Below, in pieces: positions 1 to 64,000 of a stretch of 64,000 nt of DNA (position 1 is its first letter; each line of letters opens with the position of its first letter). A program made the position numbers and the translations under genes. Location: the IMG/VR virus record IMGVR_UViG_3300033977_000108, positions 140,634 through 204,633 of that record. The stretch is one strand, 5' to 3'. The notes under the pieces were generated by a model. That model had not been told where the DNA came from, searched no databases, and saw only the letters and a list, made by a program, of their open reading frames with translations. Origin of the DNA: a virus.

Positions 1-149
1 CTTTGCAGCAATGCATTTAGGTGAGGCTCCGGCATGGGAGCTATTTTCTTCCCGCCGGCTTTCAGCAACTTTTGGCCAAGAGATAGATAATCAGCATCTA
101 CCAGATTGATGAACATATTCCTTATGAATGCTTTGTTTACATCGCGCAT
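1..149 (-). CDS. Unknown protein, 3' end cut by the window edge
   Basis: Only the first 49 codons are in the window; the reading frame is still open at base 1. The start is the ATG at 149, directly after the stop of the upstream gene (TAG at 151-153), with a purine stretch AAGGGG about 8 nt before it. A second in-frame ATG at 116 has AAGGA close to it and is the alternative start. The visible peptide shows no family I recognise. Confidence 0.55.
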   Translation of the reverse strand, partial: MRDVNKAFIRNMFINLVDADYLSLGQKLLKAGGKKIAPMPEPHLNALLQ

Positions 150-150
150 C

Positions 151-465
151 CTACGCGCCCCTTCTTACTCTTATCTTCTGCGCCAGCCATATCCCCGTTC
201 TACTTCCTGGCTTTGGCCTTATATTCTTCGCTTCTATCGCGCGCCATTCATACTTGCCTTTGGTCAGCTGATTGAAGTTCAATGCAGCGTCCATATCGTG
301 CATGAAATGGAAGCCGGAGCGGTAATAACGTCCTCTTCCATCTCTTACGCGCCGCTGCTTGGTGGTCAGCCATCTACCTATTGGCACTTCCAAGCTGCCA
401 TTATATCCGTGGAATAGAAAGCAGAGCTTGTTGTTCTTGATTCGGAAAGCTTTGAAGCCTATCAT
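151..465 (-). CDS. Small basic unknown protein
   Basis: About 104 residues, rich in Arg and Lys at both ends, with an aromatic middle (GRYYRSGFHFMHDMDAALNF). I do not recognise the family. I prefer the ATG at 465 because AAGGAGG lies just 3 nt upstream; an in-frame ATG at 507 would add 14 residues but has no good ribosome binding site. It sits in a run of small minus-strand genes between 535 and the window edge. Confidence 0.65.
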   Translation of the reverse strand: MIGFKAFRIKNNKLCFLFHGYNGSLEVPIGRWLTTKQRRVRDGRGRYYRSGFHFMHDMDAALNFNQLTKGKYEWRAIEAKNIRPKPGSRTGIWLAQKIRVRRGA

Positions 466-534
466 CCGCCTCCTTATGGAGTTTGTTCCTCTCCTCGTAG
501 AAGTCATCCCTGAGTATAGCCAGGGACAGAGGAT

Positions 535-810
535 CTAATTTCCCCAGTGGCCCAGACAGGTTCCTGCTCCTAGAAGTTTGCCCGTCTTATCAAACTGCCA
601 ATCCCTGGCGCCTATGTAGACGTTAATATCGCCGTCTTCATCAATCATAAAGACATCTATGGGGACTAGTTTCACCAACATTGGCAGGATGAGGTCTTCA
701 TTCAGCTCGCGGGTAATCTTCTTCAGCACGCTGCTTTTTATTCCTATTTTCCGTAGCTTTAGGCTCGCTCTTTCTACTGCTTTCTTTATCTTTGTTTGTT
801 TACTCTTCAT
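535..810 (-). CDS. Unknown protein, 91 aa
   Basis: The first 35 residues are highly basic and probably helical. The C-terminal half contains VPIDVFMIDEDGDINVYIGA, which reads like two beta strands around an acidic turn. No family is recognised. The start ATG lies inside the end of the small zinc-finger gene at 800-961, so the two genes overlap by 11 nt and are probably translationally coupled. Confidence 0.7.
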   Translation of the reverse strand: MKSKQTKIKKAVERASLKLRKIGIKSSVLKKITRELNEDLILPMLVKLVPIDVFMIDEDGDINVYIGARDWQFDKTGKLLGAGTCLGHWGN

Positions 811-961
811 TTTGCGCCTCCGTTTTCTCGTCCGGCATTCCTATTCCTAAATGCGACCACCGGCGATGACCGCACTCGCACACTGATACTTCTTTCGGAT
901 TTCGGGCTTGGCAGAGATGGCAAATCCAATCGCTGTCAAGTTCCAGGGCTTGTTTCTTCAT
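800..961 (-). CDS. 53-aa zinc-finger protein, RanBP2-type-like
   Basis: Short gene found by reading the gap between 810 and 936. Residues 12-30 follow the spacing W-x-C-x2-C-x3-N-x6-C-x-C (WICHLCQARN, then CEC). This resembles the RanBP2/NZF zinc finger except that the last pair is C-x-C rather than C-x2-C. It overlaps the genes on both sides by a few bases, as is usual here. A nucleic-acid or protein-binding role is inferred from the fold only. Confidence 0.55.
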   Translation of the reverse strand: MKKQALELDSDWICHLCQARNPKEVSVCECGHRRWSHLGIGMPDEKTEAQNEE

Positions 962-1181
962 TCGGCTTTGTCCCTTCATAGGTGTAAATTAATGATGGAG
1001 GCAGGGAAACGAACCTGCAAGGTTCCAGTTCAATGGAGTAGAATTCACGCGTGCTATAATCCGACAGGCGACAAATGTACCTTCGGTGGGGATGTGCATC
1101 ATAGGAATTCAATACCAGTATTAGTTCCCCAGTCAGCACATGTTTTACTTTCGTTCCGTTCACGATTATCTCTTCCATCAC
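936..1181 (-). CDS. Small beta-rich unknown protein
   Basis: 81 residues. The sequence NGTKVKHVLTGELILVLNSY followed by RRYICRLSDYST reads like an SH3-like small beta barrel, similar in outline to YodC/DUF2158-type proteins. That resemblance is weak and I do not assign the family. The start ATG overlaps the TGA of the upstream gene (ATGA at 1178-1181), giving good support for the start. Confidence 0.65.
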   Translation of the reverse strand: MMEEIIVNGTKVKHVLTGELILVLNSYDAHPHRRYICRLSDYSTREFYSIELEPCRFVSLPPSLIYTYEGTKPNEETSPGT

Positions 1182-1429
1182 GCCGCTTTCTCCTCTCGCA
1201 GGGCTTGTAATTCCTTCTCCCTGCGTAGTTTACGCTCCTCTAACTTCGCATTTAGTGCGTCGATTTTCTTGTCTATTTCGGCGGCGACCTCGGCGGGCTG
1301 TAAAGAGACAACCCTATCCCTCCATACGCGAAGTTCGGAAAGAATAGCGCGGTCAATAGCGTCTATTACCACGGGTACGAGGGAACCGCTAAATAGATTA
1401 TCGTTGCCGTAAGCAGCGACAATCTCCAT
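1178..1429 (-). CDS. Helical/coiled-coil unknown protein, start uncertain
   Basis: The C-terminal half (KKIDALNAKLEERKLRREKE) is a charged coiled coil. The first ATG in frame is at 1429, but convincing coding sequence (VEASDLFEVLGPEADNVASS) continues upstream to about 1510. No ATG, GTG or TTG occurs in that stretch; CTG at 1510 is the only near-start codon. The true protein may therefore begin at a non-standard codon, or be joined to the upstream gene ending at 1516 by a frameshift. Confidence 0.5.
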   Translation of the reverse strand: MEIVAAYGNDNLFSGSLVPVVIDAIDRAILSELRVWRDRVVSLQPAEVAAEIDKKIDALNAKLEERKLRREKELQALREEKAA

Positions 1430-1515
1430 AACTTCTCGTATACTGCTGGCGACATTATCGGCCTCGGGTCCGAGGACTTCAAATAAATCGGAAGCTTCAA
1501 CCTCTGGCAGCCGGC

Positions 1516-2076
1516 CTATAAGGGAAGGTTTGGCAGATCTTCCAGAGCGAACACTACCACCCGCCGGTTCATGTCGTTTGAGATTACCAGGGCTCCAGCC
1601 TGGGACCCTATTCTCTTCGCATCGGCACGTACCTTCTCCAGTTCGCTCAGGAACACCACCGGATTGCTTCTGGCTTGATGTTTTGTATCCAGGGTTATTT
1701 TGTCCAGGTACAGGTGGTCTCCATTTCTTGCCGTTCTCCCGGAGTTGCTCGTAGCTTTTATCACAGCGTCTTGGGTTCTTTTCTCTGTTCGCCGTGCTAT
1801 CCTGGCTACTTCTTGCCGCTTGCGGTCTTTGTTCCGGCGTTCGTCCGCCCGCGCTTTCAGCCTGGCAGCATGGAGCAGGCGTTTCTCTAGCTCCAATTGG
1901 GGGTGCTTCGCTCCCTTCACGAGGGGCCGCCAGTGATGTGGGACCTCGGCTGTGGCAAACAGGTTGTCCGGCGACAGCCGGCACAGGTAGCACAGCGGCG
2001 GCGTTCGCCAGCGTTTTGAGTTGCGACATTGTTCCCATACTTCGCATGGTGCCGATTCCTTAGGCAGCAGACTCAT
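1516..2076 (-). CDS. Putative PD-(D/E)XK resolvase-like nuclease
   Basis: About 186 residues. A zinc-knuckle-like CYLC lies near residue 30, then a long basic helical region, then a C-terminal segment: ATSNSGRTARNGDHLYLDK, followed by ITLDTKHQ. The order Ser/Gly-rich turn, GD and (E/D)-x-K is what Holliday-junction-resolvase-like PD-(D/E)XK nucleases show. Its position directly after recA (17-nt overlap) supports a recombination role. The start ATG at 2076 lies inside the recA end. Identification is by motif only; other nucleases of the same fold are possible. Confidence 0.6.
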   Translation of the reverse strand: MSLLPKESAPCEVWEQCRNSKRWRTPPLCYLCRLSPDNLFATAEVPHHWRPLVKGAKHPQLELEKRLLHAARLKARADERRNKDRKRQEVARIARRTEKRTQDAVIKATSNSGRTARNGDHLYLDKITLDTKHQARSNPVVFLSELEKVRADAKRIGSQAGALVISNDMNRRVVVFALEDLPNLPL

Positions 2077-3124
2077 TGGCTGCTTCCTCAAGCGCAGGCT
2101 CAGTGCCATCCACCGCCTGCTTTATCTCATTGAATAGCTTGGGGTCATCTTTCATTTTACGATAGAAATTATAGTCCCCTTGTGCTTTCACATCGCCGTA
2201 TTGAAGCCAGGCGCCGCTCTTGGTAATGACTTTGGCGGCTTTGGCGGCGTCAAAATAGTCATAGATGGAGCTGAAGCCCTCATCAAAGATGTAGGTAAGA
2301 TTAGTAGCTAACCACTGCCGGCTTAGATTGTTCTTGGCCGTGAAGGCTTTGATTTTGAAGCCGTAGCACCTATCGTTGGCGTCCTTCAGCTTCTCAATGA
2401 TAGATAATTCCAGGCGGATAGAACCGAAGAAAGGCAACGCTCGGCCGCCCATAGTAACAAACTTCTGCTGGCCGGTTGGATTGTAGCCGATGTAAGACCG
2501 GGTCTGATTTATCCAAACGACGCAGGCGCGCTTCTTTACATTCTTCCTGAGGAAGCTGGACATCAAGCCAGCGATACCACACATCTTGTTTGCCTCATCG
2601 GCACTCTTCTCCAAGTTCGTCTTCAGGTCCAAGGCCGCCAAAGAATCAAGTACAACTAAATCAAAGACTTTGGCTGCTGATTTCACCAAATCGAGAACCT
2701 CTTCAGCGGACAGCACTTCCTCCGGGCGGATAATTCTGACCGCCGGTGTCGTCTGGTCCTGCTCTGGGTCGGTGATAATACCAATCCTGTGGAGATAATC
2801 GAGCGTCATAGTGCGCTCGGTGTCGATTATAACCGTCCGTAGCTTCTGCTTCTGGAACGCTGCCACAAAATGTAGCCCCAGACTTGTCTTTCCTACTTCA
2901 GTTTCCTTGCTGTAAATCTCAACATCTCTGCCAAGCGGAAGGCCTTTCAATGCCTGGTGTAAAATCACATCCAGTTGTGGAAAACCGGTGGATACACAGG
3001 CAACGCTCATATCCGGGGCATTTTCCGCCAATTCCACAAGCCCACTCAAGCCAGCTTTTGCCAAATCTTCTTCTAACTCCTTCTCAACATTGATGTTATC
3101 CTGTTCTGTTTTCTTCTTGGACAT
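2060..3124 (-). CDS. recA: RecA-family recombinase
   Basis: 354 residues, full RecA-core length. Walker A is SKETEVGKTS (about 72-81), the catalytic Glu is in DTERTMTLDY (about 103) and Walker B is LVVLDSLAAL (Asp about 160). The L2 region reads INQTRSYIGY...TMGGRALPFF...SIRLEL (about 205-240), the typical RecA NQ/loop 2/SIRL pattern. It forms filaments on single-stranded DNA and catalyses strand exchange in phage recombination and repair. The N-terminal 35 residues are acidic and unlike bacterial RecA. Start by an AAGGAGAACA ribosome site. The downstream nuclease-like gene overlaps its end, consistent with a recombination operon. Confidence 0.93.
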   Translation of the reverse strand: MSKKKTEQDNINVEKELEEDLAKAGLSGLVELAENAPDMSVACVSTGFPQLDVILHQALKGLPLGRDVEIYSKETEVGKTSLGLHFVAAFQKQKLRTVIIDTERTMTLDYLHRIGIITDPEQDQTTPAVRIIRPEEVLSAEEVLDLVKSAAKVFDLVVLDSLAALDLKTNLEKSADEANKMCGIAGLMSSFLRKNVKKRACVVWINQTRSYIGYNPTGQQKFVTMGGRALPFFGSIRLELSIIEKLKDANDRCYGFKIKAFTAKNNLSRQWLATNLTYIFDEGFSSIYDYFDAAKAAKVITKSGAWLQYGDVKAQGDYNFYRKMKDDPKLFNEIKQAVDGTEPALEEAANESAA

Positions 3125-3137
3125 TGTTCTCCTTGCT

Positions 3138-3311
3138 TTAGTCCAGCTTCAGCTGGACGGAGTAAACCTCGGCTATCTCTTCGCTTTCAAAAACATCCCC
3201 GATAGCATCTTCTAGGTACTCAATCAAGTCCTGTAGTTTCTCTGGGGCCAGTGCCTTGAGATAATCTGCGACTTGCTTTTCATTGCGATCAAAATCAATT
3301 TCGATTGTCAT
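3138..3311 (-). CDS. 57-aa acidic helical protein
   Basis: Short gene in the 250-base gap upstream of recA. ATG at 3311 is preceded by AAGGA. The peptide (EKQVADYLKALAPEKLQDLI...) looks like two amphipathic helices with an acidic second half. No family is recognised. The recA start follows its stop closely, so the two are probably co-transcribed. Confidence 0.6.
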   Translation of the reverse strand: MTIEIDFDRNEKQVADYLKALAPEKLQDLIEYLEDAIGDVFESEEIAEVYSVQLKLD

Positions 3312-3371
3312 GATTGTCCTTATTGCCCACAGGGGCTAAAGATTGGAGCTACGATGGCTGAATTTTGAATA

Positions 3372-3683
3372 TTACAACTCCCTATCACTTCCATAGGATA
3401 GGTCCTCGGGTCCCTGGGTCAGGTCCTCGGGAGTTGGTTCTATAACCTTTGTCGGTATTTGTGGCGGTGGATAAGGATACCAACCAAGCCATAAATAGCA
3501 CGCTAAATGGTTCTCGCATGCGTGAACAAAGGCTCTCATTGGGGTTTGATAGACCATCGTATCAAATGCCAATATCGACAAGGGGCCATGTGAGTGTTCT
3601 GCCGTCCCATCGGCACCAATGCCCATATAAGCACAAGGTCGTCCAATCAAATTCCTGATGTCGTATGCGTATTGATTAATCAT
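3372..3683 (-). CDS. Small protein sharing an ACENHL...GWY motif with 59287-59580
   Basis: About 103 residues. The segment HACENHLACYLWLGWYPYPP followed by PTKVIEPTPEDL matches YACENHLPIYLETGWY and PTRVTEASL in the protein at 59287-59580, so the two are probably paralogues. The conserved Cys and His could bind a metal. The tail is Pro/Asp/Glu rich and likely disordered. Start unclear: ATG at 3683 is chosen; a TTG at 3746 would add 21 residues. Function unknown. Confidence 0.6.
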   Translation of the reverse strand: MINQYAYDIRNLIGRPCAYMGIGADGTAEHSHGPLSILAFDTMVYQTPMRAFVHACENHLACYLWLGWYPYPPPQIPTKVIEPTPEDLTQGPEDLSYGSDREL

Positions 3684-3835
3684 TGCAGCACCGTGCAAAA
3701 GCAGCGCGATGTAGCCAAGCTCTCTACAACCCGTGTTTTGTGGCAAGAGGAAAGGAGGAAAGCTCTCGCCAAGGCTTCACTGCCCAGCTCCTGGTCTCCG
3801 GACCAAGGGTGCACACCAAGTGCTCGCGCGGCAAA

Positions 3836-4189
3836 TCAAAGTACCTCTATCTCGACGTTGTGGTCCTCATGCAGCTTACGAATACTCAAAAGTAACTCGC
3901 CATCTTTATATGTGGCTTGGGTAGTGCTTGGGTCCGAGTTCGCTGGAGGGCCTATTTTGTATTTCCACTCTTCCACCACGTCGCCGATCTTCTTTTTGAT
4001 TATCACATAGATAAGCCCGTCCCGCACTGTGATCGTAGTATTTGCCGCGTCCTCAGGGGGCATAGCAATGGAAATCAAATGCTCGGTTGGAGTACTGCTA
4101 AGTTTTATTTCTTTATCCAGAAATTCTTTCTGTGGATCCGCAGGCATGGATAGGTCAAAGTAGTTCTTGATGCTTTTCCAGAAGTTCAT
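3836..4189 (-). CDS. Small heat-shock protein, Hsp20/alpha-crystallin-like
   Basis: 117 residues. From residue 38 the order is EHLISIAMP, ITVRDGLIYVIIKK, EWKYKIGPP, and ATYKDGELLLSIRKL. This matches the beta-strand pattern of the alpha-crystallin domain, where A-x-Y-K-D-G-x-L-x-I-x-I/L-P/R-K is the most typical part. It would hold unfolded proteins in solution during infection. The long flexible tail of bacterial Hsp20 is missing: the protein ends soon after the last strand. Small heat-shock proteins are known from some phages. Confidence 0.62.
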   Translation of the reverse strand: MNFWKSIKNYFDLSMPADPQKEFLDKEIKLSSTPTEHLISIAMPPEDAANTTITVRDGLIYVIIKKKIGDVVEEWKYKIGPPANSDPSTTQATYKDGELLLSIRKLHEDHNVEIEVL

Positions 4190-4415
4190 ATATTTTCCTT
4201 GATGAACTGAATTGGGTCCTACTCTAAGTCAGCAGCCGGTAGAACAACCAAAAACCCGCAACAACATTGACAATCAGCAATCAATAACCAACAACATCAA
4301 CAAGATTGTGAGCGATGTGCCCTCAATAGGTACATGTTGCCTCATTGCTATCTTTATCGCCGCATCAGAAGCTATTAGCGGCTAGCTGCTCGCCCTCATT
4401 TCGGACCCAAACTTG

Positions 4416-4583
4416 TTAGCGCCTCCGGTGTTTCTTCTTCGGAGGCCGTGGCATTCTGCCGTGCGACCCAGCCCAGAAGTGCCCATAGTTGATGCAGCAA
4501 TCGGTACAGACTACCTGCTTACATCCGTAGCACAGATCGCGGGCTGGGTGGCAGTTCGCATTACAACTGAAACATTTGGCCAT
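4416..4583 (-). CDS. Small Cys-rich zinc-binding protein
   Basis: About 55 residues from the ATG at 4583, which has GAGG about 10 nt upstream. It contains CFSCNANC, CYGC and CTDCC, eight cysteines in about 30 residues, enough for two zinc sites, and ends in a basic PPKKKHRRR tail. It starts 16 nt downstream of the tRNA at 4599-4671, so it may be carried on the same transcript. Function unknown; the tail suggests nucleic acid binding. Confidence 0.65.
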   Translation of the reverse strand: MAKCFSCNANCHPARDLCYGCKQVVCTDCCINYGHFWAGSHGRMPRPPKKKHRRR

Positions 4584-4598
4584 AGGTCTCAACCTCGG

Positions 4599-4671
4599 TA
4601 GTCGGGGCCGGATTCGAACCGCCAACGCCTGCCTTTTTAGGACAGTGCTCTATCATTGGAGCTACCCGTCT
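4599..4671 (-). tRNA. Atypical tRNA, anticodon AAA (Phe by code)
   Basis: A 73-nt cloverleaf can be folded on the minus strand. The acceptor is AGACGGG/CCCGACT with one A-A mismatch. The D stem is GCTC/GAGC and the anticodon stem CTGTC/GGCAG holds the loop CTAAAAA. The T arm is GGCGG-TTCGAAT-CCGGC with one G-G mismatch. The anticodon AAA would read Phe UUU, instead of the usual GAA. CCA is not encoded, and the D loop lacks the normal GG pair. These weaknesses suggest a degenerate or specialised tRNA. Confidence 0.55.
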
Positions 4672-4798
4672 TTACTCTCCTTGGTTTGGGTCGCCAGTTG
4701 CGCCCATCTGATACATAATCCCTACACATAGAGGCAGCTACATACAGAAGCTCCACGAGAAGAAGTATCCATAGACTATCTCGCCTTCTATATTTCAT
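4637..4798 (-). CDS. 53-aa single-span membrane protein (candidate)
   Basis: ATG at 4798 has GAGGGG 7 nt upstream. The peptide starts MKYRRRDS, then a hydrophobic stretch LWILLLVELLYVAASM (about residues 9-24), then a basic tail. This is positive-inside charge followed by one membrane span. The frame ends inside the anticodon arm of the tRNA at 4599-4671, which is unusual and lowers confidence. It could be a chance frame. Confidence 0.35.
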   Translation of the reverse strand: MKYRRRDSLWILLLVELLYVAASMCRDYVSDGRNWRPKPRRVKTGSSNDRALS

Positions 4799-4817
4799 AA
4801 CTGCCCCTCGTTATCTT

Positions 4818-4887
4818 AGCGGGCGGCTGGAACTCAACCAGCGCCCTGGGCTTATGGAGCTACCAGCCAGGGTCTGACGCGCCCGCT
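4818..4887 (-). ncRNA. tRNA-like fold with 8-bp acceptor-like stem
   Basis: On the minus strand AGCGGGCG pairs perfectly with CGCCCGCT at the far end (8 bp). Directly inside the 3' strand is a T-arm-like hairpin GCTGG-TTGAGTT-CCAGC. The middle forms a long hairpin with CCCTGG/CCAGGG ends. There is no separate D arm, the T loop is not the canonical TTCRANY, and the total is only 70 nt. It could be a decayed tRNA or another structured RNA. It lies 146 nt upstream of the tRNA at 4599-4671 on the same strand. Confidence 0.35.
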
Positions 4888-4890
4888 ATA

Positions 4891-5421
4891 CTATTCCTTC
4901 TCGCTTATTGGCGGTATGCCAAGTTCCGCCCTAATGGCATTGAGGCGGTCTATCAAACCACTGCTGAGAAAGTCTATACCAAATGCCAGGCCGCCTCCAC
5001 GCTCCATTGAAGCATTGCTTATAGGGGTCTTTCCTTCCAGCATTTCAGCCCATTTTCTTAACTCATCTAGATTGTCAAACCAGATGGCGGTCTCCCGCAT
5101 TTCCTTTTCAATGTCTGCGTCAGATGCGTTTTGTGCTTCCCAGCCGTCGCAGCCGGAACATGAGCCATACCACCATTCATAGAATGAATACTTGCCGTCT
5201 TTCCTGGCAAGAATGGAGGCATGCCCTTGGTAATCGGCCTCGCTGTCTTCCCAGATGATTTCCCAGTCGCCCCAGATGCGGCCGGCTATCTTCCCGTAGC
5301 GGCACCCAGATGCGATTGTTTCGTTCCAATGCTTACCGATAAGCTTATCTACAGCCTTCGGTTTTATTTTCCTTACTATAGCCTTTTCCTTTGTTGATTT
5401 GGCCTTTTTCTTCTTGGACAT
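4891..5421 (-). CDS. Unknown protein, about 176 aa
   Basis: Lys-rich start (MSKKKKAKSTKEKAIVRKIK), then a globular part with FYEWWYGSCSGCDGWE, a Trp- and Cys-rich segment. No known family is recognised. ATG at 5421 has GGAGG 4 nt before it; the longer in-frame extension to 5523 is not supported. Bases 5422-5546 upstream hold no convincing gene. Confidence 0.7.
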   Translation of the reverse strand: MSKKKKAKSTKEKAIVRKIKPKAVDKLIGKHWNETIASGCRYGKIAGRIWGDWEIIWEDSEADYQGHASILARKDGKYSFYEWWYGSCSGCDGWEAQNASDADIEKEMRETAIWFDNLDELRKWAEMLEGKTPISNASMERGGGLAFGIDFLSSGLIDRLNAIRAELGIPPISEKE

Positions 5422-5546
5422 TTTGCCTCCATAAGAACTTATGCCGCACGCCGGACTGCTCCCCGGTGAAGATCGGTTCGCATGCTGGCGACGTCTGTCC
5501 AGGCCGGCTCCGCAGCCTAACAACAGCCCACTAGCGGCGCCTAAAC

Positions 5547-5888
5547 TTAGTTCGGGAAGCTCAGTTCCAGCTGCTTCTCGTCTTTCTTCTCTTCCATTTG
5601 CAGCTCGCCCAATACGGCATCATTCTGGTCGTAGCCAATGACCATTGTAATGGCGTTCGTCTTCTTTATGGCATTGTCCAGCGTCCTTATCTCTCGGGCC
5701 AGGCCCGTGATAAGAGAGTCCAAAGCCTTGGCGTTATAAAGCGGCTCAATGATTTGTGTCTTATCCACATTGGCGCCGTACAACCGCGTGGAACGGGTGG
5801 CATTCTCATTTCGCAAGGCGACGAGTTCCTGGTGCCTTGTTTCCAGCGTCTTTTTCCAGTTTATGGCTTCACTTATACAAATTTGCAT
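5547..5888 (-). CDS. Coiled-coil protein, possibly DIP1984/septicolysin-like
   Basis: 113 residues, mostly helical: ISEAINWKKTLETRHQELVA, then NALDSLITGLAREIRTLDNA-type heptads. Towards the end is KKTNAITMVIGYDQNDAV. Two helices and an N-A-I/T turn are reminiscent of the DIP1984/septicolysin family, but I hold that loosely. The C-terminus is acidic with KQLELSFPN, similar to a clamp-binding QLELF-type motif, which is notable because a sliding clamp is encoded at 33674-34837. Confidence 0.65.
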   Translation of the reverse strand: MQICISEAINWKKTLETRHQELVALRNENATRSTRLYGANVDKTQIIEPLYNAKALDSLITGLAREIRTLDNAIKKTNAITMVIGYDQNDAVLGELQMEEKKDEKQLELSFPN

Positions 5889-5897
5889 GTTTTCCTC

Positions 5898-6113
5898 TTA
5901 TTCTGAAGCAGTATCATAGCTTTTGTTGCAGATGATACCCTGAATCTCGAAGTCTCCATCTATAGTATCTCCAATAAATGTCACGAAATCCTTCTCTTTC
6001 AATGATTTGGCTTTCGTTAGAGCTGTTTCAAGGCTGTCTGCGTTTATTTCCAGCGATAGTAAGCTCCTGGAGATCGCATAAACCACATAGGTGTTGTTGT
6101 TCTTGTTAGCCAT
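5898..6113 (-). CDS. Small alpha/beta protein, related to 6393-6662
   Basis: 71 residues. Pattern: YVVYAISR, INADSLETALTKAKSL, FVTFIGDTIDGDFE. The same order (YVVW..., DAKDPLEAAQKAMEI, FQVWDELDGD) is seen at 6393-6662, so the two may be distant paralogues. Function unknown. It is followed closely by the gene at 5547. Confidence 0.65.
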   Translation of the reverse strand: MANKNNNTYVVYAISRSLLSLEINADSLETALTKAKSLKEKDFVTFIGDTIDGDFEIQGIICNKSYDTASE

Positions 6114-6122
6114 TACTACTCC

Positions 6123-6338
6123 TTAGACGATTCTATCCTCCAATATGATTGGAGAATCTTTCCTTATTTCTGGCGTCAGTGGCACGTCCTTTGCTTCTGG
6201 CACATCGAAGTTCGGGAAGCATCCCTTGGTAAGCAAGCGTTTCATTCTATCTACATCGGCTTTTAGGTCCAATATGGCAATCCCAATCGTGGAGTCACCC
6301 CATGTCTGAGCAAATTCTTTCCACGCATTCTCTTTCAT
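6123..6338 (-). CDS. Unknown protein, 71 aa
   Basis: Acidic protein starting MKENAWKEFAQTW. ATG at 6338 has GGAGG 4 nt upstream, at 6343-6347. A consensus promoter ends just before that site, so transcripts from it would begin about 3 nt before the ATG and be almost leaderless. Full translation would rely on read-through from upstream. No family recognised. Confidence 0.65.
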   Translation of the reverse strand: MKENAWKEFAQTWGDSTIGIAILDLKADVDRMKRLLTKGCFPNFDVPEAKDVPLTPEIRKDSPIILEDRIV

Positions 6339-6347
6339 ACATCCTCC

Positions 6348-6375
6348 ATTATACCACAACCAACGGCTGTGTCAA
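6348..6375 (-). promoter_or_regulatory. Consensus sigma-70 type promoter
   Basis: Minus strand: TTGACA (6370-6375), 16-bp spacer, TATAAT (6348-6353). The -10 is preceded by TG and one base (TGGTATAAT), the extended -10 form. It is the best promoter I see in the window and lies in one of the few gaps between genes. Confidence 0.75.
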
Positions 6376-6392
6376 GGGCATTAGCCACCACA

Positions 6393-6662
6393 TCATATAT
6401 ACTTCGGAGTATCATAGCCCACATCGACAAGATATTTCTTGCCTGGTTTGTCTGGGTCGCCGTCCAATTCGTCCCAGACTTGGAATATCGAGGCAGTACT
6501 ATCAAGGTCTCTTATTATTTCCATCGCTTTTTGGGCGGCCTCAAGAGGGTCTTTGGCGTCTATGTCGATGTCCCATACAACATACCAGGACTTCAGCTTG
6601 CGCCTCTTACCAGATATAGCCTTCTTTGGTTGCCGTCTTTTGGTCTGACATGTAGACCTCAT
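6393..6662 (-). CDS. Small alpha/beta protein, 89 aa
   Basis: Basic first 25 residues, then SWYVVWDIDIDAKDPLEAA, a helix, and FQVWDELDGDPDKPG. ATG at 6662 has AAGGAG 8 nt upstream, so the 56-nt overlap with the upstream gene appears real. Possibly related to 5898-6113. Function unknown. Confidence 0.65.
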   Translation of the reverse strand: MRSTCQTKRRQPKKAISGKRRKLKSWYVVWDIDIDAKDPLEAAQKAMEIIRDLDSTASIFQVWDELDGDPDKPGKKYLVDVGYDTPKYI

Positions 6663-6804
6663 CTGGCGTCTCCTTCACGATTAACTGGCATCCATTGACA
6701 AGCTCCAGCTCTGTGTGGTCATTTACCCGGCAGGCAGTGACAATGTGTTCAAGAGCTATGTATACCGGCTTGCGGTCGATTAAGGTTAGTTGTTTGACAA
6801 TCAT
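6607..6804 (-). CDS. FlbD-like small protein
   Basis: 65 residues: MIVKQLTLIDRKPVYIALEH, then HTELELVNGCQLIVKETPDE. Short proteins with the outline L..NGKPVYIN..I..I, T.I.L.NG...V.E.PDEV are the FlbD family, known from flagellar operons but also common in phages, where they have no flagellar role. The fold assignment is likely and the function unknown. Its start overlaps the upstream stop by one base. Confidence 0.6.
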   Translation of the reverse strand: MIVKQLTLIDRKPVYIALEHIVTACRVNDHTELELVNGCQLIVKETPDEVYMSDQKTATKEGYIW

Positions 6805-7247
6805 TAGACATCCCTCCGGCTACGCTTGAAGCCCTCGGCCTCAGTGTAGAGGAATTTCTTACAGATATTCACCCTTTCATCTATGCAGTCAATAAGTCCT
6901 TCCAGGAGTTCTTTCCAGGCGACAAAACCTCCGCTGAGCTTTCTGCGGAAGGCGTCCCTGTCTAACTCTGTCATGTCCTTGCTCTTTGCCGGCAGGAAAG
7001 CAGAACTCTTGGAGCGTTCCACCAGGGCGGAAGCCAGCGATAACTGGGCTACCACCTTTACTCGCCAGCTATTTACTTCATCCATGTGTAGTTCAATGGA
7101 AGCTACATCCGATGACAGTACTTTTGTCTCCAGCAGGTCTTCCAGCGGAGCAAAACGGGATGACCATTCTGCATCCAAGGTGGAGCAAGCTGCGGTCAAG
7201 TCCTCGACTGACATAATAGCCAAAGCATCAGAGATTGTTGTTATCAT
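6804..7247 (-). CDS. Helical unknown protein, 147 aa
   Basis: Largely alpha-helical with alternating charged and hydrophobic residues (LTAACSTLDAEWSSRFAPLE, later KLSGGFVAWKELLEGLIDCI). No motif recognised. It is the first gene after the 300-base non-coding stretch at 7248-7551, so that stretch may contain its leader or promoter. Confidence 0.65.
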   Translation of the reverse strand: MITTISDALAIMSVEDLTAACSTLDAEWSSRFAPLEDLLETKVLSSDVASIELHMDEVNSWRVKVVAQLSLASALVERSKSSAFLPAKSKDMTELDRDAFRRKLSGGFVAWKELLEGLIDCIDERVNICKKFLYTEAEGFKRSRRDV

Positions 7248-7264
7248 AGCTCTCCTACAGTGAG

Positions 7265-7515
7265 GCGGAGTCGCCAGTTTATGAGTGGGCGACTCCGCAT
7301 TTCTTACCCCGGCATGAGCGAGGCACCGACAGCGTTAGCGGTCGAGCGGAAGCCGCGGCCACAATGAGGAATCCGACAAGGATTTCTGCCGTAACGGAGA
7401 GAATTTAGTGCTGGCACTAAATTCTCGTAGTGGAGGGCGGAAATCCGAGGGCGGATTCTGAATGTCTTGTGGATAAGCGGCTCCGCGAGAGTTGAAGGCA
7501 GCAGAGCTGCCTTCA
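7265..7515. other. Non-coding stretch with a series of strong inverted repeats
   Basis: Bases 7248-7551 hold no convincing gene but at least three long perfect inverted repeats. 7265-7275 pairs with 7288-7298 (11 bp). 7399-7411 pairs with 7414-7426 (13 bp, 2-nt loop). 7493-7502 pairs with 7506-7515 (10 bp, 3-nt loop). Smaller ones lie between, for example AATCCG/CGGATT near 7442-7456. A related phrase occurs twice (GTCGAGCGGAAG near 7341 and GCCGAGCGGAAC near 7536). This could be a structured RNA, a replication origin or a mobile-element remnant. Confidence 0.6.
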
Positions 7516-7551
7516 GCTGCCCGCGTAGCGAAGGGGCCGAGCGGAACATTA

Positions 7552-7815
7552 CTAACAGTTCAACCTTTGGCATAGATCATCTATTTCTTCCGGGCTGAGC
7601 GGGGTGATTTTCTTTGTGAAGTGCGCCGGAAAGATAAGTATAGGTTCCCTGTTTTCCAATTCAGCTTCTCTTAATTCCTGTTCGAGATTGTTTTGCCAGT
7701 AGCGCAAGGCAGCCAGCACAGTAGCCACTTGCCTATCGGTCAAGAAGCGTCTGTGTAATCTACCCGTTGTCTTCGTCTTTAGTCTCTTCAGATTGTGCAT
7801 TGCTGGACCCATCAT
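7552..7815 (-). CDS. Unknown protein, 87 aa
   Basis: Basic start, then RFLTDRQVATVLAALRYWQN, a typical small helical domain, then ILIFPAHFTKKITPLSPEEI near the C-terminus. The form 'upper-half helix plus ...PLSPEEIDDLCQRLN' is common in small phage proteins of unknown role. Start could be 7815 or the ATG at 7800; neither has a clear ribosome site. Confidence 0.6.
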   Translation of the reverse strand: MMGPAMHNLKRLKTKTTGRLHRRFLTDRQVATVLAALRYWQNNLEQELREAELENREPILIFPAHFTKKITPLSPEEIDDLCQRLNC

Positions 7816-7933
7816 CTAAATCATTCTCGTGGAAGTTGGGGACGTTGCAGGAGCCGTCCTCTGTCATTTCCAAATCGGTTGGCCCTTCTGTGGGCGGGTC
7901 TGGCAAAACAAATGGTTCAGTGGCTTTTCCCAT
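7760..7933 (-). CDS. Short acidic, probably disordered protein
   Basis: About 57 residues dominated by Asp, Glu, Pro and Ser (FVLPDPPTEGPTDLEMTEDG). ATG at 7933 has GGAGA 8 nt upstream. It overlaps the start of the next gene by 56 nt. No family recognised. Confidence 0.5.
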   Translation of the reverse strand: MGKATEPFVLPDPPTEGPTDLEMTEDGSCNVPNFHENDLDDGSSNAQSEETKDEDNG

Positions 7934-7947
7934 GGTAGTTTTCTCCT

Positions 7948-8355
7948 TTATGCCCATGAACGGTGGGCTTCCTCAATGGTTTCCACGCCATCGTATTCGT
8001 CAATCACCCATTCTATCCCGTCGGGTATCTTGACTACTTTTAGATTGGCGAAGAACCCATTGGCTCTCTTTCCAAGCTCCTCTACTACGGCTACCAAATC
8101 CTTATCGTCTCGTGGTATGTCTCCGCTGCAGAGCAAGTGATCCCCCATCTCTTTCTCATCCATAAAAGGCTTATCATAAGCCAAAAGAGTCTTTGTGGAT
8201 TTCATTGCTTCCGAGCGAGTTACAGGGGAATACTGTTGGCGCATACAGTCGTAGATATACCAGTAGAGCTTTTTTCCTTTCCTCTTTGCGTATGCTTCAA
8301 GAGCGAGTGGGGACAGACTAAAGCCACCGAAGCATGTGTTTATAACAATTTTCAT
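7948..8355 (-). CDS. Conserved phage protein of the MKIVINTCFGGF type
   Basis: About 135 residues. The start MKIVINTCFGGFSLSPLA is a hallmark I know from many unrelated phages, where the function is still unknown. The C-terminal part has VVKIPDGIEWVIDEYDGVE, also typical of that family. GGAGG lies 9 nt before the ATG at 8355, inside the end of the nuclease gene, which indicates coupling. Confidence 0.75.
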   Translation of the reverse strand: MKIVINTCFGGFSLSPLALEAYAKRKGKKLYWYIYDCMRQQYSPVTRSEAMKSTKTLLAYDKPFMDEKEMGDHLLCSGDIPRDDKDLVAVVEELGKRANGFFANLKVVKIPDGIEWVIDEYDGVETIEEAHRSWA

Positions 8356-8356
8356 G

Positions 8357-9538
8357 CTATTCATCCTCCTCGGGGATGGTATTCAGCATCAAATACCTTA
8401 ACTCTGGGTATTCCATTGCTACGCATGGGGCCTTATAACGACAATAGCGACATTGCCATGCCCCAATTATCTTATGCTTGGCTTCCCATTCTTTGTACTT
8501 TTTGTCGGTGATTAGCCCTTTGCCCTTCAGGTCTTCCACCTTCTCGGCCGTGTATTTGTATTGATATTCAGCCGGAGGCATGTAGCCAGCAGGCAGTTCA
8601 GCTATTTCGAGCCGGACCGCTTCCCAGAAATCAGCACCGGCTTTCTTTGACGCCTCGTCTAAATTGCCTTCATTGTCGGCAACTAATAGTGGGGGCTGTA
8701 CGCCCCTGAGCATCAGCCGTCTCTCAGCCTCATCTATGGCTCTTTGCCAGGCATCCTGTAAAGTCTTGTATCGTTGGTAGATATTCTCAATGGTAAATAC
8801 TTTCCAAGGTATGCCATCTACAGATGGGTAATGTAAACCGTCGGTATCCATGTAAATACCGATGTCAAACTCTCTTCTATTGCGGCCGGTCCGGTCTACA
8901 TAGAGGAGCTTGCCACCTAACTCACCATTGCCCATCAGGTCAAGTTGCGGCTGATACACTTGGATGCGATTCCTATGGCGCGCGGCGGCTTCAGGATTGT
9001 CGCGGGCCTCTTTGGCGCAAATCTCAATCGCGTCTTTCATACGCGCGCCTGTCCGCAGCTCATTCAAATAGACTACGAGTTGCAGCATGTGCTCAAGCTT
9101 TGGTTTGCCCTCTTTCACGATGCGCTTACTGGCAAAATACCCATCAAAGCTTTTGATTTCAGCAATCAATCCTTGCTGTGTATCTTTGTCCAGGAGCACA
9201 CCATCAAGCTCAAATGCCAGCTTTACGTCCTCAACCCAAACTTTTACGCCGGAAGCTACGCAGATGTTGGCGGCTATTGCTTGCTCGAAGACATCCTTTT
9301 CTACCGCCTTGCCTAAACGGACAATTTGACAGCCCGTGGCGTCCATTGGATTGGTGATAGGCTGCCCTGTCATTCTGAGATAACTGGCTCTATGGCACCC
9401 GCCCACAATGTCTGATTCGGTCTGGTCTAATAGGCAAGCGGAAGCTTCTGACGGCCAGACGGCGGGGAGCTGAGAGATACGGGGCTCCCAGTTCTCCATG
9501 GAAAGTAATATTTTGTCTAATTCCTCAAATACGCGCAT
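8357..9538 (-). CDS. PD-(D/E)XK nuclease, Cas4/RecB-like with probable Fe-S cluster
   Basis: 393 residues. Core motifs in order: FELDGVLLD (motif II Asp), LIAEIKSF (E-x-K) and HMLQLVVYL (Q-x3-Y). A Cys near residue 48 (GGCHRASY) and the C-terminal CRYCRYKAPC give the four cysteines that bind a 4Fe-4S cluster in Cas4 and AddB-type nucleases. The likely role is DNA end processing alongside RecA and the Rad52-like annealer. It has its own extended -10 promoter at 9558 and GGAGG 7 nt before the ATG. Large insertions between the E-x-K motif and the last cysteines make it longer than typical Cas4. Confidence 0.85.
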   Translation of the reverse strand: MRVFEELDKILLSMENWEPRISQLPAVWPSEASACLLDQTESDIVGGCHRASYLRMTGQPITNPMDATGCQIVRLGKAVEKDVFEQAIAANICVASGVKVWVEDVKLAFELDGVLLDKDTQQGLIAEIKSFDGYFASKRIVKEGKPKLEHMLQLVVYLNELRTGARMKDAIEICAKEARDNPEAAARHRNRIQVYQPQLDLMGNGELGGKLLYVDRTGRNRREFDIGIYMDTDGLHYPSVDGIPWKVFTIENIYQRYKTLQDAWQRAIDEAERRLMLRGVQPPLLVADNEGNLDEASKKAGADFWEAVRLEIAELPAGYMPPAEYQYKYTAEKVEDLKGKGLITDKKYKEWEAKHKIIGAWQCRYCRYKAPCVAMEYPELRYLMLNTIPEEDE

Positions 9539-9557
9539 TTGCTAACCTCCATCGCGT

Positions 9558-9566
9558 ATTATACCA
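9558..9566 (-). promoter_or_regulatory. Extended -10 promoter element
   Basis: Minus-strand TGGTATAAT. The TATAAT overlaps the TAA stop of the gene ending at 9559. Predicted start of transcription is near 9551, placing the GGAGG of the 8357-9538 gene in a 13-nt leader. No good -35 box, as expected for extended -10 promoters. Confidence 0.6.
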
Positions 9567-9831
9567 CATCAGGGCCCCAGCCAAAAGATACATCAGACGG
9601 TCCTTTTGCATGGAACAAGATCTGTTCTATCTCATTTGGGAAGGGCAGATTCATCTGCCTTGCGTGCAGGCAAAACATGAGAAGCCCCCAATCTCTGGGG
9701 CTTGGGGTGGGGCTCATAGTATCCCTAATCGCAGCAATGAGCAGGTCAACCTTGTCCGGCTGCATACGCGGCACTTCGCTGGGGTCAAAGCCAACTACTT
9801 CGGCAGTTTCCTGTAAGTTATCCCAGTCCAT
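9559..9831 (-). CDS. Unknown protein, 90 aa
   Basis: Acidic helical protein, MDWDNLQETAEVVGFDPSE, with LLIAAIRDTMSPTPSPRDWG in the middle. ATG at 9831 has GGAGA 6 nt before it. A 7-bp inverted repeat (AAGCCCC/GGGGCTT near 9683) lies inside. No family recognised. Confidence 0.6.
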   Translation of the reverse strand: MDWDNLQETAEVVGFDPSEVPRMQPDKVDLLIAAIRDTMSPTPSPRDWGLLMFCLHARQMNLPFPNEIEQILFHAKGPSDVSFGWGPDVV

Positions 9832-10051
9832 TTTGTTTCTCCAAGTGTGGCTCCGGCGGCCATTCGACAACATTCAATGTTTGATTACCGCGGGTGACTC
9901 TAAACCTTCCTGAACCATCGCGTAGCAGTTCTATGCGGGCTTCGGTAATCCAAGTATTGGCCTCTACAACAAGTTCTTGACTGGCAAGTCTATGTACGAG
10001 TTTGCGCCTGCGCGAATCGCTTGCGTAGATTCTACCTATGAGGGCTGCCAT
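9818..10051 (-). CDS. Unknown protein, 77 aa
   Basis: Arg-rich first half (YASDSRRRKLVHRLASQELV) and a beta-like centre (SGRFRVTRGNQTLNVVEW). The stop overlaps the next start by 14 nt. No family recognised. Confidence 0.6.
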   Translation of the reverse strand: MAALIGRIYASDSRRRKLVHRLASQELVVEANTWITEARIELLRDGSGRFRVTRGNQTLNVVEWPPEPHLEKQNGLG

Positions 10052-10053
10052 AT

Positions 10054-10401
10054 TTACCAGAACGACTTCGTTTCGCCGGATAAGTAATGGATGTAGCCTT
10101 GAGGACCATTAACGAAGCGGGGGCCCCTTTTATCTAATAGCTGCCCTGGTTGTACTTCCCTACTATACACTTCTGGGGTCTTAGTCCCATCCTCATCGCG
10201 CTGTGGGTGCCATCTGTCGCCGCAGCAGGGGCAGTCTATGCCGCTCTTGCAGCCATAAAAGTATAATCCCAGATCCTCTGCCCGGCAGTTTGCATCGTAG
10301 CTATTTATTGCTTCTATTACGACAAAACATGAGATACCCTTGGCAGAGTCTGTATCGAATTTGCCAAAGCCGTTATTCTGATCGAAACAAAAGAAAGGCA
10401 T
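10054..10401 (-). CDS. Conserved phage protein with CPCCGDRWH motif
   Basis: About 115 residues. Starts MPFFCFDQNNGFGKFDTD; later FVVIEAINSYDANCRAEDLG, LYFYGCKSGIDCPCCGDRWH. This combination (FFxFxQNN..., VIEA..., DCPCCGDRW) is a widespread small phage family of unknown function, recently given a DUF number I do not state with certainty. The CxxC...H suggests a metal site. GGGAGA precedes the ATG at 10401. Confidence 0.75.
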   Translation of the reverse strand: MPFFCFDQNNGFGKFDTDSAKGISCFVVIEAINSYDANCRAEDLGLYFYGCKSGIDCPCCGDRWHPQRDEDGTKTPEVYSREVQPGQLLDKRGPRFVNGPQGYIHYLSGETKSFW

Positions 10402-10402
10402 A

Positions 10403-10801
10403 CTAAATCTCCCTACCAATATCCTCACCGGCCTCAACTGCCTTGCCGGAATTTGTAGCCGTAAGGCCAGTAGATTGAAATGTATCCAGGACTTTCTCAG
10501 ACAATAGACATCTCAATGGTAAAACTTGTACTCGTTGTGTGCTGAAATAGGCGCGCTCTGGGGTACCGAGCATGTCCCTGCCCATGCCCACTGGCGTTTC
10601 TTTGCCAAACAAGCTTGTCGTTATAATGAGCAAGGCAGGATATTCCTCATCCACTGAGAGGGGAACGTTGGTATTGAACGGTGTCTTATAACCCCGGAGT
10701 ACGAAAGTAGTCTCGGATTCTGCTGCTACGGCCTGCCTTATTTCTTTGGTCTGTTCCGCATTCTTTGCTACTCTAACACTGACATAAACATCAAGGAGCA
10801 T
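10403..10801 (-). CDS. Unknown protein next to the AAA+ gene
   Basis: 132 residues, alternating beta-like segments (LLDVYVSVRV, YPALLIITTSLFG) with little charge clustering. No motif recognised. Its ATG overlaps the stop of the AAA+ ATPase gene by one base, so the two are probably made together and may act together. Confidence 0.65.
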   Translation of the reverse strand: MLLDVYVSVRVAKNAEQTKEIRQAVAAESETTFVLRGYKTPFNTNVPLSVDEEYPALLIITTSLFGKETPVGMGRDMLGTPERAYFSTQRVQVLPLRCLLSEKVLDTFQSTGLTATNSGKAVEAGEDIGREI

Positions 10802-12882
10802 TAGACCTCCCTATCTGTTTCCAAGATGCCCTGGCTATACATCTCTTGCCGGTGTTTCCGCAGCCCGTTCCTATCTCTACCGCGCTCACGCCACTCCTTT
10901 GGACAATACCCGAAGTGCGTGACATATTCCAGTGCCAGGTCTATCAGAGCTTCTATCAGCTGCGTATTCGGCAGGATATTATCCATTGATAGTTCCCAAT
11001 CAGCGCGTGTGATTTCTGCCGAATCGGCTGCCTTTCTTTGCTCTGTCTTGGATAACTTCTTTATCTCCGGGTCTTCCAAGATGCGAAAGATAGCGTTGTT
11101 TAGGGCGTCTTTTGCTACTACTTCTATGTCGGCGCCGGTCCAAACATGGTCGGCCCAGATTAGGCGGCCTAAACCATGCTCTTTATTCTCCAACTTTGCC
11201 GTCTCTTTCAGATCCTTCGCCCAACGGAGATGATGCTTCTTGGCGATAGCTTGAAGCAGTTCGGCTCTGCCTTCACTATTTACCTCGGAAGGGGGCAGAG
11301 CTGGCAAAACAGCATCGAAGCGACCAGACCGGATTAGAGCGGTGTCCAATACATCTGGTCTGTTTGTGGCACCGATAATCACAATCTTACCTGCCCGGCT
11401 GTCATCGGACAAAAAGGTCATTAGTGAGTTGAATACCCGGGAAGAAGTCCCAGAGTCTCCTATTGAGGTTCGTCCGGCGGAGAGAACAGAATCTAATTCA
11501 TCAAGGAACAGAATGACAGGAGCGGCAGATTCCACAGCCTCCAAGAACTTGCGCGTCTTTGTCTCCGTTTCTCCCACAATGCCGCCGAAGAGCCTGTCAA
11601 GGTGGCCTATCATGAAATTCATTCTGGCTTCTTTGGCTAAGGCATTTGCTAAGAAGGTCTTACCGGTTCCTGGCGGACCGGTCAGGAGCACACCTTTGCT
11701 GCATGACCGCTTGTCGCCCACCATCAAGGGACGGATAATCATCCGCCTGAAGTATAACTTCAACTCTTCGTGGCCGCCTACCAGGTCGAAGCCATGCTCC
11801 GGTTCATAAAACTCAACCAGACCTTGATATTCCTCTTCAATAGCCCGCTGCTTTCGGGCGCGGATGGCCGTGAAATCGACGGGCACATTATCCAGCCAGG
11901 ACTGCATCAGAACATCCTCTAAATGGCATCTTGACATGCCTGCGGATTGGACGGCGAACAGATGCTCATCTACGCCTTCGGCATAGGCCACATCATGGAC
12001 GTTCCTGCTGGCTATTCTTACAGGATGGCCTTCTTTAGAGTATCTTCGGACCATCTCGGTGAAGTTGTGCAGCCATTCTTCACGCTCCTCCAGCTTTGGG
12101 TGCTTCACAAGGATGCTGCTTACTCTTGAAGAGCCTCCACTGATGCTGTCATGAATATCCGTGGAGTGGCGGCTGAGAATGATTATCATGTTCTTATTGC
12201 CAATGGCTTCATCTGCCGCCCAGTTGCGCAGGTGTACTATAGGCAGCCTATCGGTTAGGTTCAGTTGGGACATCTGCCCGTTAGGGAAGATGGCATCCCC
12301 ATCTTTGAATATAATCCTAAAGCATGTCTCAGGTTTCCCGACTTCCCCCTTCTTCCTTGCGGCCTGGTTCTTCTCGTATAGAGCTTTAGACGCGGCGAAC
12401 CACATACTCAGCGTCTTCAAACAAGCCATCAAATCGGGCGGGTGGATAATCAGATTCCACGGTACCATGCTGTCGTCGCTATCCTTTGCCTCATCGGGAT
12501 AGCAGGCAGCCATGATAGTCTCCCAGTCTTTACGGGATTTCTCATGGACAAAAGTCAGCCCCTCATTCAGGCTATAGCAGGCCATTACACGATTGTCGGC
12601 TTGCAGGATTTCTTTCTTTTGAGCGGCTGTAGTGGCTTTCATTAGTCTATAATTTACATCCAGTTTGGTAGCGAGAAGGTCTATAATATGAGATCTACAG
12701 CCGCTATTGTCCTGGTAGTCGTTGATGTTCCCGTGGAGAATAAAGGTATGGGCTATCTTCGCTTTATAGTCGCGGGCTAATTTACGGATGGCTTCCGGCT
12801 CAGGAAACTCATAAGCCTTTGTCTCTTCCACCGCGTCCTCTGATTCGGGCTTTTTGGTCTTATTTTCTTCGTCCGGCATCAT
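10801..12882 (-). CDS. AAA+ ATPase, CDC48/FtsH type, with degenerate N-terminal domain
   Basis: 693 residues. The C-terminal AAA+ module has Walker A GPPGTGKT (about 402-409), Walker B LFLDELDSVL, sensor 1 IGATNRPD and arginine finger SGRFD. These are the features of classic remodelling AAA+ proteins (CDC48, FtsH, Spastin, Ycf46). Residues 35-330 look like a diverged domain that keeps ILHGNINDY and IIIILSRHSTDI but no Walker motifs. It should unfold or remodel a protein partner by ATP hydrolysis. It lies in one locus with a radical SAM enzyme, DUF2997 and two DUF1257 proteins, an association resembling plastid/cyanobacterial Ycf46-Ycf35 sets. Confidence 0.88.
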   Translation of the reverse strand: MMPDEENKTKKPESEDAVEETKAYEFPEPEAIRKLARDYKAKIAHTFILHGNINDYQDNSGCRSHIIDLLATKLDVNYRLMKATTAAQKKEILQADNRVMACYSLNEGLTFVHEKSRKDWETIMAACYPDEAKDSDDSMVPWNLIIHPPDLMACLKTLSMWFAASKALYEKNQAARKKGEVGKPETCFRIIFKDGDAIFPNGQMSQLNLTDRLPIVHLRNWAADEAIGNKNMIIILSRHSTDIHDSISGGSSRVSSILVKHPKLEEREEWLHNFTEMVRRYSKEGHPVRIASRNVHDVAYAEGVDEHLFAVQSAGMSRCHLEDVLMQSWLDNVPVDFTAIRARKQRAIEEEYQGLVEFYEPEHGFDLVGGHEELKLYFRRMIIRPLMVGDKRSCSKGVLLTGPPGTGKTFLANALAKEARMNFMIGHLDRLFGGIVGETETKTRKFLEAVESAAPVILFLDELDSVLSAGRTSIGDSGTSSRVFNSLMTFLSDDSRAGKIVIIGATNRPDVLDTALIRSGRFDAVLPALPPSEVNSEGRAELLQAIAKKHHLRWAKDLKETAKLENKEHGLGRLIWADHVWTGADIEVVAKDALNNAIFRILEDPEIKKLSKTEQRKAADSAEITRADWELSMDNILPNTQLIEALIDLALEYVTHFGYCPKEWRERGRDRNGLRKHRQEMYSQGILETDREV

Positions 12883-13135
12883 GCTCCTTTAGTTCCAGAT
12901 TTAGCCCTAGGAAGTCGGCTGGACCATTGGTGACTGGAGTGTTCCTAGGAAACATCTCCATGCCGAAATAAAAGGCCAGGTATTGCTTCAAGGCTTCGTC
13001 AAGCGTGAGAACTCCCGACAATACACGATTGACGAAGGGTACCCAGTTTGGGTCTTCTTCCACCCTCTCCATGTCTATTTCCACTTTGCCGGTGAGGGTG
13101 AAGATTACGGTCTTTATGTCCTCATCGTTCCTCAT
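12860..13135 (-). CDS. Unknown protein, 91 aa
   Basis: Residues 6-20 (DIKTVIFTLTGKVEIDMERV) are two beta strands, followed by a helical middle and AFYFGMEMFPRNTP. No family recognised. It sits between the radical SAM gene (1-nt gap) and the AAA+ gene (23-nt overlap), so it is likely part of the same functional unit. Confidence 0.65.
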   Translation of the reverse strand: MRNDEDIKTVIFTLTGKVEIDMERVEEDPNWVPFVNRVLSGVLTLDEALKQYLAFYFGMEMFPRNTPVTNGPADFLGLNLELKEHDAGRRK

Positions 13136-13801
13136 CTACACCTCCCTTACCAAATCAAAGTTCGGTGCTGGGAAGCCGGTAACCTGAACCAATCCGGTTT
13201 CATCTATGGTTATTTCTGTTTGCTGCTGGGTAAAATCAGCAAGCGTGTATCTATTACTAAATAAGCGGAACTCCTGGTTCGTTGAAGAACTTAGTGGTCG
13301 GTTATCTGGCCGCCCCCTCATATAGCGCCCCATTATAGCGAAGTCTAAGTAGTAAGTACTCAAGAGGTTCCAGGTGGCTACTTTGCTGGTATACGGTTTG
13401 TTAGCCGACGTCTCAATAACCGCTTTGCCCTCCTCCGTAATACATAGTGTCTGGTATTGGCCGGCTTCCAATTCTTTGAGGGAATAACCAGTGAACATTC
13501 CAATGCTGAAGTTTGGTATTGCCTCCCTCACTTGCTGGGAAACGGCCAATACATTCTGTGCTTGATGCATGGGCTCGCCGCCGGACCAGGTAAGACCTTC
13601 CAAATTATTGGCTCGCGCTTCAGTCTCTATCCATTTGGCAAGATATTCATTATCCTCCCAGCATGGATGGCCTGGGTTTGGATTGTGCGTTTCCGTATTG
13701 AAGCAGCCGGGGCAATTCAATAGACAGCCTTGGACCCAGATTATAGCCCGCTTGCCTGGTCCATTGACGCGCGTTTCTGATAGCCTTGCGTGTATTAGCA
13801 T
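13136..13801 (-). CDS. Radical SAM activating enzyme, NrdG/QueE-like
   Basis: 221 residues. IIWVQGCLLNCPGCFNTET has the C-x3-C-x2-C cluster ligands in the form typical of NrdG (anaerobic ribonucleotide reductase activase). LTWSGGEPMHQ is the SAM-binding GGE motif and NFSIGMFTGYSLKEL is also NrdG-like. It should bind 4Fe-4S and cleave S-adenosylmethionine to make a radical. No glycyl-radical NrdD is in this window; the only reductase here is class II. The neighbours instead suggest a radical step in the DUF1257/AAA+ locus. The C-terminal 80 residues are longer than NrdG and unassigned. Confidence 0.85.
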   Translation of the reverse strand: MLIHARLSETRVNGPGKRAIIWVQGCLLNCPGCFNTETHNPNPGHPCWEDNEYLAKWIETEARANNLEGLTWSGGEPMHQAQNVLAVSQQVREAIPNFSIGMFTGYSLKELEAGQYQTLCITEEGKAVIETSANKPYTSKVATWNLLSTYYLDFAIMGRYMRGRPDNRPLSSSTNQEFRLFSNRYTLADFTQQQTEITIDETGLVQVTGFPAPNFDLVREV

Positions 13802-14223
13802 TGATGCTCCTTGTTGTCGGCGCCGGAGATAATAAGCTTCGTCATCGCGCTGATTTGGTTCTGTAAGTCGCGATTGTCCTCGTAGACTTTGTAAGTAGTC
13901 TCATCAACTACGAGCATCTTTACCCTACATTTCGGGCAAATAATCCCTATGATGTCGATAAAGATATCACCGGCTATCTCTTCTTTCTCCACCTTGCCGT
14001 CTATAATAAGCGATTGGAAGCCCCTGCGATAACTGCCTTCCAGCGAGTAAGTCAGCCCCTGACAGGAGGGACATTTTATAGGGTCAGTCTGAACCTTGCT
14101 ATCAGGTATCATAACTATGGCAGTTGGTATCCAACTGGGCTCCTGCTCGGGGGGCTTTGGCGTTTCGGGCTTCGCGTCCGAGACTTGTTCTACCGGATTG
14201 TCTTCTGGTTTATCTTCCGCCAA
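13795..14223 (-). CDS. Zinc-ribbon protein in the radical SAM locus
   Basis: 142 residues. A Pro/Glu-rich start, then CPSC (about 51-54) and CPKC (about 98-101), forming one zinc ribbon with a long insert that includes GKVEKEEIAGDIFIDIIGI. The C-terminus is helical. It overlaps the radical SAM gene by 7 nt. It could be an adaptor or substrate for its neighbours; family unknown. Confidence 0.65.
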   Translation of the reverse strand: MAEDKPEDNPVEQVSDAKPETPKPPEQEPSWIPTAIVMIPDSKVQTDPIKCPSCQGLTYSLEGSYRRGFQSLIIDGKVEKEEIAGDIFIDIIGIICPKCRVKMLVVDETTYKVYEDNRDLQNQISAMTKLIISGADNKEHQC

Positions 14224-14398
14224 GAGTCACCTTCTGGGTCTGCTGCGTTTCATAGAATTCTGGCTTGGTTTTCTCTTCCAGTGTGCGGCCGAGCTTGGCA
14301 AATATCTTCGCCAAGTCCTTACAGCCTGGACCGTGCCCGCCTTGGATATCAACCTCAGCGTCGCCGTTTTCACCAATGGTTACAACGATTTGTGGCAT
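14210..14398 (-). CDS. DUF2997 family protein
   Basis: 62 residues: PQIVVTIGENGDAEVDIQGG, then GPGCKDLAKIFAKLGRTLEE, then TKPEFYE. This matches the DUF2997 outline: two beta strands ending in G, GxxC, a helix, and T.E.Y near the end. In bacteria DUF2997 proteins are found beside DUF1257 (Ycf35) proteins, as here. AGGAGG 4 nt before the ATG at 14398 sets the start. Biochemical role unknown. Confidence 0.7.
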   Translation of the reverse strand: MPQIVVTIGENGDAEVDIQGGHGPGCKDLAKIFAKLGRTLEEKTKPEFYETQQTQKVTLGGR

Positions 14399-14676
14399 TG
14401 TTCCTCCTTCCAATCAGTATAGAATCTTCCTATGCGGATGAATAGGATACCAGTCTTTGATCCCGTCCATTTACGCACGGCCTTTGCTACACCACGAAGA
14501 GTGAGTTTGTCCAGCATGATAGCTTTCTCCAGAGATTCTATATGCTGTAGTGTAGCCTGCTGATGCGATGCGTGCTCCAAATACCCCGCGGTATGCGGTC
14601 CATACCTCTGCATCTCTATGTCATCTTCGTGTACGATCTGCTCCCACTTGGCGATAAGGGCTTCTACGTAGCTCAT
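14380..14676 (-). CDS. Unknown protein, 98 aa
   Basis: Helical N-terminal part (SYVEALIAKWEQIVHEDDIE, HASHQQATLQHIESLEKAIM), then a basic C-terminus. No family recognised. It overlaps the DUF2997 gene by 19 nt, and its own start overlaps the stop of the upstream gene by 4 nt. Confidence 0.65.
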   Translation of the reverse strand: MSYVEALIAKWEQIVHEDDIEMQRYGPHTAGYLEHASHQQATLQHIESLEKAIMLDKLTLRGVAKAVRKWTGSKTGILFIRIGRFYTDWKEEQCHKSL

Positions 14677-14840
14677 TTACCGCTCCCTTCCTGTTTGGTA
14701 CAAGCACTTTCCTTCTTGATGGTCTTGTCGAGATTCTTCAGGGCTTTTCTTAACTGCCTGTTGCCTCCAAGTTCCCTTATGGCCTTCTTCAGGCCCTTAC
14801 GCGCCTTCCGCAAGACCCTAAGCATCCTTTGGTTAGGCAT
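14673..14840 (-). CDS. Short very basic protein
   Basis: 55 residues with about a third Lys and Arg (RVLRKARKGLKKAIRELGGN). Start taken at the ATG at 14840, which overlaps the upstream stop and has GAAGGA 7 nt before it. It is likely helical and nucleic-acid binding, by charge only. Confidence 0.6.
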   Translation of the reverse strand: MPNQRMLRVLRKARKGLKKAIRELGGNRQLRKALKNLDKTIKKESACTKQEGSGK

Positions 14841-15084
14841 TAGCATATCCTTCAATCGGGAACTCGGGTGGATTAGGCCGTGGGGCTACCTGGCCTATGT
14901 GATAATCGGCGTAGGCCTGCAGTGCATCCAGACGCATCTGCTCTTCTGCACTTATCGTCCCTGAAATGCTTTTGTCGATTAGGACGCCACGTTCATGATT
15001 TGTCAGCGCCCAATTCTCCTCAAAGTGAAGGAAGTCAGCCAAGTTCATCACGCCCTCAAGTTCCCTCGGCAATTGTCTAGGCAT
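14833..15084 (-). CDS. Unknown helical protein, 83 aa
   Basis: Central segment NLADFLHFEENWALTNHERG, then LIDKSISGTISAEEQMRLDA, then a Pro-rich tail. The outline of three short helices is common in small accessory proteins. No family assigned. Both ends overlap neighbours by 8 nt, typical of the locus. Confidence 0.65.
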   Translation of the reverse strand: MPRQLPRELEGVMNLADFLHFEENWALTNHERGVLIDKSISGTISAEEQMRLDALQAYADYHIGQVAPRPNPPEFPIEGYANA

Positions 15085-15490
15085 TGTACACCAATTGGAT
15101 TTTCACACCCTTGTCGGTTTTTATTTCCCGTTTGCTTGCCAGCGTCAATCCGCGCGCTCGGGCGAGCTTGGCTGCTTTCCTGGCGGCATACTTCTGCTTG
15201 AGCTTCCCTACCCATTTGCTATTGAAGCGCCCGCGGTCATACTCTGAGATGATGGCTACATACTTGCCATTCTCTTTCTTGAAGCCAAGGTCATTGGAAG
15301 ACGAGCCGACATACTTACGGGGAACTATGATATCGGCTTTCTGTTCCCGCTTGTCTCCGTGGTAGCCTTCCAGCTGCTGAGCCTCCTTATTCACCTGTAT
15401 TGCCTGGGACGAAAAGCCCATATCTTGCAGGGCACCGACTAGGCAGGCTTCATCAGTCATTTCTAATTCATAGTTATGGTAAGCCGACAT
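15077..15490 (-). CDS. DUF1257 (Ycf35-like) protein, copy 1
   Basis: 137 residues. Follows the DUF1257 outline: MSAYHNYELEMTDEACLVGA (two-strand start and helix), QLEGYHGDKREQKADIIVPR, DLGFKKENGKYVAIISEYDR, KLKQKYAARKAAKLARARGL, ending KIQLVYNA. Ycf35/DUF1257 proteins occur in cyanobacteria, algal plastids and some phages, commonly near DUF2997 and AAA+ ATPases. Their biochemical role is not settled. The second copy at 15828-16214 shares the last 60 residues' pattern (KLKQxYxxRKAxKLARxxGLTL). Confidence 0.72.
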   Translation of the reverse strand: MSAYHNYELEMTDEACLVGALQDMGFSSQAIQVNKEAQQLEGYHGDKREQKADIIVPRKYVGSSSNDLGFKKENGKYVAIISEYDRGRFNSKWVGKLKQKYAARKAAKLARARGLTLASKREIKTDKGVKIQLVYNA

Positions 15491-15561
15491 TGCTAACCTC
15501 CTGTAAATTGTCTCCTATCCAGGTTATCTGCCCTCTTTGGTCAGCTTCTTTAGGAATAAAG

Positions 15562-15831
15562 TCAGGTTCTGTTCTTCTCGCTTTGCTTTTTCCGGCATTT
15601 TTGCCCTCGCGTCCGGGGAGTTATCAGTTCGACGTTCAAATCCTTGGCTACACAATGAGAATCGCCCCTAACCACATCTTGTATGATTCTTAACCTTTCG
15701 TTGTCATAGGTTTCAAGCGCATCCATCAAGGCGTACTGGATGATATTTTGAAGCTCATGAATCTTTTCAGCAATGTTCAGCAAATTATTATAGGCTGTAT
15801 ATCTACCTAACGGTAGCCTAATCTTTTTCAT
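15562..15831 (-). CDS. Unknown protein between the two DUF1257 genes
   Basis: 89 residues, helical centre (YNNLLNIAEKIHELQNIIQY) and a basic end. No family recognised. The stop of the second DUF1257 gene overlaps its start by 4 nt. In the 71-nt gap below it a 24-codon frame (15524-15598) is possible but not convincing. Confidence 0.6.
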   Translation of the reverse strand: MKKIRLPLGRYTAYNNLLNIAEKIHELQNIIQYALMDALETYDNERLRIIQDVVRGDSHCVAKDLNVELITPRTRGQKCRKKQSEKNRT

Positions 15832-16214
15832 ACATTATACACCAATTGGATTTTTCTGCCTACCGTCCTCTGGGCTTGTAGGGTCAGCCCTTTCTGGCGC
15901 GCAAGTTTCATAGCCTTGCGCTTCTGATAGTGCTGTTTGACGCGATTGATAAAGTCTTTATTGAGGGCACTATCCATAGATTCTTTCACTAATCCCAGCT
16001 CGCCCTTCGAGTTCTTGACGAAGCCGGCTTCATACCGGTTCCCTACCCCAGAATTCGCGGGCAGTTTGATCTTCACTTCCCGCTTGTTCTGCCATGGGCT
16101 TTTGATGGTCAGATTTTCTCCTATCTCTACTTTGCATCCTATGTCTTCCAGCGCCTTGGCAAGTAGCTCTTCGTCTTCTACGCCCGCGCATTCTTGTTTT
16201 GAATAGTGACTCAT
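15828..16214 (-). CDS. DUF1257 (Ycf35-like) protein, copy 2
   Basis: 128 residues. MSHYSKQECAGVEDEELLAK, ALEDIGCKVEIGENLTIK, REVKIKLPANSG, YEAGFVKNSKGELGLVKE, FINRVKQHYQKRKAMKLARQ, KGLTLQAQR, GRKIQLVYNV. The MSHY start, GF/DLGF centre, Q-x-Y helix and terminal (K)IQLVYN make it a clear sibling of 15077-15490 and a DUF1257 member. Having two copies suggests a heterodimer or two substrates. Role unknown. Confidence 0.74.
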   Translation of the reverse strand: MSHYSKQECAGVEDEELLAKALEDIGCKVEIGENLTIKSPWQNKREVKIKLPANSGVGNRYEAGFVKNSKGELGLVKESMDSALNKDFINRVKQHYQKRKAMKLARQKGLTLQAQRTVGRKIQLVYNV

Positions 16215-16221
16215 TGTCCTC

Positions 16222-16917
16222 CTAAAATGCCACCGTGGGTTCGGTATGGTCTGCCTTGTAAAACGACTTTAGCAGGCTGGATATCCTCCTGCTATAGACG
16301 CCGCGCTCTACAAGTATTACATCCGGTACTCTGCCGGCGAAGTCTTTCAGTTTGACGTAGCTCTCTCGCGAATGTCCCTTGTCTTTCAGTGCGGCCAGGA
16401 TTTCAGGTATGTTCTTCTGCGAGAGATCAAACCAGTTTGGATTCGTACCGGAATCTATTAGTATCTGCTGTAAAGCGATGTCGTATCTAAAGGAAAAGTA
16501 GGCGGTATAATGACAGAATGAACACCATGTCGGTTCATACGGGTGCCTATCAAAGTGCTCCTTCAGTCTAATCAGCTCGGCGGAGATGAGGCTCCCTCGC
16601 TGTATGGTATTGATGTCATATTTGCTTTTGAATCTGGAGTTTACGCCGGTTCGTATTACTTTCCTTTGACCGTGTGTGTCCATTATTGTGGTGTTCAATT
16701 CTTCATAGTCCTTTGGGTCAATGGCGGTATCCGTAAGGAATGCTGCCTGTATGAGGTTCTGGCATTCCGTACAAAAGTGGCCGTAGATTAGCTGCCTCGT
16801 AAGGGTCGGAGCGTGGCCCACTTTCTTGTATTCCTTGTCCTCCTTTGTTATGTCGCCCGTGGCCCAAGGGCTGAACCGAATGCTTGGCACATCGCCATCA
16901 TAGAATAATTCTATCAT
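16222..16917 (-). CDS. Unknown protein with two CxxC pairs
   Basis: 231 residues. GHFCTECQNLI (about residue 48) and TWCSFCHYTAYFS (about 132) could form one zinc site across a 80-residue insert. The rest is mixed, with an Arg-rich end. No family recognised. Its ATG overlaps the helicase stop by 4 nt, so it may be a helicase partner. Confidence 0.65.
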   Translation of the reverse strand: MIELFYDGDVPSIRFSPWATGDITKEDKEYKKVGHAPTLTRQLIYGHFCTECQNLIQAAFLTDTAIDPKDYEELNTTIMDTHGQRKVIRTGVNSRFKSKYDINTIQRGSLISAELIRLKEHFDRHPYEPTWCSFCHYTAYFSFRYDIALQQILIDSGTNPNWFDLSQKNIPEILAALKDKGHSRESYVKLKDFAGRVPDVILVERGVYSRRISSLLKSFYKADHTEPTVAF

Positions 16918-19900
16918 AAGACCCTCTCATTCAGCAGCTCTTCGGTACCAAAGTCCAGGTTCTGCGTTATCTCCAGGTCTTCTCCAGCCTCTCTGAAGAA
17001 ATCCAGGATGTGGGACCTGTCATCCAGCACGCGATTTACAAACCAGCGTATGTCCAGCGCGCTCGCCCTGACATTGATTACCTTGCGGTCCAATGCCTGC
17101 TCGGCAGCCGCCACTTTGGCATAAAAGGTATTGTAAACATGGTCATCAACTGTATTCTCCATCACAAGCAAATAGACATCACAGAACCTCTCCTCCTTCG
17201 TCGGTGTCATTACTCGGCTCCACGCCTGCGCCTGTAGCCCAGGCTGCCATAGCAAGTCGGTACAAATCACTGATTTGGCAGCAGATAAGTCAACACCCTC
17301 TCTTATTTCCATCGTACCGGCTATCCAAAGATGTCTCTCTGGGTCGTCGCGGAAAGTGTCAAACGCTTCCCTGCGCTCTTCATCATTCCAGCTACCATCA
17401 AAGACGATGGGATTATAGCTAGCGAACTCTTTGGCAAGGGACTCCCTCATGGCTATAAAGCCGGATAGGATAACTATTTTCTCCCCTGCCATGGTTCTTT
17501 CCAGTACTATTCTCTTTATGTCGTCCATTTTGCCGCCGCCAGGCGGGCCGTGGTAAATAGGAGCCCTTGGCGGTTTCATCTTGGCCAGTACTTTATTGAA
17601 GTGTTCTGGGCAGGTAGCCGCGATGCGCATCTTGCTCATCTGCGAAATGACCATGGCGGGATTCACCAGATGGTGCTGTTGGGCGGCCTGCTGGGACAGC
17701 GTATTGAATTCTGTCTCAAACTGATTGATAGAAGATACAACCAGAGCCGCTTGTAAGGGATGCATCTTGGAGGCTACCCGATGCATTCTCGGCTTTGGTA
17801 TGTGCAAGCCCAGCCTCTCCAGTGAGGACAGTACCAGCGGGTCTTCGTAACTTCTGCGCACCATCTTGGGTGCCATCAATTCCCAGAACTTGATCGGATT
17901 CTTCAGATATGGCAGCATCTTGCGGCTGTCTTTCAGCCCGCCGCGCTTATAGACCACATACTCGCAGAATTCATTATAGAAATCCGTGGCGCCGGCCGTT
18001 CCTTGATAGGGGAATGAAGCGGAGCCACCCTTGAAAATCCAGTGTAGCGGCCAATAGGCATCCGAGGGCGTATTCGGCATCAAAGTGCCCGTCATGCCCA
18101 GATGATGCTTGCCTCGGAATGTGCGTATTGCCTTCCCTACATCGCTTCCCTCCGATTTTATGGTATGAACTTCATCTACGATGACGGTGGGAAACCTATC
18201 CTTTATTCTGCGATAGACTGGGGGCACCCAGACACTATCTACCAATCCACACTCGCGGCACATGCGGCCTTTTATTGCTCTCGGATCGCAGTTCCTATGG
18301 ACTTTTAGATTCAAGTCGCTCCATACATTCAGCTGCTTTGTCGTAGTCGTTTGCTTCAACTCAAAGCCTTTGGATTCAATGATTTTCTTGGATCGCCAGG
18401 CTGCTCCTCTCATTCGCCGGTTATCATATCTGCGAACACAGGCGGGATTTACGCACATGTACCCAAAGTTCCCGGCTTCTTCATGCCCCTTTACCGGCGC
18501 CTTATGAAACTCCAGCGGCATCTTCATCAGCAGATTCTTCTGCCCGGTGAGGGGGTCTTCGGAGATTAGTTTTGGCACATAAGGCCAAACCAAGGTGGAG
18601 CCGCAGTGCGGGCACTTGTGCTCATTTAGCACATCAGTCTTACCTTCCGTAAATCTAAAGCGTAGATAACCTCTGCGTGCCTTCCTGTCCTTCTTTCCGG
18701 CGTCGTCCACGCCTCGGCCGGCTTGCCGCGGGCCGCCCTTGATCCAGGAGTAAGTCATCAAGTAAATCTTCCCTGGCTTCTTCAAGTCTGCCAGACTATC
18801 TACTATGACATACTGTCCGAAGTATGGCAACACCTTGCTCAAGGCGTCCAAGTCCTTCTTCGTGAAGATTCTGGCATTCCTTGGGCCTATCCAGGCGCAC
18901 TTGTCCGAGCCCCACAACCAGGTCAGCACAGCAGATTCTCTGGTCTTCCCTTGTCTCATTGGCTTTAGGTCGGCCGCATTATCCTTAGTGGCCATCTGCG
19001 GGACATCAACATGGGAGTGGTCAAACAGGGCATCACCAAATACCTCCAGCTTTTCAGTGTAGTAGTTTATTAGTTCCGGGTATTTTGCAGGCACGCACTT
19101 CTTCGGGTCGTAGATTACCCTTTCGTCATAGGCGAAGTAGGTCTCCAGCGGAGTAGCGTTTTCATGGAAAGTCGTCCATTCAAATACGCTGGGTCCGCTG
19201 ATAACCAGCTTTATGTTGGGGCGGATTGGCTCACGGAAAATCTTCACAATGCCATCCTGTCCGCTGCGTGAAGTATCTACTACTTGGTATCTCTCGCCCT
19301 TCTGAAAGATAAGCTCTTTGGCGGCTTGCTTGTGCTGTCCGGCATGCCCTTGATAGCCACTGTGTCCCGTGGGACCTTCCGGGGGTACATAGGTCGGTTC
19401 GGCTACAAAGTCGGCTTTGCAAGTAAGCACCATCCCGGCTTCCACTTTGTCGAATAGAGGCCTTGTATCTTTGTATTCTGGCAAGAGGTAAGGCGTATTT
19501 TCTCTTTCCAGTCGCCTCTTCTCTTTCTTTAGCCAGTTGCCCAGGGTCGTGGATAGATTTACTTCTAAGCCATAGCTTTCCAATAACCTGGCTATTGGAT
19601 GCTTGTTTAGTTCGGCATCTATTAGCATCCAAGCTCGGCTCTGTAAGGTCAGTTTTCTATGGCTAATGTCAGATAAGATTTGCAGTTCAAGCTCGTCGTC
19701 TGGTTTATCAGGATCCGGGCGCTCTATTAGCAGCGCATGCAGTTCTTGGAGCAGCAAAGCCGACATTACATCATTGGGAGAGATAACTATACGGCTGCCG
19801 CCTTTGTGTAGCGTCACGGAAGGCTTCTCTACCAATGCTAACGGCTGTATGATCTTCTGTTTCTTGGCCTTACTATGTATCACTGGGTCCTGCTTCTTGG

Positions 19901-19964
19901 CTGCTTGTTCTCCTGGGAACAAATCAGCCATCAGGGATAGCTGTCCTTTTATCTCCTTCTTCAT
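16914..19964 (-). CDS. Large SNF2-like superfamily 2 helicase with inserted zinc ribbons
   Basis: 1016 residues. Walker A-like MRQGKTRESAVLTW (about 340), then an insert with CPHC...CVNPAC (about 458-510) and CDP...CREC. Walker B is VIVDEVHTIK, motif III LGMTGTLMPN, and the second domain has EKIVILSGFI and QPGLQAQAWSRVM (Q-x3-R, motif VI). Superfamily 2, SNF2-like by the DEVH box and QAWSR motif. It is an ATP-driven DNA translocase, most likely acting in replication or recombination. The N-terminal 330 residues and a Gly/His stretch (HSGYQGHAGQH) are unassigned. Confidence 0.85.
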   Translation of the reverse strand: MKKEIKGQLSLMADLFPGEQAAKKQDPVIHSKAKKQKIIQPLALVEKPSVTLHKGGSRIVISPNDVMSALLLQELHALLIERPDPDKPDDELELQILSDISHRKLTLQSRAWMLIDAELNKHPIARLLESYGLEVNLSTTLGNWLKKEKRRLERENTPYLLPEYKDTRPLFDKVEAGMVLTCKADFVAEPTYVPPEGPTGHSGYQGHAGQHKQAAKELIFQKGERYQVVDTSRSGQDGIVKIFREPIRPNIKLVISGPSVFEWTTFHENATPLETYFAYDERVIYDPKKCVPAKYPELINYYTEKLEVFGDALFDHSHVDVPQMATKDNAADLKPMRQGKTRESAVLTWLWGSDKCAWIGPRNARIFTKKDLDALSKVLPYFGQYVIVDSLADLKKPGKIYLMTYSWIKGGPRQAGRGVDDAGKKDRKARRGYLRFRFTEGKTDVLNEHKCPHCGSTLVWPYVPKLISEDPLTGQKNLLMKMPLEFHKAPVKGHEEAGNFGYMCVNPACVRRYDNRRMRGAAWRSKKIIESKGFELKQTTTTKQLNVWSDLNLKVHRNCDPRAIKGRMCRECGLVDSVWVPPVYRRIKDRFPTVIVDEVHTIKSEGSDVGKAIRTFRGKHHLGMTGTLMPNTPSDAYWPLHWIFKGGSASFPYQGTAGATDFYNEFCEYVVYKRGGLKDSRKMLPYLKNPIKFWELMAPKMVRRSYEDPLVLSSLERLGLHIPKPRMHRVASKMHPLQAALVVSSINQFETEFNTLSQQAAQQHHLVNPAMVISQMSKMRIAATCPEHFNKVLAKMKPPRAPIYHGPPGGGKMDDIKRIVLERTMAGEKIVILSGFIAMRESLAKEFASYNPIVFDGSWNDEERREAFDTFRDDPERHLWIAGTMEIREGVDLSAAKSVICTDLLWQPGLQAQAWSRVMTPTKEERFCDVYLLVMENTVDDHVYNTFYAKVAAAEQALDRKVINVRASALDIRWFVNRVLDDRSHILDFFREAGEDLEITQNLDFGTEELLNERVL

Positions 19965-20149
19965 TCTACATCAAGTCCCGGTCTTATGCTGAGCTTAAAA
20001 CCCAGACCACCGCGGGTCCGGGTAAAGTATAGATAAGCAATGTCCAGCAGCACTCCAACAGCTACGACGGCCATCATCCATCCTGATCTCCGTGCCCAAA
20101 TCAGCGCGGCACCTATCACGCTGCCCTCCTGCGGAAACTTCTTGCCCAC
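19961..20149 (-). CDS. Small membrane protein
   Basis: 62 residues with one strong hydrophobic segment, WMMAVVAVGVLLDIAYLYF (about 24-42), and a weaker one before it (GSVIGAALIWA). The start overlaps the end of the upstream gene by 34 nt and its stop overlaps the helicase start by 4 nt. Function unknown. Confidence 0.55.
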   Translation of the reverse strand: MGKKFPQEGSVIGAALIWARRSGWMMAVVAVGVLLDIAYLYFTRTRGGLGFKLSIRPGLDVE

Positions 20150-20772
20150 TTATTCTTGGCTTTCCATTTCAATTTGGCCGGCCGGGACATGCCTGTCCGG
20201 TCATAGAATAGTTTAGCTACATCATAGCCGCTGGACGGCTCGGTCATTGTGCGCTCTATCTCCGGTAACGGAAGACCCAGCTCCAGCTGTTGTCCTCTGC
20301 CTGCCTTCTTGCATCTGCGCTGCTTATTGGCTATGAAGCCATAGAGTTCATCGCAATAGTCCTCCACCAGAGCTTTCCTTTTGCGTTTCATTTTATCTAA
20401 GAACTCCGGCAGCTTGCAGAACTCGGCTAATCCTGATAGCTCATAATGTACATCAAAGCATAGCAGCTTCATTTCGTTATCAGAAAGCTTTTTGCTCTTC
20501 GTTGCGCGTTTCTTGCTATAGTAGACAACCTTTCGTGTCCTATCTCCCCAGGAATCAGGGTCGTACGAGCGGGCCCTGAATAAGTAGCAGTAAGCCTCCC
20601 AGAACTCCTGCGGAGTAATCGCATTCCCCAGCCCGAAGCATTGATAGCAATAAGTGGCGTCCTTTATCAGCATTAGCCACGGCAGCTTGCTCCGGTCGTA
20701 GTTCGCTGGCGCACCTTCAAGCAGGTTCAGTTCTTCCAGTTTAGGTATCGCTGTGCGGGTTTCGTCTGGCAA
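20116..20772 (-). CDS. Unknown protein, 218 aa
   Basis: Mixed protein with Cys/aromatic-rich DATYCYQCFGLGNAITPQEF, a basic helical centre (LDKMKRKRKALVEDYCDELY), and QQLELGLPLPEIER, a QLxLGL-type motif that could bind the sliding clamp encoded at 33674-34837. The C-terminus is strongly basic. Family unknown. Confidence 0.65.
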   Translation of the reverse strand: MPDETRTAIPKLEELNLLEGAPANYDRSKLPWLMLIKDATYCYQCFGLGNAITPQEFWEAYCYLFRARSYDPDSWGDRTRKVVYYSKKRATKSKKLSDNEMKLLCFDVHYELSGLAEFCKLPEFLDKMKRKRKALVEDYCDELYGFIANKQRRCKKAGRGQQLELGLPLPEIERTMTEPSSGYDVAKLFYDRTGMSRPAKLKWKAKNKWARSFRRRAA

Positions 20773-21064
20773 GGATGTCTTTTTCCTCCTTGGTTAGTTT
20801 ATTCGTTGAATAAATCCTGAATGGTTCCGGCGGTTTCAAATACAGCCTCATCTTATTGCCCAGTTTCCTGTAAGTCTTGCGCCGTATGGCCGGCCGGACG
20901 ACTATCCATCCGAACGGCATCTCGACAGGCTCTCTTCTTATTAGGGCGGCTATCCAGGCATCGCGTACAACCTGAACGAATTTCCTGGACTTGCGCTTGG
21001 ACAGCCCAAGAGTGCTGGCCAGCCATAGCGTCCCCTTGAACTCACTTTTTCCAGTAGTCGGCAA
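20741..21064 (-). CDS. HU/IHF-like DNA-binding protein
   Basis: 107 residues. STLGLSKRKSRKFVQVVRDA, WIAALIRREPVEMPFGWIVV, RPAIRRKTYRKLGNKMRLYL: the HU order of helix-turn-helix dimer core, 'V.(I/M)P.(F)G', then a basic Arg arm. It should bend DNA. The start is a TTG at 21064 with GGAGG 7 nt upstream, inside the end of the polymerase gene (23-nt overlap). The replacement of the usual GxGxF loop by PFGWIVV is a divergence, so the call is moderate. Confidence 0.55.
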   Translation of the reverse strand: MPTTGKSEFKGTLWLASTLGLSKRKSRKFVQVVRDAWIAALIRREPVEMPFGWIVVRPAIRRKTYRKLGNKMRLYLKPPEPFRIYSTNKLTKEEKDILARRNPHSDT

Positions 21065-22654
21065 TGGTGACCTCCGTCTCGCCTTTTATAGTTTTGATGG
21101 TGTCGTGATAGACGGCATCCATACACCCTTTCACTATGGCCGCCACTGGCTCGGCATGATCTTCTCTGGCATGTACTATGATTTCATCATGTACGCAGGC
21201 GAGTAGATGGGCTTCGTAGATACGGGGCTTCCTTAGGTCTCCACCGTGTAAAGCCAGGCTAATCATAGACATAGCCCGCTTCAGCATGTCTACGCACTCG
21301 CCTTGGATGGGCTGATTGCCAGCCCAGCGGCCTACCTGTGCTCTCTTGGCTTCCTTATCGGGGTCATCCTGGTCTATCTTGCGGTAGAACCGCTTCCTGC
21401 CGCGCCGTGTGGTAGAATACCAGAACTTCAATGCCATTGCCTTCTGGTCGTCCAGCCACTTACGGAGTTTGAAGGCTTTGGCGAACCATCTATCAATAAG
21501 CTCGCCGGCTTTATCATTGGTCATCCAGGCGGGATTAGGCTCGCCATTGGGCAGGAATTGCTTCTTGCCGCGATTGGCAAGTGCGGCTACGCGGGGAGCT
21601 TTGGCGCCATCAATATGTTACGATAGAACCGCATCCGTTCTATCTCTCTATGTTCCCATAGAGTTCAGACCATATCATTGCCCAATTGCTTGGGCACCAG
21701 GCGTTTCGGGAGCGCTGCTCCCTACTCCCTTGCGGGATGGTCGTTGCGCCTTCGGAAGATTATCCTGGCAGTGATGTTCTCGTCTGTGGCATTTTACGCA
21801 TAACAACTCAAAGTTGTTATCCGTGTTATTGGTGCGGTCATGGTCTCTATGGTGAACATTCCATTGGGCATGGCTCGCATCCTGCAGGTCCTTGCCGCAG
21901 CGTTCGCAATAACGTCGCTCTGCCTTTATTTGACGTCTTCTTCGCATAAAGTAGCGTATGCCTGTCTTATATTGCGAATCATCCTGCCCGATATCATTGG
22001 TACCGCCACTCCCTACATTTATTATGTGCCCCTGCCTTAATCTATACGCCTTCATTACTCGTCTCATTGTCTCTCTTTTATTGTCTTCTTTACAGAGCAC
22101 GCAGACTTTCTGAGCCGGGCCTGTTGGCGTATAGCTTTTGTAGCATCTGATACATATTCTCGTAGGAAACGATACCATAAATCCTCCGCTTGGTTCAGGA
22201 TTGTCCGTTCCGGACTTCCCCTGAGTTAACCTGGTTCTTCTATGCTTATTATAGCGTAGCCTCGTGTTTGAAAACAAGGGACGCCAAATGTGATGTTCTT
22301 CGTCTGGCTCCGCAGCGTGACGAATTGGGCATGATCGGGATGGCTTTCGTCCTTATAGGCTTTGTAGAAGATGTCATAGCCAATACCTTCTATGTCGCTG
22401 GTCATAAAGCAATGGATGTCCTTATCCGAGTTCAGCGCATTAGTTAGCCAGGTGTCTCTTGAACAATCAGCCATACTCTTGATTTCTATCTGTGAATAGT
22501 CGGCATCCAGTATCTTCCATCCTGGCGCCGCGCGTATTGCTTCCCTGGTGCTGGGCACCCGCCAATAGATGGCATACCTGCCATTCTGGCGGGGGCCTTC
22601 AAGCCAGAACTCTTTCTTGCCTATGTTCCCGAGATACTTGCTTGGTGCTGCCAA
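21042..22654 (-). CDS. DNA polymerase family A, C-terminal (palm/fingers) subunit, interrupted by an intron
   Basis: Two exons: 22276-22654 and 21042-21610. Joined they give exactly 316 codons (315 aa plus stop). Exon 1 holds motif A LDADYSQIEIK and the start of motif B, LRSQTKNITFGVP. Exon 2 continues as YGAKAPRVAALANRGKK and holds motif C VHDEIIVHA. The splice restores the conserved YG of motif B, with the Tyr codon split T/AT. Start is TTG at 22654 with GGGAGG upstream. The 3'-5' exonuclease and thumb are in a separate gene at 23612-24991. Both genes carry a 'GRYA' segment, so the break is near the fingers base. Confidence 0.85.
21611..22275 (-). mobile_element. Group I-type intron in the DNA polymerase gene
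   Basis: 665 nt between exon bases 22276 and 21610. Exon 1 ends in T (GTCCCTT) and the intron ends in G, as in group I introns. Its 3' part contains a hairpin GATAGAAC...GTTCTATC (near 21625-21648) and the segment GATATGGTCTGAACTC near 21672, similar to the P7 region. It carries an HNH endonuclease frame, the usual mobility gene. The inserted position, the conserved Tyr codon of motif B, is a highly conserved target of the kind homing elements choose. Confidence 0.75.
21675..22178 (-). CDS. HNH homing endonuclease inside the polymerase intron
   Basis: About 167 residues from the ATG at 22178, which has GGAGG 4 nt upstream. N-terminal zinc pair ICIRCYKSYTPTGPAQKVCV, then a basic linker, then RYCERCGKDL, WNVHHRDHDRTNNTDNNFEL and LCVKCHRREHH, the HNH fold with its C-C/C-C zinc and the His-His...N...H residues. 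It would cut intronless polymerase alleles and drive spread of the intron. It is codon-compatible with its surroundings. A longer open frame upstream to 22277 reads through the splice site and is not the start. Confidence 0.88.
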   Translation of the reverse strand: MVSFPTRICIRCYKSYTPTGPAQKVCVLCKEDNKRETMRRVMKAYRLRQGHIINVGSGGTNDIGQDDSQYKTGIRYFMRRRRQIKAERRYCERCGKDLQDASHAQWNVHHRDHDRTNNTDNNFELLCVKCHRREHHCQDNLPKAQRPSRKGVGSSAPETPGAQAIGQ

Positions 22655-22905
22655 AGCGCCTCCCTGTCATACTTATAAACAAACTTCGCGCGCTCTACCC
22701 GGAACGGACCTACTTCGGCGAACTTGAGTTTGGGATCCAGTTCCAATTGGCGCTCCAGGCCGGTGAAGACAGCTTCGAGTTCCTTGCTCGTCGGCAGTGG
22801 CACAACTTTCTTCCCTGTGTGGTATATCACACGCCAGTTCTCCTCTTGGAGCCACACAAGGATGTAGTTCACGCACACCTTTTTCCTTCGGTACGTTTGT
22901 TTCAC
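22621..22905 (-). CDS. Unknown protein between the polymerase halves
   Basis: 94 residues: RKKVCVNYILVWLQEENWRV, then TSKELEAVFTGLERQLELDP, then VGPFRVERAKFVYKYDREAL. It looks like a small alpha/beta fold. No family recognised. It overlaps the palm subunit start by 34 nt, so it is translated just before it. Confidence 0.65.
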   Translation of the reverse strand: MKQTYRRKKVCVNYILVWLQEENWRVIYHTGKKVVPLPTSKELEAVFTGLERQLELDPKLKFAEVGPFRVERAKFVYKYDREALWQHQASISGT

Positions 22906-23174
22906 TAATCCTCTTCTGGTAGAAGCTCTCGTAATCTATCGCAGGCGGCGTCCCAACGATTTACATCGGCCTGTAGGGTGGCCTTTTGCTTGGCCACAAT
23001 GGTGGAGGCATCAAGCCCCTGGCTTAGATTGAATACTACATTGCTGAGGAAGGTACCAGCTAATCCTACTTCGCTAATAGCCTTCCTCAATCTGGGAGGA
23101 ATACTGTGGACTTTATAAGCTTTATTCTGTTGGGGCATCTTTCTTCTTGCCTGCCGGCGACCCAAATCCGACAT
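22905..23174 (-). CDS. Unknown basic protein, about 89 aa
   Basis: Basic start (MSDLGRRQARRKMPQQNKAY), then IPPRLRKAISEVGLAGTFLS and a helical acidic end. ATG at 23174 has GGAGG 6 nt upstream, giving a 53-nt overlap with the preceding gene. Function unknown. Confidence 0.6.
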   Translation of the reverse strand: MSDLGRRQARRKMPQQNKAYKVHSIPPRLRKAISEVGLAGTFLSNVVFNLSQGLDASTIVAKQKATLQADVNRWDAACDRLRELLPEED

Positions 23175-23622
23175 GGCGTTCCTCCGTTTCGTTGTCGTCC
23201 TCAGTCTCAAAGAACCGGGTCAGGTCTCCTGAGCCACTGGCGACTGCTTCCATGTGGGCCTTCTCGGCTCTCATCATGTTGCGCTGATCGCGCCGCGTAA
23301 AGATAGACTCCAGCACTACTTGTCCTGTCTCATTTCTAAAGGGCATCCACTGCAGTTCCTGGGCAACCAGTGGGAAAACGCCAGCTGCCTGCTCCAGGAA
23401 TTCCGTTTGCAGTTTCACTGATTTGGCGGACGCCGCCAGTGCTTCAGAGCCAATCACCTGTGCATCGCGAAAGGCTCTATCAGCTGCACGCGCCGTCTTT
23501 ACTTCCAGGTCTCTGGCTATCTCCAGGTCGGCGAATAAATGTAGCAGCTTCTCTTTCTGTTCTAATTCCTTTATGTCATCCACGATTAGTTGGATGATCT
23601 TGAATGTTCGCTTAATTGCCAT
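23122..23622 (-). CDS. Helical protein between the polymerase halves
   Basis: 166 residues, long helical stretches (KEKLLHLFADLEIARDLEVK, AAGVFPLVAQELQWMPFRNE) and a charged tail ending in KKKDAPTE. No family recognised. Its start lies 11 nt inside the exonuclease-polymerase gene. It may link or regulate the two polymerase parts, an inference from position only. Confidence 0.65.
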   Translation of the reverse strand: MAIKRTFKIIQLIVDDIKELEQKEKLLHLFADLEIARDLEVKTARAADRAFRDAQVIGSEALAASAKSVKLQTEFLEQAAGVFPLVAQELQWMPFRNETGQVVLESIFTRRDQRNMMRAEKAHMEAVASGSGDLTRFFETEDDNETEERHVGFGSPAGKKKDAPTE

Positions 23623-24991
23623 AGGGTTCTAACTCCAATCCTTTCAGCGCGTTGGCGCCAAGTGTCTCTACGACTTTGAGTTCTTCATCGGTAGGTTGCT
23701 CCCTGACATCCTCAGGTCTTGGTATCTGTTGAATGTCAGAGGCATACCTTCCTGTGGAGGTGCCTCGTCCTATTTGCCTCTTTGCCGTCGGCGTATCCCC
23801 AGAGCCCATTTGTTCCATGTGGGGTATCAGGGTGCCTAGAACGGGGTGCCGCTTATCCAGCAAGTTCTGTCCGTAGGTGGATGTTATCTTCTGGCATTCC
23901 GTGTATTCAGCCAGCAGTTGGGCTATTTCACTGTCCAGGGCGGCAAGGGTCTCCCTCTTTACATCCTTCAACTTTATGCCCATCAGTTCCAGGGCTTCCA
24001 GCTTTTGGGAGGGCGAGTCAAGGTCAAAGCTGTCTACTACCGGCATTATCGTCAATTGCTTTCGGCCTTTTAGGTTCAGGGCGTCGTTGTATAACTTGGT
24101 TACCGCCTCTTCTATTTCCTTCTGGCGCCGGACATAAGGAAGAATAGACAGCATTAGGATGTCCTCGTCCAGGCGTATGCCTGTTGCTGTTGCTCGCTCA
24201 CGGTATTCCTTTTCTACGACGCCTTCCATCTCGGCTGTAACATGTATCTGTAGGAATTCGTCTCTGGCGGCTCTGCCAAGGTTCCATTGGGAGAGTGCCT
24301 TTGTCTGCGCTTCATAGATGGGGAACAACAGGAAGACATCGCGCGCGGCATAATAGAGCATCTCTTTGGTGAATTTTCCAATGGCAGCAAAGTTAGCGAA
24401 GGAATCCCTTACCGTCTTGGTGATTATATAATGGGGTGGGTATTTCATTGCCAGGTCTTTGATGCTTACTCTTACGCCCGGGTAGCCGGCGGTGATAAGC
24501 TGCTCCGCCAACATAGTATCAAATAGCCTGCAAGTAGAGCCTCCCAACCGGATATTGTATTTCTGCAGCGCGAACTCATAGTCAAAGACAAGGTTCTGGC
24601 CTATCAATAAGGCCTTGTCGTTGCCTATCCTGGGCTCCAGGAATAAAGCTAACCCTGGGTCTATCAAGTAGATACATTCCGGTACGCCCCATTGAAGCAG
24701 GACTACTTCTGATGTGGCACCCAAAGGATCCAGGCCTTCTTTACCACCTGCCCCGCTGGTTTCACTATCGTAGCCGTGGATAGAAAACCGGTCCATGTAT
24801 TTGAAGATAGGGTCAAGATCCGTCGGCGAGTTGACAAGCAATAAGTGGTCGGACTCTACGACGCCCGGGTCAAAGTACTTGTCAAACCAATCCGGGCTGC
24901 CTATTACTTGATAGTTTATCTCTATCTTGCTCTCATAAGCAGCCACGTTTTCAAAGCCGGTGAGCTTCTTGTAGCTTTTGAAGCCTCTCAT
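23612..24991 (-). CDS. DNA polymerase family A, N-terminal 3'-5' exonuclease plus thumb subunit
   Basis: 459 residues. Exonuclease motifs: I FSIHGYDSETSG (Asp about 75, Glu about 77), II IGQNLVFDYEFA and III YYAARDVFLLFPIYE, the DnaQ-like proofreading fold. It continues into the polymerase thumb and ends with GRGTSTGRYASDIQQIPRPE, the T-G-R/Q-x-I-P signature that normally sits just ahead of motif A. Motifs A-C are missing and are in the gene at 21042-22654. Together the two are about 774 residues, close to a complete Pol I. Confidence 0.87.
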   Translation of the reverse strand: MRGFKSYKKLTGFENVAAYESKIEINYQVIGSPDWFDKYFDPGVVESDHLLLVNSPTDLDPIFKYMDRFSIHGYDSETSGAGGKEGLDPLGATSEVVLLQWGVPECIYLIDPGLALFLEPRIGNDKALLIGQNLVFDYEFALQKYNIRLGGSTCRLFDTMLAEQLITAGYPGVRVSIKDLAMKYPPHYIITKTVRDSFANFAAIGKFTKEMLYYAARDVFLLFPIYEAQTKALSQWNLGRAARDEFLQIHVTAEMEGVVEKEYRERATATGIRLDEDILMLSILPYVRRQKEIEEAVTKLYNDALNLKGRKQLTIMPVVDSFDLDSPSQKLEALELMGIKLKDVKRETLAALDSEIAQLLAEYTECQKITSTYGQNLLDKRHPVLGTLIPHMEQMGSGDTPTAKRQIGRGTSTGRYASDIQQIPRPEDVREQPTDEELKVVETLGANALKGLELEPYGN

Positions 24992-25497
24992 CTTTTGGAC
25001 CTCCGCTTCTTTGATTTCGCTTTCTTGGACTTTTTGTAGCCTTCATAGTCCCACCCAAGAAATGTCTGCAGGTTCTTATACTCATAATCGGATAATGGCT
25101 CGGCTATCTTCATCGGGTCGTCGCTGATTTGGTCAGGCATGTCATTCAGTTCGGTGGGTCGGAGACCCATCTTGATGAGGGCTGCTGTGAAGATGTAGGC
25201 AATGGCATTCCACGCCAACTGGGAGGCGTGAGGTTCATTGCGTCGGCCGCATTTGAGCTTGGCCAAATGGCGCTCCATTGAATCAATGTATTGGCTCAAC
25301 GGCATGCCTTTCTCCCAGTTTCTAGCGTCATATTTAAGGGCACCGTCTTCCCAGATGCGGGAAATCATAAGTACTACCCAACCTGGTACAAGGTGCGGTG
25401 CGCCTTTGCCATACTGCATGTCTCGTTGGGCGCCTGTATTCCATACTTTCCTGATGCCTGAGTCTTCAAGGGCGTCTTGTTTCTTTGATTTCTTCAT
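24988..25497 (-). CDS. dATP/dGTP diphosphohydrolase-like protein (MazZ-like)
   Basis: 169 residues. The run TGAQRDMQYGKGAPHLVPGW, ISRIWEDGALKYDARNWEKG, MPLSQYIDSMERHLAKLKCG, RRNEPHASQLAWNAIAYIFT matches the all-alpha dATP/dGTP diphosphohydrolase domain (formerly DUF5664), with E/D residues placed to bind magnesium. Such enzymes remove dATP and dGTP, and occur in phages that modify their purines. The basic tail KKSKKAKSKKRRSKR is unusual and suggests DNA association. It overlaps the exonuclease gene by 4 nt. Confidence 0.75.
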   Translation of the reverse strand: MKKSKKQDALEDSGIRKVWNTGAQRDMQYGKGAPHLVPGWVVLMISRIWEDGALKYDARNWEKGMPLSQYIDSMERHLAKLKCGRRNEPHASQLAWNAIAYIFTAALIKMGLRPTELNDMPDQISDDPMKIAEPLSDYEYKNLQTFLGWDYEGYKKSKKAKSKKRRSKR

Positions 25498-25988
25498 ATT
25501 ACCCTTTCTGGGAATAGCTCACAGACTTCCATAGCAAGCTTTGATGGCCGTTTTTTGCCGCGCCTCTTGGTGGCGGCTCCCGATTTGATAAAGAGATTGC
25601 GGGCATTGAACTCGTTCTTTACCCCGCTGATTGTGTTAGCTGGTTGATTGGCATCCATCCACGCATCCCAATCTATCACCACCGGCAGGGCTGCATCATT
25701 GCGTGCATCGTAGATGAAGAAGTTCCATCTTGGATACAGCCCTTTCCAATACCCTATACTCTCATAAGCGCTATCTTTGCCATCAATTATGTGTGGATCT
25801 GTACCAGAGTTGCCGGGGGTGCAATCGGATGACCAGAAGAATTGCGTGCGCCAAGGTAGCACCTCCATGCTAAAAGAATGCCCTACGGGGCCATACCATT
25901 GAGTATCTCCTGGCTTCTTTATCAGGACTATATAGCCTGCTAGCTTCTTTAGCTTTTCATTGCGGGTTTCCTTCTCTTTGTCAGTCAT
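25494..25988 (-). CDS. Unknown protein, 164 aa
   Basis: Beta-rich segment (AGYIVLIKKPGDTQWYGPVG), a Cys/Trp-containing centre (RTQFFWSSDCTPGNSGTD), and a basic C-terminal third. No family recognised. ATG at 25988 has GGAGG 4 nt upstream; bases 25989-26055 hold no gene. Confidence 0.65.
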   Translation of the reverse strand: MTDKEKETRNEKLKKLAGYIVLIKKPGDTQWYGPVGHSFSMEVLPWRTQFFWSSDCTPGNSGTDPHIIDGKDSAYESIGYWKGLYPRWNFFIYDARNDAALPVVIDWDAWMDANQPANTISGVKNEFNARNLFIKSGAATKRRGKKRPSKLAMEVCELFPERVI

Positions 25989-26055
25989 TATTCCTCCGCT
26001 GATCATATAACACTGTGCGGCTCGGCAGTACAGCCGATACCATTTCTCTGATGTT

Positions 26056-26496
26056 TCATGCCCCTGTGCTGCCATGGCCTTTATCTCCTCTGTCCGATGG
26101 TGAGAGCTCGGCTACCGGAACAATATCGCCGTCAAATACTGGGATAGGTACTATCTGTGCTATGCGAGTGCCTGGGTTCAGATATACCCATGCGTCGGAG
26201 AAGTTCAACAAGTCTATCAGTATCTCTCCGCGGTATCCGTTATCAACCACGCCGGCGACAACAGCAATCCCATATTTATGCGGTCCGCTGCTTCTATCTC
26301 GTACCAAGCCGCCCCAGCCCACTGGGAATTCCATGGCTATGTTAGTATGCGCCAAGGCAGTCTCGTGTGGAGGTATGATTACTTCTTCTGACAAAGTAAG
26401 GTCAAATCCTAGGTCTCCTTTGTATGATCTTGCGGGAAGGAAGGCATAGGTTTGTTCTTCGTCCGTTCCTGTAAACTTGACCTTAATGTTTAGCAT
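26056..26496 (-). CDS. dut: dUTPase
   Basis: 146 residues, normal length for trimeric dUTPase. Motifs in order: I KGDLGFDLTL, II VRDRSSGPHK (RSS), III GVVDNGYRGEI, IV NPGTRIAQIVPIP and V RGDKGHGSTG, closing the active site. It hydrolyses dUTP to dUMP, keeping uracil out of phage DNA and supplying dTMP synthesis. Motif I begins with K-G rather than A-G but keeps the Asp. AAAGGA 5 nt before the ATG at 26496 sets the start. Confidence 0.93.
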   Translation of the reverse strand: MLNIKVKFTGTDEEQTYAFLPARSYKGDLGFDLTLSEEVIIPPHETALAHTNIAMEFPVGWGGLVRDRSSGPHKYGIAVVAGVVDNGYRGEILIDLLNFSDAWVYLNPGTRIAQIVPIPVFDGDIVPVAELSPSDRGDKGHGSTGA

Positions 26497-26498
26497 TT

Positions 26499-27281
26499 TT
26501 ATCCTTTCGGAACGATATCTTCGTATTTTCTCCATCGGCGGGCGCCGCTGGAATAGGTAACATAGCAGGACTCTCTTTCTAGTACAAACCCTAATTCCAG
26601 CCCAAGGCGGCAATAAAGTGCCCCTTTTGGCCAGTTATAAGAGCTTTGATAGTGCCGGTTTATTGATTTTGGGTCATACAAGGCATCAAATCTCTCCTCG
26701 AACCATTCCCAATGGGTACCGGGTACGGTAACCAATGCTACACGGCCGCTAACGAAAACGGAAGCGCCACTGGATTTCAAACTTGCTGGTATGTGGACCG
26801 ACTCGTAGCCGTGCTTGTCAATTTCCCAGTCCCCATAGGCATAGCGGCGTACAATGGCGGGCAGTTGATTTGGATGATAGTTTTTCTGCCTCTCGCGTCG
26901 CAGCAACTCTGCGGTAATTGCTTGTCGCATGAGATCCACAAAGCACAGCTTGCCGGTAGTGAGAGTATACTCTCCGTTTAGAATCTCTCTGGCCTTTGAT
27001 AGAGCATTGTAATACCTATGCCCGGCCTTTTCGCCCCAGCCATCTTTCAGCCGTTGGCCCAATTCGTCGTCGGTCTTGCCCTCCATGAACTTCAAATAGC
27101 GCGTCAATTTGTATCGGTTCTTATTCGGGTCGGGATAGACCTTGACTTCATGTGTTTCTTCCTCTATTGTATCTATGAGCCCATGTATCTGTCCAATAGC
27201 ACTATTGAAGTCTTGTGGCACATCCAAATTTGGGAGCCAATCAGTCGCTGGTTCTATAGGTTCCCTATCATCGCCGGCCAT
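26499..27281 (-). CDS. Unknown protein, 260 aa
   Basis: Starts with an acidic Pro-rich part, then helices (KLTRYLKFMEGKTDDELGQR), then a globular end rich in Trp and Tyr (GTHWEWFEERFDALY, RHYQSSYNWPKG). No family recognised. It lies between dUTPase and the nucleotidyltransferase with short overlaps. Confidence 0.65.
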   Translation of the reverse strand: MAGDDREPIEPATDWLPNLDVPQDFNSAIGQIHGLIDTIEEETHEVKVYPDPNKNRYKLTRYLKFMEGKTDDELGQRLKDGWGEKAGHRYYNALSKAREILNGEYTLTTGKLCFVDLMRQAITAELLRRERQKNYHPNQLPAIVRRYAYGDWEIDKHGYESVHIPASLKSSGASVFVSGRVALVTVPGTHWEWFEERFDALYDPKSINRHYQSSYNWPKGALYCRLGLELGFVLERESCYVTYSSGARRWRKYEDIVPKG

Positions 27282-28354
27282 AATACCTCCTTTGTTGTCT
27301 GAATAATCAAGTCATTGATGAGCTTGAAGTCCGGGCTCTCCGGCACCGCGAAGTCCTTGATTTCATTGATTTTATTTATCATTTCATCGGCGTAATCTAC
27401 AGCCTTTTCGTAAGACCAGGTACCTTGGCGTATGCTAAGGAGCTCTTGGGCATCCGGCCGGCGGACAAGGAGTTTGCCTTCAGTCAGGATTTCATAGCCG
27501 GTGCGGAGCAGACGGATAAGATGGGCGGCATGCCTTGTATCGTATCCGAACTTGACCTCTGATTCGTGTCTCTTTGGATCTCGGCGGGCCATCCATTCAG
27601 TGTATTGCTGCCGCTTCTTCTTGGCCTCCTTGAACTTCAGCTCGTCGAAGACCAAGCACTTTCCGTTCAGGTACTCCTTCTCTCTGAAGAACATCATTGA
27701 TCTCTCATCTGGCTCGGCGAGGCCTGTATCTTCCATCTGGCTTAGATAGGCATCCATAGGCTCTGTCTTTGGTTGCTGCCTCCAGGATAGATAGCAGTCC
27801 AAGCTTGTTGAAGGGAGTTGCATCTTTGAAGCGAACTCATTCTCCATGCGTTCCACCACATTACTGCCAAAGCGCCATTGTACCCATTCTCTACACACCT
27901 TCTCATTTATTACCAATGGCCATAGTATTTCCATCGCTCGCAGCTCTTGGCTTATCCATCTCTTGTGATTATGTATCCTATGAAGCTGGGCAGAAGCATA
28001 TCCGACATAGGTTTTGGCGCATCTCTGGGATAGGAAAGCATCCCTATGGTGTATAAGTGGCGCGAATTCAAGCCGGCACAATAGAATATCCTCGGGATCT
28101 ACAAACAACATCTCCAAGACATTCGGGTTGTTGGCGATTGCCAAATGGGCAAATTGTCGGAGCGAATAGTAGGCGCAATCTTCATCATTCTTGGTGTCAA
28201 GTATATCAAAGGCTCTCAGGCCGAGGAAGTATTCCTCCGGCGGAATGAAAATGCCACGATAGTCATAGTCGGATTCCGGTGTACTGAAACCGTAAGCCCT
28301 ACTACCTGATAGTATTTTGTAGATAAGATGCTTTTCAGCCAGTCCTTTGTCCAC
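27254..28354 (-). CDS. DNA polymerase beta-superfamily nucleotidyltransferase
   Basis: 366 residues. ILSGSRAYGFSTPESDYDYRG (G-S near residue 15, then D-x-D at about 28-30) is the nucleotidyltransferase active site. The following LGLRAFDILDTKNDEDCAYY and later KFGYDTRHAAHLIRLLRTGY are typical of the COG3541-type phage enzymes. These are thought to modify RNA or nucleotides; the exact substrate is unknown. It is longer than a minimal NTase, with an added helical C-terminus. Confidence 0.8.
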   Translation of the reverse strand: MDKGLAEKHLIYKILSGSRAYGFSTPESDYDYRGIFIPPEEYFLGLRAFDILDTKNDEDCAYYSLRQFAHLAIANNPNVLEMLFVDPEDILLCRLEFAPLIHHRDAFLSQRCAKTYVGYASAQLHRIHNHKRWISQELRAMEILWPLVINEKVCREWVQWRFGSNVVERMENEFASKMQLPSTSLDCYLSWRQQPKTEPMDAYLSQMEDTGLAEPDERSMMFFREKEYLNGKCLVFDELKFKEAKKKRQQYTEWMARRDPKRHESEVKFGYDTRHAAHLIRLLRTGYEILTEGKLLVRRPDAQELLSIRQGTWSYEKAVDYADEMINKINEIKDFAVPESPDFKLINDLIIQTTKEVLWPAMIGNL

Positions 28355-28355
28355 G

Positions 28356-28787
28356 CTATAGTGCCTCCGTCAACGCATGTGACTCCTTTAGGTCTTTGTC
28401 TAATACCTTATCTAGTGCTTGGTGCAATTTCTTCCTCACGGTCTCATTATCATCACGCAGGCAATAGATATCTCCTGTCAGTTCAATCTCTACTTTAGCA
28501 TAGGTAGCTATGGAGCCTTCCACTTTGCCTCTATTTTCAACCGGAGTATCTCCAGCCAGGTACAACAGTGCCTGCCCGAACTCCATGGCTTGCGCACCTG
28601 TCAGATTAGCTACAGTCGTTTTCGATCTGGACCAGTAGCCTTCGATACTCAGTCTTATGTTATCGTCGTCGGCTTTGGTCAATTCCAGATTTCGTAGTCG
28701 TGCCCTGGTGGCAGAACCCGGCCAGCCAGTTGCCTTTACTTCTAGAACTATCTTGCCCGGCGCACTTTTATCTATCCAGCGACTCAT
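28356..28787 (-). CDS. Unknown beta-rich protein, 143 aa
   Basis: Alternating strands (APGKIVLEVKATGWPGSATR; LTKADDDNIRLSIEGYWSRS; YAKVEIELTGDIYCLRDDNE) and a helical acidic end. No family recognised. The gap to the nucleotidyltransferase is 1 nt. Confidence 0.6.
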   Translation of the reverse strand: MSRWIDKSAPGKIVLEVKATGWPGSATRARLRNLELTKADDDNIRLSIEGYWSRSKTTVANLTGAQAMEFGQALLYLAGDTPVENRGKVEGSIATYAKVEIELTGDIYCLRDDNETVRKKLHQALDKVLDKDLKESHALTEAL

Positions 28788-29053
28788 AACTTGTTCTCGC
28801 CGGTTAGATCCGCGGCGCTTGGTATGTCCCGTATGTGCAGCTCTGTATCCTCCCCAAAACCTAAACCGGCATAGATTTGCTCCGCTGTAATTGGCAGCAG
28901 ATTGGAGATAACAACGGTGATTTTCAATCGACCGGGCCTCGCATCCTTGTCGAGGAAGGCAGTTGCTTCCAGCATGGAGTTCGGGTCAATCAATGGGGTG
29001 CCATCAGAGCACTCAAAAATCGGCCAGAAGGTTATTGTCTTCGCTTGGTTCAT
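28784..29053 (-). CDS. Unknown protein, 89 aa
   Basis: Beta-rich: TITFWPIFECSDGTPLIDPN, ARPGRLKITVVISNLLPITA, EDTELHIRDIP. No family recognised. It overlaps both neighbours. Confidence 0.6.
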   Translation of the reverse strand: MNQAKTITFWPIFECSDGTPLIDPNSMLEATAFLDKDARPGRLKITVVISNLLPITAEQIYAGLGFGEDTELHIRDIPSAADLTGENKL

Positions 29054-29240
29054 AGTCTCCTATACATTCTCCTTTATGCCCCCTTATTCGGGCGCAGTGG
29101 ATAATCAAAGACACCTTACCGTTGCTGATATAGCCATAGCCCGGGCATTTATCGCCCAGCAGCCAATGAAAAAGCCTCACATACCAGGGAGACATGTGAG
29201 GCGTATCTAACCAATACTTTCGTATTGTATTATTAAGCAT
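29013..29240 (-). CDS. Small protein with an internal hairpin in its gene
   Basis: 75 residues: DKCPGYGYISNGKVSLIIHC then ARIRGHKGECIGDYEPSEDN. The C...H..GxC...GD pattern resembles small phage proteins of the 'H.G.C.GD' sort. Its ATG at 29240 directly follows the reductase stop, with GGAGGAGG upstream. Codons 13-24 contain a terminator-like hairpin (29169-29202), so expression may be reduced or regulated. Confidence 0.6.
   Translation of the reverse strand: MLNNTIRKYWLDTPHMSPWYVRLFHWLLGDKCPGYGYISNGKVSLIIHCARIRGHKGECIGDYEPSEDNNLLADF
29169..29202 (-). terminator. Terminator-like hairpin inside the start of the 29013-29240 gene
   Basis: Minus strand: GCCTCACAT pairs perfectly with ATGTGAGGC over an 11-nt loop, followed at once by TTTTT. 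That is the shape of a rho-independent terminator, and it lies 38 nt after the start codon of a small gene just downstream of the ribonucleotide reductase. It may end most reductase transcripts. Confidence 0.6.
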
Positions 29241-31817
29241 TCATCCTCCTCCGCATTTGTTATACGGGCAGACTAGGCATCTTACGCAGCCCTCGGCCCG
29301 CACCAAAGTGTATCTGCCGCATTGGGGGCATATCTTATCCAACTCCTCCCCTACCGGAGGGCCTGTGTATTCCTCTATCGGGGGCTTGGGCTCGGCCGTC
29401 GCTGCTGTCTCAGTGGGTACCACGGCCTGTGTAAAGTACTCCTGGGCCATTTCCAATACCTGGGCTATGGCCTGGGCAATGGAAGTCAAAATATTGCCTC
29501 TGAGCACAATAGTGCTCTGACCAAGCGTTCTGTTAAGCTGCTTCTGTATCTTTTGGATGGGAATCCTTGAGCGTAGCAGCAAGCTCAACAGTCTGCCTGT
29601 CAGCTCCCAGGCCTCATTGCCGGAGTTTTCCCTAATAAAGACTTCAAGGATGCATTTCAGGTCGGGATCGTAGTTTACCGTGACATAGACGGTGCCGTGG
29701 GGCGTATTTATCTTCCAAGTGGCGCCTGGTAGGAGATCCGCCCTATGAATGTATCCATTTGCTTCCACTTTCTCGGCGGGTGCCTCTACGATTTGGGGCA
29801 GTTCTTCTATTTTGGATGCTGCTGGCTCTACTTTTGCCTCCTTTTTCAACAGTACCCCTTCTCGGCATCCGTCCCTGTATACAGTGACCGATTTACAGCC
29901 CAGTTCATGGGCAAGTTCGTACACTTGTCGTACATCTTCTATTGTGGCAGCGTGGGCCAGGTTCACGGTCTTTGATACACCGTTGTCGCAGTACTTCTGG
30001 AAGGCAGCCTGCATCCTAACATGTTCTTCTGGCGTGACTTCGTGGGCTGCGACTGCGTAATCCGGCCAAAACTTGGCTTCCAATCCAGCCACAATGTCTT
30101 TCCGACTATTATCATCCCATGCTTCCTTGAACCAATGGACATACTCACGCGTGCCGACTGTATCCTGCCGTTTCATTTCGTAAGCAAAGACCGGTTCAAT
30201 ACCTGAGGAGCACTCGGCAAGCAGGGAGATGGTTCCTGTTGGGGCTATTGTAGTTACTTGGCAATTCCTTACGCCATACCGGACTGCTCGGTTATATAGC
30301 CCTTCCTTTGGATCATAGTCGAAGTTGGTATTGGCGTAATCGTATTCGAGCTTATTTAGCTTCTCACAAAAGAAAGAACTGCTGTCATAACTGGCAGTAT
30401 TATACTGTGGATAGGCCCCATACTTAGCAGCGAGTTCTGTGCTTGTATACCACGCCCAGTAATCAATGAATAGCATCACCCTCTCTGCCAAGTCGAGAGA
30501 GTCTTTGGAGCCGTAGCGTATGCCAAGCATCAGCAGCAAGTCAGCCCAGCCCATTACGCCTAATCCCACCGGTCGGCTATCCAGGGTGACCTTCTTGATT
30601 TCCGGTATAGGATATTCATTGATATCTATAACAGCGTTTAGATAGTAGATGGCGGCTATTACTGTCCCTTTCAGCCGGCCCCAGTCAATCCTATTGACAA
30701 CAGGGTTTTCCGTCTTCGTGAATGCGCCCCAACCTTCCTTCACAAACTTGGACAGGTTTATTGAGCCCAGGATGCAAGATGAATAAGGCACTTGCCAGTA
30801 TTCGCCGCATGGATTGGATGTAGCTATCTTGCCCATCTGCGGCACTGGATTATCCTGGTTGATGCGGTCGATAAACGCTACTCCAGGTTCCCCGGAGGCC
30901 CAGGCGGACTCTACTATGCGCTCCCAGACCTCTTTAGCAGGGAGAGAGTAGATCTCAACACCGTCTTTCCCCTGCCGACCCGCGAATTTAGCATTGAGGC
31001 TGCCTCTTGGATCTGTTACCCGATAGGTGCCAGTTGTCCATTCTGAGTTATGCACCTCGTATTGATGGTCGTTTTCTACCGCCTGCCAGAATTTGTCTGT
31101 GATTTTCACTGTCAGGTTGAATTCACTATAAGGTGCCACCCAATCAGTGAAATGGAGTACCTCCTCTGCCCCCTCTTTCCCGAACTTGTAGTCATCCATT
31201 AGCTTCTTCACGAGAGCGGGCTTTGTTTCGCGCTTACAGTCAATAAAGTGAAGGATTTCCGGGTGATGAACGGACATTTGGCCCATCATGGCACCGCGTC
31301 GGCGCCCGCCTTGGGCGATGGTGCGGTTCATAGTTTGAAAGGCGGTCATGAAAGACAGCGCGCCGGATGATACGCCACCGCTGGAGGTGATAGTTCCTGT
31401 GGTGCGCAGGTCGCTGAAGTCCATACCAATGCCACCACCTAACTTTCCTATGATCGCGCCTTCCCTCACAGCTTGGTAAATCTCTCGTATGGAGTCGCCG
31501 ACCGGCAGGATGAAGCAAGCACTGCCCATCTCTATTTTATTGCCTATATTGAAGTAAACAGGCAGGTTAGCAAGGAACTCCTGATTGTATTGCATGCGAT
31601 AGTATTCGTTTGCCCAGTATGTATAGTCAGATGCCAGGTTCGCAATAACCTTGGGCTGCGCGTCCGTCTTTTGGGTAGGGTCAACGGTAAATCTGGCCAG
31701 CCGGGCTGATACCCTATCGCACATGCCCTCAAAGGTCTCGGCAATCTTCCCGTCTTTGTCCCTCATCAAGCAGAAAGCTTCAAGCACCGCTTGTGTATTA
31801 GGTTGTAGTTTTTTCAT
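29241..31817 (-). CDS. nrdJ: Class II (adenosylcobalamin-dependent) ribonucleotide reductase
   Basis: 858 residues. GKLGGGIGMDFSDLR and GGRRRGAMMGQMSVHHPEIL (N-terminal core), NPCGEYWQVPYSSCILGSIN (active-site N-x-C-x-E and Cys), and TIAPTGTISLLAECSSGIEP. The C-terminal tail ends in CPQCGRYTLVRAEGC followed by CLVC, the Cys-rich swinging arm/zinc ribbon of NrdJ. It makes deoxyribonucleotides without needing a second radical subunit. In phages such enzymes let dNTP supply run in both air and its absence, provided cobalamin is present in the host. No thioredoxin or class I subunit gene is in the window. Confidence 0.93.
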   Translation of the reverse strand: MKKLQPNTQAVLEAFCLMRDKDGKIAETFEGMCDRVSARLARFTVDPTQKTDAQPKVIANLASDYTYWANEYYRMQYNQEFLANLPVYFNIGNKIEMGSACFILPVGDSIREIYQAVREGAIIGKLGGGIGMDFSDLRTTGTITSSGGVSSGALSFMTAFQTMNRTIAQGGRRRGAMMGQMSVHHPEILHFIDCKRETKPALVKKLMDDYKFGKEGAEEVLHFTDWVAPYSEFNLTVKITDKFWQAVENDHQYEVHNSEWTTGTYRVTDPRGSLNAKFAGRQGKDGVEIYSLPAKEVWERIVESAWASGEPGVAFIDRINQDNPVPQMGKIATSNPCGEYWQVPYSSCILGSINLSKFVKEGWGAFTKTENPVVNRIDWGRLKGTVIAAIYYLNAVIDINEYPIPEIKKVTLDSRPVGLGVMGWADLLLMLGIRYGSKDSLDLAERVMLFIDYWAWYTSTELAAKYGAYPQYNTASYDSSSFFCEKLNKLEYDYANTNFDYDPKEGLYNRAVRYGVRNCQVTTIAPTGTISLLAECSSGIEPVFAYEMKRQDTVGTREYVHWFKEAWDDNSRKDIVAGLEAKFWPDYAVAAHEVTPEEHVRMQAAFQKYCDNGVSKTVNLAHAATIEDVRQVYELAHELGCKSVTVYRDGCREGVLLKKEAKVEPAASKIEELPQIVEAPAEKVEANGYIHRADLLPGATWKINTPHGTVYVTVNYDPDLKCILEVFIRENSGNEAWELTGRLLSLLLRSRIPIQKIQKQLNRTLGQSTIVLRGNILTSIAQAIAQVLEMAQEYFTQAVVPTETAATAEPKPPIEEYTGPPVGEELDKICPQCGRYTLVRAEGCVRCLVCPYNKCGGG

Positions 31818-32052
31818 TATTCTCCTTTGCTCTATGGGCCACCTCTATTAGCGCGTGGCCCAGCTCTTCAGCTTTTTCTGGATTGAGAAATAAGGTTGCC
31901 CTGTATCCATTCCTGGGGCCGATCATGCGTAGTCTAACTCCGTATTCTTGACCCAGAAATCCGAAGCGGCTTGCCCATACCACTACTTTAGAATTGGCCG
32001 TGCTCCAACAAACGCCTTGTATAGTAATGGATTGATCGGTTTCAGGGTCCAC
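31798..32052 (-). CDS. Small protein, tandem relative of 32042-32284
   Basis: 84 residues from a GTG at 32052 with AGGA 7 nt upstream. Beta-rich part (TIQGVCWSTANSKVVVWASR; YGVRLRMIGPRNGYRATLFL) and a helix NPEKAEELGHALIEVAHRAK. The helix matches SPEEAEELGHLLLSQASEA of the upstream gene, so the two are a tandem duplicate. The longer frame that continues to 32223 is a shadow of that gene. Confidence 0.6.
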   Translation of the reverse strand: MDPETDQSITIQGVCWSTANSKVVVWASRFGFLGQEYGVRLRMIGPRNGYRATLFLNPEKAEELGHALIEVAHRAKENNEKTTT

Positions 32053-32284
32053 TATGTATTCCTGCGGCTTTGGTGCCCTTAAGCCTCGCCTCTGAAGCCT
32101 GCGAGAGCAATAAGTGGCCAAGCTCCTCTGCTTCTTCTGGGGATAGCAATTGGTGTTTGGCATAGCCTCCCAGCGGGCCGCAAAGGATAAGGCTAACAGT
32201 GTTCGCGCTACGCACATCCACATAAGCCAGGCCCCTCATGATGCCTCTAAACCTCAGTTCTGTGCCACCATACCAGTGTATCAT
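32042..32284 (-). CDS. Small protein, tandem relative of 31798-32052
   Basis: 80 residues: strands GLAYVDVRSANTVSLILCGP and helix LSPEEAEELGHLLLSQASEA. The strand-strand-helix outline and the E-x-AEELGH helix are shared with the next gene. Start could be ATG at 32284 or 32239 (GAGG 5 nt upstream). Function unknown. Confidence 0.6.
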   Translation of the reverse strand: MIHWYGGTELRFRGIMRGLAYVDVRSANTVSLILCGPLGGYAKHQLLSPEEAEELGHLLLSQASEARLKGTKAAGIHSGP

Positions 32285-32353
32285 GCGGCTTTCTTACTCC
32301 TTCCGTTATCAACTCTGTCGGCGAAGTATTCCTTGCCCACACTGTCTCTGTGT

Positions 32354-33046
32354 TCATAGAGGCTCGCCCTTCTTGAGCTTATCCAGCACAGCTTTCAGGT
32401 AGCCGAGCAGCCTTTCGGCATTGCCGAACTTTTCCTCCGACCATTGATAGATAGGATGGTCGCTGCGCAGCACAAAGGCTGGGTGGGGCATGCAGTAGAA
32501 CAGCACACCAGGAAGTAACCTATCATTGGTGAACCAATCGCCTTGCCCATAAGGATTGTCTGCCCCGGCGAACTGCTCCTGAGCCACCGCCCCAAGCAAT
32601 ACAACCACTTTCAGGTTAGGCATAGCACGCAGGACATTCAGGCAGCGAGGGAAGCACACAGCCAGTTCTTCCTTGTCCGGTGGCCTGAATTCACCCTTGC
32701 CAGGCTCTTTCGGGTCTTTCTTCACACGCGGCGTAATACATTGGAGAACATTGCCGATAAAACTGTCTTTATCGGCGTTTATCCCCAGGAAACTACACCA
32801 CTTATTCAGCAAGTTGCCGCCTTCTCCCATCATGGCTCGGCCGGTTTCCCACTCTTTGTCGGCCGGCATAATGCCTATCCAAGCAAGGCTGGCCTTCGGA
32901 TTACCGCGCCATACGAAGCCATAGTTATTGGGGAACTTGTAGCCCAAAGCGCAATCGCGGCACTTGCCGGTATAGCGCTTTATTGTCTGTACTACATCTT
33001 CCTTCTTGCTGGCAGGGAGCTCTAATCCAAGATTCAATTGGTTCAT
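32354..33046 (-). CDS. Uracil-DNA glycosylase, family 4-like
   Basis: 230 residues. N-terminal KCRDCALGYK gives the first Fe-S cysteine pair; later AVCFPRC supplies the rest in part. WIGIMPADKEWETGRAMMGE, GGNLLNKWCSFLGI and FIGNVLQCITP fit motif I, the G-G-N-L-L segment and the following motif; CMPHPAFVLR is the H-P-(S/A) motif of the DNA-contacting loop. It removes uracil, complementing the dUTPase. One cluster ligand is in an unusual place, so the iron-sulfur cluster may be altered. Confidence 0.82.
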   Translation of the reverse strand: MNQLNLGLELPASKKEDVVQTIKRYTGKCRDCALGYKFPNNYGFVWRGNPKASLAWIGIMPADKEWETGRAMMGEGGNLLNKWCSFLGINADKDSFIGNVLQCITPRVKKDPKEPGKGEFRPPDKEELAVCFPRCLNVLRAMPNLKVVVLLGAVAQEQFAGADNPYGQGDWFTNDRLLPGVLFYCMPHPAFVLRSDHPIYQWSEEKFGNAERLLGYLKAVLDKLKKGEPL

Positions 33047-33189
33047 GGCGGCGGTATCCTATTGAAGACGGAGTCTCTTAATGCGCCCCGCCACACAGCC
33101 ATAAGAGCCAAGGTGAAGCCGCACAAAAGCAGTAGATAGAACTCCCTGTGTATCATCTCCGATAGTAAAAACCTTATGAAGCGCTTCAT
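33043..33189 (-). CDS. 48-aa single-span membrane protein
   Basis: Short gene between dCMP deaminase and the glycosylase. Start ATG overlaps the deaminase stop (ATGA) and its own TGA overlaps the glycosylase ATG (ATGA). This tight double coupling supports it. Basic start (MKRFIRFLLSEMIHR), hydrophobic FYLLLLCGFTLALMAVW, then basic residues. No strong ribosome site of its own. Function unknown. Confidence 0.5.
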   Translation of the reverse strand: MKRFIRFLLSEMIHREFYLLLLCGFTLALMAVWRGALRDSVFNRIPPP

Positions 33190-33665
33190 ACTTTGTTGCC
33201 AATCACGGTCCCAGGGGATGTATCAACAATCTTTATTTGTATGCCGGCTTCGTCCAGCATTTCCTTGGCAATCAATAGATCGGGCCCCCAGCGTGGATTG
33301 TCGTATTCTGGCGGTGTTGTGACAATCCTCTTTATCCCAGCCTGGATTATCGCCCTGGCGCAGTCCGTGCAGCAAAGGCTCATAAGATAGATGGTGCAAC
33401 CCTCCATAGGGATGCCTATCCTTGCCGCATTGTAAATAGCGTTGCGCTCCCCGTGTTCGTACCACCGGTATTTCAGCGGGCGTTCGTTCCGCGCTTTGAC
33501 ATTGTCATTCAGCCCGCGGCACAAGCCATTGTAGCCCGTCGCCCGTACTACATGGCTGTCGTCAGCGATAACAGTGCCTATTTTAGTTGATTCGTCTTTG
33601 CTCCAGCCTGAGATGTATCGCGCCAGTTCCAGAAGCCGTACATCCCAGTTCACTTTTTCACTCAT
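33186..33665 (-). CDS. dCMP deaminase
   Basis: About 159 residues from ATG at 33665 (AGGAGG upstream). EHGERNAIYNAA (H-x-E zinc ligand and catalytic Glu) and LCCTDCARAIIQAG (C-x2-C) are the deoxycytidylate deaminase zinc site. KIGTVIADDSHVV and ATGYNG complete the fold. It makes dUMP from dCMP, feeding thymidylate synthesis and working with dUTPase and uracil-DNA glycosylase. No thymidylate synthase gene is in this window. Confidence 0.92.
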   Translation of the reverse strand: MSEKVNWDVRLLELARYISGWSKDESTKIGTVIADDSHVVRATGYNGLCRGLNDNVKARNERPLKYRWYEHGERNAIYNAARIGIPMEGCTIYLMSLCCTDCARAIIQAGIKRIVTTPPEYDNPRWGPDLLIAKEMLDEAGIQIKIVDTSPGTVIGNKV

Positions 33666-33673
33666 CTTTCCTC

Positions 33674-34837
33674 CTATGATTGCACGCAAGCCAATAGGTA
33701 GGTTGCAGTCTGCTCAGCGTTGTCATTGTCTAATAGCAAGACCCTCGTGCTATCAGTAGTAGTAGTAATAGTCAGCACATTGCCGCTATTCTTCAGCATT
33801 ATGGGGGTCAAGTATCTGGCATTCAAGTACATAGTATGTGCCAGTTTCTGGGCTGGGTCGGCGCCGTTGACTGATGCGCTGAAACTACCAGTCGTCCTGC
33901 CGCCAGTGCTCAAGCTCAAGGTATTACCCTTGAGTACGATTTTTATCTTGCCGTCGTCGGCGAAAGGTATCGCGCGCTGTAAGGCCTGCCGCAGTATATT
34001 ATAGTCTATTTTGAAGGAGCTGCCAGCTATTTTATGAGCCTGTTCCAGTGCCAGGTTAGGGTTGGGGAAAGGCTCGGTGAGCAAGGAAACCCCAAAGAAT
34101 ACTCTCGCGAACTTGAAGAATACCTTGGTTGGTTTTCCGTCCTCGCCCTTGTCAAACACTACCTGGACTAACTCCTCCTTGGCTCTGGATAGCAGAGACT
34201 TCAGAAAAGCTAATCCATAGCCTGGAATCAAGGCTTGGTGGCCAGGCCCTGGAGACTTCTCGTCTTTTGAATAGGCAACGGCCAGGATGTTCCCGTCGGT
34301 TGCCTCAGCAACGTAGCCATCCTGCACTGTTTTCAGATTGACGCCGGACATAGCTATAGTCCGGCTCGCAGTAGTGCAGAATTCGGTCCTGGCAATCATC
34401 TCGGTCAACTTGTCGGCCTCCATTTCAAATAGAGGCTTTTCCTTGAACGGCATAGTATCTACCAGAGACTTTATGCCTGGATCGCCGGCGCCACCCAGCA
34501 CCATGCCCTTGCCCAGGCTGGACTTGAAGTCAAGGTTGCCGCTATTGCTGGCTGACAATTCCACTTCCTCTTCTTCCGGCAAGTTATAGAGAAAGTCCGT
34601 CAGCAATCGGGGACGAATAGTTACCGAGCCAAGGGTCTCCACTTCCACGGGCAGGCTGACTAATGTCTTTGCTATCATGTCGGTAGAGAACATTAGCAGC
34701 CTCTGATTGCCTTTATCTTTCTCGCCCAGCGTGTACATGTAGAGCCAGCTGCTGGGTAAGTCTTCTCTCTTTCCTATTGTTATGGCCGCTTGGGTCAGGG
34801 CCTCAAAGAATTCACCGGCCTTGGTTTTTAGTTTCAT
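33674..34837 (-). CDS. dnaN: DNA polymerase sliding clamp (DnaN-like)
   Basis: 387 residues, near the length of bacterial beta clamps. Three repeated domains: starts FFEALTQAAITIGKREDLPS, middle TLTEMIARTEFCTTASRTIA-like segment (ADKLTEMIARTEFCTTASRT, with MSGVNLKTVQ), third from SSFKIDYNILRQALQRA. DGYVAEATDGNILAVAY matches the second-domain core. It would ring DNA and tether the polymerase and other partners. Beta clamps with a family A polymerase are an uncommon phage combination. It is followed by dCMP deaminase with an 8-nt gap. Confidence 0.82.
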   Translation of the reverse strand: MKLKTKAGEFFEALTQAAITIGKREDLPSSWLYMYTLGEKDKGNQRLLMFSTDMIAKTLVSLPVEVETLGSVTIRPRLLTDFLYNLPEEEEVELSASNSGNLDFKSSLGKGMVLGGAGDPGIKSLVDTMPFKEKPLFEMEADKLTEMIARTEFCTTASRTIAMSGVNLKTVQDGYVAEATDGNILAVAYSKDEKSPGPGHQALIPGYGLAFLKSLLSRAKEELVQVVFDKGEDGKPTKVFFKFARVFFGVSLLTEPFPNPNLALEQAHKIAGSSFKIDYNILRQALQRAIPFADDGKIKIVLKGNTLSLSTGGRTTGSFSASVNGADPAQKLAHTMYLNARYLTPIMLKNSGNVLTITTTTDSTRVLLLDNDNAEQTATYLLACVQS

Positions 34838-35529
34838 TGGCCCCCTTTAGCTGTCTTCTCCTTCTTGAGTTTTATCATGCAGTCGGCGCAGAATACGCCG
34901 TTGTATTCACGTTGGGCTCTTGCCAGCACCGCAGTAGCTGACATTTCCTGGCTGTCGTGTTTGTAGGCGGTGATTTCGTTACCGCACTTCTCGCACTTAT
35001 GCTTTGGCACGGCCCATTCTGGGAGCTCTGGTATCTCTAACAGCTTCTTGCTTTCTTTGTCGTACCTCACCCAGAAACGAGGCAAGTCATAGAGATAGCG
35101 GCCCAGTCCGAAGGGCACGCAGGCACGCTTGAAGGCCTGGGCTTCGGCCGAGGTGGCTCCGTTCTCATCGCTGGCCTTGTCTTCGCCCAAGCTGGTGTGG
35201 TCTACCCTGTTTGCGTAGTTGCCGTGTGGGAAAAGTATGGTTACGGTGGCCTCTACGATTATTTTATCGCCCGTGGTCCAGACTATATAACTAGAAGTCC
35301 AGTTTGTCGGCCCGACTATGACATTTAGACGGTCAATGTAGGCGCGCGGGTCGGCGTGGGCAACAACCATCGCTTTGCATTTATCCCCTTCGCCTCTAAC
35401 GAGTTGCGGTTTCCACTTGATATCGTCCCTGTCAAAAGGCTCGCTGAGCCTTGCCAGTATCTCTTTCCTCTTTGCTTCGTTGTTATTTTCCACCTGTTCA
35501 TCTGTGGTGGTTTCTATGGTATCACTCAT
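34834..35529 (-). CDS. Rad52-like single-strand annealing protein
   Basis: About 231 residues. LSEPFDRDDIKWKPQ, DPRAYIDRLNVIVGPTNWTS and DHTSLGEDKASDENGATSAE-AQAFKRACVPFGLGRYLYDL are the conserved order of the Rad52/Rad22 family, including the GE...A...A..RA...FGLG helix. A zinc-knuckle pair (CEKCGNEI, FCADC) is added at the C-terminus. It anneals single strands and could load RecA. ATG at 35529 with AGGAGG upstream; it overlaps the clamp start by 4 nt. Confidence 0.85.
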   Translation of the reverse strand: MSDTIETTTDEQVENNNEAKRKEILARLSEPFDRDDIKWKPQLVRGEGDKCKAMVVAHADPRAYIDRLNVIVGPTNWTSSYIVWTTGDKIIVEATVTILFPHGNYANRVDHTSLGEDKASDENGATSAEAQAFKRACVPFGLGRYLYDLPRFWVRYDKESKKLLEIPELPEWAVPKHKCEKCGNEITAYKHDSQEMSATAVLARAQREYNGVFCADCMIKLKKEKTAKGGQ

Positions 35530-35653
35530 TGGGGGTCCTCCTTCTTGATTTCTCACGCAGTTTGGCTAAGCGCTTCCTTTGGCGCCTATGCACAGCAGCC
35601 AATTGTTTATGGCTGCGCAGTCTGGTATTTCCATCGCGGCTTGGCCTATTCAC
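35522..35653 (-). CDS. 43-aa very basic protein (candidate)
   Basis: GTG at 35653 overlaps the stop of the gene at 35650-35919 (GTGA), with AAGG a few nt before. The peptide is strongly basic (HRRQRKRLAKLREKSRRRTP). It ends 8 nt inside the Rad52-like gene. No hits recalled; could be a DNA-binding accessory or a chance frame. Confidence 0.4.
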   Translation of the reverse strand: MNRPSRDGNTRLRSHKQLAAVHRRQRKRLAKLREKSRRRTPNE

Positions 35654-35919
35654 TTTACCTTATCCAACACATCCATTGCGTATTTCGGAATGCCCTGGGG
35701 CTCCACGCGAACCGCCTGCCAGGCAGCCGGCCCGTGGTTAGTGTCGTTCCATATCTTGAAAAGGGCTCTGTGTATAACATTGTCAGGATATAGTATAACA
35801 GCTTGGAACCTTTCCTTATTGATTTTCAGTACCCTGCCAAAGGATGGCATTCCGCAATTGCTAGCATAGACAAAGAAGTCGCCTACCGTTAATTCTTTGA
35901 GGTATCGGTCTGTCATCAT
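35650..35919 (-). CDS. Member A of the local SH3-like paralogue array
   Basis: 89 residues. LTVGDFFVYASNCGMPSFGR-VLKI at the start, and AVRVEPQGIPKYAMDVLDKV-K at the end. The same two ends (GDF-h-h-Y/K-A-S ... R-h-h-K-I and V-x-P-x-x-h-P-x-x-h-M-x-x-L-D-K) recur in neighbours 35916, 36903, 37274 and 37543. The front half is likely a small beta barrel. Function unknown. Confidence 0.7.
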   Translation of the reverse strand: MMTDRYLKELTVGDFFVYASNCGMPSFGRVLKINKERFQAVILYPDNVIHRALFKIWNDTNHGPAAWQAVRVEPQGIPKYAMDVLDKVK

Positions 35920-36242
35920 TTTGCCTTATCTAAGATAGACATTATCTTGTCTGGTACCTCCCGGGGGGAAATTACTATAAACGCACGGCGGGAAATACTG
36001 GCTTTGTAATAAGGCTTTGGCTTTAGCACGGATTTCATGAGCTTTGGGTCCCACATGGTTCTGCCCGGCGCGGCAACCGCTACCGTAAGACTGTCATCCT
36101 GTATCATCGTTATTTTGGCTACGCGCATGCTTACGCTTTGTCCATAACCCGCGCTCGCATAGACTATAAAATCTCCTCTGTGCACCAGCCGGCCGAGAAA
36201 GTCGGTATCTGGTTCTAGGATGTTGGTAGTTCCATCTGACAT
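35916..36242 (-). CDS. Member B of the SH3-like paralogue array
   Basis: About 108 residues from ATG at 36242. LVHRGDFIVYASAGYGQSVS, RVAKITMIQDDS and the tail FIVISPREVPDKIMSILDKA-K match the shared GDFIVYAS and P-x-x-h-P-x-x-h-M-x-x-L-D-K signatures. The centre is longer than in member A. The ATGA overlap with member A shows coupled translation. Confidence 0.7.
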   Translation of the reverse strand: MSDGTTNILEPDTDFLGRLVHRGDFIVYASAGYGQSVSMRVAKITMIQDDSLTVAVAAPGRTMWDPKLMKSVLKPKPYYKASISRRAFIVISPREVPDKIMSILDKAK

Positions 36243-36610
36243 GGATCTGTCTCCTCCAGTACTTTTGCTATTACTTCCTCTGGGATGGCAGCTGTTACAC
36301 ACTCCTCATCACTGTCGCAGGCTCTGAATTGAAAGAATACACCTTCCTCATCAATTATCATCTGCAATGAATCTACAGATATGGGCTCGGCTTTTATGAC
36401 CGAATCACCGTAGCATTGCAAGCCCGTGCAGCCTGTATAGTTATGTGACAGCAATTGGGAGTCTTCTTTCAGGAGCTCCTTGAAGGCGTGCAGACGCCTC
36501 ATAATCAGTTCGGCTAGCGGCTCGTCCAGGTCCAATACGCAATACCAGGGAACTTTTGCCTCTCCCCCATACCAAGCGAAGCTTATTACGGGTACGATTA
36601 GCTGCTGCAT
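36215..36610 (-). CDS. Unknown protein inside the paralogue array
   Basis: 131 residues: VPVISFAWYGGEAKVPWYCV, a helix, GCTGLQCYGDSVIKAEPISV, and a Cys-containing acidic end FRACDSDEECVTAAIPEEVI. It does not carry the GDF start signature. Family unknown. Overlaps member B by 28 nt. Confidence 0.65.
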   Translation of the reverse strand: MQQLIVPVISFAWYGGEAKVPWYCVLDLDEPLAELIMRRLHAFKELLKEDSQLLSHNYTGCTGLQCYGDSVIKAEPISVDSLQMIIDEEGVFFQFRACDSDEECVTAAIPEEVIAKVLEETDPCQMELPTS

Positions 36611-36711
36611 TTGTCCTCCTCTTCGAACCGGAGGAGTACCCCGTTATCCACGGCCCCCGCTAGATAAATGCGCTTACCGTTGCCGTCTCTCTGCGGCAGA
36701 CTTTTTGCCAT
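36598..36711 (-). CDS. 37-aa small protein
   Basis: Short gene with a strong AAGGAG 7 nt before its ATG at 36711. Sequence starts MAKSLPQRDGNGKRIYLAGA and ends in acidic and Cys/Ser residues. It overlaps both neighbours. Function unknown; the ribosome site supports that it is translated. Confidence 0.5.
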   Translation of the reverse strand: MAKSLPQRDGNGKRIYLAGAVDNGVLLRFEEEDKCSS

Positions 36712-36967
36712 GTTTCATCTCCTTCAGTAGGGCGTCTATAAGTGCTGTGGATTCATACCTTGTAATCTCCATCCAAATACCGACAGCATAAGACACGCCT
36801 TCTATAAATCCATACTCGAATCGAATACGATCTCTCACGTCTACGAGCAGTGCTTTCCACTCCTTGGATCTGGAGATCCTCTGAGCCATGGTCAAAGCAT
36901 CATCAGATATCCATGTCGGCAGTGGCTTCTGGTTGAGCTTGCGACCTACTACCAGTACTGTTGGCAT
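36674..36967 (-). CDS. Unknown protein, 97 aa
   Basis: Begins PTVLVVGRKLNQKPLPTWIS, then helices (DALTMAQRISRSKEWKALLV; YESTALIDALLKEMKHGKKS). Basic end. Family unknown. It overlaps the end of 36903-37292 by 65 nt; in that frame the upstream gene ends in a Gln/Pro tail. Confidence 0.6.
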   Translation of the reverse strand: MPTVLVVGRKLNQKPLPTWISDDALTMAQRISRSKEWKALLVDVRDRIRFEYGFIEGVSYAVGIWMEITRYESTALIDALLKEMKHGKKSAAERRQR

Positions 36968-37292
36968 ACTTGGGCCTCACTGTATCTAGCAAAGTCATGA
37001 ACCGATTAGGTATTTTCTCCGGTTCTATTACAACCATGTCATTTGGTTTATTCAGTACCTTCTCACGGATTAGCATCTTTGGCTTATAGTCGGTATCCAC
37101 ATTGCATCGGATGCTTATATAGCCAAGTCTCACTTTGCCATTATCGTAGTACTTCCTATCGTGCCATGTGGAGTAGTGCTTCCTGGGTACGACCTCGATG
37201 ACTCTTGCCAGGTTCAATCCGTTGGCGTAGTAGATAACGAAATCCCCAGGCTTAATCTCGTGATCGAGCTTGTCTAAGACGTCGGTTTCCAT
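36903..37292 (-). CDS. Member C of the SH3-like paralogue array
   Basis: 129 residues. EIKPGDFVIYYANGLNLARV-IEVV at the start and MVVIEPEKIPNRFMTLLDTV-RP later carry the shared signatures. A 20-residue Ser/Gln tail follows that the others lack, and it is the part overlapping the next gene. Function unknown. Confidence 0.7.
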   Translation of the reverse strand: METDVLDKLDHEIKPGDFVIYYANGLNLARVIEVVPRKHYSTWHDRKYYDNGKVRLGYISIRCNVDTDYKPKMLIREKVLNKPNDMVVIEPEKIPNRFMTLLDTVRPKYANSTGSRSQAQPEATADMDI

Positions 37293-37546
37293 GAGTTTAA
37301 CGCCAGCCTAATGTTATCCGGGATGATGTCCGGATGGATGATGACAGAGCGCGCGGAATCATTCACCACTTGTCTGTGCACTTTGTCCTTATCGTACCAC
37401 CCTGATCCGTAAGCCACCACGGAGGGCTTGTGCTCTCCGATGGCTATTACTTTACCCACTCGGAGATCGCCCATGTACTTGCCCTGCTTACACTGGAAAA
37501 TCAGATAGCAGCCGATGGTAAGTTCGTGGTCAAACATGTCTTTCAT
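37274..37546 (-). CDS. Member D of the SH3-like paralogue array (divergent)
   Basis: 90 residues. ELTIGCYLIFQCKQGKYMGD and LRVGKVIAIGEH keep the pattern but GDF has become GCY; the tail VIIHPDIIPDNIRLALNSWK keeps h-x-P-x-x-h-P-x-x-h but not LDK. It reads as a decayed or specialised copy. Confidence 0.68.
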   Translation of the reverse strand: MKDMFDHELTIGCYLIFQCKQGKYMGDLRVGKVIAIGEHKPSVVAYGSGWYDKDKVHRQVVNDSARSVIIHPDIIPDNIRLALNSWKPTS

Positions 37547-37836
37547 AAGATTGGTTTCTCCTTATCCAGTACATCCATCGCCTGTTTGGGAACGCCTTCT
37601 GGGGCTACCCTCAGAGCTTGTCTTAGGTACATTTCGCCCGGTGGGACGGGTGGCTTGGGATATGCACCGCTATTGTATGCCCATAGTGTTGTTCGATAGA
37701 GCTGGGGTCCGAACACAGCCACTCTAACCTTATGTGGCGGGGTGATCTTGAGGATCCTTGCCCAGTTGAGATTGGTTGAGGCCTTGACGATGAAATCGCC
37801 GGGCTTTAGTTCAAGCCCCAAGTCGTCGTAGAGCAT
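37543..37836 (-). CDS. Member E of the SH3-like paralogue array
   Basis: 97 residues. LGLELKPGDFIVKASTNLNW-ARILKITPP, and the tail ALRVAPEGVPKQAMDVLDKE-K almost copies member A. Proline-rich centre. Function unknown; the strong match to A gives the paralogy its best support. Confidence 0.72.
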   Translation of the reverse strand: MLYDDLGLELKPGDFIVKASTNLNWARILKITPPHKVRVAVFGPQLYRTTLWAYNSGAYPKPPVPPGEMYLRQALRVAPEGVPKQAMDVLDKEKPIL

Positions 37837-37916
37837 ACGGTCTTCTTCTCCAGCTTGTCCATTATGAATTCCGGCAGGGCGCCATCATTGCTTATCGCGG
37901 GCGATATTAGCTGCAT
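37806..37916 (-). CDS. 36-aa fragment resembling the array tail
   Basis: ATG at 37916 with GAGGGG 4 nt upstream. Contains GALPEFIMDKLEKKT, which fits the paralogue tail P-x-x-h-M-x-x-L-D-K with only small changes. The rest of such a protein is absent, so it may be a remnant of a sixth copy or a trimmed gene. Confidence 0.4.
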   Translation of the reverse strand: MQLISPAISNDGALPEFIMDKLEKKTVCSTTTWGLN

Positions 37917-38280
37917 GTTGCCCCTCTTTCTCGATGTAGTAGCGGGTCTCCCAGGGCGAGATAGAGTCCTGGTTACCATGCTTGGCGATGTCCTCCGTAT
38001 ATGGAGTACTACCATTGGGTGGGAACGCGGGACCCGTGCAGTATACGATTAGGTCAAAGTACTCCCCGTCATTCACCATGATATCGCCAGTAACGGCGAT
38101 CCCTTCCGAACCCGATGCACTCGCAGAAGCACTACTGAGTGCCATATTTATCATATTCCTCAGCCTGGTCAGCCCTTCTGTATTGCCTACTATGAATGAG
38201 GCATCATGCCAGACACCAGGCCCGAATACATGCAGTGTAGGGGCCTGTACAAAGCGCTGGCTGCAGACTATGTCTTTCAT
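37885..38280 (-). CDS. Unknown protein, 131 aa
   Basis: Mixed sequence: APTLHVFGPGVWHDASFIVG, LSSASASASGSEGIAVTGDI (a low-complexity Ser/Ala turn), DLIVYCTGPAFPPNGSTPYT. The start looks like a fragment of an alpha/beta domain. No family recognised. It overlaps the 36-aa fragment by 32 nt and the HD gene by 4. Confidence 0.65.
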   Translation of the reverse strand: MKDIVCSQRFVQAPTLHVFGPGVWHDASFIVGNTEGLTRLRNMINMALSSASASASGSEGIAVTGDIMVNDGEYFDLIVYCTGPAFPPNGSTPYTEDIAKHGNQDSISPWETRYYIEKEGQHAANIARDKQ

Positions 38281-38960
38281 GTGGACCCTCCCAGTATACA
38301 GGCGGAGTATAGATCGGCAATACTAATCAATACGGCCAGGGGATTCGTGGTATGCCCAGTGGTAGAGGTCTCAGTACGACCCGCAAAGCCAAAATGGGCA
38401 TCCGAGTACCCTCCCTCGGCAAATAGCAAGGACCCAGCCTGCAATTCAGTAAGCTGTATCCCGTGCTTCGCCAGCTCCTGGATGAGCTTCACCTCCTCGG
38501 TGACGTACCTAAAAGCGCCATCTTTATACCTGAACTCCTGGCCCTTCTCATTGTCCTTAAGCTGGGCAAGCTCCTCGGCCGTAAGCTTCTCGTACTTCCA
38601 GATCTTGGCAAAGTCGTGGATGTAGCAGCCAATGATAATATCACTGATGCTCACGGCTCCCCAGTCTCCGGCGTATAACTGCTTTATATCCAGGCAGATG
38701 CCAATCATCTGCCGGACGTGGTCGGATAGCCCACCGGACCACTTGTGATGCAGGCGCACGCTGGCTGGTGCATGCTGGAACTCCGGGTGTGCCAGGTGGA
38801 AGGCAAGCCACTTCTCTGCCTCCGTCTGGGGGCTGATCTCGGACAGCCAGTCACATGTATTGGTCTTACTATAACGATACCTGACCATCCGTGCTCCCTG
38901 CTCCTCCATGTAGGCCATAGCTGCGCGGATGTCTATGCGAACAATATTGCTATCGCTCAT
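38277..38960 (-). CDS. HD-domain phosphohydrolase
   Basis: 227 residues. SVRLHHKWSGGLSDHVRQMI gives the first H and following GG...H, and DIIIGCYIHDFAKIWKYE gives the HD pair with its metal-binding Asp. The later SIADLYSACI has the last Asp. The order resembles HD phosphohydrolases of the YhaM/KH-like kind. Substrate unknown; in a nucleotide-metabolism region a dNTP or RNA substrate is plausible. Confidence 0.7.
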   Translation of the reverse strand: MSDSNIVRIDIRAAMAYMEEQGARMVRYRYSKTNTCDWLSEISPQTEAEKWLAFHLAHPEFQHAPASVRLHHKWSGGLSDHVRQMIGICLDIKQLYAGDWGAVSISDIIIGCYIHDFAKIWKYEKLTAEELAQLKDNEKGQEFRYKDGAFRYVTEEVKLIQELAKHGIQLTELQAGSLLFAEGGYSDAHFGFAGRTETSTTGHTTNPLAVLISIADLYSACILGGST

Positions 38961-39168
38961 CTTGCGTACTCGTCCAGTTGATCTTGAAGTACGGGCCCTC
39001 TACATCGAAAGGGTTCGGCCCCCAGCGCTTTCCATAGCGCAATACCCGCTTGGCAGGCCCCTTGCACTTTGGGCATACCTGGTCCTTCTCATAGTCATCG
39101 AAAGTATGCCGCTCCTCAAACTCGGTCTTACAGTCTGGGCTACGGCATTCATACTGGTAGATAGGCAT
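38950..39168 (-). CDS. FmdB-family zinc-ribbon protein
   Basis: 72 residues: MPIYQYECRSPDCKTEFEER, HTFDDYEKDQVCPKCKGPAK, RVLRYG. The start MPxYxYxC and the CPxC pair are exactly the FmdB regulatory-protein zinc ribbon. Role in phages unclear. It overlaps the HD gene by 11 nt. Confidence 0.82.
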   Translation of the reverse strand: MPIYQYECRSPDCKTEFEERHTFDDYEKDQVCPKCKGPAKRVLRYGKRWGPNPFDVEGPYFKINWTSTQDER

Positions 39169-39542
39169 TATTTCTCCTCTGGCAGCAGCTCTACTTCGCC
39201 GGTCAATGAGACAAAGTATTGTCGGCCTGGTTTCATGCCCTTGACTTCTTTCTTTAGCACAGCATCAATAGCCATGCCGGCGAATTTGGCTATAGTGTTC
39301 ATCAGCTTGCCGCCTAATTGAGGCACCACTCTTGGATTATCCCCGCGTATGGCCAGCATGGGAAGAATGATACCAGGTGATCTCTTTTCGCCTGGGACTA
39401 CCTTGCCATAGAGCAGGGCAAAGAAGTTCTCATTTCCTGGGCCGGCGCAAAGATGGATGATGGCATAGTGTCCTGTCTTTATGGCGGTCTTTCTATCAGG
39501 CGTTACTGTTATCAGTGCGTGTGTCAGAACTATTGGATCCAT
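39168..39542 (-). CDS. Unknown protein, 124 aa
   Basis: Beta-rich front (HALITVTPDRKTAIKTGHYA, NENFFALLYGKVVPGEKRSP) and a helical end with QYFVSLTGEVELLPEEK. No family recognised. Its start is 3 nt from the upstream gene. Confidence 0.6.
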   Translation of the reverse strand: MDPIVLTHALITVTPDRKTAIKTGHYAIIHLCAGPGNENFFALLYGKVVPGEKRSPGIILPMLAIRGDNPRVVPQLGGKLMNTIAKFAGMAIDAVLKKEVKGMKPGRQYFVSLTGEVELLPEEK

Positions 39543-39544
39543 CT

Positions 39545-40147
39545 TTATTCCATCCCTTCATAAAACTGCTCATTTTCGTCCCAATCCAAGGCCGTATCTA
39601 ATTGTATGGCGCAAGTATCCAGCCAGTTTACTCCTTCCAGCGTCTCCATGTCAAGCTCCCGATTATCGGTAATGCTGTGAATCGCATTCATGAACTTCGT
39701 AAGCTCGCCCTTGAACAGATGGGATAGCTTCCTGACTTTGTATTCGTCGGCATCTTCAAAGGTATCCTTCTCCCGCAGCGCCCCTTCTACATACAGCCTA
39801 TCTTCCAGGTCGGCAATGGCCTGTCTCCAACTGAATGGCGCCGTGTGCTTTACAATAACGCGTGCGGGGGATTGATGAAAGTCGCGCACAGCTCGCTTGC
39901 GGGCTATCTTGATGCCTTTCTTACGAATGAACTGGTCTGGCCCATAGCGTCCCGGCAGCCCAGGGCTGCATCTGGCCAATCCTACTACCCACTCAGATGT
40001 GGGGTCATCCTCTGTTGGCTTCTTGGTTAGATAGGCGGCTACTATCCGCCTATTGTGGAAGCTCCCCGGCTCAAATAGGACAACGGATAACTCCTTTGTT
40101 ATCTGTAGCTCCGGGGCCGCTAACTCCGACTCGGAAATACTGCCCAT
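39545..40147 (-). CDS. Unknown protein, 200 aa
   Basis: ITKELSVVLFEPGSFHNRRI, a basic centre (FIRKKGIKIARKRAVRDFHQ), and an acidic helical end. ATG at 40147 has GGAGG 4 nt upstream, ruling out the longer start. It is next to the RecD2-like helicase, with which it may act. Family unknown. Confidence 0.65.
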   Translation of the reverse strand: MGSISESELAAPELQITKELSVVLFEPGSFHNRRIVAAYLTKKPTEDDPTSEWVVGLARCSPGLPGRYGPDQFIRKKGIKIARKRAVRDFHQSPARVIVKHTAPFSWRQAIADLEDRLYVEGALREKDTFEDADEYKVRKLSHLFKGELTKFMNAIHSITDNRELDMETLEGVNWLDTCAIQLDTALDWDENEQFYEGME

Positions 40148-40155
40148 GGCTCCTC

Positions 40156-42327
40156 CTAATGGTTCAGCCGCCAAGCCAGTAAGCTATTCCGCTTGGACTG
40201 CTGATTATTCTTTACTGCTATTTCCAGGGCTGACCTGCTACCCAGGAAGATTATGAGCTTCTTTGCCCTTGTAGCTGCAGTGTAAATCAGCTGTCGCTGG
40301 AGCATAATGTAGTGCGACCTCAGCAAGACGACTATTACGCAATCGTATTCACTGCCTTGGCTCTTATGTATGGTAGTAGCATAAGCCAGCTGTAGATCCT
40401 TTGCGTCCTCATAGGGATACAGAACTTCCTGGCCGTCAAAGTCAATGGTCAGTGTCTCCTCCGTGGAGTCTGCTCCTTTTATGATACCAATATCGCCATT
40501 ATAGACGTTTAGATCATAATTATTTACTATCTGCATGACCCGATCACCGACTTGAAGGGCTCGCGATAGCTCAACCACTAGCTTGCCATTGGGGTTGATT
40601 AAGTCGCGCAGAAAGACATTTAGTTCATTGACGCCGGCTCTGCCGCCCTTCATTGGTACTAATACTTGTACCTGTTTCTTCGGGTTGAGCTTGAACTTAT
40701 CGGGTATTCTATCTTCTATGAGTTTTTGCAGCGTTGTTTTAATCCAGGCCTCCTGCTTGTCCTTTCCTTTGACCGCCTCTATAAAGTAGCTGTCGGACAA
40801 GTCGCCAGCATTGGCCGGCGGGAAGGAGGGCATCTCTCCGCGCCTGATGGCGTGGGCGTTGCGGACAATAAGGCTGGTCTCGGCCTGTCTAAAGACCTGC
40901 GTTAGCTTCACGGTCTCTATCTTTCTACTCTCCAGTAGGGACTTCAGGACGCTTCCTGGACCTACGGCCGGCAGCTGCTCTGGGTCGCCTATAAGTAGAA
41001 CGGTAGTGCCCAAAGCTATGGCTTTGAACAGATGGCAGGCCAACTCAGCATCTACCATGGAGAATTCATCTACCACCAGAATGTCAGCATCCAAGAAGTT
41101 GTCTTTGTTGCGGCCGAACCTGCCCTCATTGGGCTTGAATTCCAGCAGCCTATGTATTGTCTGTGCCTCATGCCCGGAGACTTCGCTCAATCGCTTGGCG
41201 GCTCGGCCGGTTGGCGCAGCAAGGCTTACCTTAAGCCCTAAGTCTTTGGCTAGGGAGACGAGCGCCCTTATCGTTGTGGTCTTGCCGGTGCCAGGGCCAC
41301 CAGTTAGGATAGAGATGGACCTTTTCAGGGCGTTCTTTACAGCCCTTTGCTGGTCTTCGGTCAATATCAGTGGGGTTTGGCCATTGGGGACCGCTATACT
41401 TTTGGGTATTGGTATGTCAATCAGCATCAAATGTTGGAGCAGACAGGTCACATCTTCAGCTATACTCTTCTCTGCTTGAAGCAGGTGTGGAAGATAGGAC
41501 AACTCTACATCGCCAGCTTTGGTCTTCATTGTTTCTTTTGCTACGTAGCCCTTCTCTATGGCGCCTTTCAATGAGGCTCTTGCCTCTTCTGGCAGCACGC
41601 CTATCAGCCTGGCAGCACGCTGTATCAATAACTCCTCTGGAATGAACATGTGCCCATCATTGGCCGCTTCATCCAGCAGATAGGCAAAGCTTGCCTCCAG
41701 GCGTTCAGGCGAGTCCTCCGGCCATTTCATCTTCTGGGCCATTTCGTCCGCGCGCTTGAAGCCAATGCCGGGCACAGACATCAGTCTGTATGGGTTGGCT
41801 TTCAGTATGTCAACAGCGTCCCCGCCAAACGTTATGTGCACACGATGCGTCCACACTGTGCTGATACCATATTTCGCAAGGAACAATGCCAGCTGGCGCT
41901 CTATACGGTCCCGGCGCCAGGCCTTAGCAATGCGTGAGGCCGTAAGCTCTTTGATACCGGGTACTTTGGTGAGCTGCTCTGGATGGTTCTGCAGTACGTT
42001 CTCAAGCTCTGCAAGCGTTGGGAAGCGCAGGGCTATGGCCGTGGCTTTTATCGGTCCAACCCCTGGGATCTCTCTGGCCAGATAATCCCGGATAGCCTCG
42101 ATAGTAGTGCCGATAACACGAGCGGCCACAGCAACTTGGAACTGCTCACCATACGTTGGGTTGTTCACCTTCTCGCCATTGATCTCGATCAGTTCGTCCG
42201 GCCCGACGAGAGGCAGAGTGCCAACCACCGTTATCTGCTCGGCGGCACCCTTAGAGATGAATTCGCCGATAGCGAAGTTACCTCTCCGGTACTTCACGTC
42301 GGTCAGATAGCCTTGTAGTGATTCCAT
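40156..42327 (-). CDS. RecD2-like superfamily 1 DNA helicase
   Basis: About 723 residues. N-terminal helix-hairpin-helix part (IPGVGPIKATAIALRFPTLA, VPGIKELTASRIAKAW, VPGIGFKRADEMAQKM) is typical of RecD2. Then helicase motifs: ILTGGPGTGKTTTIRAL (I), AAPTGRAAKRLSE (Ia), ILVVDEFSMVD (II), LLIGDPEQLPAVGPGSVL (III), LTQVFRQAE (IV), TTIHKSQGSEYD (V) and YTAATRAKKL (VI). It unwinds DNA 5' to 3' and supports recombination or fork restart. ATG at 42327 with GGGAG upstream fits better than a longer start. Confidence 0.92.
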   Translation of the reverse strand: MESLQGYLTDVKYRRGNFAIGEFISKGAAEQITVVGTLPLVGPDELIEINGEKVNNPTYGEQFQVAVAARVIGTTIEAIRDYLAREIPGVGPIKATAIALRFPTLAELENVLQNHPEQLTKVPGIKELTASRIAKAWRRDRIERQLALFLAKYGISTVWTHRVHITFGGDAVDILKANPYRLMSVPGIGFKRADEMAQKMKWPEDSPERLEASFAYLLDEAANDGHMFIPEELLIQRAARLIGVLPEEARASLKGAIEKGYVAKETMKTKAGDVELSYLPHLLQAEKSIAEDVTCLLQHLMLIDIPIPKSIAVPNGQTPLILTEDQQRAVKNALKRSISILTGGPGTGKTTTIRALVSLAKDLGLKVSLAAPTGRAAKRLSEVSGHEAQTIHRLLEFKPNEGRFGRNKDNFLDADILVVDEFSMVDAELACHLFKAIALGTTVLLIGDPEQLPAVGPGSVLKSLLESRKIETVKLTQVFRQAETSLIVRNAHAIRRGEMPSFPPANAGDLSDSYFIEAVKGKDKQEAWIKTTLQKLIEDRIPDKFKLNPKKQVQVLVPMKGGRAGVNELNVFLRDLINPNGKLVVELSRALQVGDRVMQIVNNYDLNVYNGDIGIIKGADSTEETLTIDFDGQEVLYPYEDAKDLQLAYATTIHKSQGSEYDCVIVVLLRSHYIMLQRQLIYTAATRAKKLIIFLGSRSALEIAVKNNQQSKRNSLLAWRLNH

Positions 42328-42328
42328 C

Positions 42329-42760
42329 TTATCTCCCGTGCACCCATACATTGTTTGGTAGGTCTTCAAGCAGGGGCTTTACTTGTTCCCACTTCAGCCC
42401 TCCACAGCCGCAACCGGGGCGTGGCAGGTGGAAGATGAAATTGGGGGAATCCTCCGCCAGGTGCAGCAATTGGGTGGCCGATTCCTTTATCCTCTTCAGA
42501 ATAGAAGGCTTACGCCAGTCTTCCTTGGTAGGGAATGCAAGCATCTTGCCATTGTCCAGCCAGCACACTCTATTGCCGAATTCACCCAGATGCAAAGCCA
42601 ATTGCATAGGAACTAACGGCGCTCGGCGTTGGGCTTCCAGTGCCACGCCAGCACCCATCACAGCCCTCCCGTCCTTCCTGACACATCCATTGGTTGTAAT
42701 ACAAATCACATGGCCAGGCTCGCCATAGCGTTCCCACAGATCACCGGGTACCTCGATCAT
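42329..42760 (-). CDS. Macro-domain protein (ADP-ribose binding)
   Basis: 143 residues, one macro domain. VPGDLWERYGEPGHVICITT, NGCVRKDGRAVMGAGVALEA, KMLAFPTKEDWRKPS, FHLPRPGCGCGGLKWEQVKP. The GDLW, TNG-V-x-x-x-G-x-A-V-M-G-x-G and the LP-R-x-G-C-G-x-G-G-L-x-W segment are the nucleotide-binding loops of the phage/archaeal macro family. It should bind or remove ADP-ribose. With the NADAR gene three genes away it suggests reversal of ADP-ribosylation. It has an ATGA-type junction with the next gene. Confidence 0.87.
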   Translation of the reverse strand: MIEVPGDLWERYGEPGHVICITTNGCVRKDGRAVMGAGVALEAQRRAPLVPMQLALHLGEFGNRVCWLDNGKMLAFPTKEDWRKPSILKRIKESATQLLHLAEDSPNFIFHLPRPGCGCGGLKWEQVKPLLEDLPNNVWVHGR

Positions 42761-43173
42761 ATGCCGTGCTCCCTCTTGAAGGCGCCTACCCGTATATATT
42801 CGGTGGTAGCCTCCTCTACAGCAGGGCTCTCGAACGCGTAGGTCACCACGGTGGTGACCACAAAGTCGGAGCCACAGTTGGAACAGGTGACATTATGTTC
42901 GCCGCTTTCGAAGATGCTTTCAGATATGTCATACGGCTCGTGTAGAGTTTTACATTTGGGGCAGCGTACCCTGCGCTCGTGGATTGTTGCTTCCTTCCTG
43001 TCCCTTAGGTTCTCGCAGGGGACACACAGGGCTTTGTGCCCTGATTCGAACGCAATACAGGCGTCACACTGGTAGCAGCTCTCGCCGTTGGCTACCTGCG
43101 CCCTTTTGTATGAATCCCAGTCTGTCTCGCCAGTGACTGGATCAGTATGGTCCGCGAGTCTTGTTATGCTCAC
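42757..43173 (-). CDS. Zinc-knuckle protein with four CxxC-type pairs
   Basis: 138 residues: CYQCDAC, CVPC, RCPKCKTLH, CSNCGSDF. The cysteines make two zinc sites, one near the start and one ahead of FVVTTVVTYAF. The second is followed by a strand segment. Family unknown. It overlaps the macro gene by 4 nt, so they may act as a pair. Confidence 0.68.
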   Translation of the reverse strand: MSITRLADHTDPVTGETDWDSYKRAQVANGESCYQCDACIAFESGHKALCVPCENLRDRKEATIHERRVRCPKCKTLHEPYDISESIFESGEHNVTCSNCGSDFVVTTVVTYAFESPAVEEATTEYIRVGAFKREHGI

Positions 43174-43191
43174 AACTGACCTCCTCTTCTA

Positions 43192-43473
43192 TTACCGGAG
43201 CCCTCCAATAGTATCCAGGGCGAATTTTAGACCGGCAGCCTGCTTCATGTCATTGTTGGTGCTTATAGGCTGTCCTGGCTCAATGGGGTCGTCAGGCAGT
43301 TCGTCAATCATCTTCCAGATGGCACTAGCATAGCAGTAGACTCTTTGTCCTTCGGCATAATGATACCAGGCGCCCCGTTCGTAGCCTGCCAGTGGGGCAT
43401 TGTTCCGCCGACAAAGGAAGCAGACAGCCTCGGTAGCCTGCTCAAGCAGGTCCTTCTTTTCCTCGTTGGTCAT
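43192..43473 (-). CDS. Small Cys-containing protein
   Basis: About 93 residues from the ATG at 43473. CFLCRRNNAPLAGYERGAWY, HYAEGQRVYCYASAIWKMID; the CxxC and a later Cys/His could bind one metal ion. Then an acidic Pro-rich link and helix. Common phage-type small zinc protein. Role unknown. Confidence 0.62.
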   Translation of the reverse strand: MTNEEKKDLLEQATEAVCFLCRRNNAPLAGYERGAWYHYAEGQRVYCYASAIWKMIDELPDDPIEPGQPISTNNDMKQAAGLKFALDTIGGLR

Positions 43474-43588
43474 TTGGCTCCTTCTTTTTGCCGATGTAAA
43501 TCTCAAGCGTAGCTTTCAGATTCTCTATCTGTTCGTGGAGCCGCGCTATTTGGCGCAGCTTCTTCTTATTCTTCAGCACCTGCTTCAT
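43442..43588 (-). CDS. 48-aa basic coiled-coil protein
   Basis: ATG at 43588 overlaps the stop of the NADAR gene (ATGA). Sequence MKQVLKNKKKLRQIARLHEQ then IENLKATLEIYIGKKK shows a leucine-spaced helix with basic ends. The next gene starts inside it. Function unknown. Confidence 0.5.
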   Translation of the reverse strand: MKQVLKNKKKLRQIARLHEQIENLKATLEIYIGKKKEPNDQRGKEGPA

Positions 43589-44052
43589 CGCTTCAGCTTA
43601 TCCCTCACTTTCATCAGTATCTTACCCAAGTGGTTCTCGCCGCCGACATTCTTGCATTTGGGGCAGGTGCAGTTTCCCCACCGGTTGTCGTGCCACCAGT
43701 TTCCCTCTATTAGCGTGGCGTCGCCTGTCGCTAACAGCTTCTCTTTCAAGAACTTATCCTGGAATTTGATGGTAACAATCTCTTCCATTACCTGTAGGGC
43801 CAGCTCTGGCGACCAATCGGGGCGCAGGCGTATAGAGTCTCCCAATTTCTTGGCTTGGGCGGGATGCAAGTTGCAGAACAGTGCCCGTGTTGCGGTGTCA
43901 GTAGGCACTACTTTGGCTGCTTGATAGGCATTCTCTGAAGATCGGTAGGTAAGTCCTTCATATACAACCTCCTGCAGATGGAAGTTGGATGCCCACTCAA
44001 ATTCGCCCTTAAATTCACCTATGATTTCCATTGAATGGTTGTAGTCTCCCAT
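43585..44052 (-). CDS. NADAR-domain protein (YbiA-like, ADP-ribose-type glycohydrolase)
   Basis: 155 residues. FKGEFEWASNFHLQEVVYEG, LTYRSSENAYQAAKVVPTDT, AQAKKLGDSIRLRPDW, VTIKFQDKFLKEKLLATGDA, TLIEGNWWHDNRWGNC, NHLGKILMKVRDKL. The S/A-N-F, S-S-E-N-A-Y-Q-A-A-K and E-x-x-x-x-D-x-x-W-G...N-x-L-G-x-L-L-M-x-V-R pattern is the NADAR family. Some members remove ADP-ribose from guanine in DNA. A short CxCPKC insert replaces the usual loop before G-x-N. It is within 2 kb of a macro-domain gene, suggesting one anti-ADP-ribosylation module. Confidence 0.87.
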   Translation of the reverse strand: MGDYNHSMEIIGEFKGEFEWASNFHLQEVVYEGLTYRSSENAYQAAKVVPTDTATRALFCNLHPAQAKKLGDSIRLRPDWSPELALQVMEEIVTIKFQDKFLKEKLLATGDATLIEGNWWHDNRWGNCTCPKCKNVGGENHLGKILMKVRDKLKR

Positions 44053-44275
44053 GGCGTTTCATTCTCTTACGCACGCGATCCGTAATGGCATCGTTTCTCC
44101 TCCAGATAAACCCGAACTGACCATCTTTGATGGCTGCTTCGGCGGTGTGGACCAAGCCGCAGTCGCAGCAGGCCATATCATGTGTTTCCATTAGAAGTGG
44201 ATAGAATCTGCCTTCTGTTCTTACCTTGAAGTAATCACGCACTAGGCTTCCTCCCTCAAAAGCAGGCAACGCCAT
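44015..44275 (-). CDS. Small phage protein with CCDCGLVH motif
   Basis: 86 residues: FYPLLMETHDMACCDCGLVH, then basic ITDRVRKRMKRHG. This is a recurrent phage layout (aromatic strand, CCDCGLVH, Arg-rich helix) with a probable single zinc site. Its end overlaps the NADAR start by 38 nt. Confidence 0.7.
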   Translation of the reverse strand: MALPAFEGGSLVRDYFKVRTEGRFYPLLMETHDMACCDCGLVHTAEAAIKDGQFGFIWRRNDAITDRVRKRMKRHGRLQPFNGNHR

Positions 44276-44284
44276 GCAGCTTTC

Positions 44285-44539
44285 CTATGCCTGCGCGCTC
44301 TCCTTTGTGGGCATTAGCAAGACTTGCTTTGATTTTACTTTGTCTTCGTAGAGGTCGGCCAGGCCGCTCAATAGCGCGCGCACATCTCTTGGCGCAGTCT
44401 CATTTGTATTGGAGAATTTCATAAGGGTCGGGGGCTTCACGCCCCAGATGAAGCCAATGATACACATCTCGCGCTTGTTTGCCAGGTCTGTCACATAGCC
44501 AGCCATGGCTATCAGTTCGTCGCCTTCGGCTTCGGTCAT
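44285..44539 (-). CDS. Unknown protein, 84 aa
   Basis: AGYVTDLANKREMCIIGFIW, then APRDVRALLSGLADLYEDKV. Helical with a small hydrophobic centre. Family unknown. Confidence 0.6.
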   Translation of the reverse strand: MTEAEGDELIAMAGYVTDLANKREMCIIGFIWGVKPPTLMKFSNTNETAPRDVRALLSGLADLYEDKVKSKQVLLMPTKESAQA

Positions 44540-44847
44540 GCTGCCAACTCCATGGGTATATTTGTTTCAACGGGGTCTACCAGTATGTAGGGCTCCATTA
44601 CTGGGTCTTCCCTATACTGGCTGTCATACAATACTTCGCCGTTGACAGTGACGGTTAGAATGCCATCCTTTACGACGACATAGCCATCCTTGTCGTCGCA
44701 GGTATAGTAGAATGCTAAATCACTTACCCATTCTGGCGCGTTTCTTCTTATCCACGGACCTTCTATGCCCGTCAGGCGCGCCAGTATTCCTTCCGCATCT
44801 ATGCTTGTTACGAACAACTGGTTCAATCGGTTCGGTAGGGTCAGCAA
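44536..44847 (-). CDS. Unknown protein, 103 aa, TTG start
   Basis: TTG at 44847 with AAAGGAG 6 nt upstream. Beta-rich: GYVVVKDGILTVTVNGEVLY. It overlaps the upstream zinc protein by 128 nt, which is long; the ribosome site and the ATGA junction at its other end support it. Confidence 0.55.
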   Translation of the reverse strand: MLTLPNRLNQLFVTSIDAEGILARLTGIEGPWIRRNAPEWVSDLAFYYTCDDKDGYVVVKDGILTVTVNGEVLYDSQYREDPVMEPYILVDPVETNIPMELAA

Positions 44848-45199
44848 CAGATTCTCCTTTATGTGGTTGGGGGAGCATTGATGATAATTTCAGGCAGTTG
44901 TCGCAGTATAGCAGCCCTCCGGCTTTACTACCGCGGCAGTGAAAGCAGAGGTCTCCCCTTATGTATCTCTTCAGCTCGGCTTCGGTCAGGAATTCTTCGT
45001 CCCTGCACCACGGGCTGCAGAAGACCCTCTTATCCCCCAAAATAGTGTATCTGAAGAAGCCTATCAGTCTATGACAGGCATCACACTTTTCAGGTGGCTT
45101 TATCGGACGCGGCGTCGGAGAAGACCGCGCTCTCCCACTTCCCGGGCGAAGCAGGGCGCTCATCTCTTCCAGGGCTTCTAGGCTGGGATAATCCTTCAA
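44720..45199 (-). CDS. Zinc-finger protein with several Cys pairs
   Basis: 159 residues. CDACHRLIGFF, FCSPWCRDEEF, LCFHCRGSKAGGLLYCDNCL: three CxxC or C-x3-C groups, so two zinc sites (an FCS-like finger and a second ribbon). The last 42 residues lie in the overlap with the next gene and are basic and low-complexity, so the true stop function is uncertain. Role unknown. Confidence 0.6.
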   Translation of the reverse strand: MKDYPSLEALEEMSALLRPGSGRARSSPTPRPIKPPEKCDACHRLIGFFRYTILGDKRVFCSPWCRDEEFLTEAELKRYIRGDLCFHCRGSKAGGLLYCDNCLKLSSMLPQPHKGESVADPTEPIEPVVRNKHRCGRNTGAPDGHRRSVDKKKRARMGK

Positions 45200-45428
45200 G
45201 TTTCACCTCAAATTCTTTCTTATCCAGCTCGGCGCGCATGATATCAAACGGTTCATCAAACACCAGCAGCCGCAGCAAGTGGAGCAGCACCAGCTTGTAA
45301 ATCCTATCATCGGCAAAATGCATGTACCAATCAGCCGCTGCTCCAAGCAGGGCCACCGGGTTGGTTGGTGGAAATGGATCCTCTATAAGGCAGCGGATCG
45401 TTTCAATTGTTTTGGGCTGTAGTTGCAT
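45090..45428 (-). CDS. Helical unknown protein, 112 aa
   Basis: TIETIRCLIEDPFPPTNPVA, LLGAAADWYMHFADDRIYKL, VLLHLLRLLVFDEPFDIMRA. The tail overlaps the upstream end of the zinc protein by 110 nt. Family unknown. Confidence 0.58.
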   Translation of the reverse strand: MQLQPKTIETIRCLIEDPFPPTNPVALLGAAADWYMHFADDRIYKLVLLHLLRLLVFDEPFDIMRAELDKKEFEVKLEGLSQPRSPGRDERPASPGKWESAVFSDAASDKAT

Positions 45429-45501
45429 TGGCTTCCCTCAGCTCCTTCGGCCCGGGCGGCGTAGATTAGAAATAGGAGCGTATGAGGGCGCCAGTATGTG
45501 A

Positions 45502-45864
45502 TCACCCTGCTGGACTATTAGAACTCTCATGCTTCTTCTCCTCCGCTAGGACCATAGCTTGCCATTCGCGCATTGGCTTGATGGAGATGTCTTGTATGGC
45601 GTACCCCCGCTCTCGATATATGTCGATATCTGTTATCATTGCGGACTCTTTGTCCCACCAGCATTCGCCTCCCCAAACTACGTCGCCGTTGTCCAGCGTC
45701 AGCTTGGGGTTCTTCTGGCCTGCTTCCCGCATAGCAGGGCAAAGGCCCATGGCATCTTCGGACGGCACCTCTTCGCCCTCATAAATGCCGTAACCAAGAA
45801 AATAAACCACCTTGGCATTGCTATCAACCAGGTATACAACACCGATGCGATCACCTTTGGTCAT
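45502..45864 (-). CDS. Conserved phage protein with GGECWW-type motif
   Basis: About 120 residues from ATG at 45864 (AGGAG upstream). KGDRIGVVYLVDSNAKVVYF, LGYGIYEGEEVPSEDA, NPKLTLDNGDVVWGGECWWD. I recognise this order (RxGVVxxxD...LGxGxYxGxExP...NPKxxLDxGxxVWGxECWW) from many phages, function unknown. The longer frame to 46014 reads through without a ribosome site. Confidence 0.75.
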   Translation of the reverse strand: MTKGDRIGVVYLVDSNAKVVYFLGYGIYEGEEVPSEDAMGLCPAMREAGQKNPKLTLDNGDVVWGGECWWDKESAMITDIDIYRERGYAIQDISIKPMREWQAMVLAEEKKHESSNSPAG

Positions 45865-45898
45865 TGCTCTCCTGCGGCATTCCATGCCATCGCTGTGT

Positions 45899-46138
45899 TT
45901 ATGTGTTCTCTTTCTTACCAAGGAGGTCTTTGCACTCCTGGCATCTGACCTGTCTTGGACCCCCATTCGCGGGGTTATAGTCGAGTTCCACTTCGTGCCC
46001 GCAGGAAAGTACATAAGTCCATACTCTGTAGTCGTCCGTATTGGTTAGCACATACCTCATGGTGGTCTGTTTGACCACCGATCTCCAGGGTACCTGGGGC
46101 TCATCTATCTTAGTCCACAACTTGCTCCACCAACTCAT
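45899..46138 (-). CDS. Small zinc-knuckle protein
   Basis: About 79 residues, MSWWSKLWTKIDEPQVPWRS, later VLSCGHEVELDY and RQVRCQECKDLLG. C-G-H and C-x2-C suggest one zinc site. The ATG at 46138 has GAGAGGG upstream and overlaps the next gene's end by 4 nt. Confidence 0.65.
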   Translation of the reverse strand: MSWWSKLWTKIDEPQVPWRSVVKQTTMRYVLTNTDDYRVWTYVLSCGHEVELDYNPANGGPRQVRCQECKDLLGKKENT

Positions 46139-46638
46139 AGTTCCCTCTCTGGTATTGGATTGTATTCCCTCTGCTCTGGCCTGATGCACAGAGTATCAAT
46201 TGCCTTCATCGCCTTTTGCTCGGCTGCTAAGTCCCACTCATTGACCACGCCTAAGGCCTTGGACAGGGCGGCGCGGATGGTATGCAGGAAGTTATTCGCG
46301 TCCTCGCGCCTGATTATCTGGTCGCCAATCGTTGTCCACTGCTCCTCGTCGCCTTCAAACAGCCGGCACAGAGAAACAGCTGCGCTTTCAGCACACCACA
46401 AAGCATTGAACATCCTTGGGGATGCAGCTATAAAGCAGGGTAGCTCGGGAGAGCTATCGCACACAGCTACGGTTCTCCCATTGATATCCTTGACCTCAAT
46501 ATCTCGGGCGTACCAATCAGGCGCCTCCCTCAACTCCTCCCGGAGTCTGGCCCAGAAGTTAGGGGGCTCTATTATCATAGGCGGAACTTTAGGGGGCTCT
46601 ATTATCATAGATGGAGCTGTCGAATTAGTTGAGCCCAA
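46135..46638 (-). CDS. Unknown protein with a doubled N-terminal repeat
   Basis: 167 residues. The start carries two copies of the decapeptide-like unit MIIEPPKVPP/MIIEPPNFWA, from a 22-nt direct repeat at 46559-46610. Then a globular part with Cys-containing helices (FIAASPRMFNALWCAESAAV). The first Met of the second unit could be the original start. Family unknown. Confidence 0.6.
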   Translation of the reverse strand: MGSTNSTAPSMIIEPPKVPPMIIEPPNFWARLREELREAPDWYARDIEVKDINGRTVAVCDSSPELPCFIAASPRMFNALWCAESAAVSLCRLFEGDEEQWTTIGDQIIRREDANNFLHTIRAALSKALGVVNEWDLAAEQKAMKAIDTLCIRPEQREYNPIPEREL

Positions 46639-46652
46639 TTGCGGCCTCCAGC

Positions 46653-47435
46653 CTACCGTTGTCGATCCGCCCGGTTTTTATTCTCACTGCTGATTCCTTT
46701 CAGTTTATCCCAGACCCTGAATGCTGGGGTCGGCAGCCTGGGCAACAGCGACCTACAAGGGGATAGAGAATAGTCGTAAATGATAGGACTGACATTTCCC
46801 CTAACTGGGACATAGTTACTCAATTTCAGCGGGCTGCCAGAATCCATGTTATGACTGCCATACCATGCGCTATTCCCGGCTTCAGCCAGTATTTTTGCCA
46901 CTTCTGCTACATCGGCAAGGCTGAAGCGATAATCGTGTCCGCCGACTGGTATCTCCGTCATCGCCAGTAGCTCTTTGATCTTCGCGTCTTCGCAGGTAAG
47001 CGGGACCCGTATGATTATTCCTTTCATGTAGGCACCAACCAAGCGCTCGGCGGCTACCAGAATGCCACCGTAGGACGCTTCGTTATCAGGTAAGGTAGGG
47101 TAAAGCCTCGTCGCGCAAAGCGCCTCTGGCCCTGATACTAGTATTAGTAGAGCGTTGTTGTGCATCGCCAGTCGTATTGCGGCGGAGAGGTTCTTCCCCT
47201 CTGCATCCAGCAGGTTATTCGGGTCCTGCATCAGATAGTAGATTACATCGAATTCTGTCTGACCCAAGGTTGCGTTTACCCATCTAAGTCGCTGGCTGTC
47301 ATATACCGAGAACACGGCGGCATAGAGCAGGTCATCCGTCATAAAGACTTCTGCTCTGGGCGGAGTACTTGACAAATAGTCTTGCAGTGATTTCCCAAGT
47401 GGGTGATAGGGATTACCGGCTATCAGTGCTTTCAT
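46653..47435 (-). CDS. RmlD-like short-chain dehydrogenase/reductase-type protein
   Basis: 260 residues from the ATG at 47435. KALIAGNPYHPLGKSLQDYL is a shortened nucleotide-binding start, and the middle contains NNALLILVSGPEALC, then YGGILVAAERLVGAYMKGII, IRVPLTCE. The 'Y-G-G-x-L-x-A-A-E-x-L-V' helix corresponds to Y-x3-K-x2-E in NAD-dependent sugar epimerases; the Lys is replaced, so catalysis may be lost. Substrate unknown. Confidence 0.55.
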   Translation of the reverse strand: MKALIAGNPYHPLGKSLQDYLSSTPPRAEVFMTDDLLYAAVFSVYDSQRLRWVNATLGQTEFDVIYYLMQDPNNLLDAEGKNLSAAIRLAMHNNALLILVSGPEALCATRLYPTLPDNEASYGGILVAAERLVGAYMKGIIIRVPLTCEDAKIKELLAMTEIPVGGHDYRFSLADVAEVAKILAEAGNSAWYGSHNMDSGSPLKLSNYVPVRGNVSPIIYDYSLSPCRSLLPRLPTPAFRVWDKLKGISSENKNRADRQR

Positions 47436-47844
47436 CTTTCTTCTCCTTCTTTGCGGCGCCATCACAGAGTCGCGTGGTAAGGCTTAGGTGCCTCTCAATG
47501 ATTTCTTCAACCTCCGCAACTCCTTGATAATAGGCTTCTTCGCTGCTTTGGAATGTCCTAGGAGCGTGGGTGTAGGGTTCTTCAGTGGGAGATAGACGTA
47601 GGCATTCCATCAATACTTCGTGAAGTGCCTTATCCAATCTATAAGGTAGCGCTAAGCGGACACGCTCCTCCACGGTTTCCCCTATCTCCTGGCTCACTCG
47701 GTGCTGTATCGCACTCATCAGCCGGTCTTGTAGCCGGCCGAAGTTCTCGTTTCGCAGCGGACCGGTCCGTATCATTTCTCTGGCATCTTTGTATCGGTTC
47801 TCAATTAAAGCGATGGCTATATTCCAAACTGCTGCTACGCTCAT
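47413..47844 (-). CDS. Helical unknown protein, about 143 aa
   Basis: SVAAVWNIAIALIENRYKDA, LSAIQHRVSQEIGETVEERV-like helical stretches, acidic end. ATG at 47844. Family unknown. Confidence 0.6.
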   Translation of the reverse strand: MSVAAVWNIAIALIENRYKDAREMIRTGPLRNENFGRLQDRLMSAIQHRVSQEIGETVEERVRLALPYRLDKALHEVLMECLRLSPTEEPYTHAPRTFQSSEEAYYQGVAEVEEIIERHLSLTTRLCDGAAKKEKKDESTDSR

Positions 47845-47879
47845 ATGGCCTCCCAAGGCCTTTCCATTTCTGAGGTCAG

Positions 47880-48281
47880 TTAGACGACTCTGTCTGCATA
47901 CTGGAATTGATTGTCATACCAGTTGAACTCATCCGTGGCCTCAAGCTTATCTTCTTTTACTTTCTTGCTCTTGGTATTATTGTCCGATAGGGTGATCCTG
48001 GCAGAGACGTCGAACTCCATGTCCTTGCCTACCTGCCGGTAGCCTTTGTTTGTCTTTTCCTTGGACAGGCACTCAAGAAATGTCATGGCGCTCTGCTTGG
48101 TCTCGCCAGAGACCTTTACTTGTTCCTGCGCGTTGTTGGACGAGAAGTTTTCAATCCTGCCCCAGCGACAAACTACGGAGTAGAGCGTTGACGGAGGTGA
48201 GAGTCTGCAAAGATTTAGCTCATAGTATTTATTGGAATTGCCGGTCGTATTATGTAAAACTCGGCGTAGTATCACTCGCAT
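47880..48281 (-). CDS. WGR-domain protein
   Basis: 133 residues. NKYYELNLCRLSPPSTLYSV, VCRWGRIENFS, EQVKVSGETKQSAMTFLECL, SKEKTNKGYRQVG: the WGR domain, in which the WGR turn and the K...KGY end contact nucleic acid. Such domains occur in PARP enzymes and polyadenylate polymerase-like proteins. Here it stands alone with a Lys-rich tail. A second WGR lies on the DNA ligase at 54053-55156. Confidence 0.82.
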   Translation of the reverse strand: MRVILRRVLHNTTGNSNKYYELNLCRLSPPSTLYSVVCRWGRIENFSSNNAQEQVKVSGETKQSAMTFLECLSKEKTNKGYRQVGKDMEFDVSARITLSDNNTKSKKVKEDKLEATDEFNWYDNQFQYADRVV

Positions 48282-48648
48282 CGAATTCCCTTGAGCCCGT
48301 TTTCCATTCGGGATAGTTAGGCAACGCGTCCCTCACTGCCTTCAGTATCTGAAGGTAGAGTAGGCCTTCCTGTTGGTGGGATGGCAGCTCCTCAATAAAG
48401 CGGCTATCCAGGGTATAGGTAGTGATGGTTTTGCCCGGCTCTGCTATAGACAAGCTGAGGGCTGGTACAACAGCTAAGGATACTCTTAGCTTCCACGGCT
48501 TATCGCCTATGTCGTGCCCCATGTGGCACATCTTGCCCCAGGCAATGAGCTTTGGCAAGAGCGGTTCAAGTGCTTCAAAGACAGCGTCTTGTATAGCACT
48601 TGCCAGTTCTACCGGCACTGGTTCGTCTTTCTTGGGTTTCTTCGTCAT
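48250..48648 (-). CDS. Unknown protein, 132 aa
   Basis: Lys/Pro start, helix VELASAIQDAVFEALEPLLP, strands LRVSLAVVPALSLSIAEPGK and a helical end. AAGGAGGT precedes the ATG at 48648. The promoter at 48666 lies just upstream. Family unknown. Confidence 0.65.
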   Translation of the reverse strand: MTKKPKKDEPVPVELASAIQDAVFEALEPLLPKLIAWGKMCHMGHDIGDKPWKLRVSLAVVPALSLSIAEPGKTITTYTLDSRFIEELPSHQQEGLLYLQILKAVRDALPNYPEWKTGSREFDASDTTPSFT

Positions 48649-48665
48649 TGGAGACCTCCTTGTGT

Positions 48666-48674
48666 ATTATAGCA
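48666..48674 (-). promoter_or_regulatory. Extended -10 promoter element
   Basis: Minus-strand TGCTATAAT. The TATAAT contains the TAA stop of the gene ending at 48667 (coding GTG CTA TAA). Transcription would begin near 48659, just at the ribosome site of the next gene. No -35 box is visible. Confidence 0.5.
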
Positions 48675-49557
48675 CGCGCTCCTTTTCTCGCGGGATTAGT
48701 ATTTCCTGCAAGCCCAGGCTGTCAATAGCTTTCATTACCTCCAGAGGGATGTTCTTCAACTCCTTATCTTTCACCAGTCGTTTGTGGCTGTGCATACTAA
48801 CGCTATCCGTGCGCTTAATATATCGCAGCGACTTTTCTGGCAGCTCGTTCTTTGCGTCTCTGTATTCCTTATCGCCGCGGAGGGTCAGACGGCCACCTTC
48901 CTTGCTGGCCTCAAACATAGCAGTAGCAAACTGGCTCTTGTAAGTCAGGTGCCCTTGTTCCTTGGCTTTTATGCTGGCGTATATGTCTTCCAGCCGGTTC
49001 CTCTCTCCGAAATCCGGCCCCAGATGCGGATTGGGGCATAGGAAGAGGTTGATTGGCAACTGACCATATGTCCTCTGGAAGGATGTGTCTGCCCAGCAAG
49101 AGTTATTGAAGCCGGCGCCAACTATAGGCCTATCTTCGTTTTCTGCCATTTTGATGACATCCTGCTCTATGTATTTCATAGCCGCTTGTATGATAGCCGG
49201 GAATCCGATTAGGTTAGGACAATAGGATTTCCCCTTCCCGATTATCAGCCTAAACTCATTCGGGTCGCCGTCAGACATCCAAAAGATGCCGGACATCAGG
49301 CTTCGCAGCCAGTTTCTAATCTGCCCAAAGGTCATCCCAGCCGGGTGATAGACGGGTATTGCTCCCTCCGGCAGGAATTCCTCTACTTTCCCGCGTACTA
49401 TCTCTGATAAGCAGATGTAGATTGTGCCCCCGTACAGGGTACAGGCAAGGTGTAGTCTATCATTCCGTCTTGTTAGCTCTGCTGGTATAATCTCTCCGAA
49501 TTTATTCCAGAATCCGCCGTGCAGTATGACCCGTGGGATATCCAGAGGTCTTATCAT
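48667..49557 (-). CDS. Unknown protein, 296 aa
   Basis: Mixed alpha/beta: LHLACTLYGGTIYICLSEIV, a SMF-like helix, YCPNLIGFPAIIQAAMKYIE, and a Lys/Arg-rich end. Histidine and Cys are scattered. Family unknown. It is the first gene after the SSB terminator, so it needs its own promoter, which I cannot place. Confidence 0.65.
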   Translation of the reverse strand: MIRPLDIPRVILHGGFWNKFGEIIPAELTRRNDRLHLACTLYGGTIYICLSEIVRGKVEEFLPEGAIPVYHPAGMTFGQIRNWLRSLMSGIFWMSDGDPNEFRLIIGKGKSYCPNLIGFPAIIQAAMKYIEQDVIKMAENEDRPIVGAGFNNSCWADTSFQRTYGQLPINLFLCPNPHLGPDFGERNRLEDIYASIKAKEQGHLTYKSQFATAMFEASKEGGRLTLRGDKEYRDAKNELPEKSLRYIKRTDSVSMHSHKRLVKDKELKNIPLEVMKAIDSLGLQEILIPREKERVL

Positions 49558-49589
49558 GAGATAAGCACCGCCTTGGTCGGCCTACAGAC

Positions 49590-49622
49590 AAAAATAGCCG
49601 GGTACTTGTTAGGTACCCGGCT
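49590..49622 (-). terminator. Rho-independent terminator downstream of the SSB gene
   Basis: Minus strand: AGCCGGGTAC pairs perfectly with GTACCCGGCT over a 7-nt loop, followed by ATTTTT. It lies 34 nt after the SSB stop codon and ahead of the gene at 48667-49557. It is the clearest terminator in the window. Confidence 0.85.
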
Positions 49623-49655
49623 AGAATGACTAGTACCGCTTCTGGCGGATGTCGT

Positions 49656-50078
49656 CTAGAAAGGAAGGTCCTCTGCAGCAATCTCAGGCGCAGCATCAGG
49701 AGGCGGTGCCTCTTGGGCCGGCTGACCAGGTTTACTTGGAGATAGATTTTTGATAATCGAGACGATTATCTGCTTTCCTTTGTGCTTGTTACCTTCCCGG
49801 TCAACATAGTTGTTGTCTTGCAGCGTACCCTCAAGGTATAACAGGTCACCCTTGTGTACATACTTGCTGATGTATTCGGCCGTCTTCTTGAAGGCGACCA
49901 GATCGTTGTACTGTGGCACCGACTCATAGACAGGCTTGCCGGCGCTGTCTACCTTGTCGGTCTTCGTACTGCGATTCGTGGCAACGCCAAGCGTGACAAG
50001 TGCGCCATTGCTCTTCAGTTCCGGGTCCCTGGTGGCCCGGCAAATAGCTGTGACTTTTACAAAGGTTGTGTCAGACAT
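49656..50078 (-). CDS. ssb: Single-stranded DNA-binding protein
   Basis: 140 residues. OB-fold segments: FVKVTAICRATRDPELKSNG, LVTLGVATNRS, YNDLVAFKKTAEYISKYVHK, GDLLYLEGTLQDNNYVDREG. Then a Gln/Pro-rich tail ending EDLPF, the acidic tip with terminal Pro-Phe that recruits partner proteins in bacterial SSB. It protects single-stranded DNA during replication. A terminator follows. Confidence 0.92.
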   Translation of the reverse strand: MSDTTFVKVTAICRATRDPELKSNGALVTLGVATNRSTKTDKVDSAGKPVYESVPQYNDLVAFKKTAEYISKYVHKGDLLYLEGTLQDNNYVDREGNKHKGKQIIVSIIKNLSPSKPGQPAQEAPPPDAAPEIAAEDLPF

Positions 50079-50086
50079 AATCCTCC

Positions 50087-51196
50087 TTATTGTCTGTCCG
50101 CCCTGAAAGTATCAGTGCCTTGCGGCTTGACCATTTTCCATAGCAAATCATGGTATGGCTTGCCATCCAGCATCCTGAATAGGAGCGGAGCTAAGTCCTT
50201 GTACTGGTTGAAGTAAGCAGCGGCAAACTTCCGCTGCTCGTGTGGCGTGGGGAAGCCCAGCATCACACTGAGACAGTCCGTGCGAAACTTATTATAAACT
50301 AGCAGGGCGCGGGCTTGTAAATCCGCTACATCCCCTGTCAGCTTATCCGACCACTTTCTTGTCCAGGCCGTAAAGTCTTCTGGTGTATTCTCCGTCAGGC
50401 GGCGCAGGTCATCGGCGGCGTTCGCGCTCTTCATTAGTATCTCCCAGATTGCCTTGGGATTGACGCCTGTCAGCAGCTTGTGAAGGCGCATATAGTCGGC
50501 GAATTTGACCTTGACCCTATATGGAGGCCGGTCGGGAAACTTCCAGGCCAGGACATAGCCCTCTTCATTCTTGTTATTTTCGGCCAGGCATTGGGCAATA
50601 GTCTTACCAGATTTGCCAACCATCTCCAAATGGTGGTAGTCTGCCACCTGCTTTACTTCATCGTATGTGCCTTCGATGCCCGTCGGGGTGTCCACTATGG
50701 ATAATAGCATTAGCCCCTCTTTGGGATATTTCACAACTATCTGATTCCAGGCTGCTATTATTTCAAATAGGGACGTTGCTCCAAGCCACTCAATGTGCCC
50801 AATGTGGTCTTCGTACCATTTGGTAGCCCACTGGGCTTGTTCGGAGGCAAAGCTACCACGAGTGGCTATACCTTCTTCTCCCTTATAAGACCAATAGATA
50901 CCAAGGCTTCCATCTAGCTTCTCGGTAACTTCTGGTACACCAGGAGGAACATAGTCTTGCCCATAGTTCCAGAACTTCCTGAAGGGGCGGGCTATGACAT
51001 CGCCGTCCTTGGTTATTATTAGCCCGCGGCAAGTATTCATAGCCTCGTTCCATTGGCTGGGCGCCTCATGCTGGGCAGCGTGCGTGTAGTTGTAGATTAG
51101 CAGAGGCAGCGTTGGGTGGGCTGTACATGATATCATGCCTTCCTGTACGCTGAACTCCAGGCTCTTGACATCAAGTATTTGATTGATGCTTGTCAT
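50087..51196 (-). CDS. RNA ligase, T4 RnlA-like
   Basis: About 369 residues from the ATG at 51196. TCRGLIITKDGDVIARPFRK-FWNYGQ and VTEKLDGSLGIYW (Lys nucleotidylation motif I, K-L-D-G-S), then SLFEIIAAWNQIVVKYP, EEGYVLAWKF (motif IV) and YRVKVKF (motif V). It joins RNA ends with ATP and in T4 repairs host-cut tRNA. It lies a few genes from a Thg1-family enzyme, which can rebuild tRNA ends, so they may form a tRNA-repair pair. Confidence 0.9.
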   Translation of the reverse strand: MTSINQILDVKSLEFSVQEGMISCTAHPTLPLLIYNYTHAAQHEAPSQWNEAMNTCRGLIITKDGDVIARPFRKFWNYGQDYVPPGVPEVTEKLDGSLGIYWSYKGEEGIATRGSFASEQAQWATKWYEDHIGHIEWLGATSLFEIIAAWNQIVVKYPKEGLMLLSIVDTPTGIEGTYDEVKQVADYHHLEMVGKSGKTIAQCLAENNKNEEGYVLAWKFPDRPPYRVKVKFADYMRLHKLLTGVNPKAIWEILMKSANAADDLRRLTENTPEDFTAWTRKWSDKLTGDVADLQARALLVYNKFRTDCLSVMLGFPTPHEQRKFAAAYFNQYKDLAPLLFRMLDGKPYHDLLWKMVKPQGTDTFRADRQ

Positions 51197-51371
51197 GTTC
51201 TTTGTCCTTGAAGGTAGGGCAGTCGCACTTCGAGCACTTGCCGGAGTGGGTAAAGAGAAAGATTTGCTTTGTCTCGTCGTATGGCCGGTCGTGATACATG
51301 TACAAGTGCCCACAAGTACAGAAGACTTCCTCGTCTGTCCTCTTCCTTCTAATCGCCCCTGTGGTGCTCAT
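51171..51371 (-). CDS. Small zinc protein of the CTCGH...CSKCDCPTF type
   Basis: 66 residues: EVFCTCGHLYMYHDR, then THSGKCSKCDCPTF. The layout C-x-C-G-H...H-x-x-x-x-C-x-x-C-x-C-x-x-F is a widespread phage zinc knuckle. Its end overlaps the ligase start by 26 nt. Function unknown. Confidence 0.72.
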   Translation of the reverse strand: MSTTGAIRRKRTDEEVFCTCGHLYMYHDRPYDETKQIFLFTHSGKCSKCDCPTFKDKEHDKHQSNT

Positions 51372-51383
51372 TGGCCGGTCAAC

Positions 51384-51584
51384 TCACCGATTATTACTAG
51401 TCACCCTCTCTGAATACCCTATCCTCTCCAGATACGCCATCAAAGCCTTCAAAACCTCTGGCTCAAGGTAGATGGTGTTCCTTGGGTCGTCTGGATAGCC
51501 ATTCCCCGTGGTCAATACCAACTGGCCGCAGTCGTTGAGGTTAACGTAAACGCTATCGCCGAGGTATTCTTTCAGGTCGTTCAT
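51384..51584 (-). CDS. Small phage protein of the YLGDSVYV...NTIYLEPEVL family
   Basis: 66 residues: NDLKEYLGDSVYVNLNDCGQ, LVLTTGNGYPDDP, RNTIYLEPEVLKALMAYLER. It is a commonly seen phage protein of unknown role. GGAGG 4 nt before the ATG at 51584 sets the start, even though the frame is open to an ATG at 51647 that also has AGGAGG. Confidence 0.7.
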   Translation of the reverse strand: MNDLKEYLGDSVYVNLNDCGQLVLTTGNGYPDDPRNTIYLEPEVLKALMAYLERIGYSERVTSNNR

Positions 51585-51636
51585 TCTTCCTCCGCATTGC
51601 CTCATAGTATGGGCCTCGGAGTACCTATAGATTGTA

Positions 51637-51858
51637 TTATCTCCCATCTGTTCCTCCTTTCTCTTGCTCGTAAGAATCGCAAGAGACAAGCCATACTGGA
51701 TCAAAGTTGAATGGCCAGCAGAACCACCCACTCCCAATGCCGTGTTCGTGTCCTACAACTTTGGCTGACCAGCAGGCACAGGATGAGTGGGCGTCTCCTG
51801 CGATAGGTCGCCTATGGGTACAACTATAGCAGAGCGGACAACTTGATTTGCTTTCCAT
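51637..51858 (-). CDS. Small Cys-rich phage protein (HxxxxHGIGSGWF type)
   Basis: 73 residues: CPLCYSCTHRRPIAGDAHSS-CA, HEHGIGSGWFCWPFNFDPVW. The CYxCxHRxxIxGDxHSxC...GWFxWPFNFDPVWLxSCD run is one I know from many phages. Probable metal-binding site; function unknown. Confidence 0.75.
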   Translation of the reverse strand: MESKSSCPLCYSCTHRRPIAGDAHSSCACWSAKVVGHEHGIGSGWFCWPFNFDPVWLVSCDSYEQEKGGTDGR

Positions 51859-51861
51859 GGA

Positions 51862-52062
51862 TCACCCGATAATGGCTATCTCAACGGCGTCTGCCGACTC
51901 TCCCATCTCTGGGTATGTTTCCCAATAGTGCCCGCAGCTGAATTCTGCATCCATTATCTTTATTTCGCCCTTGAAATCGTAGGGAAGACCCTCATTCATC
52001 CTGGCAACGATTGTTCCAGGAGGCAGGGTTCGTAATAGGACTATTAGTTCTTCGGCTGTCAT
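51862..52062 (-). CDS. Unknown protein, 66 aa
   Basis: TAEELIVLLRTLPPGTIVAR, MNEGLPYDFKGEIKIMDAEF, acidic end. ATG at 52062 has GGAGG 6 nt upstream. It overlaps the Thg1 gene stop by 4 nt. Family unknown. Confidence 0.65.
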   Translation of the reverse strand: MTAEELIVLLRTLPPGTIVARMNEGLPYDFKGEIKIMDAEFSCGHYWETYPEMGESADAVEIAIIG

Positions 52063-52844
52063 TGCTCCTCCTCTGCATTGCTCCATGGCCCTCTGGGCCA
52101 GGGCAGCTGGGCTGGAATCATCTCGGTCAGATTGCTACGCTCCTCCACGAATGGGAAAGCGGGTCGAACCAGCCATTCGCCTTTGTATGTACAAAGCCTG
52201 CCGAATCTATGTTTTACGGGAATGTTCTCCCACTGCACACCTACTGTTGCAAGGTCCTCCAGCCTCTGCTTGTTGTTCCTCTTGTCCAGCTGGCGTGGAG
52301 AAAAGTGGACCTCTGCCATCATGTTGATGGCATTACGCACCCAGTCCCTCTGGCGCCAGATAAAGTAGTTCTCCACTTCTATCCGATGTGGGATAACAAA
52401 GGCGCGCGCATCGAATGTAGCGCGTGGCTGGAATTTATAGCTCTCCAGCCCTGGCGCTGGGTTTTCGTCGGCTAAGTAGTTGATATGGTTGTTGAAAGCT
52501 GATGTGAAGTGCGAGGCAGCTACCGACACGATTTTCTGCAGGTTGCCATCAAACCAAGCCTGGGTGCCAGGCTGCTCGAAATCTGTCAGTAGCACCGATA
52601 CTTCGTCGCTCTGCAAGTATGCAAACTTGCAGCCTTGTATCTCCTTACATAAGCAGCAGGTAGCGTAAGCAAAAGCACTCTCCAAATCCTCATCAAATGG
52701 CCTGCTGGCCTTTCTGGTATAGAGGTGGAAGGCCTTGCCGTCTACTCGTATGATTGTATAGGTACTGCGGGGAAGATAGATACGATATCTATCCTCATAG
52801 TAGCCCTTCATACGGGCAGCAAGAGCGTTCTTGGCTTCGCTCAT
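52059..52844 (-). CDS. Thg1-family 3'-5' nucleotidyltransferase
   Basis: 261 residues. TYTIIRVDGKAFHLYTRKA (first metal Asp region), KFAYLQSDEVSVLLTDF (second Asp), TFDARAFVIPHRIEVENYFI, WRQRDWVRNAINMM. The R-V-D-G-x-x-F, S-D-E-h-S and R-x-x-D-x-x-x-N-x-x segments match Thg1/TLP. Such enzymes add nucleotides to tRNA 5' ends in the reverse direction; the TLP members repair truncated tRNAs. With the RNA ligase nearby, tRNA repair is the likely role. Confidence 0.9.
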   Translation of the reverse strand: MSEAKNALAARMKGYYEDRYRIYLPRSTYTIIRVDGKAFHLYTRKASRPFDEDLESAFAYATCCLCKEIQGCKFAYLQSDEVSVLLTDFEQPGTQAWFDGNLQKIVSVAASHFTSAFNNHINYLADENPAPGLESYKFQPRATFDARAFVIPHRIEVENYFIWRQRDWVRNAINMMAEVHFSPRQLDKRNNKQRLEDLATVGVQWENIPVKHRFGRLCTYKGEWLVRPAFPFVEERSNLTEMIPAQLPWPRGPWSNAEEEQ

Positions 52845-53041
52845 GCCTTCTTCCCATACTGCTTGATCAGGGCCCTCTGCTTCTCTATATTGCCCTCGAT
52901 CTTATCGAGTACCAAAATGGCACACACCACACAGTCCTGCAAGGTGGCACCTGGTCTGGCTGCGCTAGTATCTATAGCTGCATTCAACGCGGCTTTGTAT
53001 AGCTGGTCTTCGTCCACAGGTGTGGAATCATTCTCGCTCAT
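52841..53041 (-). CDS. Small acidic helical protein, 66 aa
   Basis: ENDSTPVDEDQLYKAALNAA, then AILVLDKIEGNIEKQRALIK. Helical. Overlaps the Thg1 start by 4 nt. Family unknown. Confidence 0.6.
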   Translation of the reverse strand: MSENDSTPVDEDQLYKAALNAAIDTSAARPGATLQDCVVCAILVLDKIEGNIEKQRALIKQYGKKA

Positions 53042-53096
53042 TGAATATCTTTCTCAGGAATGCCTTTTCCTTGGAAATCTTCTCGTGGGCTCCCGG

Positions 53097-53465
53097 TCAA
53101 TCCTCGATCTCAAACAGGGTGTCGATGATGCCTCCGAGTGAGAAGTTCTTCCCTGTTCTCAGGCTTTCCACATCAAGCACGTCACCTTCAAGAGCTTCCA
53201 GAAAGGCTGTGTTCCTCTTGATTCGATTCACGGCTTCGCCCCACTGGTAGCGGATACACGGCCGGTATGCACACTCTATACGTGGCCTCTTGTCGAACTC
53301 TTCCCATGTGTTTATAGTGCGCATTTGTTTCTGGAGGGCGGCCAGATACTTCACGTAGTTGGCCTTGTAGGTCTTGAATAGCTTGTCATAGTCTGCCTTC
53401 TCCTTCACCAGCTTGTCAAGTGCACGCTGCAGCCGGGCTCTCAATACAGATTTCTTCACTTCCAT
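53097..53465 (-). CDS. Coiled-coil protein, 122 aa
   Basis: Starts MEVKKSVLRARLQRALDKLV, then heptads (KLFKTYKANYVKYLAALQKQ), then CAYRPCIRYQWGEAVNRIKR. ATG at 53465 with AGGAAGGAG upstream. Family unknown. Confidence 0.62.
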   Translation of the reverse strand: MEVKKSVLRARLQRALDKLVKEKADYDKLFKTYKANYVKYLAALQKQMRTINTWEEFDKRPRIECAYRPCIRYQWGEAVNRIKRNTAFLEALEGDVLDVESLRTGKNFSLGGIIDTLFEIED

Positions 53466-53467
53466 AG

Positions 53468-53641
53468 TCAATCTCCTTCCTCGCGGAAGATCTTCCTCAG
53501 CAGGGTCTCCTCCCTGCTCAGCTTCTCACGTATCTTCCGGCGCTTATCACCGATGACACGAGTCCCGGGAGGAGCGCCGTGCATTCTAGCTCGCCGCTTG
53601 ACTTCCTTGATTGGGTTCAGTACTTTGCGTTTCTTTGACAT
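53468..53641 (-). CDS. 57-aa very basic protein
   Basis: Starts MSKKRKVLNPIKEVKRRARM, with HGAPPGTRV and a charged helix IREKLSREETLLRKIFREEG. The helix part recurs in a shortened form at 53036-53100. It overlaps the ParB-like gene by 56 nt. DNA- or RNA-binding by charge only. Confidence 0.5.
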   Translation of the reverse strand: MSKKRKVLNPIKEVKRRARMHGAPPGTRVIGDKRRKIREKLSREETLLRKIFREEGD

Positions 53642-53879
53642 GGCAGGCTATCTCCTTTCTTCCTACTTGTATAGCCCGGGCCAGCCTATAGTTGCCATCG
53701 TGGATGATGTACTGGCCATCCCGAAGCTCTACAAACAGAGGCCTGTAATCCCGCCTTGGATGCCGCTGGATGTAGTCTGCCATGCCAGCCATTTCTATTG
53801 CTCTTGGGGCTGGCAAGTCGGATATTCTGATCATCTGGATCGGACACTTCTCAAACTCATTGTTGACCAAGGTGTTCAC
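53586..53879 (-). CDS. ParB/sulfiredoxin-like protein
   Basis: 97 residues. QMIRISDLPAPRAIEMAG, RRDYRPLFVELRDGQYIIHD, GNYRLARAIQVGRKEIAC. The I-x-I-x-D-L...P...I...DG...h-x-D-G-x-x-R-h-x-A pattern is the ParB-like CTPase/nuclease fold, with D-G-N-Y-R in place of D-G-E-R-R. Short for a ParB, so probably a small regulator. Role unknown. Confidence 0.72.
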   Translation of the reverse strand: MNTLVNNEFEKCPIQMIRISDLPAPRAIEMAGMADYIQRHPRRDYRPLFVELRDGQYIIHDGNYRLARAIQVGRKEIACHVKETQSTEPNQGSQAAS

Positions 53880-54066
53880 GATGTTCCTCCAAGAAGAAAT
53901 GCTCAGCGTACTCGCCGGTGATCTTGCGCAACTGGGAAAGCTGTAGGGCTATCTCCCACAAGGCCCTTACCTTGGCGGCTTCCGCGGTCCTGGACATAGG
54001 CATTGTGCTGTTAAAGGCGTCCATAAGTGAATCCTGCTCGCTTCTTATCTGGTCAGGCTCCATCAT
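53857..54066 (-). CDS. Helical unknown protein, 69 aa
   Basis: EPDQIRSEQDSLMDAFNSTM, then EAAKVRALWEIALQLSQLRK. Acidic, helical. Overlaps the ligase by 14 nt and the ParB-like gene by 23 nt. Family unknown. Confidence 0.58.
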   Translation of the reverse strand: MMEPDQIRSEQDSLMDAFNSTMPMSRTAEAAKVRALWEIALQLSQLRKITGEYAEHFFLEEHREHLGQQ

Positions 54067-55156
54067 CGTCCTCCAGAGTGCCAGCCTTGAACTTTAGGCT
54101 GCTATAGTAATCGGCGTGGTCAACGTCATCCCTTGGCCCCTTATAGATAGCCTGGAACAGGGAGCCATTGGGATAGGCGTACAAGTATTTTACATCAATT
54201 AACTGTTGCTTGTAGGGCATCTCCCAGTTAGGTGGGATGGTTACCTTGCCTACCTCCCTGAACATCCCGCCTTTGTCCAGCAGGATACCGAGAAGAACAC
54301 TTCGCTTGTCCTTGGTAGTGTCTAACACCTGGCAAGTGGCTTCGCCGTAAAACTTGAACTTGCGCATTGTCCCGCCACTGTTCGGCTTGCCTGCCTGGTA
54401 GGTTGCCTCTTTCTTCTTGAATACCAGTCCCTCTCCACGGCGCGCCTTTATCTCATTGAAAAGACTGCGCTTCTCTGCTGTTGTGTATGCTGTGTAAACT
54501 TCTTTTAGGTGTTCATCAAACCGTACGGCCAGCTCGGCGAGCATAGATAGGCGAAATACGGTTGACAGGCCAGTAAGATTATGTGTCCCAGCATATATGA
54601 GGTCAAATACATTCAGCACTGTGCCAATGGCTTCGCCGTCTAAGATAACCGGCACAGGGAGGGCTGCTATCGCGTCGCGTATTTCGGATGGGAAGCCCAC
54701 CACTATGCCTTTCTTATTGCTGGCAGTGATTTGGCCGCCCACGGAGCTAATCATCAGGTGCCTGCCATCAAACTTCTCCTGGGCGAGCCAGTTATCGTTT
54801 TTTATGTAGGTTTTAACTTCTTCCTCTTCAAGCATGGTCGGCTGCCAAGGTATAAGCCCGGAGGATTCCTTCTCGCCCGCCGCCACAACAGCGGCTTGGC
54901 TTGCCCCTTCACCAGGCTTATAACCCTTGGCTACTTTGGAGCCGACCAGCTTATTGTATACCTTCTTGGCTTGCTCGTATGTGGCGTTGGCTATCTTTAC
55001 GCCTGGTTGTAGGGTGCTTCCCCGTCTGCCGAACTCGAAGCTCACCCTCCAGCGCAGATTATCCAGGCCGTTTCCTTTATCTTCCAGCAAGTGTGCCAGG
55101 TAGACTTTATCACTGCTACCCTGTTTGAAGTAGAGACTTATTGATTCTTCCTTCAT
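54053..55156 (-). CDS. ATP-dependent DNA ligase with N-terminal WGR domain
   Basis: 367 residues. Residues about 1-90 form a WGR domain (SISLYFKQGSSDKVYLAHLL, WRVSFEFGRRGSTLQP, KLVGSKVAKGYKPG). Then the ligase: LAQEKFDGRHLMISS (K-x-D-G-R), VPVILDGEAIGTVLNVFDL, ARRGEGLVFKKKEATY (motif IV), MRKFKFYGEATCQV (motif V). There is no OB-domain motif VI end of the large ligases. It seals nicks with ATP, and the WGR part should guide it to a DNA or RNA structure. WGR here reads FGRRG, keeping the GR. The fusion is unusual. Confidence 0.85.
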   Translation of the reverse strand: MKEESISLYFKQGSSDKVYLAHLLEDKGNGLDNLRWRVSFEFGRRGSTLQPGVKIANATYEQAKKVYNKLVGSKVAKGYKPGEGASQAAVVAAGEKESSGLIPWQPTMLEEEEVKTYIKNDNWLAQEKFDGRHLMISSVGGQITASNKKGIVVGFPSEIRDAIAALPVPVILDGEAIGTVLNVFDLIYAGTHNLTGLSTVFRLSMLAELAVRFDEHLKEVYTAYTTAEKRSLFNEIKARRGEGLVFKKKEATYQAGKPNSGGTMRKFKFYGEATCQVLDTTKDKRSVLLGILLDKGGMFREVGKVTIPPNWEMPYKQQLIDVKYLYAYPNGSLFQAIYKGPRDDVDHADYYSSLKFKAGTLEDDDGA

Positions 55157-55185
55157 TCATTGCCTCCTTAAGCACCAGCTACCTC

Positions 55186-55416
55186 CTATTCCAAGTAGCT
55201 CCCCGTCATCCCTGGCGGGGGTCCCCAGACTAGCGCACTATCAACTTCGGCGCCTGTTACCCTATCAAATTCCCACGCACTGCAGATAATCAGGGCGTCG
55301 GTTATCTTGGTCACTGTCAGGCGGTGCGGTATCTCGCCCCCAAGCCATCGTATGACAGTATCCCCTACCTGGGCTTCTCTGAATGAGACCACCTTTTCAT
55401 TCTTTTCTTTACCCAA
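55186..55416 (-). CDS. Small phage protein of the GEIPHRLTVTKI...GAEVD family
   Basis: 76 residues: VSFREAQVGDTVIRWLGGEI, PHRLTVTKITDALIICSAWE, FDRVTGAEVDSALVWGPPPG. A beta barrel fold known from many phages and bacteria, function unknown. Confidence 0.75.
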   Translation of the reverse strand: MGKEKNEKVVSFREAQVGDTVIRWLGGEIPHRLTVTKITDALIICSAWEFDRVTGAEVDSALVWGPPPGMTGSYLE

Positions 55417-55432
55417 TGAAAAAGTCTCCCAG

Positions 55433-55654
55433 TTAATTTAGGCGTTCCCGGCCTCGCGTCCGAGATGCGTCTCGCAATTGTACGACACGACATTTCTTGC
55501 CCTCAGCTGTAACCGTAGGTGCGTCGCTAGCCTTCAAGGATAGCTTATTGTGCCATGTCGTAGCCAGCAAGTACTCATCACAGTATGGACAGTGTATGTC
55601 AAACATTACAAATGGTATAGCCTTTTCCGTTTCATTCTTCTTTTTCTTCTTCAT
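55433..55654 (-). CDS. Small basic zinc-knuckle protein
   Basis: Lys-rich start (KKKKKNETEKAIP), then DIHCPYCDEYLLATTWH with a CxxC and His. Later LKASDAPTVTAEGKKCRVVQ. One zinc site likely; role unknown. It overlaps the next gene by 23 nt. Confidence 0.6.
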   Translation of the reverse strand: MKKKKKNETEKAIPFVMFDIHCPYCDEYLLATTWHNKLSLKASDAPTVTAEGKKCRVVQLRDASRTRGRERLN

Positions 55655-55901
55655 CTGGTCTCCTTTCCAATGTACTACTGTGGAGTTGGCTATCTATACG
55701 CCTGATTGCAGGGTGCTTCCAGCCCATAGCGGCATCCATGTTCAGTCGCCAGGTGTGGAAGGCATAGACATAATGCCAGAAGTCCATTATTGCCTGCCGT
55801 TCTATAGGGCGTTTCATCGCCAGCAGCGTGGAGAACATACCACGCTCGGCTACCAGGGATTGCTGTAATGCTATTAGATACAGCTGTGTTGCTGTTTTCA
55901 T
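55632..55901 (-). CDS. Helical unknown protein, 89 aa
   Basis: LYLIALQQSLVAERGMFSTL, IERQAIMDFWHYVYAFHTWR. Acidic end. ATG at 55901 overlaps the synthetase stop (ATGA) with GGGGG upstream. Family unknown. Confidence 0.6.
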   Translation of the reverse strand: MKTATQLYLIALQQSLVAERGMFSTLLAMKRPIERQAIMDFWHYVYAFHTWRLNMDAAMGWKHPAIRRIDSQLHSSTLERRPDEEEKEE

Positions 55902-57178
55902 GCGCCCCCTTTGTTTGGTATCCATGGCGGTACAAACTCTTCTGCCTTTATACCTGTCATTCTGGAAATGAATGACAAGTAGTGCTCTCTAAAGGTAGTT
56001 GCGCTGATATCAAAGGTTGCCCACGCAACAGGCTCAGCGCGCATCATAGCATCGGTTATAGCCCTCCCTACCAGCGGAAGAGGAATGTCTGCCTCCTCAT
56101 AGCTCAGGCAGATTTTGGCGGTGCCGATTAGACTTTCTATTCTATCCAGGTGGGTTACCACTAGACGGTTTATCTTCCCTGCCGCGCGTAGGGCATAGTC
56201 CAGCAGCAGCATGTCCAAATGCCCAACCCTAAACCTGCCCTGCCACTCATTGGTTGTATTATGGGCGTCTTTCAGCATTGTGGCCATGCCCCAGGACTCC
56301 GTTGGGAATGGTCCTGGGCCATGCCTGGTAAGATAGCCCCGAATAATGCCAATATAGTCGGCAGAATCGGCATAGGGGCCGAGCAGCTTGACAGCATTGG
56401 CTACTGTAGTATCAGACCAGCTGCAATAGGGATGGAATCCGTATTTCTCGTCCAGCAGTACGCCTTGGGCACCTTCAAATACAAACGTATCGTCGTGCCT
56501 GTAGCCAGTACAGAGTTTCTCCTTAAACCAGCTCTCGTCTACAATGTTCAGCGTTTTGCCCATCTCAGTATAGACAGCCAGGTCTCTCTTCAAAATGTCG
56601 GCAGCGGTCCACTGCCAATAGGAGTAAGGGCCACTGTCGAATTCGAGCATTTGGTTTCTCTTTACTTCGCTGATTTCGTTTAGCTTGTCTTTCATTACGG
56701 CTGGATGCTGCAAGTCGCCAGCATAGAAAACAGTCCTGCCAAAAAGGAGGTCTGACTTTACTTCGCCGATACCCATACCACAGCTCCCGTGTCTTCCTAC
56801 TTTGCGGCTGTTCTCTCTGGTCCTATTCAGCATCTTATGAAGGGTCGTCGTAATAGGGGCGTTCTTGTCTATATACAGGCGCTTATAGGCATCGGTTACT
56901 CCCAGCTCTTGTAAATGGGCCTCCTCGTTCCGCATAGAGAGAGGGTCTATAACCATGAACTGGGAGAGGTATGTCCCCACGCCTGGGACCAGTGTGCCAC
57001 TGCCAAATTGACTGAAGGTATGGTGCTTACCATCAGCCGTAATCACATTATGCCCTGCTTGGCAGCCTCCGTTGTATCGTATGACGAGGGGTACCTTGCG
57101 CGTGCGGCACAGATAGTCTACATACGCGCCCTTCCCTTCGTCCCCAAATCCTAAGCCTACGACACAAATTGGGTTCAT
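55898..57178 (-). CDS. Adenylosuccinate synthetase homologue (PurA/PurZ-like)
   Basis: 426 residues. GLGFGDEGKGAYVDYLC (P-loop and catalytic Asp, near residues 8-24), IRYNGGCQAGHNVI (N-x-G-x-x-A-G-H), KVGRHGSCGMGIGE, FVFEGAQGVLLDEKYGFHPY and NRLVVTHLDRIE. These are the active-site segments of the PurA fold. The Asp of GDEGKG is kept; in the classical PurZ enzymes that make aminoadenine from dGMP this residue differs. The length is nearer to PurA (about 430) than to short PurZ. So it could make AMP, or be a PurZ0-like enzyme. Neighbours VWA and small proteins do not decide this. Confidence 0.85.
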   Translation of the reverse strand: MNPICVVGLGFGDEGKGAYVDYLCRTRKVPLVIRYNGGCQAGHNVITADGKHHTFSQFGSGTLVPGVGTYLSQFMVIDPLSMRNEEAHLQELGVTDAYKRLYIDKNAPITTTLHKMLNRTRENSRKVGRHGSCGMGIGEVKSDLLFGRTVFYAGDLQHPAVMKDKLNEISEVKRNQMLEFDSGPYSYWQWTAADILKRDLAVYTEMGKTLNIVDESWFKEKLCTGYRHDDTFVFEGAQGVLLDEKYGFHPYCSWSDTTVANAVKLLGPYADSADYIGIIRGYLTRHGPGPFPTESWGMATMLKDAHNTTNEWQGRFRVGHLDMLLLDYALRAAGKINRLVVTHLDRIESLIGTAKICLSYEEADIPLPLVGRAITDAMMRAEPVAWATFDISATTFREHYLSFISRMTGIKAEEFVPPWIPNKGGA

Positions 57179-57193
57179 AGCATTTGATTTGTC

Positions 57194-58156
57194 TTATATC
57201 ACCCTGTCCAGATTCTCGCCTGCGTTAAGAGCCGTGGAATCAATAAAAGTAGAAAGGGAATCTGCCAACATGTTAGTATCAGCATCTTCTACACCAAGTT
57301 CCACCAGTGTTCCTTTTATCTGCGCTTTATTTATCTTGCCCTCCCTGGCGCCTACAACAACGCCTACCATGGAGCAGATGTCTTTGCCGTCGCGCAGGGT
57401 GATAACATGGTCGGCGCCAAATAGTTCTATGCCGCGCTCACGCGATTGTTGTTCGCCGCCGTCAAGAGGCCAGAGCTGATAGACGTCCCATAGCTTCTGG
57501 GCTTTCTTGACAAGGGTTTCTATCTTCTCACTCTTCTCTGTTTGGTCGCCGAACACATCTACAAGCTGGGTGCCCACTGTCCGGTCCGGGAACATCTCGT
57601 CTGCGTACAGGAAGAGCAGACCTTTCTTGTGGCGCTTCTCAAAGCAATCCAAGACAGTCTTGTAGGCGGCGCAATAGAGAGGAAGGTCGTAGGATTCCCT
57701 GTTGTTGCCTCCACCTTTGCCGACCAGTTTGATGTCTCGGAGCCACTCGTCAATGCGATCGTCGGACTCAAAGTCCGATGCTTGGAAAGCCCGGTTGCCT
57801 ACCACCAAATAGTCATCGTTAGCCCAGATGGCAACCTGCGGGTTAGGAATGTGCTTGGCAAGCAAATCCATCAGCTTTGGCAGGGCTTTTTGAGCCACTC
57901 GGGCATTGTTTATGTTGCTGCCCGTGACATCCAAGCAGATGACAATAGCCAGAGATTCAGGATGGTCCTTGCTATCCCTGCTCTCCAGCTTCTTGAATGG
58001 CTTCTTATTGATGCGGCTCGGCAAAAGAGCCTCGTGTATGTCTCGCAAATCGCCGAAGTTGAAGTCTTTATCATGCTGAAAGTCATCAAAGCCTTGGGTA
58101 GCTCGCAGATTTGATTTATAATAAACTACATCACTACTCCATTTTCCGTATCCCAT
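57194..58156 (-). CDS. von Willebrand factor A-like protein
   Basis: 320 residues. LAIVICLDVTGSNINNARVA is a MIDAS-like D-x-T-x-S start, and KHIPNPQVAIWANDDYLVV, GGGNNRESYDLPLYCAAYKT (T in the G-x-x-N-x-x-x-S region), KKGLLFLYADEMF follow as in VWA folds. No membrane segment. Such proteins often pair with AAA+ ATPases; the only AAA+ here is far away. GGAGG precedes the ATG. Confidence 0.78.
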   Translation of the reverse strand: MGYGKWSSDVVYYKSNLRATQGFDDFQHDKDFNFGDLRDIHEALLPSRINKKPFKKLESRDSKDHPESLAIVICLDVTGSNINNARVAQKALPKLMDLLAKHIPNPQVAIWANDDYLVVGNRAFQASDFESDDRIDEWLRDIKLVGKGGGNNRESYDLPLYCAAYKTVLDCFEKRHKKGLLFLYADEMFPDRTVGTQLVDVFGDQTEKSEKIETLVKKAQKLWDVYQLWPLDGGEQQSRERGIELFGADHVITLRDGKDICSMVGVVVGAREGKINKAQIKGTLVELGVEDADTNMLADSLSTFIDSTALNAGENLDRVI

Positions 58157-58203
58157 AATTTGCTCCTCCTTAGAGCGGTTCTTCTACTACTTTCATCATT
58201 GGT

Positions 58204-58593
58204 TTAGTGTCTGTGGTCATGGTGTTCGTCCTCGCCAGCTCCATTGAGGTCCTCTTTCTCGTGGTCTCCCTCAAGTAGAATGTGTGAGGATACAACATAC
58301 ATCATGGATTCTTGTTGCTGGTAGAATCTCCTCGTGAAGGACAGGACAACCTTGGCGGTGTCCTCGTCGGCTATGAATCTCACTGGTATTACCTGCTCCT
58401 TCTGTACTGGCCGGTGTCCCCCTGGCACCCAGCTGCCCCTGGCCGGCCGCATTACGGTCAAGCCCTTGGAGAGGCCTGCTACTTCCCTGTCCCAGGCTTT
58501 ATGGTAGCTTAGGGGCACTTTCTTCCCGTTGTTGTAGTAGGACGGGACAAGTATTTCCCATAGGATTAGGCCGCCGGAAACTTTCATTATCAT
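58204..58593 (-). CDS. Unknown protein, 129 aa, His-rich end
   Basis: KVSGGLILWEILVPSYYNNG, WDREVAGLSKGLTVMRPARG, SWVPGGHRPVQKEQVIPVRF. WExxVP...WDxxVxxxxxGLTxxxxxxG-x-W resembles a recurrent phage family of unknown function. The end HHDHRH may bind metal. Confidence 0.65.
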   Translation of the reverse strand: MIMKVSGGLILWEILVPSYYNNGKKVPLSYHKAWDREVAGLSKGLTVMRPARGSWVPGGHRPVQKEQVIPVRFIADEDTAKVVLSFTRRFYQQQESMMYVVSSHILLEGDHEKEDLNGAGEDEHHDHRH

Positions 58594-59183
58594 CCCAGCA
58601 CCTCGTCAATAAGCCCGAATTCCTTGGCTTCCTTGGGACCCAGCCAGCGTTCCCGGCGCCGAAAGAATTCAAGCACCTCTCCCTTTGACTTTCCGGTGCG
58701 GCTGGCCAATATGTCTATCACCAGTTCCTGTAATGTCTTCATCTCGGCCGTGGTATCCTCAAGGTCGGATTCCTTTTGCTGCTCCATTATCGTCCATTTG
58801 CTCAATTCATGCAGGTGTAGGCGAGAATGCTTGCACGCCTGCCGCCAAGTACAGCCCTGCAACACAATCATGGCCGCGGCGGAGGCAGCAAAGCCTTCTA
58901 CTATGCCCTTGACTTCGGTGAGGTTAGCTACCTCTCGGATTAGGTCGTACATGGCAAGACTATGATGGACGCCGCCGCCCGGACTGGAAATATGTATCTG
59001 GATTGGTGCTATCCCCAGGCCATGCACCAGGTTAAGGCTGCGGCTTATTTCTAATAGAACACATTCGTCTATGTCGTCATATAGTCTGATATGACCATTG
59101 GTAATGTCATTGGCAGCAGCCAGGTCATAGATGTCCCGATAGATCAGGTCCTTAGCCGCCTTACGCAGGTCTTCAATGTTCAT
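58590..59183 (-). CDS. clpP: ClpP-like serine protease
   Basis: 197 residues from ATG at 59183 (AAGGAG upstream). IQIHISSPGGGVHHSLAMYD, VEGFAASAAAMIVLQGCTWR (Ser of the G-F-A-A-S-A motif), KHSRLHLHELSKW (His), and the catalytic Asp expected in the following helix region. These are the ClpP active site. It forms proteolytic rings, usually with an AAA+ unfoldase of the host. Phage versions act in virion or protein turnover. Full-length for a ClpP, about 200. Confidence 0.85.
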   Translation of the reverse strand: MNIEDLRKAAKDLIYRDIYDLAAANDITNGHIRLYDDIDECVLLEISRSLNLVHGLGIAPIQIHISSPGGGVHHSLAMYDLIREVANLTEVKGIVEGFAASAAAMIVLQGCTWRQACKHSRLHLHELSKWTIMEQQKESDLEDTTAEMKTLQELVIDILASRTGKSKGEVLEFFRRRERWLGPKEAKEFGLIDEVLG

Positions 59184-59197
59184 CATTCTCCTTAGAT

Positions 59198-59274
59198 TGG
59201 TCGGGGCGCCCAGACTTGAACCGGGGACCTCTTGCGCCCAAGGCAAGCGCGCTACCAGGCTGCGCCACGCCCCG
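59198..59274 (-). tRNA. tRNA-Pro, anticodon TGG
   Basis: Acceptor stem CGGGGCG/CGCCCCG perfect, D arm with GGTAGC, anticodon stem CTTGC/GCAAG with loop CTTGGGC (anticodon TGG at 34-36), T loop TTCAAGT. CCA is encoded after A73. It has its own promoter candidate just upstream. Confidence 0.95.
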
Positions 59275-59285
59275 TCCAGCATTCT

Positions 59286-59294
59286 ATTATAGCA
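59286..59294 (-). promoter_or_regulatory. Extended -10 promoter for the tRNA-Pro
   Basis: Minus-strand TGCTATAAT, in which TATAA is also the end of the upstream gene's GTG CTA TAA stop. Transcription would begin about 5 nt before the tRNA. No -35 box visible. Confidence 0.55.
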
Positions 59295-59580
59295 CCCTCT
59301 CCGCCGACAGGCGGGCAGGACTGTTGTCTTCTGGTATCTCCGGAGCAGACGCCTCAGCCAGGGATGCCTCTGTAACTCGGGTAGGTATGTTGACTATGTA
59401 CCAGCCTGTTTCCAGGTAGATAGGCAGATGGTTTTCGCAGGCATAAACGCTTACCCGATATTTGCTGAAAGCTACCCAGGTAAGTTTGCCTTTATGTTCC
59501 TTCGTCTCCCAGTCGCATACACACCGGTCCTCCTTGGGCTTCTGTATTATCTCTGCCGTATCTACTGCTGGCAGTGCCAT
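59287..59580 (-). CDS. Small protein, paralogue of 3372-3683
   Basis: 97 residues. DRCVCDWETKEHKGKL, then YACENHLPIYLETGWYIVNI, PTRVTEASLAEASAP, acidic/Pro tail. The ACENHL...GWY...PT(R/K)V block repeats that of 3372-3683. Cys and His may bind zinc. Role unknown. Confidence 0.65.
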   Translation of the reverse strand: MALPAVDTAEIIQKPKEDRCVCDWETKEHKGKLTWVAFSKYRVSVYACENHLPIYLETGWYIVNIPTRVTEASLAEASAPEIPEDNSPARLSAERVL

Positions 59581-59582
59581 AG

Positions 59583-59789
59583 TTAGACCTCGGTGTCAAG
59601 GTACTTATCGTAAATCCAGCCGATAAAATCAGCGTACAGGATATCCATTCCCTGATAATTATCAGGGTCTGAGGCATCCAGATTGAGGTTCTTACACCGT
59701 TCGCTGCCCAAGTACTCACCAACCAGCAGCGTAAGTGCAGCGCCCTTGTCAATCCGTGTAGTCTTATCTGCCTCGGCGGTTTTTCCCAT
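59583..59789 (-). CDS. Small protein, paralogue of 61383-61604
   Basis: 68 residues: MGKTAEADKTTRIDKGAALT, LLVGEYLGSERCKNLNLDAS, ADFIGWIYDKYL. MGKTA, D-K-G-x-x-L-h-x-x-h-h-x-E-Y-L-G and C-K are shared with 61383-61604. Function unknown. Confidence 0.65.
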   Translation of the reverse strand: MGKTAEADKTTRIDKGAALTLLVGEYLGSERCKNLNLDASDPDNYQGMDILYADFIGWIYDKYLDTEV

Positions 59790-59791
59790 GG

Positions 59792-60049
59792 TCATCTCCT
59801 TTCCTGATTAGCATTTTTCTTGTCGTTCTCTCCGTCTCCTGCAGTCTTCGCTCCAGGTCGCTCGATGGATGCCTTCGCCTTCTTCCTTGCTCGGTGCTTT
59901 GCAATGTAGTGATGGGCAACGTTGATCCCAATAGTTACTACCGTACCTCCGGCTATGCTCCAGGCCGTCGTTTTCCAGGTAGGCTGCGGGGTAGCTGCCA
60001 AGGCTATGGCAAGCATGCTACTTGCCAACCACGGCTGCCCGTTGCGCAC
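59792..60049 (-). CDS. Membrane-anchored basic protein
   Basis: 85 residues from a GTG at 60049 with AAGGAG 5 nt upstream. Hydrophobic ASSMLAIALAATPQ and AWSIAGGTVVTIGINVAHHY as membrane segments, then a basic tail. Overlaps the next gene by 32 nt. Role unknown. Confidence 0.6.
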   Translation of the reverse strand: MRNGQPWLASSMLAIALAATPQPTWKTTAWSIAGGTVVTIGINVAHHYIAKHRARKKAKASIERPGAKTAGDGENDKKNANQERR

Positions 60050-60647
60050 GTTTCTCCTTCCGATAAATAGCCCTACACATCTTCATGGAGGGCTCGATCA
60101 AATAGAAGTTGTCCCAGTTGCACACATCAATACACAGGAAGTTGCTCCAGTGCTCCAGGATCTTCTCCCATACCCGCCTGCGCTCTGCCCATTCCCTGGG
60201 CGAGGCTTTCGGGTCCGGATCAGTATTGTTCCAGTACCCATAGTACCGGAGCTTTGGGTGCCGCTTCAAGAAGCCGAACACTTTCTCAATCACAGGGTAT
60301 TCCCCATATGGAATGATATAATATCTGGATCCTAGCCTCCGGATGGCAAGGGAGGCGCTGAAATCGAAGGAGTTGCGATCGAACTTACCCAGCTGCGCTT
60401 TGTATTGCTCGCGTGCGTAATTGTGCGCCAAGTGCATGCGAATACGCTCGTCGCTGATGCCTGGGTCGGACTTTCGGTACCTCTCTACCTCCTTGGGATC
60501 CATCTTCACATGGGGCATAATGCTCCGGTACACATCCTCCAGGTATTTAGACATCTCCCCCCGGGCCTTCAGCTTCAGCTCGTAAGCCAGGGCGAAGATA
60601 TCATGTACGTGCTGCGTTCGATAGGCAGTGTAAATCTTAGTGCTCAT
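60018..60647 (-). CDS. Unknown protein, 209 aa
   Basis: Helical: IFALAYELKLKARGEMSKYL, KEVERYRKSDPGISDERIRM, RRLGSRYYIIPYGEYPVIEK. Basic. The aromatic RRHPKLRYYGYWNNT suggests nucleic-acid or ligand contact. No family. Confidence 0.65.
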   Translation of the reverse strand: MSTKIYTAYRTQHVHDIFALAYELKLKARGEMSKYLEDVYRSIMPHVKMDPKEVERYRKSDPGISDERIRMHLAHNYAREQYKAQLGKFDRNSFDFSASLAIRRLGSRYYIIPYGEYPVIEKVFGFLKRHPKLRYYGYWNNTDPDPKASPREWAERRRVWEKILEHWSNFLCIDVCNWDNFYLIEPSMKMCRAIYRKEKRAQRAAVVGK

Positions 60648-61376
60648 TCAGTTATTCCTCCCCGCGGCCCAGAGCCATGTGTAGGCAACCCGGCACTTGC
60701 CGTGGGCGCCGACTTCGAATACCCTAACTCCTTCTGCACTAACAGCAACCAGCTCGGAGGGGATATCCGTCCAGCAGCCTACATTGTAATATACACCATC
60801 TTTGTGGGCGTGATACATGTGTGTATGCCCACACAGAATGCTGTCTTTGCCCTTTTCCTTGCAATAGGCGAGGGCACCATCCATCACTTCCTTGTCCAGT
60901 TTCAGCCACTTCTTGCTGACGCGCTTGATAAACCGGCTTGGCCGATGGGCTTTCGTATCCAGCAGCTGTAATGTATAGTAGATGGCGCATGCCATGTTGG
61001 TGGTATGTAGGTGCTTCTTGATGAAGCTGTCGAATTGGTGGCCGTGCAGGGCGATGTACTTCTTGCCGCCAATCTCCCATTCGAACTCGTCCACCAACTC
61101 AATGCCTAACAGATGGGCCACCACTTCTGCCACCTCGTCATCGTCGTGATTGCCTATCGTCCATACTACCCTCTTGTGGCCGGCTACCTTTCCTAAGTAG
61201 GACAGCAGCTTCCAATCATCCTTGCGCAGCCTGGTCGGGTGGTCGTCGAATAGGTCCCCAACAATAAGCAGGGTTTCATACTCCCATTCATGCAGGACTT
61301 CTACCAGCACCTTCGCCCGGTTGACTGGAGAACCCAGGTGGATGTCAGCTATGCTGAGGGTATGTGTTCTGAACAT
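60648..61376 (-). CDS. Metallophosphoesterase, LpxH/YfcE-like
   Basis: 242 residues. LSIADIHLGS (D-x-H), LLIVGDLFDDHPT (G-D), WTIGNHDDDE (G-N-H-D), YIALHGHQFD and LCGHTHMYHA (G-H-x-H) are the five calcineurin-fold motifs, two metal ions. Closest in order to UDP-2,3-diacylglucosamine hydrolase LpxH; in a phage the substrate is more likely a nucleotide or a defence signal. Confidence 0.87.
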   Translation of the reverse strand: MFRTHTLSIADIHLGSPVNRAKVLVEVLHEWEYETLLIVGDLFDDHPTRLRKDDWKLLSYLGKVAGHKRVVWTIGNHDDDEVAEVVAHLLGIELVDEFEWEIGGKKYIALHGHQFDSFIKKHLHTTNMACAIYYTLQLLDTKAHRPSRFIKRVSKKWLKLDKEVMDGALAYCKEKGKDSILCGHTHMYHAHKDGVYYNVGCWTDIPSELVAVSAEGVRVFEVGAHGKCRVAYTWLWAAGRNN

Positions 61377-61382
61377 GTTATG

Positions 61383-61604
61383 CTACCAGGGTGTGGGAAT
61401 GAGTTTGTAGGTCCTGTAGATGTAGCAAACAAGGTCGTAGTAGAGGACGGCTTTATCCCCGGTCTTCATGTCAACCGCCTTGCATTGGTCTGTCCCCAAG
61501 TATTCGCTGAACAGTTCTGCCAACAAGATGCCTTTATCTACGGGCGGCGCTGCAGATTGCTCGGTCTCGGTGACGAACCCCGACTCTTTAGCTGTCTTTC
61601 CCAT
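61383..61604 (-). CDS. Small protein, paralogue of 59583-59789
   Basis: 73 residues: MGKTAKESGFVTETEQSAAP, DKGILLAELFSEYLGTDQCK, then YYDLVCYIYRTYKLI. Same layout as 59583-59789. Function unknown. Confidence 0.65.
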   Translation of the reverse strand: MGKTAKESGFVTETEQSAAPPVDKGILLAELFSEYLGTDQCKAVDMKTGDKAVLYYDLVCYIYRTYKLIPTPW

Positions 61605-61612
61605 GGTTCCTC

Positions 61613-62062
61613 CTAATCAGTGATCTCAATTAGCGGGCAGATCTTCTTGTGCTTTGCCTTGATCCAGGCCTTTACCAGTGTCAAGAACTTGGAGGGCGGC
61701 TTCTTAGGCTTCGGCAGATCACACCAACGAGCAATCCCAAATGCCATGGTAAATGTTCCCACAATGCACAAAGCTACGCTAGCCGTGACCCCTAGCGCCG
61801 CCCAAAAGGCCCTAGTACCGCTGAATAGCCCAATCGTTGCCAGGAAACTGGCGTACACTAGGAGCCAGCTCACCACCCTACGGGATATGCTGTCCCCTAA
61901 GAAAGCCCATCGTGGGAGGGCCCAGAACAAGACCACTCTCATGTATGGGCATAGGTTGACTACTTTTACATCTTCGGGGCAGCGGTGGTAGCCATTCTTG
62001 GTCTTGCTCTTGAACCAGGCAAGGTATACTTTCCAATGCCAGGATTTCTTACTGATTGTCAT
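61613..62062 (-). CDS. Membrane protein with two or three spans
   Basis: 149 residues. N-terminal soluble part with NGYHRCPEDVKVVNLCPYMR, then hydrophobic VVSWLLVYASFLATIGLF and AALGVTASVALCIVGTFTMA, then a basic end. Phage membrane proteins with this HRCPEDVKVVNLCPY start occur widely. Role unknown. Confidence 0.7.
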   Translation of the reverse strand: MTISKKSWHWKVYLAWFKSKTKNGYHRCPEDVKVVNLCPYMRVVLFWALPRWAFLGDSISRRVVSWLLVYASFLATIGLFSGTRAFWAALGVTASVALCIVGTFTMAFGIARWCDLPKPKKPPSKFLTLVKAWIKAKHKKICPLIEITD

Positions 62063-62666
62063 TGGTTCCCTTTCCCCAGTTCCATGCCGGGACTTCAGCC
62101 CTCCTGCCGCTTTCTCCCAGCAGAGCCTCGCGCAATGCCTTTCCGCTTCCAGCTATCTGTAGAATGTGCTTCAGGGCCTCGGCATTGCCCAGCGCATCGT
62201 GAACTGGATTATGGTCGTGCTCGGTAATCCTGAACTTCTTCCATTTGCTGGAGGCATGGAAATCTTGGACAAGGCCAGCATAGAAATCGCCTATCCGTCT
62301 GGCCGAGTGTCCAAATGGATTCCTGCGACAATGGCGCCAGAACCCATCGTTTATCCATTGCCAATCGAAGGCTGGATTGTCGCTGACAAATACAGGCGGG
62401 TCATAATCTCCGTAGTCCCGGCACTGGACAGCCAGCCACTTGTCGAAGGCCAGAAACACGCCGGCAGGGTCAGTGCTGCTTGCCATAACAATAGACGCAT
62501 CGCTGTCTTTTCGCAGGGCAATCCGCTCTTCATCCAGTATCCCATGGAATGTCTGCTTCTGGCCTTTCATGAAGGAGCTAAAGTTTACTACTCCAAATTC
62601 TGTGAGTTTGCCGGTTGCTGGGCACTTGCCGTTGGCCTCGCAATCAACTATAAATAGCGTCGCCAT
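62049..62666 (-). CDS. DnaQ-like 3'-5' exonuclease
   Basis: 205 residues. TLFIVDCEANGKCPATGK (Exo I, D-x-E), FVSDNPAFDWQWIND (Exo II, D), EHDHNPVHDALGNAEALK (Exo III, H-x4-D). No BRCT or polymerase part, so a stand-alone exonuclease for proofreading or end trimming. Overlaps RNase HII by 23 nt. Confidence 0.85.
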   Translation of the reverse strand: MATLFIVDCEANGKCPATGKLTEFGVVNFSSFMKGQKQTFHGILDEERIALRKDSDASIVMASSTDPAGVFLAFDKWLAVQCRDYGDYDPPVFVSDNPAFDWQWINDGFWRHCRRNPFGHSARRIGDFYAGLVQDFHASSKWKKFRITEHDHNPVHDALGNAEALKHILQIAGSGKALREALLGESGRRAEVPAWNWGKGTNDNQ

Positions 62667-63336
62667 GGGTTTCCTCCGTTCCTTCCTCTCTTATCTTTTT
62701 ACACTGCCTGACCGGCTCAAATGTCTTCCGATGTATGTAGCAAGCTCCATAGGTATCCAGTGCTTGCTTGTGGTAAGCAGTGCCGTAGCCTTTGTTTTCC
62801 GTGAATCCGTATTCTGGGAACCTATCGTCCCAGGCTTCCATGTAGTTGTCTCGGTACACCTTTGCCAGTATAGAAGCAGCGGCCACGGAAATAGAACGAG
62901 CATCTCCATGGATTATCGCCCTGTGTGGTACCGAGCAATTGGTTAGCTTTATGGCATCGGTTAGCACATAATCGACTCTTGGCGCCAGGCGCGAGGCACA
63001 AATCTCCATTCCTACTCTCGAAGCTCCGTATGTACCCAGCACGTCTACGCCTTCAGCGGGGCAGTAATGAACCCAGTAGTCGATGGCTTTGTTTCTTATC
63101 TCCTGGCACAGTTCTCGCCTGCGCTTGGGGCTGAGCTTCTTGGAGTCATTTAGTCCCTTTATGGGATTCTTTGGGTCCAATATCACAGCGGCAACCACTA
63201 ATGGTCCAGCCCAGGCGCCTACGCCTACTTCATCGCAGCCGGCTATGTATTTGTAGCCTTTTCTTCGCAGGTTAGCCTCGAAGCGGCCGGTTGGCAAATG
63301 CTGCTTCCTGGCAGATTTTCTATGTTTTTTGATCAT
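62644..63336 (-). CDS. rnhB: Ribonuclease HII
   Basis: 230 residues. IAGCDEVGVGAWAGPLVVAA (D-E), LNDSKKLSPKRRREL, DYVLTDAIKLTN (D), GDARSISVAAASILAKVYRD, and the DEST-like close. The G-C-D-E-V-G-x-G-x-x-A-G-P and D-S-K-K-L are distinctive. It cuts RNA in RNA-DNA hybrids, clearing primers. It may replace an RNase HI usual in phages. Confidence 0.93.
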   Translation of the reverse strand: MIKKHRKSARKQHLPTGRFEANLRRKGYKYIAGCDEVGVGAWAGPLVVAAVILDPKNPIKGLNDSKKLSPKRRRELCQEIRNKAIDYWVHYCPAEGVDVLGTYGASRVGMEICASRLAPRVDYVLTDAIKLTNCSVPHRAIIHGDARSISVAAASILAKVYRDNYMEAWDDRFPEYGFTENKGYGTAYHKQALDTYGACYIHRKTFEPVRQCKKIREEGTEETHGDAIYS

Positions 63337-63355
63337 AACGCAAAAATCACCTCGG

Positions 63356-63613
63356 CTAAAGTTGGTCTTCCTGGCCTTGCGTCCGTAAATTTTGAATCAA
63401 CGAATCCTCGCCTGCGTTTCCGGGAAGTCTACTCCCGAATCCGGGATGCGGCTTTCCTAATAGCTCCAGCAGGGCATCCCTAAGCTTTAGAATACATGCT
63501 GCTTCCCGCATACTGAACGGCTGATCCGCTTGGCCCAAAGACCTGTCTTTCAGACAAGACCATCCATGCCCTTGGGTCAAATCCTTGATTATTTCATCTT
63601 TAGCTCGCATCAT
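63356..63613 (-). CDS. Unknown protein, 85 aa
   Basis: DEIIKDLTQGHGWSCLKDRS, PFSMREAACILKLRDALLEL. Helical. Overlaps the next gene by 14 nt. Family unknown. Confidence 0.58.
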   Translation of the reverse strand: MMRAKDEIIKDLTQGHGWSCLKDRSLGQADQPFSMREAACILKLRDALLELLGKPHPGFGSRLPGNAGEDSLIQNLRTQGQEDQL

Positions 63614-63968
63614 TCCCTCTCATGTAATCAAGCCAGCGTATGGACAATTCTAACCGGCGGCGCAGCCGTCGGCTTTCCTCTAGCTGCTTCTCCACCTGCT
63701 CTTGTCCAAGGTGCCCTATAACAGCACAGCTATCAGCCCAGCCGGCTGTGTAGGCAAAATACAAGAGTGCATTTCTTAGCAGCGAATCGCCCTTATAAGC
63801 GCCATAGCCATGCCCAGCATAGCTGGCCAGTTCCTTTATAAGGGCTCCTATTTCGCGTGCGCGTTCCTTCTCGGCTATTGATAGCGCCGCTCCGGTTCTC
63901 TTTGTGCACAGCAGCTGTGTAGAGAGCTTGTTTGCCCTCTCGTCGAGCTTCCTCTCTTCTTCCTCCAT
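63600..63968 (-). CDS. Helical unknown protein, 122 aa
   Basis: Long charged helices: EKERAREIGALIKELASYAG and EKQLEESRRLRRRLELSIRW. Start ATG at 63968 is preceded by only a weak AAAG. Bases 63969-64000 hold no complete gene. Family unknown. Confidence 0.58.
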   Translation of the reverse strand: MEEEERKLDERANKLSTQLLCTKRTGAALSIAEKERAREIGALIKELASYAGHGYGAYKGDSLLRNALLYFAYTAGWADSCAVIGHLGQEQVEKQLEESRRLRRRLELSIRWLDYMRGNDAS

Positions 63969-64000
63969 CTTTATTGCTTCTTTATTCCTCTTACTGCAAG

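Follow-up and report, generated by a model that had tools for sequence, protein, structure and literature searches.

Close together on the minus strand of a 204.6-kb phage record (IMGVR_UViG_3300033977_000108), a Thg1 homolog and an RNA ligase of the T4 Rnl1 type raise the question of what Thg1 contributes to RNA repair in this virus and, specifically, whether it fills the role of a missing polynucleotide kinase, as proposed in the initial annotation. We addressed this question in the 64,000-nt stretch that holds both genes (hereafter, the window; record positions 140,634 to 204,633), in the whole record, and across Thg1 loci of other viruses and of cells.

Table 1. Coordinates of the features within the window
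Feature	Position	Strand	Remarks
tRNA-like gene Phe(AAA)	4597-4671	minus	A3.A70 mismatch, CCA not fully encoded
RlaP, RNA-ligase-associated Pol-beta nucleotidyltransferase	27254-28354	minus	366 aa
Rnl1-type (T4 RnlA-like) RNA ligase	50087-51196	minus	369 aa from internal ATG
Four short, partly overlapping ORFs between ligase and Thg1	51171-52086	minus	from the ORF list
Short ORF 1	51171-51371	minus	
Short ORF 2	51384-51737	minus	
Short ORF 3	51637-51858	minus	
Short ORF 4	51862-52086	minus	
Thg1-like protein (TLP), predicted bacterial type	52059-52844	minus	ATG start, 261 aa
tRNA-Pro(UGG)	59198-59274	minus	CCA encoded, acceptor fully paired

The Thg1 homolog and its neighboring ligase

ORFs and family matches agree with the arrangement first described, in which the Thg1 homolog and the RNA ligase are separated by four short genes, a gap of 863 bases (Table 1). 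The longest ORF of the ligase begins at a GTG (51313). The protein matches Pfam RNA_lig_T4_1 (PF09511; 9.4e-10, 39.1 bits, exceeding the cutoff of 28.3), PHROG family phrog_562 (1.2e-52), and, by sequence, the solved T4 Rnl1 structure (3.7e-10). It stays below the cutoff of the NCBIfam equivalog TIGR02308 (44.1 bits versus 242) and is therefore considered a relative, not an equivalog. The stretches KLDG, EGYV, and KVK are found in its sequence; we take these to be the ligase motifs, with KLDG as the nucleotidyl transfer site. For the three short ORFs that were scanned (all except 51637-51858), no Pfam family was detected at 0.1, and their PHROG matches (best, 3.6e-6) are solely to families of unknown function.

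The Thg1 ORF matches Pfam Thg1 (1e-25, profile search) and phrog_4717, tRNA-His guanylyltransferase (1.6e-72). A sequence search of the PDB placed the TLP of Bacillus thuringiensis (BtTLP; 4kgk) first, at 2.4e-46 compared to 6.3e-8 for the runner-up, and a Foldseek search with the predicted structure (pLDDT 89.9) returned BtTLP chains as the top eight matches, led by 4kgm (TM scores of 0.82/0.94). Among 47 homologs, the metal-binding carboxylates D80 and E81 are invariant, and D35 is conserved in at least 90%. The HINNLYN stretch is a feature of eukaryal Thg1 that TLPs lack; at its position in the alignment of PDB sequence matches, the phage protein has VRNAINM and BtTLP has SKNSISM. The phage protein thus resembles BtTLP (PDB 4KGK/4KGM) in sequence, fold, acidic residues, and the lack of HINNLYN, and it differs in that its last ~20 residues are modeled at low confidence and in that the activation lysine K43 of BtTLP is not kept, being replaced by Arg48 in the sequence alignment. 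We do not take Arg48 as excluding TLP membership because the K43A substitution in BtTLP was reported to slow activation with ATP and not with GTP (PMC3701042). Judged by sequence and predicted fold, the phage Thg1 protein is a bacterial-type TLP, nearest to BtTLP, and not a eukaryal Thg1.

RNA repair genes across the phage record

The absence of a polynucleotide kinase, on which the initial proposal depended, holds for the 64,000-nt window, where no kinase of the T4 polynucleotide kinase-phosphatase (Pnkp) kind was detected and the sole AAA_33 match is an AAA+-type ATPase. It does not hold for the record, which encodes a T4-like Pnkp outside the window, at record positions 5746 to 6780, towards the other end from Thg1. 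Both the N-terminal P-loop kinase domain (AAA_33, 1.8e-13) and the C-terminal HAD phosphatase domain (HAD_PNKP, 1.2e-18) exceed their cutoffs, the motifs of both domains (GLPGSGKT and DIDGT) are present, and 4xrp and 1ltq are PDB matches. At a distance of 660 bases lies a second RNA ligase, the pair spanning record positions 3904 to 6780. This ligase exceeds the cutoffs of Pfam RNA_ligase (1.2e-19) and PHA02142 (3.2e-14) and falls under that of TIGR02306 RNA_lig_DRB0094 (6.9e-32, but 110.6 bits against a cutoff of 151), and we therefore named it DRB0094-like. Looking for a kinase elsewhere in the genome, as had been suggested, thus uncovered a kinase-ligase pair, the very finding that the initial annotation had itself named as contrary to its proposal.

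RlaP is encoded within the window, ~24 kb from Thg1 in this phage (Pfam PF10127, 8.8e-25, 88.3 bits versus a cutoff of 23; profile search of the genome, 5.4e-25; phrog_388, 2.1e-66); it had been overlooked in the initial annotation. Neither a CCA-adding enzyme nor RtcB was found in the whole record at an E value of 1. Our searches establish the presence and the family of each of these genes, their catalytic motifs, and the fold and nearest relatives of the TLP. The repair genes are scattered in this phage, and what remains of the suggested tRNA repair system is an RNA repair set (two RNA ligases, Pnkp, RlaP, and TLP) without Thg1 as a kinase substitute.

The distance of 863 bases and the lack of a kinase among the ORFs scanned between the two genes would fit a Thg1 that replaces a missing polynucleotide kinase and is paired with the neighboring ligase. 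However, besides the Pnkp adjoining the second RNA ligase in the same record, the chemistry of the family argues against this. The substrate of characterized Thg1 family members is described as a phosphorylated 5' end (PMC2904730), and the tRNA used in the BtTLP assay obtained its 5'-phosphate from T4 kinase (PMC3701042). With a 5'-phosphate as its starting point, Thg1 consumes the product of a kinase, and by analogy, the phage TLP would therefore act downstream of a kinase, not in its place. Nor is the proximity of Thg1 and Rnl1 conserved among viruses, since only 2 of the 18 records with both genes have them within 5 kb. Kinase replacement is thus extremely improbable.

Co-occurrence and neighborhoods of viral Thg1

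The 2 records within 5 kb compare with 1.25 expected at random, and conserved Thg1-Rnl1 linkage was rejected as close to chance. Two records (G033 and G044) have identical Thg1-Rnl1 distances and probably represent one phage. Co-occurrence was compared between Thg1-positive records (the 50 longest of 80 kept, 88 having encoded a relative; some are near-duplicates) and controls (50 of at least 120 tRNA-array stretches, 46 of them without Thg1, from records shorter than the Thg1-positive ones). Rnl1 occurred in 18/50 Thg1-positive and 11/46 Thg1-negative records (P = 0.27), or in 14/26 and 7/18 of those of at least 100 kb (P = 0.37), and RlaP occurred in 8/50 versus 5/30, the latter being 30 of the 46 Thg1-negative records (P = 1.0). 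A kinase was present in 32/50 versus 15/46 records (P = 0.002), a difference that in records of at least 100 kb amounted to 22/26 versus 11/18 (P = 0.09). Record-level co-occurrence of Thg1 with other repair genes is thus not clear.

These comparisons also bear on a scenario in which the 5'-adenylylated RNA made by the TLP is passed to the Rnl1-type ligase, so that the pair could seal 5'-phosphate ends while bypassing the ATP step of the ligase. BtTLP builds up 5'-adenylylated and guanylylated intermediates in vitro (PMC6471195), and Anantharaman et al. 2010 (PMC2904730) put forward ligation through a 5' App. However, the ligase retains its own KLDG stretch, and both proximity and co-occurrence are at background, which makes such a hand-over quite unlikely.

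At the level of gene neighborhoods, tRNA end-building and repair genes do cluster around Thg1 across viral loci. In 56 distinct loci, four families (CCA-adding enzyme; HAD_SAK_2, a HAD "Swiss army knife"; RlaP; and PHA02142-type RNA ligase), selected after clustering and searched with profiles made from members within 10 kb of Thg1, were found 21 times within 4 kb of Thg1 (426 kb) versus 7 times at greater distances (553 kb; binomial P = 0.0009). They were found once in 446 kb of Thg1-negative loci. Thg1-positive records were also sampled in 40 further stretches (785.5 kb), some of which overlap Thg1 loci, and these contained 12 occurrences. When a cluster without a Pfam match, presumably PTH2, was added, the counts were 23 near and 11 far (P = 0.005). 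For five more families, namely ATP-dependent ligase, PRPP synthetase, NAMPT, YqeY, and a family that we take to be GIY-YIG, the counts showed no concentration near Thg1 (14 near versus 26 far; P = 0.34). In one locus (L024), the genes for the CCA-adding enzyme, RlaP, and Thg1 are consecutive, with 4-base overlaps.

This clustering argues against a substrate other than tRNA, with the TLP acting on another RNA 5' end of phage or host, since tRNA end and RNA repair enzymes are among the genes concentrated near viral Thg1. In favor of such a substrate, BtTLP is able to work with an external template, and non-tRNA substrates have been raised for the family (PMC6471195); moreover, 17/50 Thg1-positive records, many possibly fragments, show no tRNA gene. 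We regard a non-tRNA substrate as rather unlikely.

The two tRNA genes noted in the window were both found, but they lie ~47 kb (Phe) and ~6 kb (Pro) from Thg1 and are therefore not part of the locus. In the whole record, ARAGORN found three tRNAs, two of which have a mismatch among the first three pairs of the acceptor stem (A1.C72 and A3.A70), as would suit a TLP that corrects encoded 5' mismatches of the phage's own tRNAs, similar to 5' tRNA editing in Dictyostelium. Across loci, however, there was no clear excess of 5' acceptor mismatches in non-CAT tRNAs (25/467 in Thg1-positive versus 17/423 in Thg1-negative loci, counting identical sequences once each and with loci from one record overlapping; Fisher P = 0.43), and the records without any tRNA gene likewise speak against 5' editing, which is highly unlikely. 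A further 70 loci of untested Thg1 status (22/632) were left out of this comparison.

The canonical role of Thg1, G-1 addition to tRNA-His, is what the family carries as its name in both Pfam and PHROGs. Yet the phage protein is predicted to belong to the TLP branch, the tRNA genes detected by ARAGORN in this record do not include tRNA-His, and 12/17 tRNA-His genes of Thg1-positive loci already encode the G at -1, so that there is no need for its addition, versus 9/12 in Thg1-negative loci. G-1 addition is thus very unlikely. Two other tRNA features were set aside. Eight-pair acceptor stems numbered 39 in Thg1-positive loci versus 7; 21 of the 39 came from one phage (G006, loci L219 to L221), and ARAGORN seems to extend the stem by a pair that includes the -1 base, in genes most of which have no encoded CCA. 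The difference in encoded CCA (107/495 in Thg1-positive versus 361/453 in Thg1-negative loci) is unusable because the control contigs were chosen by a pattern containing CCA.

A proposed model for tRNA repair by the phage

Considering these data, we propose, as a probable though by no means certain reading, that this virus is equipped with a T4-like RNA repair arsenal countering tRNA damage by host defenses, in which the TLP rebuilds 5' ends in a templated manner. Its members, Pnkp beside the DRB0094-like ligase, the Rnl1-type ligase, RlaP, and TLP, are dispersed over the genome. In this model, tRNAs would be cut or nibbled by host defenses during infection, and Pnkp would generate 5'-phosphate and 3'-OH ends. 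Lost nucleotides would be restored by RlaP and TLP, and the RNA ligases would reseal the ends. The TLP step would consist of templated 3'-to-5' addition on tRNAs without 5' acceptor-stem nucleotides, with the 3' strand as the template and the 5'-phosphate as the starting point. Several points count against this model: the repair genes lie scattered, Thg1 shows no clear record-level co-occurrence with them, no CCA-adding enzyme was found in the record, 17/50 Thg1-positive records show no tRNA gene, Arg48 stands in place of the activation lysine, and no host nuclease known to us takes nucleotides off the 5' side of the acceptor stem. The chemistry of the phage TLP is modeled on that of the characterized B. 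thuringiensis enzyme, which rebuilds 5'-truncated tRNAs in vitro (PMC3701042), and its substrate would probably be acceptor stems lacking 5' nucleotides. We further infer that tRNA would be the substrate in infection and that the enzymes may act together in counter-defense.

In T4, Pnkp and Rnl1 mend tRNA damaged by PrrC, and both enzyme types are also present in this phage. Unlike in T4, its Pnkp adjoins the DRB0094-like ligase instead of Rnl1, and RlaP and TLP are extra. Rnl1, Rnl2, PNK-HAD, RlaP, and a sporadic Thg1 were described as RNA repair in jumbo phages by Iyer et al. 2021 (PMC7824862); that paper's section on RNA repair does not include Thg1 neighborhoods, and the CCA-adding enzyme-RlaP-Thg1 run comes from the present analysis. 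Bacterial neighborhoods of Thg1, PNK, and RNA ligase have been proposed to function in RNA repair (Anantharaman et al. 2010, PMC2904730). Among 20 cellular Thg1 loci, we found a kinase-like gene (AAA_33) adjacent in 2 and an RNA ligase (PHA02142 and RNA_ligase domains) adjacent in 2 and 3.6 kb away in a third; in these bacterial neighborhoods the kinase is linked to Thg1, whereas in this phage it is not adjacent. Thg1 also occurs in culturable phages, for example the Bacillus phages BSP38 and vB_BmeM-Goe8. Phage Thg1 as RNA repair is already published, and the repair set is a richer example of known viral counter-defense, not a new system. Among open-license papers, we found no report of a laboratory test of a phage TLP, for which the consecutive CCA-adding enzyme, RlaP, and Thg1 genes of L024 would be the best candidates.

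The neighborhoods also open the way for a more tentative and, at present, doubtful hypothesis, that large phages may possess a module for rebuilding acceptor stems (TLP, CCA-adding enzyme, RlaP, and HAD or ligase enzymes) directed against a host nuclease. In this scenario, the module would exist because some host defense nuclease strips tRNA 5' nucleotides; TLP would rebuild the 5' strand, the CCA-adding enzyme the 3' end, and RlaP the nucleotides lost at cut 3' ends, with HAD or ligase enzymes around them. The phage studied here would have the TLP, RlaP, and kinase-ligase parts, leaving CCA addition to the host, and from the gene set one would expect an anti-phage RNase of a class still to be described.

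To our knowledge, the TLP family has no known biological role in bacteria. If the phage TLP repairs tRNA 5' ends in infection, this would provide such a role and would hint that some host nucleases shorten tRNAs from the 5' end.

RNA repair genes of the record and identity of the Thg1 protein

The window covers the final 64 kb of a virus record 204,633 bases long. It was initially annotated with a Thg1 gene, an RNA ligase gene and four short ORFs between them, with Thg1 as a possible stand-in for a kinase not seen there. Both genes are real, and the four ORFs occupy the 863 bases that separate them. The kinase substitution does not stand, as a conventional kinase-ligase pair lies outside the window in the same record. 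Its kinase-phosphatase matches solved structures of Pnkp1 and T4 Pnkp (polynucleotide kinase-phosphatases) and keeps GLPGSGKT and DIDGT. Together with RlaP, the RNA-ligase-associated Pol-beta nucleotidyltransferase, these genes form the repair arsenal; directly observed are its genes, with their families and motifs. Neither RtcB nor a CCA-adding enzyme was found in the whole record, weak absences because its completeness is not given.

Features of the record, by window or record positions
Feature	Position	Strand	Evidence
Thg1	window 52059-52844	minus	261 aa; family match far above chance
Rnl1-type (T4 RnlA-type) RNA ligase	window 50087-51196	minus	369 aa; family match far above chance
RlaP	window 27254-28354		PF10127 8.8e-25
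Kinase-phosphatase (P-loop protein)	record 5746-6780		found by whole-record search; kinase domain AAA_33 1.8e-13; PNKP-type HAD phosphatase domain 1.2e-18; PHROG polynucleotide kinase 1.7e-52
Second RNA ligase	record 3904-5085		adjoins kinase-phosphatase; Pfam RNA_ligase 1.2e-19; PHA02142 OB domain; TIGR02306 DRB0094 type 6.9e-32, under its cut-off
ATP-dependent ligase	window 54053-55156	minus	DNA_ligase_A_M 7.5e-10; weak N-terminal WGR match under cut-off
Adenylosuccinate synthetase relative	window 55898-57178	minus	PHROG "2-aminooxy adenylosuccinate synthetase" 4.1e-76; NCBIfam PurA 3.4e-54 and PurZ 8.4e-14, both under cut-off; aspartate of GDEGK kept
phrog_2971 protein	window 57194-58156	minus	5.4e-29; no Pfam match; adjoins PurA-like gene
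Head maturation protease, longest ORF	window 58590-59282		start overlapped by tRNA-Pro
tRNA-Pro	window 59198-59274	minus
Phe(AAA) tRNA-like gene	window 4597-4671	minus	A3.A70 mismatch; CCA incomplete
CAT tRNA	record 124521-124597		A1.C72 mismatch
Fourth tRNA-like match	record 126394-126466 (L008:12394-12466)		Rfam 45 bits; odd T-loop; absent from ARAGORN output

The best solved relative of the window Thg1 is the Thg1-like protein (TLP) of Bacillus thuringiensis, BtTLP (2.4e-46; next, 6.3e-8), which is also the top structural match (TM 0.82/0.94) of the model predicted from 47 aligned sequences (pLDDT 89.9, pTM 0.86). The metal-binding acids are conserved, and VRNAINM stands at the place of eukaryal Thg1 HINNLYN. 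Since Arg48 replaces the ATP-activation lysine of BtTLP, nucleotide preference may differ between the two proteins. The chemistry of the repair enzymes is borrowed from characterised relatives. In the BtTLP study (PMC3701042), the enzyme repaired 5'-truncated tRNAs, and its assays used ends phosphorylated by T4 kinase; by analogy, TLP chemistry would therefore need the product of a kinase and would be no substitute for one. No laboratory test of a phage TLP was found in the open-licence literature searched.

tRNA genes and specific roles of Thg1

The tRNA genes invoked as context are present, two in the window and both above the Rfam score (the scan covered the window and the loci L002 and L008), but one is separated from Thg1 by ~47 kb and the other by ~6 kb, which places both outside any Thg1 locus. 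If Thg1 served tRNA-His, the tRNA-His genes of Thg1-positive phages should be without G at -1, yet 12 of 17 already encode it (9/12 in controls). Editing of encoded 5' mismatches, which predicts their excess, is likewise not supported: no clear excess was seen (25/467 vs 17/423, p 0.43), and loci of untested status gave 22/632. Acceptor mismatches at the 5' side occur in two of the three ARAGORN tRNAs of this record.

The AAA anticodon is unusual for bacterial Phe. The true start of the head maturation protease probably lies downstream of that of its longest ORF, because PHROG matches begin near residue 50. In a 306-kb virus (G006; L219, L220, L221), ARAGORN paired the base at -1 with the discriminator in 21 tRNA genes, mostly without encoded CCA.

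Thg1 and its neighbors in viruses and cells

Megablast of window positions 48000-58000 against 50,697 phage records gave no close match, whereas tblastn with the window Thg1 matched 127 of these records. A tblastn search of IMG/VR gave 88 candidate stretches, of which 80 were kept and the 50 longest taken for co-occurrence. Rnl1 is present in 18 of these 50, not clearly more often than in Thg1-negative tRNA-array controls (11/46, p 0.27). Only 2 of these 18 have the two genes 5 kb or less apart, against an expectation of 1.25. RlaP is equally common (8/50 vs 5/30). Kinase-like matches are commoner in Thg1-positive records (32/50 vs 15/46, p 0.002), less clearly so at 100 kb or more (22/26 vs 11/18, p 0.09), and by their listed spans just 7 of these 32 matches extend over the greater part of the kinase-phosphatase profile. 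From the proximity and co-occurrence of Thg1 and Rnl1, the window pair is better interpreted as part of a scattered gene set than as a two-gene system.

ORFs within 10 kb of Thg1 were clustered across 57 distinct groups, the window's own among them, and families were named by Pfam from one member per cluster. Recurring neighbors include HAD_SAK_2, CCA-adding enzymes, RlaP and PHA02142-type RNA ligases. Profile scoring of 56 viral loci placed 21 members of these four families within 4 kb of Thg1 versus 7 farther (p 0.0009, descriptive because the families were chosen after clustering), and Thg1-negative control loci gave 1. L024:640-3808 encodes a CCA-adding enzyme, RlaP and Thg1 in direct succession, each gene overlapping the next by 4 bases, a run of three nucleotidyltransferases for RNA ends. 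A single 694-aa viral protein (L034:13917-16001, minus strand) fuses CCA-adding and HAD_SAK_1 domains and weakly matches the fungal tRNA ligase phosphodiesterase domain. Six groups, that of the window among them, have relatives of the phrog_2971 protein no more than 10 kb from Thg1; another ATP-dependent ligase cluster, to which the window ligase at 54053-55156 does not belong, recurs inside this distance in 10 viral groups.

A kinase-like gene adjoins Thg1 in 2 of 20 cellular loci and a PHA02142-type ligase in 2 of 20, in agreement with Anantharaman et al. 2010 (PMC2904730). Six of the 20 (L265, L266, L267, L268, L269, L272), titled Acidobacteria, Acidobacteriia or Bryobacter, carry a gene of one cluster divergent to Thg1 and abutting or overlapping its start; Pfam confirmed PIN_3 in both members scanned. 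This arrangement may reflect shared descent, or the pairing of an RNase with a repair enzyme. In an Armatimonadetes MAG, a YhcG-type PDDEXK nuclease gene (L260:6773-7825, plus strand) is directly downstream of Thg1.

A proposed route of tRNA repair

Most likely, the genes of the record act together in tRNA repair. During infection, host defences would cut tRNAs, Pnkp would heal the ends, RlaP would restore nucleotides at 3' ends and TLP at 5' ends, and both RNA ligases would reseal them. We infer both tRNA as the substrate and the counter-defence role. Iyer et al. 2021 (PMC7824862) assign Rnl1, Rnl2, PNK-HAD, RlaP and sporadic Thg1 to RNA repair in jumbo phages. Earlier, Anantharaman et al. 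2010 (PMC2904730) suggested that the Thg1 of phage 201phi2-1 might counter host defence. Phage RNA repair sets with Thg1 are thus already described, and the present phage adds another example.
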